DNA of 32,241 nucleotides from Hyphomicrobiales bacterium (GTDB lineage Bacteria > Pseudomonadota > Alphaproteobacteria > Rhizobiales > Rhizobiaceae), in NCBI GenBank assembly GCA_011087605.1, contig JAALLE010000043.1, positions 1 through 32,241 on the forward strand, given 5' to 3'. The notes under the pieces are model-generated. The model worked only from the letters and a program-made list of their open reading frames with translations, had not been told where the DNA came from and did not search any database. Shown one piece after another: positions 1 through 32,241 of this stretch (position 1 is the first letter of the stretch; every line of letters begins with the position of its first letter). The translations under genes and the position numbers were made by a program.

Positions 1-30
1 AAATTGTCGCACCTAATGGCAGCAGAAATA

Positions 31-48
31 GGGTAGCTGAGTAGTTAC
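31..48 (+). repeat. 18-bp upstream element, copy 1
   Basis: The sequence GGGTAGCTGAGTAGTTAC lies about 97 bases before the crcB start. A copy differing at one base occurs on the opposite strand at 32190-32207, upstream of the giant coiled-coil gene. Similarity continues weakly downstream (AATCAAA then TAAAC or CAAAC). Inside the element GGGTAGCT and GAGTAGTT form an imperfect 8-bp direct repeat. It may be an operator or a dispersed repeat; its function is unknown. Confidence 0.5.
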
Positions 49-144
49 GAAAAATCAAAATAAACCGATCTTGATGTAATTACGATCCGCTCGATATGTG
101 ATCGGACGGTGGCGTCCTGTGTCGCAATCGGTTACATCGCTCTC

Positions 145-522
145 ATGTTGCATGCTTTATTGGTCTTTTTGGGTGGTGGTCTTGGGGCGACGGGAAGATA
201 TCTCGTCGGAATCGCGGCGTTGCGTCAATTCGGCCCCGGATTTCCCTACGGAACGATGATCGTCAATATTGTCGGATCGTTGGTCATGGGACTGCTGATC
301 GGCTGGCTTGTGCGCAAAGGTGGCAGTCAGGAAGTTCGTTTGTTTTTTGCAACCGGACTGCTCGGCGGTTTCACCACCTATTCGGCGTTTTCTCTAGATA
401 TTGCCAATTTGTGGGAACGGGGCGCATTTGCCCATGCATTGAGCTATACGATGGGCACGCTGGTCGCCTGTGTCGCGGCCGTTTTTGTCGGACTTTGGCT
501 CGTTCGTACTCTTTCCGCTTGA
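145..522 (+). CDS. crcB: Fluoride ion channel CrcB/FluC
   Basis: Small inner-membrane protein of about 125 residues that lets fluoride leave the cell; the family works as a dual-topology dimer. The sequence shows the family hallmarks in order: GGGLGATGRY near the N terminus, GTMIVNIVGS in the second membrane segment, and GGFTTYSAFS, the segment that carries pore Phe/Thr residues and the central sodium site. Four hydrophobic segments are visible. I chose the ATG at 145 because MLHALLVFLGG matches the usual family start. A GTG at 109 in the same frame would add 12 atypical residues. No clear Shine-Dalgarno sequence precedes either start. The stop at 520-522 lies 8 bases before the next gene, which suggests one operon. 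I could not recognise a fluoride riboswitch upstream. Confidence 0.93.
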   Translation: MLHALLVFLGGGLGATGRYLVGIAALRQFGPGFPYGTMIVNIVGSLVMGLLIGWLVRKGGSQEVRLFFATGLLGGFTTYSAFSLDIANLWERGAFAHALSYTMGTLVACVAAVFVGLWLVRTLSA

Positions 523-530
523 GGTTGATG

Positions 531-1541
531 ATGGCGCTGACCGGGGTTTCCCAAAAAACAGTCGACGAAGATGAATCCGGCATGCGCCTGGACCGTTGGT
601 TCAAGGCTCATTTTCCTGGGGTCGGTTTTGGCCAATTGCAGAAATTGTTGCGCTCTGGTCAGGTGCGCGTTGATGGCGGCCGCGTTAAAACCGCTTCGCG
701 ACTGGAAGCGGGGCAGGTGGTGCGCATTCCGCCGCTGGATGCCAACAAGGCCGACAAGCCTCGCCATATGACGGCCAATACAATACGCGATCGCCATGAC
801 GCGGATGTGTTGCGGGATATGGTGCTCTACGAAGACAAAAAGGTTCTGGTATTTAACAAGCCGTCAGGGCTGGCGGTGCAGGGTGGTTCCGGTATTTCCC
901 GGTCTGTTGATTCGATGTTGGAGAGCCTGCGGGACAAGAGTGGTCAAAAACCGCGTCTATGCCATCGTCTGGACCGCGACACATCCGGTGTTCTTGTTGT
1001 CGCCAAGACACGGGGAGCGGCGGCGGCTCTGACCAAAAGTTTTAGGCACCGTGATACTGAGAAAACATACTGGGCATTGGTGCGCGGAATTCCACGCCAA
1101 AGGGAAGGGCGCATTTCCACCTATCTGGTGAAAGAACAGGCCGAGGACGGGGACCGGATGCGCGTCGCAAAACACGGCGAACGCCATGCTGATCATGCGG
1201 TTTCATTTTATCGGGTGATTGATTCAAATCCGAGAACTGTGTGCTGGCTGGAGATGAAACCTCATACTGGTCGGACCCATCAATTGCGCGTGCACGCCCA
1301 GCACATTGGTCATCCAATTGTTGGGGATCCTAAATATTTCGATGTGCAGAACTGGGAAATTCCCGGAGGAGTGCAAAAGCGTCTGCACCTTCATGCCCGT
1401 CGCATCAAGATTCCTCATCCAGATGAAGGCATGCCTGATCTTGATGTAACTGCACCCCTGCCGCCGCACATGGTGCAAAGCTGGAACCTGTTTGTATTCG
1501 ACGAAGCGGACGGCCTTATTGAGGAAGACGAATTGAATTGA
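531..1541 (+). CDS. rluC: RluA-family 23S rRNA pseudouridine synthase (RluC-like)
   Basis: Converts uridine to pseudouridine in rRNA; RluC-type enzymes act on 23S rRNA. The 336-residue protein has an N-terminal S4 RNA-binding domain (about residues 10-75; RLDRWFKAHF then LLRSGQVRVDG) followed by the RluA catalytic domain. Motif HRLDRDTSGVLVVAK contains the catalytic aspartate at residue 148, and GRTHQLRVHAQ followed by HPIVGD is the second family motif. ATG codons occur at 528 and 531. GAGG at 521-524 is better spaced for the one at 531. The open frame extends upstream into crcB but is not family-like there. The close spacing to crcB implies translational coupling. Whether the target set is RluC or RluD cannot be told from motifs; RluC is preferred because this gene is usually the neighbour of ATP12 in alphaproteobacteria. 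Confidence 0.88.
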   Translation: MALTGVSQKTVDEDESGMRLDRWFKAHFPGVGFGQLQKLLRSGQVRVDGGRVKTASRLEAGQVVRIPPLDANKADKPRHMTANTIRDRHDADVLRDMVLYEDKKVLVFNKPSGLAVQGGSGISRSVDSMLESLRDKSGQKPRLCHRLDRDTSGVLVVAKTRGAAAALTKSFRHRDTEKTYWALVRGIPRQREGRISTYLVKEQAEDGDRMRVAKHGERHADHAVSFYRVIDSNPRTVCWLEMKPHTGRTHQLRVHAQHIGHPIVGDPKYFDVQNWEIPGGVQKRLHLHARRIKIPHPDEGMPDLDVTAPLPPHMVQSWNLFVFDEADGLIEEDELN

Positions 1542-1622
1542 TAGAAACGTTTTGCGTTTCGAACTTTCAATTTCCGGGCGCCATCCCATATACGATGCGA
1601 CCACGCTGCAGGAGCAACACCC

Positions 1623-2435
1623 ATGGCTGACATTCTTGGCGAACGTGATGACAATGTGCCGGAAACCCCAACGCGTGTTTCTGAACCGTCTCGCAAAAGC
1701 CAATTGCCCAAGCGTTTCTACAAAGATGTGGTGGTTGCTGAAGAGGATGGCCTGCATGTGGTCAAACTTGACGAGCGCCCGGTCAAAACGCCGGGCAAAT
1801 CGCCATTGGGGTCCACCTCCGCTGAAATCGCTCGCACAATGGCTGCCGAATGGCGCGATCAGATTGATGTTATCGACCCCCTGACCATGCCGGTTACCCG
1901 GTTGGTCAACACCGCGATAGACGGCGTGGCCAGTGACTTGCAGGTGGTTCAGGAAGACATCGTGCGTTTTGCCAGCTCCGACATGCTTTGCTACCGGGCT
2001 GACGGCCCAAGCGGACTGGATGACCTTCACCGCGAACACTGGGATCCGTTGATAGACTGGTGCCATGTGGCGTTGGGGGCACGATTTTCGTTGGCGCAGG
2101 GAATTGTTTTTGTTGAACAACCCGCCGAAGCCATGACCGCATTCAATGGCCATGTCGGGCAGATTGTTGATCCGACGGCCTTGGCTGCCTGCCATCTGGT
2201 GACGACCTTGACCGGCTCAGCGATCATCGCGATGGCCGTCTACAAGGGTGAAATTGATCTTGATGAAGCCTGGAAAATTGCCCACGTGGATGAAGATTGG
2301 AACATTTCCCATTGGGGCGAAGATGAGGATGCCAAAGAGCGTCGGGTGGCCCGCTTTGTCGACATGAAGGCGGCCTGCACTTGCATTGCGGCGATCACCT
2401 GGAATTGCCAACCCCGATATGTCGAATTGCAGTGA
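1623..2435 (+). CDS. ATP12-family F1-ATPase assembly chaperone
   Basis: ATP12 chaperones protect the alpha subunit of F1-ATPase until it assembles with the beta subunit; alphaproteobacteria keep a homologue of the mitochondrial protein. The 270-residue product has the family core: KRFYKDVVV near residue 30, LDERPVKTPGKSPL, then MAAEWRDQ and PLTMPVTRLVNTAID, and later DLHREHWDPLIDW. It lacks a signal peptide and membrane segments, which fits a soluble cytoplasmic protein. The ATG is preceded by GGAG at 1611-1614 with 8 bases of spacing. It follows the pseudouridine synthase gene by 81 bases on the same strand and is probably cotranscribed with it. The last 20 residues (CTCIAAITWNCQPRYVELQ) look less family-like than the rest, but I found no better frame. 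Confidence 0.88.
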   Translation: MADILGERDDNVPETPTRVSEPSRKSQLPKRFYKDVVVAEEDGLHVVKLDERPVKTPGKSPLGSTSAEIARTMAAEWRDQIDVIDPLTMPVTRLVNTAIDGVASDLQVVQEDIVRFASSDMLCYRADGPSGLDDLHREHWDPLIDWCHVALGARFSLAQGIVFVEQPAEAMTAFNGHVGQIVDPTALAACHLVTTLTGSAIIAMAVYKGEIDLDEAWKIAHVDEDWNISHWGEDEDAKERRVARFVDMKAACTCIAAITWNCQPRYVELQ

Positions 2436-2488
2436 GCCGTGGCGTGATTTTGCTAGCTGACCGACCGTAAGCTGCCTATCGTGCATCA

Positions 2489-3447
2489 ATGAAAATTACA
2501 CCAGCCCTTCCTGAATCAGGCTCTGATAATCGATCAGACAGCACGGTTGCACGTGGCATGGTGCTGATGATCTTTGCCATGCTGATGCTGCCGCTTATGG
2601 ACGGTATCGCAAAGGTGTTGGCCACAAGCTATGACGTCTCAGCTGGTCAAACCACTTTTGGGCGTTTTCTGGTTCAGGCCTGCTTGTTAGGGCCGATCAT
2701 CGTGGCTGTTTACGGCGTAAAGGCGCTGATCCCCCGCCAATTGCTGGTCAATTTGGTGCGTGGTGGCTTGATGAGCATGGCAGTGATGCTTTTCTTCGCT
2801 ACTTTGCGTTATATGCCGATCGCAGATGCTTTGGCCGTTTTTTTACTGAACCGTTCATCTTGACCATCCTGTCGGTGGTTATATTGAAAGAAAAGGTCGG
2901 ATGGCGTCGTCGCATCGCCGTGGTGATTGGATTTGCCGGGGCCATGTTGATCGTCCAGCCCAGCTACGCGGTCTTTGGACCAGTTTCCCTGCTGCCCATC
3001 TGCACTGCGTTTCTGTTTGCCACTTACTTGATACTGACCCGCCAGATGGCATCCAAAGACAACGCCATGACGATGCAATTTGCCGCCGGAATTGGCGGCG
3101 TCATCACGCTGGCAATTGTTGTGAGCCTGGCGACGGTGTTTGGTGTTGACGACTTTTCATCACCACAGATTCCGGAGTTTGGCATCCGTTGGGTGCTGAT
3201 CTTTGCGATTGGAGCCCTGGCAACTGTTGGGCATTTGATGGTGGTCATGGCCTTTCGTCTAGCCAGTGCCTCCATATTGGCACCTTTCCAGTATCTGGAA
3301 ATCGTCACCGGCACCATTATCGGTTTCTACCTGTTTGGCGACTTCCCAGACGCACTGAAATGGCTTGGCATCTTCATAATTGTTGCCTCGGGCATTTACC
3401 TGTTCGTGCGAGAACGTGCTGCGGCCCAAGAGGATGCCGTCGAATAG
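2489..3447 (+). pseudogene. DMT/EamA family transporter, frameshifted
   Basis: A drug/metabolite-type membrane transporter read in two overlapping frames. The first part (2489-2863) gives residues 1-124 and covers the first membrane segments, ending in ADALAVFLLNRSS. The second part (2860-3447, 195 residues) opens with TILSVVILKEKVGWRRR, the start of the second EamA half. Adding one T to the T7 run at 2838-2844 joins them into ADALAVFFTEPFILTILSVV, which is exactly the family consensus at this point. The repaired protein would have about 319 residues and ten membrane segments, the normal size. The substrate is unknown. The defect could be a sequencing error, a true null mutation, or slippage on the T run. 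The gene converges with frmB, with only 3 bases between stops. Confidence 0.85.
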
Positions 3448-3450
3448 TCG

Positions 3451-4281
3451 TCAAAGCCGTTCTGCGTGCCAGTTGATATGATCCTGCATGAATGTGGAGA
3501 TGAAGAAATACGAGTGGTCGTAGCCGTCTTGCATGCGCATCGTCAGCGGTATTCCGGCATCTTTACATGCCTTTTCGAATATCCATGGGCGAAGGCCGTC
3601 ATCCAAAAATCCGTCAGCGGCACCCTGATCGATCAGAATTTCAGAGTATCGTGCGCCGTTTTCTACCAACAGGGTCGCGTCATAGTCGGCCCAGGCTTGG
3701 GGATTGTCGCCCAGATAGCGTTCAAATGCGCCTGATGACCAGTCAGCTGTGGTCGGTTGTACGATTGGCGCAAAGGCTGAGCAGGACTTGTAAAGGTCGG
3801 GATTCTTCAGAGCCATGGTGAGAGCTCCATGTCCACCCATTGAGTGTCCAAAAATTCCCTGCCGGTCCTTATCGATGTTGAAATTGCCAACCACCAGTTC
3901 CTGCAATTCTTCGAGAATGTAGGAATACATGCGATAGTTTTTTCGCCATGGCTCGCGAATGGCGTCGAGATAAAATCCCGCACCGGATCCGAACTGCCAA
4001 TTGTCGGCATCATCGGGGACCTGATCGCCGCGGGGGCTGGTGTCTGGACAAACCACTGCGATACCGTGCTTTGCCGCATGAGCGCGATATTCTCCCTTGT
4101 CCATAACATTGCTGTGGTTGCAGGTTAGACCGGAGAGATACCATAGCACCGGAACCGGGCCATCTTGTGCCTGAGGAGGCATATAAACTGCAAACGTCAT
4201 GTCGCACTGACACTGTTCGGACTGGTGGGTGTGGACACTCTGGGTGCCAGCAAATGAGCGGGCGGTCGAAACGGTTTCCAT
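3451..4281 (-). CDS. frmB: S-formylglutathione hydrolase
   Basis: Hydrolyses S-formylglutathione to formate and glutathione, the last step of glutathione-dependent formaldehyde detoxification in the cytoplasm. The 276-residue esterase-D-type alpha/beta hydrolase shows GHSMGGHGAL with nucleophile Ser147, the acid Asp223 in DQGAADGFL, and His256 in DGYDHSYFF. The spacing matches the family triad. It also has YLSGLTCNHSN (oxyanion region) and SPRGDQVPDD. A strong ribosome site, TAGGAGC, precedes the ATG and overlaps the TAG stop of the upstream UPF0178 gene, so translation of the two is probably coupled. It is the last gene of the minus-strand operon that also carries frmA. Other names for the same function are fghA and esterase D. 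Confidence 0.95.
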   Translation of the reverse strand: METVSTARSFAGTQSVHTHQSEQCQCDMTFAVYMPPQAQDGPVPVLWYLSGLTCNHSNVMDKGEYRAHAAKHGIAVVCPDTSPRGDQVPDDADNWQFGSGAGFYLDAIREPWRKNYRMYSYILEELQELVVGNFNIDKDRQGIFGHSMGGHGALTMALKNPDLYKSCSAFAPIVQPTTADWSSGAFERYLGDNPQAWADYDATLLVENGARYSEILIDQGAADGFLDDGLRPWIFEKACKDAGIPLTMRMQDGYDHSYFFISTFMQDHINWHAERL

Positions 4282-4292
4282 GAAAATAGCTC

Positions 4293-4754
4293 CTAAGTAT
4301 CAGATTTGCGGCGGTTGATTGCCTGGACAACAAGACGATCGAGCGCCTGCAGAAAATTGGATCGGTCGCGGGGCTCAAAGCCACGGTTATAAGTCTGACT
4401 CTGGGTCGATTCGCGTAAATGCTGTTTTAGATCGCGGACTGCAAGTGCCATGCCGATGGTTTCTTCGGTAAACACTTTGCCCGTCGGGCCGAGTGCAATG
4501 CCATGAGCATCGATAATTCGGGCCGCGAGCGGAATGTCGGATGTGATGACGATGTCGTCCTTGTTGCATCGCTCGGCGATCCAGTCATCAGCTGCATCAG
4601 CCCCGGCGGCGACGACGATTGTTTCGATCATCGGATCGCGGGATGGTCGCATGCCCCCGTTTGAAACGATCTTCACCGGTAAATCGTAACGGCCAGCAAC
4701 CTTGATCGTTTCCTCTTTTACCGGACAGGCATCGGCGTCGATAAATATGATCAT
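4293..4754 (-). CDS. UPF0178/YaiI-family protein (DUF188)
   Basis: A 153-residue protein of the YaiI/YqxD family, with no established function. The family start IFIDADACPVKEE is visible, followed by SNGGMRPSRDP, GADAADDWIAE and DIVITSDIPLAARII, and then GPTGKVFTEETIG. The aspartates in DADACP and in ITSDIPLA resemble the metal site of PIN-like nucleases, so an RNA-related role has been suggested for the family; that part is inference. It lies 21 bases after the second secreted paralogue and 11 bases before frmB, inside the formaldehyde operon. No signal peptide or membrane segment is present. Confidence 0.93.
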   Translation of the reverse strand: MIIFIDADACPVKEETIKVAGRYDLPVKIVSNGGMRPSRDPMIETIVVAAGADAADDWIAERCNKDDIVITSDIPLAARIIDAHGIALGPTGKVFTEETIGMALAVRDLKQHLRESTQSQTYNRGFEPRDRSNFLQALDRLVVQAINRRKSDT

Positions 4755-4775
4755 GTATTTTGCCGGGTTTTGGGG

Positions 4776-5321
4776 TCAAGTCTGTTTGCAGCGTAACAGC
4801 AGTGCGTTTTCGCGAACCATTACAATGGCTGATCCTGAATCGGAGTTTATCTTGCCAATATTGATGATGACTTTGCCACCACTGCCGCTTATTTCATAGA
4901 CGGGTGCACCACTATTCGACCGGCCGACCCTCAAATTTGGATAGCTTCTGATTTGATTATCCGCTGCGGAATATTGCTGGAGACCATCTGCTCCGCGGTA
5001 ATAGACCAGACTTCCAAACAGCATGTCTTTGGGTGGTGTTTTTGGGTCAGCGTCTTTTACGACCTCGGGATTTTGCGCCGCAAGCGGTGCAAGGCAGGAT
5101 TGCCGTGCAGTCTTCCAGTCATCGCTGGTTGGATCCACATTCCACTTAGGCAATATCAACGCCCAGGGGCCAACTACCTGTTCCAGAAAAATTGCTGATT
5201 GCCGAATGGCGGACTGATCCGTCGCATCCCTGGATTGAGCGACGGCGATTGTGCTCCACACAGTGATGGAAATGCTGAGTGCTGCGAATATCTTAATCAT
5301 TGTCTTGGAAAAGTTCATCAT
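4776..5321 (-). CDS. Secreted hypothetical protein, paralogue of its upstream neighbour
   Basis: I do not recognise the family. The 181-residue product starts with two adjacent ATG codons (5321 and 5318), followed by a clear signal peptide (MIKIFAALSISITVWSTIAVAQS, cut into short pieces here: a Lys-containing n-region, a hydrophobic core and an AVA-Q type cleavage site). The mature part has a pattern shared with the gene just upstream: FLEQVVGPW, a single Cys about 25 residues later, LFGSLVYYRGADGLQ, then QIRSYPNL, and a C-terminal VMVRENALLLRC. The two Cys residues could form a disulfide. It is probably periplasmic. Its start overlaps by 29 bases the frame-corrected end of the upstream gene. 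An origin by tandem duplication is likely. Confidence 0.75.
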   Translation of the reverse strand: MMNFSKTMIKIFAALSISITVWSTIAVAQSRDATDQSAIRQSAIFLEQVVGPWALILPKWNVDPTSDDWKTARQSCLAPLAAQNPEVVKDADPKTPPKDMLFGSLVYYRGADGLQQYSAADNQIRSYPNLRVGRSNSGAPVYEISGSGGKVIINIGKINSDSGSAIVMVRENALLLRCKQT

Positions 5322-5432
5322 TCTTCGATGGGCAACGCAGGTAAAATCCAGATTCTTCGATCATAAATCGTGCTTTTGGCAAATTTTCCAACGGCCTTGA
5401 AAATCGAATACGTAATCGCAGGTTCTCGCCAA

Positions 5433-6035
5433 TCAGGGTCCATACAAGCTGAGTGTTCTGCAGTTTCTGGTGGTCAGGTCAGATATCAGGCGAATTTGCC
5501 CGGAATTGATGTCCAGACGCTGCAGACCTTTTTCGGTTCGATAGTACACCAGATCGCCGAAAAGCGCATCAATGTCGGGTAATTCCTGCGCCGCACTTGT
5601 TTCAAATCTCAGTGGCTTGAGAGTTAATTGCTGTAAACAGCGAACTGCGGCCACCCGGATCATGACATCGGAAAGGCCTTTGTTGACCGATGAAACCCGG
5701 GTCCATGCACCCAACAACTGTGCGTCCAACAATTGCGTAGCATCTTCTTTTGCCTGCTTTTCAGGGTCTTCCTCCGCAGACGCATTATCCAGGTCTGTGG
5801 CCGGCGACTTTTTGCGGCGCAACAGGTATCGCGAATCAACCTTTGACCCTTTTGGCAAAGTCACGCTTTTAGTGGTCGTGCCGAATTCGGTTGTCTGCGA
5901 AAGCGCCGGTGATTGCACCAATGAAGATGCAATCAGTATCGCAATCGATGCGGTACAAGCGCATCGATATAAGGATATTGCCTTAGCTGAATCGACCTTA
6001 AAACTCGACAACTGACCGGATCGACTTGCCTTCAT
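5433..6035 (-). CDS. Secreted hypothetical protein, C terminus frameshifted
   Basis: Not a family I recognise. The visible frame encodes 200 residues with a late signal peptide (hydrophobic stretch about residues 26-44, ending PALSQ), a charged linker with RRKK and acidic residues, and a domain matching the downstream gene (LLDAQLLGAWT; a Cys; LFGDLVYYRTEKGLQ; QIRLISDL). It then ends abruptly in NCRTLSLYGP. One extra A in the minus-strand AAA at 5464-5466 would restore the frame to a stop at 5293-5295. The restored tail contains LVWTLIGENLRLRI and ARFMIEESGFYLRC, which aligns with the end of the paralogue (VMVRENALLLRC). The corrected protein would have about 247 residues. The start at 6035 overlaps the end of frmA by 38 bases; a TTG at 6011 is an alternative. 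Confidence 0.7.
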   Translation of the reverse strand: MKASRSGQLSSFKVDSAKAISLYRCACTASIAILIASSLVQSPALSQTTEFGTTTKSVTLPKGSKVDSRYLLRRKKSPATDLDNASAEEDPEKQAKEDATQLLDAQLLGAWTRVSSVNKGLSDVMIRVAAVRCLQQLTLKPLRFETSAAQELPDIDALFGDLVYYRTEKGLQRLDINSGQIRLISDLTTRNCRTLSLYGP

Positions 6036-7110
6036 GCATCAGATCGAAGGCCTTGTTGATGTCTTCCAGTGGCATTTTATGAGTGATCATGGGATCGATC
6101 TGGATTTTGCCATCCATATACCAGTCAACAATTTTTGGAACGTCGGTTCGACCGCGGGCACCGCCAAATGCTGTTCCGCGCCAAGACCTGCCGGTGACCA
6201 GTTGAAAAGGACGGGTTGAAATTTCCTGCCCCGCCCCGGCAACTCCGATAATGATCGATTCACCCCAGCCCTTATGGCAGCATTCCAGTGCAGCACGCAT
6301 GACTTTGGTGTTACCGATACATTCGAAGGAATAGTCCGCGCCGCCATCGGTAATTTCAACCAGATGGTCGACCAGATTATCCTCCCCAACTTCGGAAGGA
6401 TTGACGAAATGGGTCATGCCGAATTTTTCGCCCCATTCCTTTTTGGAATTATTCATATCGACGCCAACGATCTTGTTGGCACCAATCAGACGCAGTCCCT
6501 GCAATACGTTGAGACCGATGCCACCAAGCCCGAAGACAACAGCATTGCAGCCCGGTTCAGCTTTCGCAGTGTTAATGACCGCACCAATGCCGGTGGTGAC
6601 ACCGCACCCGATGTAGCAAATCTTGTCGAAGGGAGCGTCTTCACGGACTTTGGCCAGCGCGATTTCCGGCAATACAGTGAAATTGGCAAATGTCGAGGTG
6701 CCCATGTAATGCATGATCGGCTTGCCATCGAGGGAAAAGCGGCTGGATCCGTCTGGCATTAACCCCTGTCCCTGAGTGGTGCGGATCGCCTGACAGAGGT
6801 TGGTTTTCGGGTGCAGGCAATAATCGCATTCGCGACATTCGGGTGTGTAAAGCGGGATTACGTGATCGCCTTTTTTCAGCGATGTCACATCCGGACCAAC
6901 ATCAACGACGACGCCAGCGCCTTCATGGCCAAGAATTGCTGGAAAAATGCCTTCAGGATCTGCACCGGACAAGGTGAACTCATCGGTGTGGCAAATGCCC
7001 GTGGCTTTGACTTCAACAAGAACTTCGCCTGCTTTCGGCCCTTCCAACTGCACGGTTGCGATTTCAAGTGGTTTGCCTGCTTCAAAGGCAACTGCTGCTC
7101 TAACGTCCAT
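5998..7110 (-). CDS. frmA: S-(hydroxymethyl)glutathione dehydrogenase (class III ADH)
   Basis: Oxidises S-hydroxymethylglutathione to S-formylglutathione with NAD+, the central step of formaldehyde detoxification, and can also reduce S-nitrosoglutathione. The 370-residue zinc enzyme shows catalytic-zinc ligands in ATGICHTD and LGHEGAG, and the structural-zinc set CRECDYCLHPKTNLC with four cysteines. It also has the class III signature around GTSTFANFTVLPEIALAK and the Rossmann motif VFGLGGIGLNV, and its length is typical. The ATG at 7110 is preceded by GGGGAGAG; the same frame is open further upstream, but that extension is not family-like. The VOC gene ends 87 bases upstream, and the first secreted paralogue overlaps the frmA stop. 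Its product is the substrate of FrmB, encoded three genes further on. Confidence 0.97.
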   Translation of the reverse strand: MDVRAAVAFEAGKPLEIATVQLEGPKAGEVLVEVKATGICHTDEFTLSGADPEGIFPAILGHEGAGVVVDVGPDVTSLKKGDHVIPLYTPECRECDYCLHPKTNLCQAIRTTQGQGLMPDGSSRFSLDGKPIMHYMGTSTFANFTVLPEIALAKVREDAPFDKICYIGCGVTTGIGAVINTAKAEPGCNAVVFGLGGIGLNVLQGLRLIGANKIVGVDMNNSKKEWGEKFGMTHFVNPSEVGEDNLVDHLVEITDGGADYSFECIGNTKVMRAALECCHKGWGESIIIGVAGAGQEISTRPFQLVTGRSWRGTAFGGARGRTDVPKIVDWYMDGKIQIDPMITHKMPLEDINKAFDLMHEGKSIRSVVEF

Positions 7111-7197
7111 AATCTCTCCCCGCCAGAATCTACATTTTAGTTGTGGAACTTTGCTATCGTATATCCCGATTGGCAAGCAAAAATGCGCAGCAGGCAA

Positions 7198-7953
7198 TCA
7201 AGGCGACGGATAGGTACCAAGCTTCAATCCGTTTGGTTGGATCGGTTCGGTTAAACCGGACAGCAGGGCATTTCGATATCCGGTGCCATCTGAGAGTGAT
7301 TGTGAAGCCATGCCCAAATCGGATACATGCTGAATCTCAAGCACGGTGTACGGTCTTTGATATAACCATGGCCGGTTTTCAACAGCATGCAGATCGGGGC
7401 AGGGCGGTTGCTCGGATGTGAAAGCAAAGAAATGCAGTGTGAAACCACGTCCTTTCACGATTTGAATAGCCAATGGTTTCATGCCGATGTCTCGGCAAAG
7501 CTTCTGTATGGGGCCGATTTCGGTTGCTCTCAAAGTCAACAGGTTGAAATGCGCTCCACAACCAAAGAGATCAGAATTGACAGGCAATTTCGGCCGGTGC
7601 CCTTCAAACCAATGATCAATTAATTCAATGGTGTAGCCTTCCGGGTCAGTGAAATGTGCCAGATAACCGACATCTTGGAATTGATGAGGTGCCCCCACAT
7701 CGACACCATTTTTTTGCAACTGCTGGCAGGCGAGGTCGATGTTGGGGACGGCCAAGGCGATTTTCCAATAGAGATCATTGGACTTTGGCCGATAGGGCTG
7801 CTCGACTGATACAAAGCGAATTTTGGCTTCAGCGGCATTGTCATAACCGACCGTAAAATTGCCAAAATGGTGCATGCCTAGAATCGAACAATAAAATTCG
7901 CACTGGGCTTTCGGGTCGCGACAACTCAGTTCCAGAAGTTCGATCTTGGGCAT
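7198..7953 (-). CDS. VOC (glyoxalase/bleomycin-resistance) family protein, two domains
   Basis: A 251-residue cytoplasmic protein with two tandem VOC modules. The first (about residues 3-115) has IELLELSCRDPKAQCEFYCSILGM at its start and the family ending DVGYLAHFTDPEGYTIELID. The second (about 125-250) begins AHFNLLTLRATEIGPIQKLC and ends in a beta-rich segment (YTVLEIQHVSDLG). VOC proteins use pairs of such modules to build a metal-dependent active site, as in glyoxalase I, dioxygenases and epimerases. I cannot assign a substrate. GGACGGGG precedes the ATG. It heads the likely operon that includes frmA and frmB, so a role with glutathione adducts or reactive aldehydes is plausible, but that rests only on its position. 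Confidence 0.8.
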   Translation of the reverse strand: MPKIELLELSCRDPKAQCEFYCSILGMHHFGNFTVGYDNAAEAKIRFVSVEQPYRPKSNDLYWKIALAVPNIDLACQQLQKNGVDVGAPHQFQDVGYLAHFTDPEGYTIELIDHWFEGHRPKLPVNSDLFGCGAHFNLLTLRATEIGPIQKLCRDIGMKPLAIQIVKGRGFTLHFFAFTSEQPPCPDLHAVENRPWLYQRPYTVLEIQHVSDLGMASQSLSDGTGYRNALLSGLTEPIQPNGLKLGTYPSP

Positions 7954-7977
7954 GAAGACCCCGTCCTTTCAGCGCAT

Positions 7978-8012
7978 AAAAAAGGGGCGCGTTTGATCAC
8001 AAACAACGCCCC
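7978..8012 (-). terminator. Rho-independent terminator of rne
   Basis: On the minus strand a hairpin is formed by GGGGCG and CGCCCC (7984-7989 with 8007-8012), extended after a small internal loop by GTTTG/CAAAC around an ATCA-type loop. It is followed by six T residues (7978-7983). It starts about 44 bases after the rne stop and lies before the VOC start, so it should separate the rne transcript from the formaldehyde operon. Confidence 0.85.
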
Positions 8013-8055
8013 AAAATTTTGATCCGTCATGCGCCGCATGGCAAACCGCTATACG

Positions 8056-11000
8056 TCAGAAAAACTTTCTTTGCCACCAACCGCCTTTTTTGGGTTCTGA
8101 ATCAGCAGTAATTGGGTCGGCCGATGCAGACATTTCGACCGCTGCCTGCGGCTCCTGCGCGGTTATGGTTTCTCCACCAACAGCTGCAGCAGACTCCGTC
8201 TTCTTGCGTCGGGTTGTGCGTCGTTTGGGTTTTGCAGGCGGCTCGTTTTCATCGGTGGCAGCATCAACCAGATCGCTGGCCGCGACAGATGGGGCTGCCG
8301 TTTCTGTAATTTCAGAATCTGCTGAATCCTGTTCCGCAGCGGCGGCCTTTTTTGATACGCGTTTGCGACGGGGTTTAGCAGGCTTCTCAGGCTCTGAACC
8401 CGCATCATCCTGGGCTTCTGCTGCTGCATCGGCCGGGGCCTCTGATGCTTCATCAGAGGTGGTTTCGGCTGCATCGCTTTCGGCCTTCTTGGCGCGCGTA
8501 CGCCGGGTTCGTTTGACCCTTCCTGCGGGCTTCTCCTGCTCGTTGTTTGGTGCTTGTTCGGCGTCTGTATCGCCAGCCTGCGCTGCTTCGTCGGCACTGG
8601 CTTCCCCGTCATCATCACTCTTGGCAACTACGGCTTCTTCATCCTCCTCGGTCAATTCAATTGAATCCGGCTGAACTGCGGCTTCCGGAGATGCTCTGCG
8701 GCTGGAAACTTCACCCCGTTCGATTGCACATGGTGTACTGCCCAGACTGTCGTCCGTCGCAATTGATATTGAAACGTTAAATCGGCTTTCAAGGTCGCCC
8801 AGATTGTCGCGCTTGTTATTGAGCACATAAAGAGCGGTCTCGGTGCTGACCTTGACGATCAAGTTGTTGCGCGAATTGCGGTTCAACTGTTCTTCAATTG
8901 TGCGCAGCACGGATATGGCCACCGAGGAGGCGGCTCTGACATGGCCAAGACCTTCACATGTCGGACATGTCTGGGTGGTTGATTCCAAAACGCTGGCGCG
9001 AATGCGCTGACGCGACATTTCCATCAACCCGAAATGAGAAATTCGACCCACCTGAATGCGGGCACGGTCTTCCTTCAAGGCTTCCTTCAGACGCTTTTCA
9101 ACTGAACGGATGTTGCGCTTGTCTTCCATGTCGATGAAGTCGATGACGATGAGACCGGCCAGGTCCCGCAGCCGCAGTTGACGGGCAACTTCATCAGCTG
9201 CTTCCAGATTTGTCTGTACGGCGGTTTCTTCGACCGAGTGCTGACGTGTCGAACGGCCTGAGTTTACGTCAATTGCGACCAGAGCTTCCGTCTGGTCAAT
9301 AATGATGTAGCCACCGGATTTCAGCGTTACTTCCGGTTGCAACATGGCGTCCAGTTGCGCTTCGACACCCATCCGGGCAAACATTGGAATGCGGTCACGA
9401 TACAATTTCACGTTTTTGGCGTGATTTGGCATCAACATGGTCATGAAATCTTTGGCTTCGCGATAGCCTGCATCCCCAGCGACCATGATTTCGCCAGTGT
9501 CCTTGTCATACATGTCCCGAATGGACCGTTTGATAAGGCTGCCTTCTTCGTAGACGAGATAAGGGGCCGTTGATTCCAGCGTCAGGCTGCGAACATTTTC
9601 CCAAAGCCGCATCAGATACTCAAAATCACGCTGAATGTCTTCGGGCTGGCGTGACGCTCCAGCGGTGCGCAAAATGACACCCATTCCCTGCGGGACTTCC
9701 AGATTGGCTGCGACGGCCTTCAATCGTTTCCGGTCCGAAGCATTGGTGATCTTGCGAGAAATACCACCGCCTCGTGCCGTGTTGGGCATCAACACGGAAT
9801 AACGACCGGCCAGGGAAAGATAGGTTGTAAGTGCAGCGCCCTTGTTGCCCCGTTCTTCTTTGACGACCTGGACAAGCAGGATCTGGCGCCGTTTGATGAC
9901 TTCCTGAATTTTATAGTGACGTCGGGGTGCACGGCGGGCCGGCACTTCCTCCATCGCATCCTCAGAGCCAATTTCTTCTACCGCGTCGCCATTTTCAGCG
10001 TCGCCAGAAGCATCAATATCGTTGGCATCATCCTTGGGTTTGCGGCGGCGTGAGCGTGACCGTGAGCGGGACTTGCGTGGCTTGGATTCGGTTTCGTCTT
10101 CGGCTGCATCGGAAGAATCCGCAACGCTTTCAGCCACCACACTTGTGTCTGTTGCATCAGCGGCTTCGACTGATGGCGCTTCAGCATCTTCCTCAGTCTT
10201 CTTCTTACGAGAAGTACGGCGGCGTTTGGGCTTTTCTTCTTTTGCGTCGGCTTCTTGTGATTCTTTGGCCACATCGGCGTTGCTGTCAGGTTCGACAGGG
10301 GACTCATCGGCAGCCACTTCGGAATCCGGTTTGGCTTTGACCCGGGAAGTTCTGCGACGCTGGCGCTTGGGTGGTTCTTTTGATGTTGCTTCTGCAGCAT
10401 CTTCGGCGGTTTGTGCTGGCTGGTCAGAAGTGGCATCGCTGTTGCCGTTGCCATCGGCGTTGTCGTCGGCGTTGTCGTCGGCGGCGGCTGTCTCAGCAAC
10501 CACGTCAGATTTTTTCTTGCGCGGAGCGCGAGTTGTTTTTTTCTTCGGCTTGGCCGGCTCGGAAACAACGTCATCACCGTCATTGTCGGCAGACATTGAG
10601 GACGCGTCGTCGTCGCTTTCCTCTCCGTTGTCCTCGTTACTGTCCTCGCCGCTGTCCTTGCCGCTGTCTGACTCTTCGGAAACGTCGACTTTGGCTCTTT
10701 TTGTGGCCGGCTTTTCATCAGCAGGTGCTGTTTCTTCAGGTGAATCGCTGGTGTCTGCCGCGTTTACTGCTTCGGCATCTTGTGACGTTTCCTCAGTCTT
10801 TTCAGACTTTTCTCCCGCGTCGCCAGAATTAGCGTCCTCTGAACTGGCATCTGATTGATCGGCTTTTGCACTGGAATCTGACTTGCCACGGCGTCTGGAA
10901 CGACGCTTGCGGGCGGGTTTTTCCTTCGCTTCCTCTGCATCTTCAGCGTCCTGGTCCTGCAGCGCTTCGGCGGCTGCGGCTTCTCGCGCATCCTCCGCAT

Positions 11001-11280
11001 CTGCATCAAGCAGCGCCTGCCGGTCTGCGACAGGAATTTGATAATAATCTGGATGAATCTCACTGAAGGCGAGGAAACCATGGCGGTTGCCGCCATAGTC
11101 TACAAAAGCCGCCTGCAAGGAGGGTTCTACACGTGTTACTTTTGCCAGATAGATGTTGCCGCGAAGCTGGGTTTTGTGTTCCGATTCGAAGTCGAATTCG
11201 TCAACCCGGTTGCCGCGTACCATGACAACGCGGGTTTCTTCCGGGTGGCCCGCGTCGATGAGCATCTTGTTGTTGGGCAT
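8056..11280 (-). CDS. rne: Ribonuclease E
   Basis: Endoribonuclease that starts mRNA decay and processes rRNA and tRNA precursors; it scaffolds the degradosome. The 1,074-residue protein starts MPNNKMLIDAGHPEETRV and carries an S1 domain (NIYLAKVTRVEPSLQAAFVDYG). A very long acidic and Arg/Lys-rich insertion (about residues 90-450) interrupts that domain before it resumes at HYKIQEVI and QVVKEERGNKGAALTTY. Catalytic aspartates are Asp671 (AIDVNSGRS) and Asp714 (IVIDFID), 43 residues apart as in E. coli, and the zinc-link cysteines are Cys772 and Cys775 (CPTC). Residues 850-1074 are a disordered-looking tail with RRTRR and KPRRKR basic tracts, ending in GGWWQRKFF, like the PNPase-binding GWW end known from Caulobacter. 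Short DNA repeats encode parts of the insertion (for example near 10459-10485). Confidence 0.97.
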   Translation of the reverse strand: MPNNKMLIDAGHPEETRVVMVRGNRVDEFDFESEHKTQLRGNIYLAKVTRVEPSLQAAFVDYGGNRHGFLAFSEIHPDYYQIPVADRQALLDADAEDAREAAAAEALQDQDAEDAEEAKEKPARKRRSRRRGKSDSSAKADQSDASSEDANSGDAGEKSEKTEETSQDAEAVNAADTSDSPEETAPADEKPATKRAKVDVSEESDSGKDSGEDSNEDNGEESDDDASSMSADNDGDDVVSEPAKPKKKTTRAPRKKKSDVVAETAAADDNADDNADGNGNSDATSDQPAQTAEDAAEATSKEPPKRQRRRTSRVKAKPDSEVAADESPVEPDSNADVAKESQEADAKEEKPKRRRTSRKKKTEEDAEAPSVEAADATDTSVVAESVADSSDAAEDETESKPRKSRSRSRSRRRKPKDDANDIDASGDAENGDAVEEIGSEDAMEEVPARRAPRRHYKIQEVIKRRQILLVQVVKEERGNKGAALTTYLSLAGRYSVLMPNTARGGGISRKITNASDRKRLKAVAANLEVPQGMGVILRTAGASRQPEDIQRDFEYLMRLWENVRSLTLESTAPYLVYEEGSLIKRSIRDMYDKDTGEIMVAGDAGYREAKDFMTMLMPNHAKNVKLYRDRIPMFARMGVEAQLDAMLQPEVTLKSGGYIIIDQTEALVAIDVNSGRSTRQHSVEETAVQTNLEAADEVARQLRLRDLAGLIVIDFIDMEDKRNIRSVEKRLKEALKEDRARIQVGRISHFGLMEMSRQRIRASVLESTTQTCPTCEGLGHVRAASSVAISVLRTIEEQLNRNSRNNLIVKVSTETALYVLNNKRDNLGDLESRFNVSISIATDDSLGSTPCAIERGEVSSRRASPEAAVQPDSIELTEEDEEAVVAKSDDDGEASADEAAQAGDTDAEQAPNNEQEKPAGRVKRTRRTRAKKAESDAAETTSDEASEAPADAAAEAQDDAGSEPEKPAKPRRKRVSKKAAAAEQDSADSEITETAAPSVAASDLVDAATDENEPPAKPKRRTTRRKKTESAAAVGGETITAQEPQAAVEMSASADPITADSEPKKGGWWQRKFF

Positions 11281-12055
11281 TTAAATTGCTTTCCGCAGAT
11301 TTCTTCCTTCGCATACACAATCGATCGGATAAGTCGCGCTGTGGCGATCCGTCGAGAAAGCGGTCGGATGAAAATCTGTCTATTACTGAGACTGGTCGCA
11401 CGGCGGCGGTTCGACAACTGTCCTGAGGACTCAAAACGTCGGGATACAGTTGTGCAAGTTCTGCAGAACCTAACAAACCCAGCGAACGTGACAGGACAGC
11501 ATGCGGTGTAGATGATACCCGCTTTGTCTCTGTACTCGCTTGTGATTTCGTCCGCGTCATTGCCAGTCATTACCTAAACTTGGTCGCTTTGAAACATCTG
11601 GTCTCAAAACAACCGCGATTGCGTGTCTGTCACGCTGCCCATACGCTTTTGTCATTGCGCGGGCTGTTGCATCGCGATGGGTCCCCAATATTGGTGCACA
11701 TCGCAAATCTGAATTTCGAACAAACGCATTGCGTCGTATCGTTGCGGCCGAAGATTTCAGTAAGAGCGTTATCGCGCGATACTTTTTGGACGGGTTGTCC
11801 TGAGTAACGCGATGTACGAACCTTTCTAAATGAAATGCTTAGCCTGGATCGGACTATAAATAGTTTGCCGTATGCAGAACGTAAGCTCCGAGCGCCTTAA
11901 AAACAAGCGCCATTTTGGTTTTGGTCAATTAAACGCCAAAATTGTATGCATTTTTATCTTCTGAAGGTAATGGTTACAGGCTGTTAACCATAGTTACCTT
12001 AACCTTACCGTGGTTCGGCGATTCTATCGGTCTCGTCATGATTGGTTCTGCCTGA
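11281..12055. promoter_or_regulatory. Divergent gene-free control region between rne and the amidase gene
   Basis: A 775-base stretch with no convincing coding frame; the short open frames present have no recognisable content. The half next to rne probably holds a long 5' leader and promoter, since RNase E genes are often autoregulated through their leader; this is inferred from the family. The half next to the amidase is A/T-rich, with ACTATAAATAG near 11853 resembling a -10 region and a TTAACC-rich inverted repeat at 11966-11998. I saw no tRNA-like cloverleaf and no terminator with a T run here. Confidence 0.55.
11966..11998. promoter_or_regulatory. Inverted repeat with TTAACCAT upstream of the amidase gene
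   Basis: GGTAATGGTTA (11966-11976) and TAACCATAGTTACC (11985-11998) are complementary apart from a three-base bulge, with an 8-base loop. TTAACCAT at 11984-11991 matches a half-site used by the alphaproteobacterial cell-cycle regulator CtrA, and TTAACCTTACC follows directly. The site lies 58-90 bases before the amidase start, a normal position for an operator. Assignment to CtrA is a guess based on the motif only. Confidence 0.35.
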
Positions 12056-13285
12056 ATGCTAGCTCATACCTCTAAAATATCGAGAGTTTCTCTGGTTTGC
12101 ATGTTTTTGACATCAATCCTTTGGGCTACGAGTTTTGCGGTTTTTGTACCAAACCTTGCGATTGCCTCGGGCAGCAATCAATTGCCAATTGCCTTTGCTG
12201 CCCGAATTGTTGGGGATTCAACGCGCGGACGCCTCATCGTCGATTTTGATCAGGTCATCGACCACGAAGTCCATCTGATGGACGCACCGATGCGAATCGT
12301 TGTCGATATGTCCCAGTCGATTTTCAATCTGGGCAAGGATGCAAAGCTTCTACCGCGTTCGCTGATTTCCAAATTTCGATATGGGTATATCGATGACGGC
12401 CGGTCGAGAATTATTCTGGAGCTGTCTGAAGCCGCTTCGATTGTTGGTCACCGATTAAAGACTGTCGATTCAGGCAAGCGTTTTCGGCTGTTTATCGATT
12501 TTATGGCGACCTCTGAGGAGAATTTCGCCAAGCTGATCTTAAAGAAAAAGGAAGTCGAGCCCAAAAATGTGGTTCGCAATCGTGCCAAGACCCGCCGACG
12601 TTTTACCATCGTTCTGGACCCGGGGCACGGAGGCATTGACGGCGGCGCGAGCGGCGTCAAGAAAACCATCGAAAAATCAGTCACGCTCAATTTCGCAAAT
12701 CGGTTGAAGGCCTTGCTCTCCAAAAACAAGAATTTTGACGTGATACTCACCCGCGATGATGATGTATTTCTGGGACTTGCAGATCGTTTGACAATTGCCC
12801 GGGAGGCCAAGGCCGACCTGTTCCTGTCTATTCACGCCGACTCGCTTGCTCAAAAACATATACGAGGTGCCACCGTCTATAGTCTGTCGGAGGAGGGGAC
12901 TGACGACATATCCAGGCTGTTGGCCCGAAAGCAAAACAGAACAGATCTGATTGCCGGGTTGGAATTGCCCGAGTCCAAACCCGGTGTGTCTGACATTCTC
13001 ATCGATATGACACGGCGAGAGACCGAAGTTTTTTCAAAGCAATTCGCCAGTGTTCTCGTTGGACGGCTGGAAAATGATATTAAATTGATTCGCAATCCAC
13101 ACCGGGCGGCTGATTTTTATGTGCTTAAGGCGCCCGAAGTTCCCTCAATCTTGTTGGAACTGGGTTATTTGTCGAATATTGAGGATGAACAGTTGATGCG
13201 TTCAAAAGAATGGCAAACTCTGGCCGTGCAACGCACTTACGATGCAATTGTAGAGTTTTTTGAGATACGGTTGGCTCGAAAATGA
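12056..13285 (+). CDS. amiC: Periplasmic N-acetylmuramoyl-L-alanine amidase with AMIN domain
   Basis: Cuts the amide bond between muramic acid and the stem peptide, mainly to separate daughter cells. The 409-residue protein has a signal peptide (hydrophobic core about residues 12-36, ending AIASG), an AMIN localisation domain (about 45-150; RLIVDFDQVIDHEV, MRIVVDMSQS), a basic linker and an Amidase_3 catalytic domain (about 183-405). Zinc ligands are His191 in LDPGHGG, Glu206 and His260 in LSIHAD; the catalytic Glu368 lies in ILLELGYLSN. The insert typical of autoinhibited, EnvC-type-activated amidases seems to lie around residues 275-330. The ATG at 12056 has no clear ribosome site, and a second ATG at residue 16 is possible. 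It is followed by PBP1A, as in many related genomes. Confidence 0.93.
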   Translation: MLAHTSKISRVSLVCMFLTSILWATSFAVFVPNLAIASGSNQLPIAFAARIVGDSTRGRLIVDFDQVIDHEVHLMDAPMRIVVDMSQSIFNLGKDAKLLPRSLISKFRYGYIDDGRSRIILELSEAASIVGHRLKTVDSGKRFRLFIDFMATSEENFAKLILKKKEVEPKNVVRNRAKTRRRFTIVLDPGHGGIDGGASGVKKTIEKSVTLNFANRLKALLSKNKNFDVILTRDDDVFLGLADRLTIAREAKADLFLSIHADSLAQKHIRGATVYSLSEEGTDDISRLLARKQNRTDLIAGLELPESKPGVSDILIDMTRRETEVFSKQFASVLVGRLENDIKLIRNPHRAADFYVLKAPEVPSILLELGYLSNIEDEQLMRSKEWQTLAVQRTYDAIVEFFEIRLARK

Positions 13286-13442
13286 CGTTTACCTTTGGTA
13301 ATGTTTGTGCAACAGGCTTTGTCACAATGCCATTGCCCGACGGCCACGCCTTACAATCACCCAATTTAAGCGTGATTTCAGTATTGGGCGAAGTTACATC
13401 TGCGAAGATGACATTCGAACGAATTGCAGGAAATCCCACACC

Positions 13443-15917
13443 ATGTTCTTGAAACTTTTCGGCTATTTTTTTGGAATTGGGACCGCAGCGCTGATTGCGC
13501 TTGTGACCGGAGTTTATCTGTATTCAGCTGAACTCGAAAAAGAACTGCCCGATTATGAGGTTCTCAATCAATATGAGCCTCCGGTGACGACTCGTATCCA
13601 TGCTTCTGACGGAGCATTGATTGCCGAATATGCCCGTGAACGACGCCTGTATCTGCCTATCCAGGCAATTCCGGCACTGATGCAACAGGCGTTCATATCT
13701 GCCGAAGACAAAAACTTCCGCAAACATGGCGGTATTGACTATCTGGCGCTCGGCAATGCCGCATTCACCTATTTTGAGGCCAAGATCAGCGGTCGCAATG
13801 CGCGGGCGAGGGGGGCTTCGACAATCACCCAGCAGGTCGCCAAGAACTTTCTGCTGACCAGCGACCGTACCGCGGATCGCAAGATCAAAGAAGCGATGCT
13901 GGCATTCCGCATTGAGGATGCCTATTCGAAGGACAAAATTCTGGAGCTCTATCTCAATGAGATTTTTCTCGGATTGGGATCTTATGGCGTTGCCGGTGCC
14001 TCGCTGGCCTATTTCGACAAGTCGGTTGGAGATCTGGACGTTCACGAAGTCGCCTATCTGGCAGCCCTGCCGAAAGCGCCGAACAATTATCACCCTTTCC
14101 GTCATACCGAAAAAGCGCTGGAACGCCGAAACTGGGTGATCGGCCGGATGAACATTAACGGATACATCACCGCCGAAGAGGCTGAGGAAGCCAAAGCAAA
14201 ACCACTCAGTGTCAATCCGCGAAAGCAAGGCTCTTATCTGGAAGCTACAGAATATTTTTCCGAAGAAGTGCGCCGCCAGATTGTCGAACGCTATGGCCAG
14301 AACGCGCTCTATGAAGGTGGATTGTCAATCCGAACTACCGTCGACCCGAAGATGCAGATGCTGGGTCGGGTTGCCCTGCGAGCCGGTTTGATCAGCTATG
14401 ATCGTAAAAAAGGTTATCACGGACCTTATGCGCAAATTGAACTGGGCGAAGACTGGGCCGACGAGTTGGTGAAGCTGGATGAACTGGATGATGTTGCCGA
14501 ATGGCGTCAGGCCGTTGTTTTGGAAGTTGGTGATAGTTTTGCCCGTGTGGGATTGCGTCCCGGACGCCTTGTCAGCCGGGCGTTATCTGATGATCGCGAT
14601 GAAGCGACAATCTATCTGGAAGATGCACCTTGGGCCAACCGGCTGACGACTAAGGTCAAAGGGAAGAATCGCAAAAGCACCAAGATCACCCGGATGGACG
14701 AACTGATGCAGCCCGGAGACGTTATCCATGTGTCCTCGCTGGATGGACGATTTGTCCTGGAACAGGTGCCGGAAGTTTCGGGTGCTTTGGTGGCGATGAA
14801 CCCGCATACGGGCCGCGTATTGTCGATGATGGGTGGATTCTCGTTCAAACAATCGCAGTTTAATCGTGCAACGCAAGCCAAACGCCAGCCTGGCTCGGCA
14901 TTTAAACCATTTGTATATGCCGCTGCACTCGACAACGGATACACGCCTTCGTCGGTGGTTCTGGACGGACCATTCAAGAAAGATCAGGGCGGTAATCTGG
15001 GTATCTGGGAGCCGAAAAACTATGGTGGCAAATATGCTGGCCCCTCGACGCTTCGACTGGGCATTGAAAAGTCCAGAAACCTGATGACTGTGCGATTGGC
15101 CAACGATATGGGCATGCCGCTGATTGCCGAATACGCGAAGCGTTTTGGCATCTATGACGGGCAGATACGTGGTCTGGCATCTTCGCTTGGTTCGCGAGAA
15201 ACTTCGGTTTTGCGTATGGTGTCGGCCTATTCGGTTCTTGCCAATGGTGGCAAGCGCATTGTTCCGTCACTGATCGACCGAATTCAGGACCGTTACGGTC
15301 GCACGATCTTCAAACACGAACAACGCGTGTGCGATGACTGCCGTGCCGCAAGCTGGGAAGGTCAGGAGGAACCTGATCTGATCGACAATCGCGATCAGGT
15401 GCTGGACCCGATGACTGCCTATCAAATCACCTCCATGATGGAAGGGGTCGTTCAGCGCGGAACGGCTCGGGTCGTAGCCGGTCTGGGTGTCCCGATTGCC
15501 GGCAAGACCGGCACGACAAACGAAGAAAAGGACGCCTGGTTTGTCGGTTATTCGCCTGACCTGGTAGTCGGTGTGTTCGTTGGCTATGACACTCCCGAAC
15601 CGATGGGCAAGGGCAGTACTGGGGGTGGTTTGGCCGCTCCTATCTTCGTCGAGTTCATGCAAACGGCATTGACAGAAAGTGTCGCCATCGATTTTCGCGT
15701 GCCGGAGGGGATCAAGCTCTACCCGATCAACGCCAAAACCGGCCTGTTGGCTCAGGCAGGGTCTGGAGGCGTGATTATGGAAGCCTTCAAGCCGGGCACC
15801 CAACCGCCAAACAGCTATTCCATTATCGGATTCGAATCCGATATGCTGGATGGTGTTCTGTCTACGTCTAAAGAAGCTACACGCGCCGTGATTACGGGCA
15901 CCGGTGGACTTTATTGA
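13443..15917 (+). CDS. mrcA: Penicillin-binding protein 1A (bifunctional transglycosylase/transpeptidase)
   Basis: Polymerises lipid II into glycan strands and cross-links the peptides in the periplasm. The 824-residue protein has one N-terminal membrane anchor (about residues 5-27). Its GT51 domain has catalytic Glu88 in SAEDKNFRKHGG, the motif GASTITQQVAKN, RKIKEAMLA and ILELYLNEIFLG. An OB-like insert follows (about 320-460), then the transpeptidase with Ser485 in SAFK, SRN as the SxN motif, and Lys688 in GKTGTT. I chose the ATG at 13443, preceded by AGGAA; the frame is open further upstream, but that part is not protein-like. The gene lies 157 bases after the amidase and is probably cotranscribed with it. 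This is the class A enzyme usual in alphaproteobacteria, also called ponA. Confidence 0.96.
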   Translation: MFLKLFGYFFGIGTAALIALVTGVYLYSAELEKELPDYEVLNQYEPPVTTRIHASDGALIAEYARERRLYLPIQAIPALMQQAFISAEDKNFRKHGGIDYLALGNAAFTYFEAKISGRNARARGASTITQQVAKNFLLTSDRTADRKIKEAMLAFRIEDAYSKDKILELYLNEIFLGLGSYGVAGASLAYFDKSVGDLDVHEVAYLAALPKAPNNYHPFRHTEKALERRNWVIGRMNINGYITAEEAEEAKAKPLSVNPRKQGSYLEATEYFSEEVRRQIVERYGQNALYEGGLSIRTTVDPKMQMLGRVALRAGLISYDRKKGYHGPYAQIELGEDWADELVKLDELDDVAEWRQAVVLEVGDSFARVGLRPGRLVSRALSDDRDEATIYLEDAPWANRLTTKVKGKNRKSTKITRMDELMQPGDVIHVSSLDGRFVLEQVPEVSGALVAMNPHTGRVLSMMGGFSFKQSQFNRATQAKRQPGSAFKPFVYAAALDNGYTPSSVVLDGPFKKDQGGNLGIWEPKNYGGKYAGPSTLRLGIEKSRNLMTVRLANDMGMPLIAEYAKRFGIYDGQIRGLASSLGSRETSVLRMVSAYSVLANGGKRIVPSLIDRIQDRYGRTIFKHEQRVCDDCRAASWEGQEEPDLIDNRDQVLDPMTAYQITSMMEGVVQRGTARVVAGLGVPIAGKTGTTNEEKDAWFVGYSPDLVVGVFVGYDTPEPMGKGSTGGGLAAPIFVEFMQTALTESVAIDFRVPEGIKLYPINAKTGLLAQAGSGGVIMEAFKPGTQPPNSYSIIGFESDMLDGVLSTSKEATRAVITGTGGLY

Positions 15918-15987
15918 AGCTTTGACAGCAGCCGGGCTTGCCGACGGCGGTTTACAGGCCTAAGCGAAGCGCGTTGCGTTCGTTTGG

Positions 15988-17208
15988 ATGATCTTCTTGA
16001 TGCTGACATTTTATCGCCAAAACGCCCGTTGGTTGTTTGGTGGATTCTTGCTGGCCGGTTTTTCCGGCTTTGGCCAGACGTTTTTCATCTCCATTTGGGG
16101 GTCGGAAATTCGCGCGGCTTTCAACCTGAGCCACGGCGACTTTGGGCTGGTCTACATGTTTGCAACTCTTGCCAGCGCTGCAGTACTGCCAATTGTCGGC
16201 CGTTTGGTGGATATCCTGTCTGTGGCTGTGACGAGCGTCCTGGTTATTGTGATGCTGGCTTTGGCGGGGGTGACCATGAACTTTGCAAATTCGCTGGCCA
16301 TGCTGGTTGTGGCGATATTTTTGCTGCGGCTTTTTGGTCAGGGCATGATGACCCATACCGCGATAACCGCGATGGGCCGCTGGTACGCTGAAAATCGCGG
16401 CAAGGCTGTTTCCATTGCCGCCATTGGTCATCAGTTCTCTGAGGCATTATTCCCGACAATATTTGTTGCTCTTGCTGCCATGTTTGGCTTGCGGGAAAGC
16501 TGGTTGATCGCCAGTGCGGTGCTGATTGTGGTTGCATTGCCTCTGATCGTTGCGCTGATGCGTGTCGAGCGCATTCCGCAGAGCCAGGTTCGCGAAGTCA
16601 CCGAGCATGGGCGCCAATGGACTCGTGGCGAGATGTTGCGGGACCCGTGTTTCTGGTTGACCGGAGTTGGAGTATTTTCTCCCGCCTTTATCGGTACATC
16701 AATATTCTTCCATCAGGACTATTTGATAGAGATCAACAATTGGCAGCCGTCGCTCTACTACAGTTCGTTTGCATTGATGGCTTCGATGACCGTGATTGTG
16801 GCTCTGGCTACCGGATTTGCAGTGGATCGCTGGAGCGCGGTTCGGGTATTGCCAATGTTTATGTTGCCGCTGGGTCTGTCTTGTTTTGTGCTTGGAACAT
16901 TTACAGCGCCACCAACAATTGTCGTCTTTATGCTGCTGCTTGGGGTCAGTTACGGTATGACGTCCACCCTATTCGGTGCGATCTGGCCAGAGGTTTATGG
17001 AACCCGTCATTTGGGGAGCCTGCGGTCGGTCACCATATCGCTGATGGTTTTCATGTCGGCAGCGGGCCCGGGGGCCACCGGCTGGTTGATTGATGCAGGA
17101 ATTCCTTTTAGCACCCAACTGTTGTATTTGGGGGGCATTCTGCCTTGCAACAATTGCCATTATGTCCGTCGCCTCACGAACCTATCAACGCAGAATAGCG
17201 ACGGTTGA
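15988..17208 (+). CDS. MFS transporter, C-terminal tail frameshifted
   Basis: A major facilitator superfamily membrane transporter with about 12 hydrophobic segments. The first half includes GFGQTFFISIWGSEIR and the loop RLFGQGMMTHTAITAMGRWYAENRGKA (the conserved inter-helix loop, quoted only in part). The substrate is unknown. The visible protein has 406 residues, but its last 24 or so (CNNCHYVRRLTNLSTQNSDG) are polar and unlike a final helix. Removing one G from the G6 run at 17130-17135 gives AFCLATIAIMSVASRTYQRR and a stop at 17222-17224. That is a proper last helix with a basic cytoplasmic end. The start could also be the ATG at 16000; neither has a strong ribosome site. It follows mrcA by 70 bases. 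Confidence 0.85.
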   Translation: MIFLMLTFYRQNARWLFGGFLLAGFSGFGQTFFISIWGSEIRAAFNLSHGDFGLVYMFATLASAAVLPIVGRLVDILSVAVTSVLVIVMLALAGVTMNFANSLAMLVVAIFLLRLFGQGMMTHTAITAMGRWYAENRGKAVSIAAIGHQFSEALFPTIFVALAAMFGLRESWLIASAVLIVVALPLIVALMRVERIPQSQVREVTEHGRQWTRGEMLRDPCFWLTGVGVFSPAFIGTSIFFHQDYLIEINNWQPSLYYSSFALMASMTVIVALATGFAVDRWSAVRVLPMFMLPLGLSCFVLGTFTAPPTIVVFMLLLGVSYGMTSTLFGAIWPEVYGTRHLGSLRSVTISLMVFMSAAGPGATGWLIDAGIPFSTQLLYLGGILPCNNCHYVRRLTNLSTQNSDG

Positions 17209-17255
17209 GCAATTGATCCGTTGAGTTTTGCGACTGCCTGATTTACAGCCCCCTC

Positions 17256-18632
17256 ATGACAAAATCTACGCCCCCCACAGTCCGTTTCGCGCCATCACCA
17301 ACAGGTCGGTTGCATATCGGCAATATTCGAACCGCGCTATATAACTGGCTGTTTGCCAAAAAAGGCGAGGGGCAATTTGTACTTCGCCTGGATGATACCG
17401 ACCGGGAACGTTCGACTGATGAGTTTGCTGCCGGAATTGTCGAAGATCTGGCCTGGCTTGGTATTGTTCCCGATAGGACGGAAAAACAGTCTGACCGGTT
17501 TGCAAAATATGACGCCGTGGCTGAAGATCTTCGCGAAAAAGGCTTGTTATATGCCTGTTATGAAACTGCTGATGAGATTGACCGGCGACGTAAACGTTTG
17601 ATGGCGCGTGGTCTGCCTCCGGTTTATGAACGCACAGCGTTGAAGTTGAGCGCTGAAGAGAAGACCGAGTTTGAGGCGCAAGGGCGACAACCGCATTGGC
17701 GTTTTCTGCTTCCAAACTTTGCCGAAAACCCGTTTGAAACTCAGCGAACCGAGGTGAAATTCCAGGATGTGATGCGCGGCGAGCAGACGGTTGATCTGGC
17801 TTCAATGTCTGACCCGGTATTGATCCGCGAAGATGGCAGTTATCTGTACACGTTGCCGTCGGTGGTTGATGACATTGAAATGGGCGTTAGCCATGTCATT
17901 CGTGGCGGTGACCACATCACTAATACCGGTGCGCAAATCGCGATATTTGAAGCAGTTGGTGGGCCAGTGCCGGAGTTTGGCCATCACAATCTTCTGCAGG
18001 ATGCATCAGGTGAAGGACTGAGCAAGCGAAGCGGAGCTCTGTCCATCGCCAGCTTACGCGAGGCTGGTTATGAACCGATGGCTGTAGCAAGTCTGGCAAC
18101 CCTGATAGGTACCGGCCAACCGGTTGAAGCCTGTGCCGACATTGAGATACTTGCAGATGTCTTTGACCCTGAAAAAGTATCCAAATCCAATGCTAAGTTT
18201 TCGGCAACAGATCTTGATGGACTTAACGACAAGCTGCTTCATTCGATGGACTACGCGCAGGCCGAGCCGCGTTTGAGGGCCATCGAGGCTGATCTTGGCG
18301 AGGATTTCTGGATTGCTGTTCGCCCCAATATTAATCGCTTCCAACAGGCAAGTCAGTGGGCGGATATCGTAGAGGGCAGGTTTGAGGCGCTTCCGATTGA
18401 GCCAGAGGACGCCGAATTTGTCGCACTGGCGGCAGCATTGTTGCCGGAAGAGCCGTGGGATGACCAGGTCTGGCCAAATTGGACATCAGCGGTGAAAGAA
18501 AAAACCGGGCGCAAAGGACGGCAATTGTTTATGCCACTGCGCAAGGCGCTGACTGGGCAGGATCATGGTCCGGATATGCGCCAGTTGATGCCGGTTATTG
18601 GGTTGCCAAGAACGCGTCGCCGATTACCCTGA
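17256..18632 (+). CDS. gltX: Glutamyl-tRNA synthetase
   Basis: Class I aminoacyl-tRNA synthetase that charges tRNA with glutamate in the cytoplasm. The 458-residue protein opens with [20 protein letters not shown], which contains the HIGN nucleotide-binding motif, and has a second signature [10 protein letters not shown] corresponding to KMSKS. Other family blocks are [32 protein letters not shown] and EFGHHNLL. Length and the GLSKR form fit the shorter of the two GltX types found in many alphaproteobacteria (GltX2). A second copy elsewhere is therefore likely, and one of the two may be non-discriminating. Its 3' end overlaps the convergent DUF2865 gene by 38 bases. No Shine-Dalgarno sequence is obvious before the ATG. 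Confidence 0.95.
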
Positions 18633-19803
18633 CCTGCCGTTTTTCCCGCGGAACAGGCTTCTGAACGAGACCACGATTCTTGTTAGGAGCTTTGGCCTGC
18701 GTTGGGAGTGAGGGCTTGCGCCAGATGGGAAGGGGGGTTCGCTTGTCAAACTTGAACGAACTGGACAGTTTTTCCTGGGCCACGCTGTCCGGGATATCTA
18801 TGTTGTAATTGCGTTCCACCAAGCTGTGGTTGCAGGTGCATTTGGGGTCGAATTTTTCCCGGTGGGCAAAAGCATTGGCCAAGTTGCTATAAAGCGTGCC
18901 GTCGACAATTGACACCATCTGTTCGGCCGTTTCGGTGCTGGTGCGGTGCGTAAACAGCTCAGTATCGGTGCCCGGACACATGTTGGCGCAGGCAGCAGCG
19001 TCTCGTTCCAGGCCGCTATGATCGGTTGAAAAACTGACCGGGAAATAATAGCCGTCACAGCGTCGCACACATACGGTTCTGAATGTGTTGTGATTTTTCA
19101 GCTCTTTGGCGGGAGAAAAAAATCTCCGTTGACGGGACCTTTTGCGCTGCAATTGCAATTCGCGCCTATCCAATCTGGCCTGACGTCTTCTTTCAGCATC
19201 AGCAGGAGCAGCAAAAAACTGGTCCAGAATGTCGCCGCTTTTGTTGCGAACGCGGCGCTCGTCAGAGCTGGTGCGTTTATTGCTGCTGAACAGTCGACCT
19301 AAGAAGCCTTTGGATTCCAGCTTTGCCACCCGGCGTTCCGGTTGTCCGCAGCGATTGCGTTTCAACGCCCGCTGGATGCGTCTTTTAGTTTTTCCCGAGC
19401 GGGAAGAGGAGGCTTGCCGATCAACTCGGTTTCTCAGTGAACGCAGGTTTCTGTCCATATCGCGCAGGCTGGAATTCAGCTTCCGGCAGGAACGATGACT
19501 GGTGCGAGAATCGCTGCTGGAAGAGCAGCGCAGGCTTCTCATTCTGCGTTTAACCAAAGAAATCTGCCGCTTCTGCTTTTTGATGGCGGAGGTGTAACTG
19601 GAAATTGTCGAACCACGAGAATGCTGATTTAACGAGGCGAGTTGACTGTGCAGGCGAACGCAGGTGGCTGATTTTGCCAGAGCGGGTGATGAGCCAATCG
19701 TGGAAAATGCCAAAAAAGTCAACAGTATGACGGCCATGGTCAGGCGTTGCAGAAAACGCCTAACAATTTGACATATATATATAACTTCTTGCAACGCGTA
19801 CAC
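18595..19803 (-). CDS. DUF2865 domain-containing secreted protein
   Basis: A basic protein of unknown function from a family typical of Hyphomicrobiales. The reading frame of 402 residues begins at a GTG. An N-terminal [19 protein letters not shown] stretch ending in SSPALA forms the signal peptide. An ATG at 19737 inside this stretch is an alternative start, but it would remove the arginines before the core. The middle (about residues 75-215) is a Ser/Arg/Lys-rich, probably helical region. The conserved domain (about 235-330) contains [28 protein letters not shown] and a final CTC. These six or so cysteines suggest disulfides in the periplasm. The terminal [11 protein letters not shown] is also family-like. 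It overlaps gltX tail to tail. Confidence 0.85.
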
Positions 19804-19935
19804 AGAACCAAACCCAAACTTCCCCGCCTTGCCGCAACGTCATTTCAGCGCGAAGGCCCCGGCAAATCAATAGCTGGAACACTTTTCGATAAAGTAAAGG
19901 AGAATTGGGTTAATTAGCGTTGTGAAAAAACTTAC

Positions 19936-20715
19936 TTAAAACGAGTGCGGAAAAAGGCCACCATCCATCAGGATATTCTGGCCGGTTATGTAGCCCGCAT
20001 AACCAGAGCATAGAAACGCACAGGTGTTGCCGAACTCTTCGGCCGTGCCAAAACGTTTGGCTGGAATTTCATCCTTTTGAGCCTGGGCAACTTCGTCAAA
20101 CGACTTGCCACTTGCTTTGGCCCCGGCCTCAAGACCGCCACGCAAGCGCTTGGTGTCCATTTTGCCAGGCAACAGATTGTTCATGGTGACATTGCGGCTG
20201 GCATAAATGGGGCGTACACCGGCCAGAAACGCGGTCAACCCGGCACGGGCGCCGGACGACAGGTCCAGTCCTTCAATTGGCATCAATACCGACAAGGAAG
20301 TGATGTTGACGATACGACCAAAGTTCCGCTCCGCCATCCCCTCAGCCACCGACTGGATGAGTTCAATGGGAGTGATCATGTTTTGAACCACACCGTTGAT
20401 CATGTCGTCTCGAGTTAGTTCAGCATAAGACCGGCGAGGTGGACCACCATTATTGTTGACCAGGATATCCGGGGTAGGGCAGGCGCTAAGAAGTGCCTTT
20501 TGTCCTTCATGGGCGCCAACATCTGCGGCGACGCCGGTTACGTTTGCCCCCGTTGCAGCGGCAATCTCGGCGACCGTGGCATCAACCGTCGCCTGTGTTC
20601 TGGCGTTGACAATCACTTCGCAGCCTGCCTGTGCCAACGCTAAGGCACAGCCCTTGCCCAAACCTTCACTCGACGCGCAAACGATGGCCTTACGACCGCT
20701 AATGCCTAAATCCAT
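19936..20715 (-). CDS. SDR family oxidoreductase, atypical catalytic site
   Basis: A 259-residue short-chain dehydrogenase/reductase. The Rossmann glycine motif appears as SSEGLGKGCA, and ILVNNNGGPP replaces the usual NNAG. The strand leading to the active site reads RIVNITSLSV, and the region where YxxxK is expected reads SSGARAGL, so both Tyr and Lys appear replaced. This matches a known SDR subgroup annotated as 3-oxoacyl-ACP-reductase-like, whose members often lack the canonical tetrad. The end, ITGQNILMDGG, is standard. The ATG at 20715 is preceded by GGAGA; the upstream extension of the frame is rejected. The substrate is unknown. It is divergent from the dehydratase gene, with 115 bases between the two starts. 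Confidence 0.88.
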   Translation of the reverse strand: MDLGISGRKAIVCASSEGLGKGCALALAQAGCEVIVNARTQATVDATVAEIAAATGANVTGVAADVGAHEGQKALLSACPTPDILVNNNGGPPRRSYAELTRDDMINGVVQNMITPIELIQSVAEGMAERNFGRIVNITSLSVLMPIEGLDLSSGARAGLTAFLAGVRPIYASRNVTMNNLLPGKMDTKRLRGGLEAGAKASGKSFDEVAQAQKDEIPAKRFGTAEEFGNTCAFLCSGYAGYITGQNILMDGGLFPHSF

Positions 20716-20830
20716 TTCAAATTCTCCAAATGTGTTTACAAGCCAAAACAGTGGATTGTTGGCTTCAAGCAAATTGTTCTAGGTTCTCACACCCGCATTT
20801 AGACGCATCCGAAACACTGGGGAACCCCTG

Positions 20831-21808
20831 ATGTCAAACTTGCCCACGTTTTCTGACGTATTGAGTGCTGCTGACAATTTAAGAGGCCACGCCGTACACA
20901 CCCCGCTGATCACCAACAGTATGTTGGACGACCGTGTGGAGGGCAGGGTGTTTATGAAGGCAGAGTGTTTGCAGAGGACCGGAAGTTTCAAATTTCGGGG
21001 GGCCTACAATGCACTTAGTCGTGCCGGCGATGAAGGGCGCAAGCGAGGAATTGTTGCTTGTTCATCGGGCAATCATGCTCAGGGTATCGCTGAAGCGGCA
21101 CGTCTGATGGGACAACAAGCCACCATCATCATGCCTGAGGATGCACCGCTGCTGAAAAAACAGCGAACGGCCCGATCCGGTGCAACGATCATCGAATACG
21201 ACCGCTACCTGGAAGATCGAGAGATGTTGACCCAAAAACATGCCGAAGAGACTGGCGCCATACTCGTTCATCCCTATGAGAACCACGATGTCATTGCCGG
21301 TCAGGGGACCGTCGGGCTTGAAGCTTGCCGAGACCTTCAGCAATTGGGACTGGAGGCAGATCATTTTTTGGTTTGCGCAGGGGGTGGCGGTCTGATGGCT
21401 GGAATTACCATTGCTGCCAAACATCATTTTCCAAGCGTGCAAATTCATCCAGTTGAACCCGAAGGTCATGATGACCAGAGACGGTCTCACATTGCCGGTG
21501 AGCGATTGGGCGGCAATGTTAATACACCCAGTTTGTGCGATGCGATATTAACCCAGATGCCGGGCGAAGCGTCGTTTGCGATTTGTCAGGGCCAATTGTC
21601 GGATGGTCTGGTGGTCAGCGATCAGGAAGCGATGGACGCTGTGGCCTTTGCCTTTCATGAATTGAAATTGGTTGTTGAACCGGGTGGCGCTGTTACATTG
21701 GCCGCTCTGTTGAGTGGCAAGCTGCATGTTGCTGGAAAAACCGTCCTGGCGACATTGTCTGGGGGCAATATCGACCCCCCTGTTATGGCCCGTGCACTTG
21801 ATATATAG
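20831..21808 (+). CDS. PLP-dependent threonine/serine dehydratase
   Basis: A 325-residue fold-type II PLP enzyme that removes water and ammonia from threonine or serine, or a related 3-hydroxyaspartate dehydratase or serine racemase. Lys54 in TGSFKFRGAYNA binds the cofactor, CSSGNHAQG contacts substrate, CAGGGGLMAG is the phosphate-binding glycine loop, and LSGGNIDP ends the domain. No C-terminal ACT regulatory domain follows, so it is the short, catabolic-like type rather than the isoleucine-biosynthetic enzyme. GGGGAA lies before the ATG. The Mla operon starts 69 bases downstream on the same strand. Confidence 0.9.
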   Translation: MSNLPTFSDVLSAADNLRGHAVHTPLITNSMLDDRVEGRVFMKAECLQRTGSFKFRGAYNALSRAGDEGRKRGIVACSSGNHAQGIAEAARLMGQQATIIMPEDAPLLKKQRTARSGATIIEYDRYLEDREMLTQKHAEETGAILVHPYENHDVIAGQGTVGLEACRDLQQLGLEADHFLVCAGGGGLMAGITIAAKHHFPSVQIHPVEPEGHDDQRRSHIAGERLGGNVNTPSLCDAILTQMPGEASFAICQGQLSDGLVVSDQEAMDAVAFAFHELKLVVEPGGAVTLAALLSGKLHVAGKTVLATLSGGNIDPPVMARALDI

Positions 21809-21877
21809 ATGTGCAACACGGGGTTGTGTTTGATTGCCGGGAATTGAATCCCGATCAACCTGGATACGGATTGTAAG

Positions 21878-23059
21878 TTGTCTGCCGACCTAAATCACCC
21901 TCCGAAAACGCACGGTTTGAATGGAACCGGGAACTCAGCCGCATTTCGGCTTGAGAGGGCGGCAGATGCTTGGACAATGAATTGTTCTGGAGACTGGACC
22001 ATAGGGTCCATCAACGCTGTGGAACAGGAACTGGGCAAACTGGATCTGAATGGCTGTCGCAATCTGAAAGTCGATAGTACTGCTGTGGCCGGGTTTGACA
22101 CGGCTGGGGCCTGGATGATTGAACGACTTCGTCTGGCAGCCAACAAAAACTCAGTTGAATTCCATCACTTTGATGCGGATCAGCGTCGGGCGCGTTTGGT
22201 GCAGGTAATTGCGCTGGACCAACAGGGATCCCAGCCAGAAAATAGCCTGCCCAGAAATCCGATTTCGCGCATGCTGGAGCGGCTAGGACAAATAACTCTG
22301 GAAGCGTTGCGTGATATAATGAACGCCTTCTACCTGGTCGGGGCATCGATCCGGGGCCCGCAAATGAAAGCTGGCCGCCGGGGCGGAATACGACTGACCT
22401 CAATTGTGCATCATCTGGATCAAATGGGATTGCGATCGATCCCGGTAATCGGGGTGATGTCGTTTTTGATTGGCGCTATCATCGCCCAACAGGGCGCCTA
22501 TCAGTTGCGGTTTTATGGTGAGGAATTGCTGACCGTCAATCTGGTGGGTATTTTGCATTTTCGCGAAATTGGTGTGCTTTTGACCGCTGTGATGGTAGCC
22601 GGACGAACAGGCAGTGCCATCACCGCCGAAATCGGCACGATGAAAATGCGCGAGGAGATCGATGCCCTGACTGTGATCGGCCTCAACGCCGTTGGGGTGC
22701 TGATTTTTCCAAGACTGGTGGCCTTGATTATCGCACTGCCGATCCTGGTGCTGTTGAGCGATCTCGCGGGAATCCTGGGTGCAATCGTGGTGTGTGATAT
22801 TTACGTTGGAATTACACCTGAGCAGTTTTTGACCACGTTACAGGGGGGGGTGGAAACCAAACACCTGTTTGTCGGATTTATCAAAGCCCCGGTGATGGCG
22901 GTTATAATCGGATTGTCGGCTGCCGTCGAAGGATTGAAGGTTGAAGGCAGTGCTGAATCCCTGGGCCGCAGAACGACGTCAGCGGTAGTCAGGGCGATAT
23001 TTGCAGTCATCGTTGTTGATGGCATGTTTGCCATGTTCTTTGCGGCGATCGGATATTGA
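21878..23059 (+). CDS. mlaE: MlaE-type ABC transporter permease with N-terminal STAS domain
   Basis: Inner-membrane permease of a lipid transport system that maintains outer-membrane lipid asymmetry. The 393-residue protein fuses a STAS domain (about residues 28-115; NLKVDSTAVAGFDTAGAW), which is the separate MlaB subunit in E. coli, to the MlaE permease (about 165-393). The permease has SFLIGAIIAQQGAYQL, LTAVMVAGRTGSAITAEIGTM, the coupling segment MREEIDALTVIGLN, and FIKAPVMAVIIG. The start is a TTG at 21878; later ATG codons would cut into the STAS domain. The stop is followed after one base by the ATPase gene, so translation of the two is coupled. Confidence 0.92.
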   Translation: MSADLNHPPKTHGLNGTGNSAAFRLERAADAWTMNCSGDWTIGSINAVEQELGKLDLNGCRNLKVDSTAVAGFDTAGAWMIERLRLAANKNSVEFHHFDADQRRARLVQVIALDQQGSQPENSLPRNPISRMLERLGQITLEALRDIMNAFYLVGASIRGPQMKAGRRGGIRLTSIVHHLDQMGLRSIPVIGVMSFLIGAIIAQQGAYQLRFYGEELLTVNLVGILHFREIGVLLTAVMVAGRTGSAITAEIGTMKMREEIDALTVIGLNAVGVLIFPRLVALIIALPILVLLSDLAGILGAIVVCDIYVGITPEQFLTTLQGGVETKHLFVGFIKAPVMAVIIGLSAAVEGLKVEGSAESLGRRTTSAVVRAIFAVIVVDGMFAMFFAAIGY

Positions 23060-23060
23060 T

Positions 23061-23897
23061 ATGACAACATCATCGACCGCGACACCGACAACCGTTCAGC
23101 CTTCCACCGAGTCTGGTCAGCAAATCAATCAAGATGCATCGCGCGACGTAATCCTGCGCATCAGGGATGTTGAAGTAGCGTTTGGTACGCACAAAGTGCT
23201 CAAGGGTGTAAATCTTGACGTGTATCGAGGTGAGATATTGGGATTTGTCGGCGGGTCGGGTTCTGGCAAATCTGTGCTGATGCGCTCAGTCCTGAGTCTG
23301 ATCAAGAAAGATGCTGGAAAAATAGAATTGTTTGGACTTGATTACGATTCCACCGGTGGGGCAGACCGACTTTCAATCGACTGCAGAATGGGTGTTTTGT
23401 TTCAACATGGCGCGTTGTTTTCCTCGCTCACGGTGAAAGAGAACATTCAGGTACCGATGCGGGAATATTTCGATCTCAGCCAAAGCCTGATGGATGAACT
23501 GGCGCGCGTAAAAATTGATCTGGTAGGTTTGGGACCCGAGGCGGCCGATAAATATCCTTCTGAATTGTCCGGCGGAATGATCAAACGAGCCAGCCTGGCA
23601 CGCGCATTGGCGCTTGATCCGCAACTGGTTTTTCTGGATGAGCCAACATCCGGACTGGACCCAATCGGGGCTGCCGCATTTGACGATCTGATTGCATCGC
23701 TGCGTGACACTTTGGGGCTAACGGTCTATATGGTCACCCACGATCTGGATAGCTTGCATGCCATTTGTGATCGCATTGCGGTGCTGCGTGATGGTGTGGT
23801 GCTGACGACCGGTACACTGGCTGAAATGACTGCCGTTGATGACCCGTGGACCAAAGCCTATTTCACCGGAAAACGCGCTCGAAATGTTGGGACCTAA
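23061..23897 (+). CDS. mlaF: MlaF-type ABC transporter ATP-binding protein
   Basis: Cytoplasmic ATPase that drives the MlaE permease. The 278-residue protein has an unstructured Thr/Ser-rich start (about residues 1-25). Walker A is GGSGSGKSVLM, the Q-loop lies in FQHGALFSSLTV, the signature is SELSGGMIKR, Walker B is LVFLDEPTSGLDP, and the switch His is in VTHDL. The ALFSSLTVKEN and SGGM forms are typical of the MlaF/Ttg2A subgroup. The ATG at 23061 follows the mlaE stop by a single base; the frame is open upstream but only inside mlaE. Confidence 0.94.
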   Translation: MTTSSTATPTTVQPSTESGQQINQDASRDVILRIRDVEVAFGTHKVLKGVNLDVYRGEILGFVGGSGSGKSVLMRSVLSLIKKDAGKIELFGLDYDSTGGADRLSIDCRMGVLFQHGALFSSLTVKENIQVPMREYFDLSQSLMDELARVKIDLVGLGPEAADKYPSELSGGMIKRASLARALALDPQLVFLDEPTSGLDPIGAAAFDDLIASLRDTLGLTVYMVTHDLDSLHAICDRIAVLRDGVVLTTGTLAEMTAVDDPWTKAYFTGKRARNVGT

Positions 23898-23953
23898 TTA
23901 TGCCTGACACCGAGCGCTGCATGTTAATTGAAGACAACACAGTGAATTGATTT

Positions 23954-25570
23954 ATGGAAACAAGAGCAAATTACATCGCTGTCGGATTTTTTACCCTGGT
24001 CGCAATCGTCACGGTTTTCGCGGTCATCTATTGGTTTGGTCGCTACGGGGAAGGTGATAATCTGGTGCCCATCGATATCCGGATCAGAGGCTCTGTCAGT
24101 GGTTTGGGACCTGCCAGTCTGGTTCAGTTTAACGGTATCGATGTTGGTCGTGTCAGCGGGCTTTCACTTGATAGCGCAGACCCACGCTATGTTATTATTC
24201 ACTCGAAGATCAATCAGGCGACACCGGTGCGGTCAGACACAAGGGCGTCGATCGGAATTCGAGGCCTGTCTGGTGGTGCATTCATACAATTGGAAGGTGG
24301 CAGCCCCACGGCTCCAGCATTGCTGGGACCGGGCGTGGACAACAGCGGCGAAGTTCCTGTCATTTCAGGTGATCCGTCTGCGCTGACTGACCTGTTGACG
24401 CGGGTCAACAGCATCGCAGCACGAACCGAAGGCTTGATGGTGACGCTGGAAAGCTTCATTGCCGCAAATAGTGACACGGTAACGCGGACCTTGAACAATG
24501 CGGAGACATTCTCGCAGGCTCTGGCTCAAAACAGCGAAGGTGTCGGGCAATTTATGGAGAGTGCTGGGGACGTTGCAGTGTCGCTCCAGAAAATGTCTGA
24601 GAAACTTGATGGCAGTTTGAAACGGGCCGAAGAAATTCTGGCGGCGGTTGAGCCGCAAGCTATCAGGAATACGGTTGAAAATGTCGAGACGTTTACTGCC
24701 TCTTTGGCAGAGCAGCGCGACCAGATTGCAGCGGTTGTTGATACGATCAACAATACTGCCGATCAGCTCAACCAGTTTACCGGTGATCTTAACGGAACGC
24801 TTGAGAAAGTGGATGGCGTCGTTTCAGCGGTTGACCGCGAAATGGTGATAGCCACAGTGTCCAATATCAACAAGTCGGCAGAACGGGCCGAACAATTGTT
24901 ATCGTCTTTCGAAGGCGATCGCCTCAACAGCACGATCACGGATGTTCAGGCTGTGGCTTCGCAGGCCCGCAAGATTCTTGACAATGTCGATGAAACTCAA
25001 GTGCGGATGCTGATTGGTGATCTGAGCAAGGCCAGCAGTGATGTTTCCAAGCTGTTGGATGCTATTGATGCAGCAAAAATCAACGAGGCTGTGGAAAACA
25101 TCTCGACCGCTGCAGCAGGTGCTCAGACCATTGTCAGTGATGTAGCCAAAGTAACGACGCCATTGGGCGCGCGCGCTCAGGATATAGACCAGATTGTAAG
25201 TGATGCCTCTGAGTTGGCCAGCCGGCTAAATGAATCCTCCAGGCGTGTTGATGACATTCTCACTCAGGTCAGCGATTTGGTGGGTTCTGGCGTAACGGAC
25301 GGTCTGATGGCTGACGTTAAATCGACCCTGGAGCAATTCCGCCTGACTGCGGTGAATTTTGACCGGCAGGTGTCTTCTATCGCTGGGAATGTGAACGCTT
25401 TTACAAAGCGTGGCCTGGCGGACACACAGGGGTTAATTCGTGACGCCCGCCAGTCGCTTAACCGGTTCGACCGTGTTATGAGGAATCTACAAAGCAATCC
25501 TTCATCACTGATAACCGGTGCTGGAGGGAGCAGAGTAAGGGAGTCGTCGGGAACGCGGGTTCGCCGCTAA
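23954..25570 (+). CDS. mlaD: MCE-family substrate-binding protein (MlaD-like) with long helical tail
   Basis: Lipid-binding component anchored in the inner membrane, working with MlaE and MlaF. The 538-residue protein has one N-terminal membrane segment (about residues 9-27) and one MCE domain (about 38-118; RIRGSVSGLGPASLVQFNGI, VGRVSGLSL, GIRGLSGGAFIQL). It continues with more than 380 residues of predicted helix rich in Asn, Asp, Ser and regularly spaced Ile/Val/Leu, and ends in SGTRVRR. E. coli MlaD is only about 180 residues, so the extension probably forms a helical stalk or channel reaching across the periplasm, as in other MCE proteins; this is inference. It follows mlaF by 56 bases. 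Confidence 0.92.
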   Translation: METRANYIAVGFFTLVAIVTVFAVIYWFGRYGEGDNLVPIDIRIRGSVSGLGPASLVQFNGIDVGRVSGLSLDSADPRYVIIHSKINQATPVRSDTRASIGIRGLSGGAFIQLEGGSPTAPALLGPGVDNSGEVPVISGDPSALTDLLTRVNSIAARTEGLMVTLESFIAANSDTVTRTLNNAETFSQALAQNSEGVGQFMESAGDVAVSLQKMSEKLDGSLKRAEEILAAVEPQAIRNTVENVETFTASLAEQRDQIAAVVDTINNTADQLNQFTGDLNGTLEKVDGVVSAVDREMVIATVSNINKSAERAEQLLSSFEGDRLNSTITDVQAVASQARKILDNVDETQVRMLIGDLSKASSDVSKLLDAIDAAKINEAVENISTAAAGAQTIVSDVAKVTTPLGARAQDIDQIVSDASELASRLNESSRRVDDILTQVSDLVGSGVTDGLMADVKSTLEQFRLTAVNFDRQVSSIAGNVNAFTKRGLADTQGLIRDARQSLNRFDRVMRNLQSNPSSLITGAGGSRVRESSGTRVRR

Positions 25571-25611
25571 CGGGATTTTCCATGTGTAAACTGGCTACAG
25601 GGTAAGTATTG

Positions 25612-26274
25612 ATGCGGTTAGTCGGTTCTGAAAACCGAATTTTTCCAGTGGTTGCTGCTGAGAGATTCCACCTGACGATTCATCGTCGTGGGTGGCAGCG
25701 TGGGCTTGTGGTCGCGGCGTCATTAATGGCTTTGTCATCTTGTGCATTGGTGAAGCCCGGTGAGGCTCCGCGCGAAACATTCGACATTTCCGCGCCGACC
25801 CAATTCAGTGGGGTTCGTGGCGGCAGCAGGGCCCAAATACTGGTCAAAGTTCCCACGGCGCTGAAGTCGCTCGATAGCGACCGCATCGTTGTCAAACCAA
25901 CGCCGACCATAGTCACCTATCTGGCCGGGGCGCAATGGACCGATACGGTTCCACGTCTTGTACAGGCCAAACTTGTTGAGTCGTTTGAGAACTCAGCAGC
26001 AACGCGTGCAACGGCCAAGCCAGGCGACGGGCTGGTGATTGATTATCAGCTTGTGAGCGATGTCCGTCGATTTGAGGTCGCCGATGGTGTGGCAATCATT
26101 GAACTGTCTATCAAGCTGCTTACAGACCGGACAGGTCGGGTGCGCGAAACACGGATTTTCCGATCAACAGCACGCTCCATAAGTGATAAACCTGAGGATC
26201 TGGTCGATGCATTCGACTCAGCCTTTGATGAGCTTGCGCGAGACATTGTGACCTGGATTGTGCGACGCACCTAG
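25612..26274 (+). CDS. ABC-type transport auxiliary lipoprotein (PqiC/LptE-like fold family)
   Basis: A 220-residue lipoprotein with basic residues before a hydrophobic core and a lipobox MALSSC, so it should be lipidated at that Cys (about residue 45). The mature part contains RAQILVKVPTALKSLDSDRIVV, TYLAGAQWTDTVPRLVQAKLVESFE and VIDYQLVSDVRRFEV, the signature of the auxiliary lipoprotein found beside MCE transporters (PqiC/YmbA type). It probably joins the MCE protein to the outer membrane in place of MlaC or MlaA. AGGGTAAG precedes the ATG at 25612, and a TTG immediately before it is a less likely start. It ends the operon. Confidence 0.87.
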   Translation: MRLVGSENRIFPVVAAERFHLTIHRRGWQRGLVVAASLMALSSCALVKPGEAPRETFDISAPTQFSGVRGGSRAQILVKVPTALKSLDSDRIVVKPTPTIVTYLAGAQWTDTVPRLVQAKLVESFENSAATRATAKPGDGLVIDYQLVSDVRRFEVADGVAIIELSIKLLTDRTGRVRETRIFRSTARSISDKPEDLVDAFDSAFDELARDIVTWIVRRT

Positions 26275-26319
26275 CTCTGCGCCTGCCAGCGGCTCGACAT
26301 CTCCAATTCCTCTGCAAGT

Positions 26320-26344
26320 GACATACGCAGCAATTGCTGATGTC
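26320..26344. other. Hairpin between convergent genes
   Basis: CAGCAATTGCTG at 26328-26339 is a perfect palindrome, flanked by GACAT and ATGTC that are also complementary (with an ACG bulge). It lies in the 76-base gap between the lipoprotein gene and the giant gene, which converge. There is no T run on either strand, so it is not a canonical terminator, but its position suits transcript-end protection or a weak bidirectional terminator. Confidence 0.3.
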
Positions 26345-26350
26345 GCCGGA

Positions 26351-29300
26351 TCAGCCGAAACGGTTGGCCGCATGTGCGAGCATTGTGTAGACTTTACCGG
26401 TATCTGAAGTCAGATAGGTTTGGGTCATAATATTGTCGCTGTCGTTTTTTGATACATCGGCAATCAATCGTTCAAAATCAGCGACGTATTGGTCGACGGA
26501 AACTTTGAAGCGGTCATCAGTGCGATATTTTTCATGGATTTCGTCGAAGGTTTGCTGTCCCTGGGTCGTATACAGGCCTCGATGGAACAAATTGCGCTCA
26601 CCTTGCTGATAACGCTCCCAAAGTTCAGCAGCCACACTGTGATCGATTGACTTTGCAATGTCGCTGGAGAGTGAGCCCAGGCTTTCTTCAGCTGAGCGGG
26701 TGCGTGGAACCGTGTCGGCTGAATCATCACGGGATGCACGGCGAAGCAGATCGCTGACCCAGCCGTCTCCTCCTGGCAGAGGAGGATTGCTGCGCGCTCC
26801 AGCGTCAAAACTCATTGCGCCACGCAATGGAGACCTTTCAAGAACCGGAGCTGCCGTTGTAGCCGGAGAATCTACCTGTGGCGCCGCCGTCGCCGTTGTT
26901 GGTGGGGCAGGCGTGGGCGATGGGGTGGGTGCGACCTGTGGTTCGGCGACTGCTGGAGCCGGTATAGGTGCGGTCTGGGCGGTTGGTTGTACGGGAACCG
27001 GTGGACGCGGAGCCGGCCTATTTGTCGTTGGCGGTGCGGGCTGAACTGCAGCGGGCGAAGACAAAGCCGCCGGTGTCGTAATAGCCGCAGCGGGCGCGAC
27101 ATTGCTCTGTGCGGCATCCTGCAGACGTGAAGATTTGTTGACGATCTCGGTCAAGTCCTTCAGCGCCTTGATCTGATCGGAGACAACCCGACGCATGGCC
27201 GAAGTGCTTTCTTTGGTTTCATCCGGCAAATCAATGACCGACTTCTTGAGCTCGTTTCTTGTGGTGGCGAGATCCTGCCTCAAAGTATGTGCCGTATTGC
27301 GCATTTCCTGAGTGGCAGCGGCAAAGCGTTCTGTCGCTTCGGTTGCGACCGAGCCAACGCTTTCCGCCAAACCCTGTGTCAGGTTCTGGGCCCGACCTTC
27401 TGCATTGGTAACGCTGTCGGCCATCATATTGGCAAATCGACCCATCAATTCTTCCAGATCGACGGATTTTGCCACCAGACCGTTGGTCAACGCTTCAATG
27501 GCATCGCGTCTGTCGTCAAGACTGACCGCGATATTGCTCTGGGTTTCATCGAGTAGTCTGGAAATTGTATTCAGAGAAGAACTCTGTTCTTCAAACCGAC
27601 TGGAAATTTCTGCAATCTCGACCAACACAGTCGATGACACGTCCTTCAGACCGAGATAGTTACTCTCAATCATGTTGCTGGATGTGTTGAGGTCTTCTGA
27701 GGCCTGACCGGCAACCTGCTGGAAATCCTTCGTGCGCGCGCTAAGTGAATTTTGCGCGGAGGACAGATTTTCGTCTGCAAGAGATATCAGCGAAGCCAGA
27801 TCCGTGTTGCTTTCACCGAGCCGATCAAGCAGCCCGCCAATCTCTCGGCTCAGCCGCTCATTGGTTTCACCAAGAGCTTCAATGGATTCATTGGATTTGC
27901 CGGTGAGAGTGTTGACCATTGCGGCGCTCTCCGAGCGGATCCGTTCGCCAACATGCTCTGCAATGTCTGCAATCTGCTTGGTAACGGATTCGCCACTTGC
28001 AACAATGCTATCGGTCTGATTGTTGACCGCGCTGGACAATTGTTCAGAAGAACTGGTTAGGCGATTGACCAGTTCGGAAGTGCGATCTTCCAGTGACAGA
28101 TACCGCGACGCAAGGTCTTCAGCAGCGGCGTTGGCGGACGTTTCCATACGTTGGTTAGAGGCGACCAGCATGCCTTCCAGTTTCCCGGCAGCTTCATCGG
28201 CAGAAGCCTTAAGCTGGCGGGAACTGGAGGCCAGCTTGCCTTCCAGGTCTGTGGTGATGTCCTGGGTTGATTTGGAAAGGGCTTCGGCAACCGCCTGACC
28301 GTCTGCTTCAAATTTGCGCAACATCGGCATCGTGTCGCGGGTCAGCAATTGACTCAATTCACGCGAACGCGCCGCCAGTGATGTGTTGAGTTCAGCGGTG
28401 CGCTCGCTGAGGGTAGTGGTCACCTGATCAGCGCGGGCAGCCAGCGCGGCGTCTGCTGCAGTCAATTGCGCATCGATCTTGCCTTCCATGGAAGCCATCG
28501 ACGTGGTGATGGCACTTTCAGCCTTCATCGCTTCAGATACCAGCGTCGAAGATATGTTGCTCAAGTGCGAGTCCAGTGCTGTGGAGAGTTCTCCGGCGCG
28601 TTCTTCAAGAACTTCGTTGACCTTGCTGGCACCTGCATCCAGCGATGCGTTTATGGCATCAACACGCGCGCCCAGGGTGAGGTCAACCACGCCAATCTGC
28701 TCGTCGAAGGCGGATTTCATGCCGGCTGTTCGACTGGCCAACATTTCGTCCGCCGCAGCAGTCCCTCTGGCAATTGTCTCATTGATACTGGCCAGACGTT
28801 CTGTGACGCGGGATTCTATTTCCTCGGCGCGAGCGGCCATCGACAGGCTGAGCTCCAGAGCCTTGTTGTCCAGTGTTTCGGTGGTTTCGGTAATCGATTC
28901 AGTTATCGCCCGGGCACGGTTGGCGAGTTGACTGTCAGCACTTTCGATCTGTGCTGCAAACTTGCCGTGAGCTTCGCTTACGTGTCCTAACAGGTTGCTA
29001 CCAGAAGAACTTAGCTGCTCCGTCAGAGTGTTTCCTGAGGTGACAACTTGATTCACCAAGTTGCTGCTGGACGCATCAATCTGCTCTGTAAACCTGCTGC
29101 TGGACGCATCGACCTGTTCCGCCAATTTGTTGCTGGATGCATCGACCTGTTCTGCCAACTTGCTGCTGGATGTATCAACTTGTTCTGCCAAACGGTTGCT
29201 GGATGCTGCTACATGTTCGGCCAGTCTGGTGCCTGACGCATCGACGTGCTGAGCCAACCTGCTGCCCGATGCGTCAACCTGCTGGGCAAGTTTACTGGTT

Positions 29301-31942
29301 GAGGCATCAACCTGTTCAGCAACCTTGCTGTTTAGTTCGTCAATCTGGCCACTCAGTGTATTGCCAAGGTTGCTGGCCCGATTTTGCAAGCCTTCGGCGG
29401 ATTGTAAAAGTTGACTGTCTATATGGGCCAGTTTTTCGGTGAGTTGTTCACCGGTACTTTCCATTTGGGCTTTGGCTTTTTGTTCTGCCCGCGCAATATG
29501 CGAAGCCAGTGTCAGCCCATAATCATCAGCTTTTTCATACAAGGTCGCGTGGCTGGTTTGTAATTGCTCGTTAACCTGCGTCGCCTGTTCGGCCAATCGC
29601 GCTCCAACCTGATCCACCTGTTCGGTGACTTGTTGTCCGATCTCGTCGACCTTGCTGGCGAAAGAGAAACCAAGTTCCAGTGCCTTATTGTCGAGAAGTT
29701 CGCTGGTTTCTTTGATCTGGCCATGAACGCTCATAGCGCGGGCAGAAAGCTGACTGTCCGCAGATGAAATTAGCTGATCGACCATTTGGTTTATTTCGTC
29801 GACTTTGCCGGACAGATTTAAGCCCAACTCCAGTGAACTGTTATCAAGAAGCTCGCTTGTCTCTTTGATCTGGTCCTGGACGTTGAGGGCGCGTGCAGCC
29901 AATTGACCATCGGCCGAGCTGATCATTTGATCCACCAGATGTTTTACATCATCGAGTTTGGTGGAGAATGTTTGATCGAGTTCCTTGGTTCCCTGGTCAA
30001 ACAGTTTGTTAGTGTCTTTTATCTGATCCTGAACCGTGGTTGCTCTTATTTTCAACTGACTATCGGCAGCCGAGACCTGCTGATCGACGAGTTGATTGAT
30101 TTCGTCAACTTTTGCGGCCAGCGACAGACCGAGCTCCATCGCTTTGCTATCCAATGTTTCCTTGGTGTCTTCAAGCTGACTGGTCAGGTCGGTTTTGATA
30201 ATTGCCTGACCTTCAGAAAAGGCAGAGGCAATTTCCCGGGAGCGTTCAATCAACGTGTCGTTGATCTGCTGAGTTCGCGCTTCCAGAGCGGTTTCGATCT
30301 TGTTGACGCTGGTATCTAAAGACTTGTTGCGTTGACCCAGCTGTTTGGTCATCGATTCAATACGTCCGGAAAGTACCTGACCGAAACTGGTGATTTTCTC
30401 TTCCAGAGCCTGATCGACAGTCTGCGTTCCTTCGGCAAGCACTGCTGCCAAATCACCAGTACGGGAGCCAAGTTTTTCAACCAGAGTGTTGCCGCTTGAA
30501 TTCAGATTCTCGTCGATCGATGAGAATTGCTCTCCGAGCTTGGTTTGCAGTTCGGTCGACAGAAAGTTAATTCGCTCGGCAAGTTCCCCAGTCTTGATCT
30601 CCAGCTGGTTGCTTGTTGAGGTTCCGGTAGTAGCGATGGATTCCACCAGCGCTCCAGCACTTGCATCGATACGGTCTGCGATCGCGTTGCCGCGATCTGT
30701 CAGAGTTTCAGAAAGCGATTCTGAAGCAAAAGTCAGTGAGGCTGTGACGTCCTCCACTGCACTGGTGGCAGATTGGCCAGTGGCCTGAAGCTTATCGATC
30801 AAGCCAGCGCCCGCATTATCAATCTGTGTGCCAATGTCCTGGGTTCTGTCTGACAGAGCCGAATTAAAGCTGTCACCGGCGACAGTCAGCATGGCTCGCA
30901 TGTCATCAAAGACCGTGCCGGTTTTGTCTCTGGTGGATTCAATCTGATCGACGATATTGCCGCCAACATTCTCTATTTGTTGACCTATTTCCTGTCCTTT
31001 AAGGACAATTTGATCCAGCAGGGCCGAACTGGCTTCATCCAAAGAGACCTTCATATCATCATTGGTGCCACCTAAAGCAGCGCTAAATTGCTGCTGGGCA
31101 AGGGCCACGTTTTCGCTGATCTGCTGGGCCGATAAAGTCAAATCTTCCTGAAGGGTTTCACTGGCACCAGATATGGATGAACGAACCCTCTCGGTGTGAT
31201 TGACAATGGCCTCGCGTTCGTTTGCCAGTTCTTCGACCAGACTGCGCATCCGTAGTTCATTGTCTGAATAGGAATTCTCCAGGGAAGAAACCTCAGTGTG
31301 AACCAGGCCTTCCAATTCACTGGCGCGGGCCATGGCGCGTTCAATGCCATCGGTCAGCGCGTTAACTTCGACCCGAATGGCCTGGCCAACACTGCGGACA
31401 GAACTTACCGCATCATTTTCCGGTTCAATCAGGCGATAGGCGGCCTCTGTCATTGATCGGGCGGCCAGCTTCAGTTCCTGGGCGCGCCTTAGCATGAAGG
31501 CGTACCCCCAGATAAACAGGATCGGCAAAGCAACGCTGGCGACAAAGTAGATAAGACCCGGATTTGCTCCCAGCTTGGTCCAGGCAGTTAGGTCGATCAG
31601 TGTGTCGCCCAATACGGTGTAACCGGCCCAAAGGGCAATTACGATCCAACCCATGCTGGCAAATAGGGCAGTCCATAAAATGGCGTTGGAGGGACGACGA
31701 GACAGGGCTGCAGCAAATCTGGCGCTGCCTGATCCGCGTTCATCATTAGCGGCGGGTGAACTGGGCGCGACAGCGGTCCGAGTTTCGGCGGAATCATATT
31801 CTGGCTGCTGTGGTTCGGATGCATAGGGATCTTCTGCCGCATCGGCATTGGCTTCGTGGCCAAAGTCGATTTTCAAAGCCTCTTCGACGGCATTTAGTGC
31901 GTCACTGGACTCTTTGGCTGATTTTTTAACCCGTTTTGCCAT
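26351..31942 (-). CDS. Giant two-TM coiled-coil protein, candidate polar growth ring protein (GPR/RgsE-like)
   Basis: A 1,863-residue protein. Residues 1-85 are charged and cytoplasmic-looking, with KRVKK at the start. Two membrane segments lie at about 87-110 and 128-150. From 155 to about 1600 it is one long predicted helical, apolipoprotein-like region rich in Ser, Gln, Glu, Asp and Leu, including 51-residue repeats (611-814) and 11-residue repeats (873-1004). A Pro/Ala/Thr linker follows (about 1610-1710), then a compact C-terminal domain (about 1735-1863) with VAAELWERYQQGERNLF, GQQTFDEI and YLTSDTGKVYTMLAHA. This plan matches rhizobial GPR (Agrobacterium) and RgsE (Sinorhizobium), which form a ring at the growth pole; I recall that family by architecture and cannot confirm it by alignment. 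AAGGCG precedes the ATG; the 39-residue upstream extension is rejected. Confidence 0.72.
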   Translation of the reverse strand: MAKRVKKSAKESSDALNAVEEALKIDFGHEANADAAEDPYASEPQQPEYDSAETRTAVAPSSPAANDERGSGSARFAAALSRRPSNAILWTALFASMGWIVIALWAGYTVLGDTLIDLTAWTKLGANPGLIYFVASVALPILFIWGYAFMLRRAQELKLAARSMTEAAYRLIEPENDAVSSVRSVGQAIRVEVNALTDGIERAMARASELEGLVHTEVSSLENSYSDNELRMRSLVEELANEREAIVNHTERVRSSISGASETLQEDLTLSAQQISENVALAQQQFSAALGGTNDDMKVSLDEASSALLDQIVLKGQEIGQQIENVGGNIVDQIESTRDKTGTVFDDMRAMLTVAGDSFNSALSDRTQDIGTQIDNAGAGLIDKLQATGQSATSAVEDVTASLTFASESLSETLTDRGNAIADRIDASAGALVESIATTGTSTSNQLEIKTGELAERINFLSTELQTKLGEQFSSIDENLNSSGNTLVEKLGSRTGDLAAVLAEGTQTVDQALEEKITSFGQVLSGRIESMTKQLGQRNKSLDTSVNKIETALEARTQQINDTLIERSREIASAFSEGQAIIKTDLTSQLEDTKETLDSKAMELGLSLAAKVDEINQLVDQQVSAADSQLKIRATTVQDQIKDTNKLFDQGTKELDQTFSTKLDDVKHLVDQMISSADGQLAARALNVQDQIKETSELLDNSSLELGLNLSGKVDEINQMVDQLISSADSQLSARAMSVHGQIKETSELLDNKALELGFSFASKVDEIGQQVTEQVDQVGARLAEQATQVNEQLQTSHATLYEKADDYGLTLASHIARAEQKAKAQMESTGEQLTEKLAHIDSQLLQSAEGLQNRASNLGNTLSGQIDELNSKVAEQVDASTSKLAQQVDASGSRLAQHVDASGTRLAEHVAASSNRLAEQVDTSSSKLAEQVDASSNKLAEQVDASSSRFTEQIDASSSNLVNQVVTSGNTLTEQLSSSGSNLLGHVSEAHGKFAAQIESADSQLANRARAITESITETTETLDNKALELSLSMAARAEEIESRVTERLASINETIARGTAAADEMLASRTAGMKSAFDEQIGVVDLTLGARVDAINASLDAGASKVNEVLEERAGELSTALDSHLSNISSTLVSEAMKAESAITTSMASMEGKIDAQLTAADAALAARADQVTTTLSERTAELNTSLAARSRELSQLLTRDTMPMLRKFEADGQAVAEALSKSTQDITTDLEGKLASSSRQLKASADEAAGKLEGMLVASNQRMETSANAAAEDLASRYLSLEDRTSELVNRLTSSSEQLSSAVNNQTDSIVASGESVTKQIADIAEHVGERIRSESAAMVNTLTGKSNESIEALGETNERLSREIGGLLDRLGESNTDLASLISLADENLSSAQNSLSARTKDFQQVAGQASEDLNTSSNMIESNYLGLKDVSSTVLVEIAEISSRFEEQSSSLNTISRLLDETQSNIAVSLDDRRDAIEALTNGLVAKSVDLEELMGRFANMMADSVTNAEGRAQNLTQGLAESVGSVATEATERFAAATQEMRNTAHTLRQDLATTRNELKKSVIDLPDETKESTSAMRRVVSDQIKALKDLTEIVNKSSRLQDAAQSNVAPAAAITTPAALSSPAAVQPAPPTTNRPAPRPPVPVQPTAQTAPIPAPAVAEPQVAPTPSPTPAPPTTATAAPQVDSPATTAAPVLERSPLRGAMSFDAGARSNPPLPGGDGWVSDLLRRASRDDSADTVPRTRSAEESLGSLSSDIAKSIDHSVAAELWERYQQGERNLFHRGLYTTQGQQTFDEIHEKYRTDDRFKVSVDQYVADFERLIADVSKNDSDNIMTQTYLTSDTGKVYTMLAHAANRFG
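28931..29326 (-). repeat. Twelve tandem 11-residue (33-bp) repeats in the giant gene
   Basis: Encodes residues 873-1004 as twelve consecutive units on the pattern KLAEQVDASSS, such as KVAEQVDASTS, RLAQHVDASGT, KLAEQVDASSN and RFTEQIDASSS, decaying to TLTEQLSSSGS and KFAAQIESADS. Hydrophobic residues sit at unit positions 2 and 6, giving one stripe per three turns. That suits a right-handed or nearly straight helical bundle (hendecad), also the period of apolipoprotein lipid-binding helices. Confidence 0.85.
29501..30112 (-). repeat. Four 51-residue (153-bp) repeats in the giant gene
   Basis: Units begin at KVDEINQLVDQ (30112), KLDDVKHLVDQ (29959), KVDEINQMVDQ (29806) and the degenerate KVDEIGQQVTE (29653). 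Each of the first three contains SADxQL, a V-x-x-QIK-[DE]-T segment and LELG or a variant. The three clear copies span residues 611-763. They indicate recent internal duplication within the coiled-coil region. Confidence 0.8.
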
Positions 31943-32145
31943 TTTTCTACGCCTTACATTCGGGAACTTGCGACCGCCCGTCGCGGCATCCCATATCCCA
32001 CAATTTTGTTCCGTTTCCGGAATAGTATACGGGATCATGGGATAAATGTTGAAAAACATTCCCGCGTAAGTTCCCGCCGATTGGTCATAATACTAGGGTC
32101 TGATCCATATTGGTACTGTTTGGCGACAGAGCGGCGATGAAAAAG

Positions 32146-32159
32146 TTAATTTTGGTTAA
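32146..32159. promoter_or_regulatory. TTAA-N6-TTAA palindrome upstream of the giant gene
   Basis: TTAATTTTGGTTAA, within GTTAATTTTGGTTAAC, lies about 205 bases before the giant gene start. It resembles a CtrA-type site (TTAA-N7-TTAA), but the spacer is one base short. The rest of the 299-base region upstream of this gene, to the window end, shows no coding frame I trust. Confidence 0.3.
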
Positions 32160-32189
32160 CGTTTCCACCGATTGTTTGTTTGATTGCCT

Positions 32190-32207
32190 GTAACTACCCA
32201 GCTACCC
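32190..32207 (-). repeat. 18-bp upstream element, copy 2
   Basis: On the minus strand this reads GGGTAGCTGGGTAGTTAC, identical to the copy at 31-48 except for one base. It lies about 248 bases before the giant gene start and points the same way relative to its gene as copy 1 does to crcB. Confidence 0.5.
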
Positions 32208-32241
32208 CAACCTGATGCTTTTATAGACGGCCCATCAGACG

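Follow-up and report, generated by a model that had tools for sequence, protein, structure and literature searches.

A probable GPR/RgsE orthologue in a Hyphomicrobiales bacterium, and the distribution of its C-terminal domain and divergent Hpt neighbour among alphaproteobacteria

Introduction

The closest described relatives of the gene studied here are the growth-pole ring protein GPR of Agrobacterium tumefaciens (Atu1348, 2,115 aa) and RgsE of Sinorhizobium meliloti. In the passages of the GPR report on which we draw, the protein has two transmembrane domains, an apolipoprotein-like helix of ~1,700 aa, a Pro-rich stretch at residues 1890–2000 and a C-terminus needed for function; it is arranged as six foci in a 200-nm ring close to the tip, its depletion leads to loss of shape, and a slight excess gives rise to extra poles (PMC8262873). 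GPR derivatives lacking the last 10, 221 or 332 residues complement incompletely or not at all, the one lacking 221 residues being the worst, while that lacking 332 residues fails on shape, forms paired foci and keeps more function (PMC8262873). According to the corresponding passages on RgsE (PMC7327166), this protein of 2,089 aa is a homologue of Agrobacterium GPR (42%), localises to no pole but the growing one and has RgsA, RgsS and TolQ as interaction partners; it is not essential in S. meliloti, being needed for normal rate and shape and not for growth as such. Distant RgsE homologues are reported there in Emcibacterales and Rhodospirillales, and TipN is said, in the cited part of PMC8546619, to resemble GPR.

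Here, we describe a gene in a window of 32,241 nucleotides (the whole stretch of DNA analysed; contig JAALLE010000043.1 of assembly GCA_011087605.1), the product of which very probably is a GPR/RgsE orthologue that works as GPR and RgsE do, with its bulk in the cytoplasm and a ring behind the growing pole. The protein itself is ordinary, a GPR/RgsE orthologue in one further species of the family, and the gene alone thus extends a described family by one species; of greater interest are the class-wide occurrence of its C-terminal domain (CTD) and the pairing with a gene for a single-domain Hpt protein.

Results and Discussion

Gene and protein plan

Inspection of the open reading frames placed the 1,863-aa gene on the minus strand, with an ATG at 31942 and the stop codon at 26351–26353. 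The first-pass annotation, made from the sequence alone, had located the gene at 26351–31942 and had given no strand; the coordinates stand, and a plus-strand gene was rejected as the same interval read forward is full of stops. A longer in-frame ATG is present at 32059; the start at 31942 is preferred because it fits the N-termini of the relatives (MAKK.../MATKK...). The contig stops 299 bases upstream of this start codon. The features of the window are collected in Table 1.

Table 1. Position, strand and basis of assignment of the features of the window
Feature	Position	Strand	Basis
AMIN/Amidase_3 amidase and bifunctional PBP1a-like gene	12056..15917	+	Pfam
MlaE, ABC ATPase (MlaF-like) and MlaD genes; start of ATPase uncertain	21878..25570	+	Pfam, synteny
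ABC-transport auxiliary lipoprotein (ABC_trans_aux), frequent convergent neighbour	25609..26274	+	Pfam, synteny
GPR/RgsE-family gene, 1,863 aa	26351..31942, stop codon included	-	ORF and alignment to relatives
Conserved CTD, ~115 residues, contains LTSDTGKVYTMLAHA	26354..26698	-	Profile matches; no Pfam/NCBIfam family
Pro-rich linker, 28 Pro in 100 residues (1624–1723)	26774..27073	-	Composition
Apolipoprotein-like amphipathic helix, period 3.64 residues (about 11/3)	27113..31375	-	PF01442, periodicity, composition
Tandem array of 33-base (11-residue) units inside helix	29056..29330	-	Tandem Repeats Finder
Transmembrane helix 2, residues 124–142	31517..31573	-	Hydropathy
Transmembrane helix 1, residues 87–105	31628..31684	-	Hydropathy
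Region 5' of gene, ended by contig	31943..32241	.	Divergent Hpt gene starting no more than ~1 kb upstream in many relatives

Hydropathy analysis predicts two membrane helices near the N-terminus, as had been proposed, and the Pro-rich linker that had been described is likewise borne out by composition. The long middle part had been called about 1,450 residues of apolipoprotein-like helix in a giant coiled-coil protein; the helix holds, at about 1,420–1,425 residues, while the term coiled coil does not if a heptad was meant. With only 2 Pro and neither Cys nor Trp in about 1,420 residues, this part shows a hydrophobic period of 3.64 residues, the peak reaching 5.1 times the mean as against at most 1.54 in 20 shuffles. 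Power at the heptad value of 3.5 is little (0.74), and a true heptad coiled coil was therefore rejected, the period being of the 11-residue type; the name apolipoprotein-like 11-residue helix suits it better than that of a heptad coiled coil.

The same plan recurs among relatives. Within the first 500 residues, exactly two membrane helices are predicted in 47 of 58 proteins of the window's family (f1), with one in 7, three in 3 and none in 1, and exactly two are predicted in 32 of the 40 proteins examined outside f1. The helix period lies at 3.61–3.66 in all 58 family proteins and at 3.65–3.66 in three others of the order; 34 proteins of other families fall at 3.56–3.63 (3 of the 40 being too short for the measurement), a range that overlaps with that of the order.

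Relationship to RgsE and GPR

A comparison of the C-terminus with GPR/RgsE had been proposed as a check. Using the last 150 residues, which lie outside the low-complexity helix, as a query, six records of a plasmid collection were matched, the best being a 2,089-aa protein of S. meliloti. The record is labelled pSymB and the protein, which bears the domain at its end, is annotated as 'kinesin'; it was taken for RgsE (SMc00190) because of its exact published length. Alignment of the window protein to RgsE gave 26.5% identity over 1,631 aa (E 3e-97) and, in addition to this, 51% over 183 columns at the C-terminus (E 2e-52); global identity is 33.5%. By region, identity amounts to 38% in the N-terminus, 48% in the membrane region, 27% in the helix, 51% of 72 aligned residues in the linker and 64% in the CTD. 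The early impression that the CTD is far more constrained than the helix is thereby confirmed (64% vs 27%), with the qualification that the last ~70 residues of the helix nevertheless reach 48%. Since global identity is low and the helix is of low complexity, the case for orthology rests on the CTD, the membrane region and the neighbourhood.

RgsE of S. meliloti and the window protein have in common two N-terminal membrane helices, the helical period (3.65 in RgsE), a Pro-rich linker and the CTD, and the rgsE locus likewise has Mla-type genes downstream in the same orientation, as well as a divergent Hpt neighbour; they differ in length (2,089 vs 1,863 aa) and in the helix, of which only ~27% is identical. 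Together with the published plan of GPR (PMC8262873), the alignment supports the earlier suggestion of a plausible homologue on the GPR/RgsE plan. The link to A. tumefaciens GPR depends on the RgsE–GPR homology of 42% as given in the cited part of PMC7327166, and a comparison of an Aminobacter sequence with named genomes shows no Agrobacterium among the best 80 of 565 matches. GPR is accordingly likened to the window protein by its published description; it is longer, and the ring has been demonstrated for GPR only.

A CTD search of the window's own genome (97.9% complete) returned one match, the gene itself. Among 61 family genomes, with the window's own counted, 60 carry the CTD, each at one locus; G056 is without a match. 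The family frames extend from 1,236 to 3,006 residues (57 loci not cut by a contig end). The host, a relative of rhizobia, shares its family with Aminobacter and, as the near-identical CTDs indicate, with Sinorhizobium.

Downstream neighbourhood

Genes for MlaD and MlaE were found in 36 and the lipoprotein gene in 37 of 59 other family loci (up to 20 kb fetched). In named genomes, 70 of the loci drawn from the best 80 of the 565 matches extend over more than 5 kb downstream; Mla-type genes occur in 60 of these and the lipoprotein gene in 61. In S. meliloti the Mla-type genes lie ~15 kb from rgsE; this locus differs in that an IS110 transposase and cytochrome genes, among others, stand in between. 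The amidase and PBP1a-like neighbours were absent from the sequence fetched for all 59 other family loci, and consequently no weight is placed on them; they appear at 1 of the 70 named loci (8 kb fetched, loci from the best 80 of 565).

This neighbourhood bears on a literal reading of the apolipoprotein likeness, according to which the protein would carry or bind lipids for the adjacent Mla-type lipid-transport operon. The whole window protein scores 206 bits against Pfam Apolipoprotein (PF01442, cut-off 90), and both the 11-residue period and the frequency of Mla-type neighbours agree with such a role. However, every single stretch of the protein remains under the cut-off and sub-threshold matches also occur in 7 of 14 control genomes, so that the Apolipoprotein match is not very specific; additionally, the match to apolipoprotein A-IV in the PDB is weak (E 5e-4, 21 bits), and in S. 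meliloti the Mla-type genes are as far as ~15 kb from rgsE. We consider a lipid-carrying role very improbable and retain the reading of a GPR/RgsE orthologue.

Distribution of the C-terminal domain and of MreB

No Pfam or NCBIfam model exceeds its cut-off in the CTD, and 41 CTDs compared with Pfam gave chance-level results only (best E 0.016). The structure prediction suggested for this domain yielded a moderate and mostly helical AlphaFold model (mean pLDDT 65.6), but a fold search with this model against solved structures produced no match (best E 0.83). The domain had also been said to have no known function, which is correct as to a biochemical activity; it is, however, to be set against the impaired complementation by C-terminal deletions of GPR (PMC8262873). 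From the cited portion of that work, it follows that the ring can do without the CTD and that the intervening region matters too, as GPR lacking 332 residues still forms paired foci; moreover, the worst phenotype is not accounted for by the missing CTD alone, since this derivative keeps more function than that lacking 221 residues.

A CTD profile detected 149 of 387 genomes of the class (E <= 0.001), in frames of 330 to 2,752 residues. These fall into 59 of 154 family codes by our own count, the weakest (f94 and f21) being near the threshold; two of the 149 genomes (G254 and G389) have two loci each, and one frame (G159) contains a stop. In a sample of 299 genomes of the phylum, all 69 CTD matches lie within the window's class. 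By these profile matches, the CTD search reaches further than the published RgsE homologues, a putative homologue in one Sphingomonas record being an example. Separately, family f21 (L170, L283 and L284) was observed to have minimal frames of 330–361 aa with two membrane helices and a weak CTD match, and little helix between them.

The specificity of the CTD is relevant to the notion that the similarity is one of composition, according to which the window protein would be some other long and amphipathic protein of the membrane, unrelated by descent and, for example, ZorA-like. The NCBIfam ZorA model does give a match (E 6e-8, 31.5 bits); this is far under the curated cut-off of 190 bits and has its best stretch in the helix, and on these grounds a ZorA-like anti-phage protein was rejected. 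The CTD, by contrast, lies outside the helix and matches specifically, with all matches in the phylum sample confined to the class, and an unrelated origin is hardly conceivable.

MreB_Mbl was not found in the window's genome (97.9% complete) at E <= 1e-30, nor at this threshold in the other five genomes of the order in the class sample, while MreB is present in 363 of the 387 class genomes. DUF2497, which we take to be PopZ, is present in the window's genome. MreB occurs in 138 of the 149 CTD-positive genomes (a hand tally, in which the MreB-negative state of G441 was deduced from its absence from the list). As most CTD-bearing genomes thus have MreB, the plan is not tied to MreB loss, and we infer that it is older.

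The same count raises the alternative that the window protein is a homologue working outside polar growth, as a general envelope or polarity scaffold of the kind presumed in MreB-bearing alphaproteobacteria. The commonness of the CTD in MreB genomes favours this alternative, as does the different role that the RgsE paper, in the part cited, suggests for distant homologues (PMC7327166). Against it stand the apparent lack of MreB in this genome and in its relatives of the order, the membership of a family with RgsE-bearing relatives and the long helix of about 11/3 period as in the order. On balance a general scaffold is improbable here, and a part in polar growth, as for GPR and RgsE, is the reading that we follow.

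The divergent Hpt gene

In S. meliloti and in the Sphingomonas record, a gene for a single-domain Hpt protein stands head to head with the GPR/RgsE-family gene. The Hpt gene was found upstream and divergent in 17 of 20 family flanks fetched (none in L184, L185 and L191), and other families have it at 16 of 40 loci, always divergent (f2, f3, f5, f6, f11, f13, f49, f105 and f107); the remaining 24 of these 40 non-f1 loci, our own choice from the 149 matches, have no single-domain Hpt beside the gene. The Hpt model was built partly from loci of the first of these scans, in which it was then counted; part of the loci of other families, the named loci, the 12 further loci and the 1.15 Mb of sequence below are others. 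In named genomes (the best 80 of the 565 matches), 13 loci were dropped because the sequence preceding the frame was shorter than 1.5 kb, although 5 of them show an Hpt gene; in the other 67 it is divergent within 2 kb in 54, further off in 2 and absent in 11. Ten of these 11 are loci of Brucella/Ochrobactrum type (L249–L252, L256, L261, L262, L266, L271 and L272), which keep the gpr gene and have no Hpt in the 3.2–3.6 kb fetched upstream. Twelve further loci gave a divergent Hpt in 5, one on the same strand (L288) and none in 6, adding f161 outside the order; overall, a divergent Hpt was found in eight family codes outside the order. Across 1.15 Mb of gene-body and downstream sequence, only 4 Hpt frames were detected, all at the gene's own upstream edge.

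In the window's genome, the contig ends before such a gene could be seen. The S. meliloti Hpt has a single match in this genome, close to the facing end of a different contig (C11:24071-24376 of 24,653). This Hpt scores above the Pfam Hpt cut-off (26.7 vs 24.6) and retains the phospho-acceptor His; ferredoxin and DUF922 genes come after it, in the order found upstream of rgsE in S. meliloti. The facing contig ends show no exact overlap; we infer that hpt and gpr are adjacent in this genome as well.

Taken together, the gene arrangement suggests that polar growth is linked to a phosphorelay. Such a role cannot hold throughout, because the Hpt gene was not found upstream in the Brucella/Ochrobactrum-type loci and in 24 of the 40 loci of other families, and because the His is lost in Sphingomonas-type loci. 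No paper linking Hpt to GPR, RgsE, the growth pole ring or TipN was found in the open-licence literature, a body that leaves most subscription journals outside.

Several observations were made on these flanks in their own right. An Hpt without the phospho-acceptor His (a pseudo-Hpt) is encoded in L100, L139, L141 and L142, which are Sphingomonas-type loci. In family f69, the gene is immediately preceded by a large frame of the same orientation that includes an Hpt domain (L160:1378-4044 and L167:1353-4067); according to Pfam, that of L160 is a hybrid histidine kinase with Hpt. Methylmalonyl-CoA mutase accounts for 5 of 10 large upstream or nearby frames scanned (L149, L154, L155, L162 and L163) and for none of 8 neighbours scanned at other loci.

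TipN-like proteins and a possible common family

Two proteins of family f55 (830 and 934 aa) have two membrane helices and a diverged CTD, matched by profile A2 at E 1e-13 and 1e-11; for one of them, hhalign assigned the diverged CTD a probability of 92.8. From their size and neighbours (LacI, KduI, SDR and PEPcase in L281), we take these proteins for TipN, the name used in Caulobacter. They differ from the window protein in being much shorter and in having no Hpt within the ~2.2–2.5 kb fetched upstream. Three other f55 genomes (G112, G293 and G360) gave no CTD match, and a search of the plasmid collection with a TipN-like protein found nothing.

It is conceivable, though we hold it to be the less probable case, that GPR/RgsE belongs with the TipN-like and the shorter proteins to one ancient alphaproteobacterial family of pole organisers that is defined by the CTD and was ancestrally paired with a single-domain Hpt protein; when the Rhizobiales lost MreB, this older polarity scaffold would have been lengthened with a helix of 11-residue period to build the growth-pole ring, with Hpt as a phosphorelay input from the cell cycle. 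The odds of such a common family are lowered by the overlap of the period ranges and by the three of five f55 genomes without a CTD match. The wider pattern makes two questions testable, namely how unipolar growth arose after MreB loss and what controls the growth-pole ring, and it offers well-defined starting points in the CTD and in the divergently encoded Hpt protein as a candidate partner.

Proposed mechanism

By analogy with GPR and RgsE, the window protein would be anchored in the inner membrane by its two helices, with the bulk of the chain in the cytoplasm, and would form a ring just behind the growing pole that holds the envelope-building machinery in cells without MreB. The contrast in constraint indicates that the helix is tolerant in length and sequence while the CTD and the membrane region are not; the helix may thus be a length-variable, membrane-compatible spacer and the body of the ring, and the CTD may serve to bind partners or to control activity. 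Less firmly, the divergent single-domain Hpt might tie expression or activity of the gene to a phosphorelay. A divergently encoded regulator is plausible in that a slight excess of GPR makes extra poles.

Other features of the window and of the sample

A weak telomere-resolvase-like match (PF16684, E 2e-4, under the cut-off) was noted in L098 (G019:C7:562540-563055), in one of 19 family genomes searched. In the window, an EamA-type transporter is split into two overlapping frames of 124 and 195 aa (2489–3447, plus strand), of which only the second matches Pfam EamA, indicating a frameshift, a pseudogene or an assembly error. Two small secreted-looking proteins are encoded at 4776–5321 and 5433–6035 (minus strand) and have no Pfam match at E 0.001; to us they are reminiscent of IalB-like proteins. 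The polar-growth protein RgsG is described, in the cited part of PMC7327166, as containing an IalB-like domain. Finally, RNase E (8056–11280, minus strand) carries long acidic and Arg-rich low-complexity stretches as well as tandem repeats.
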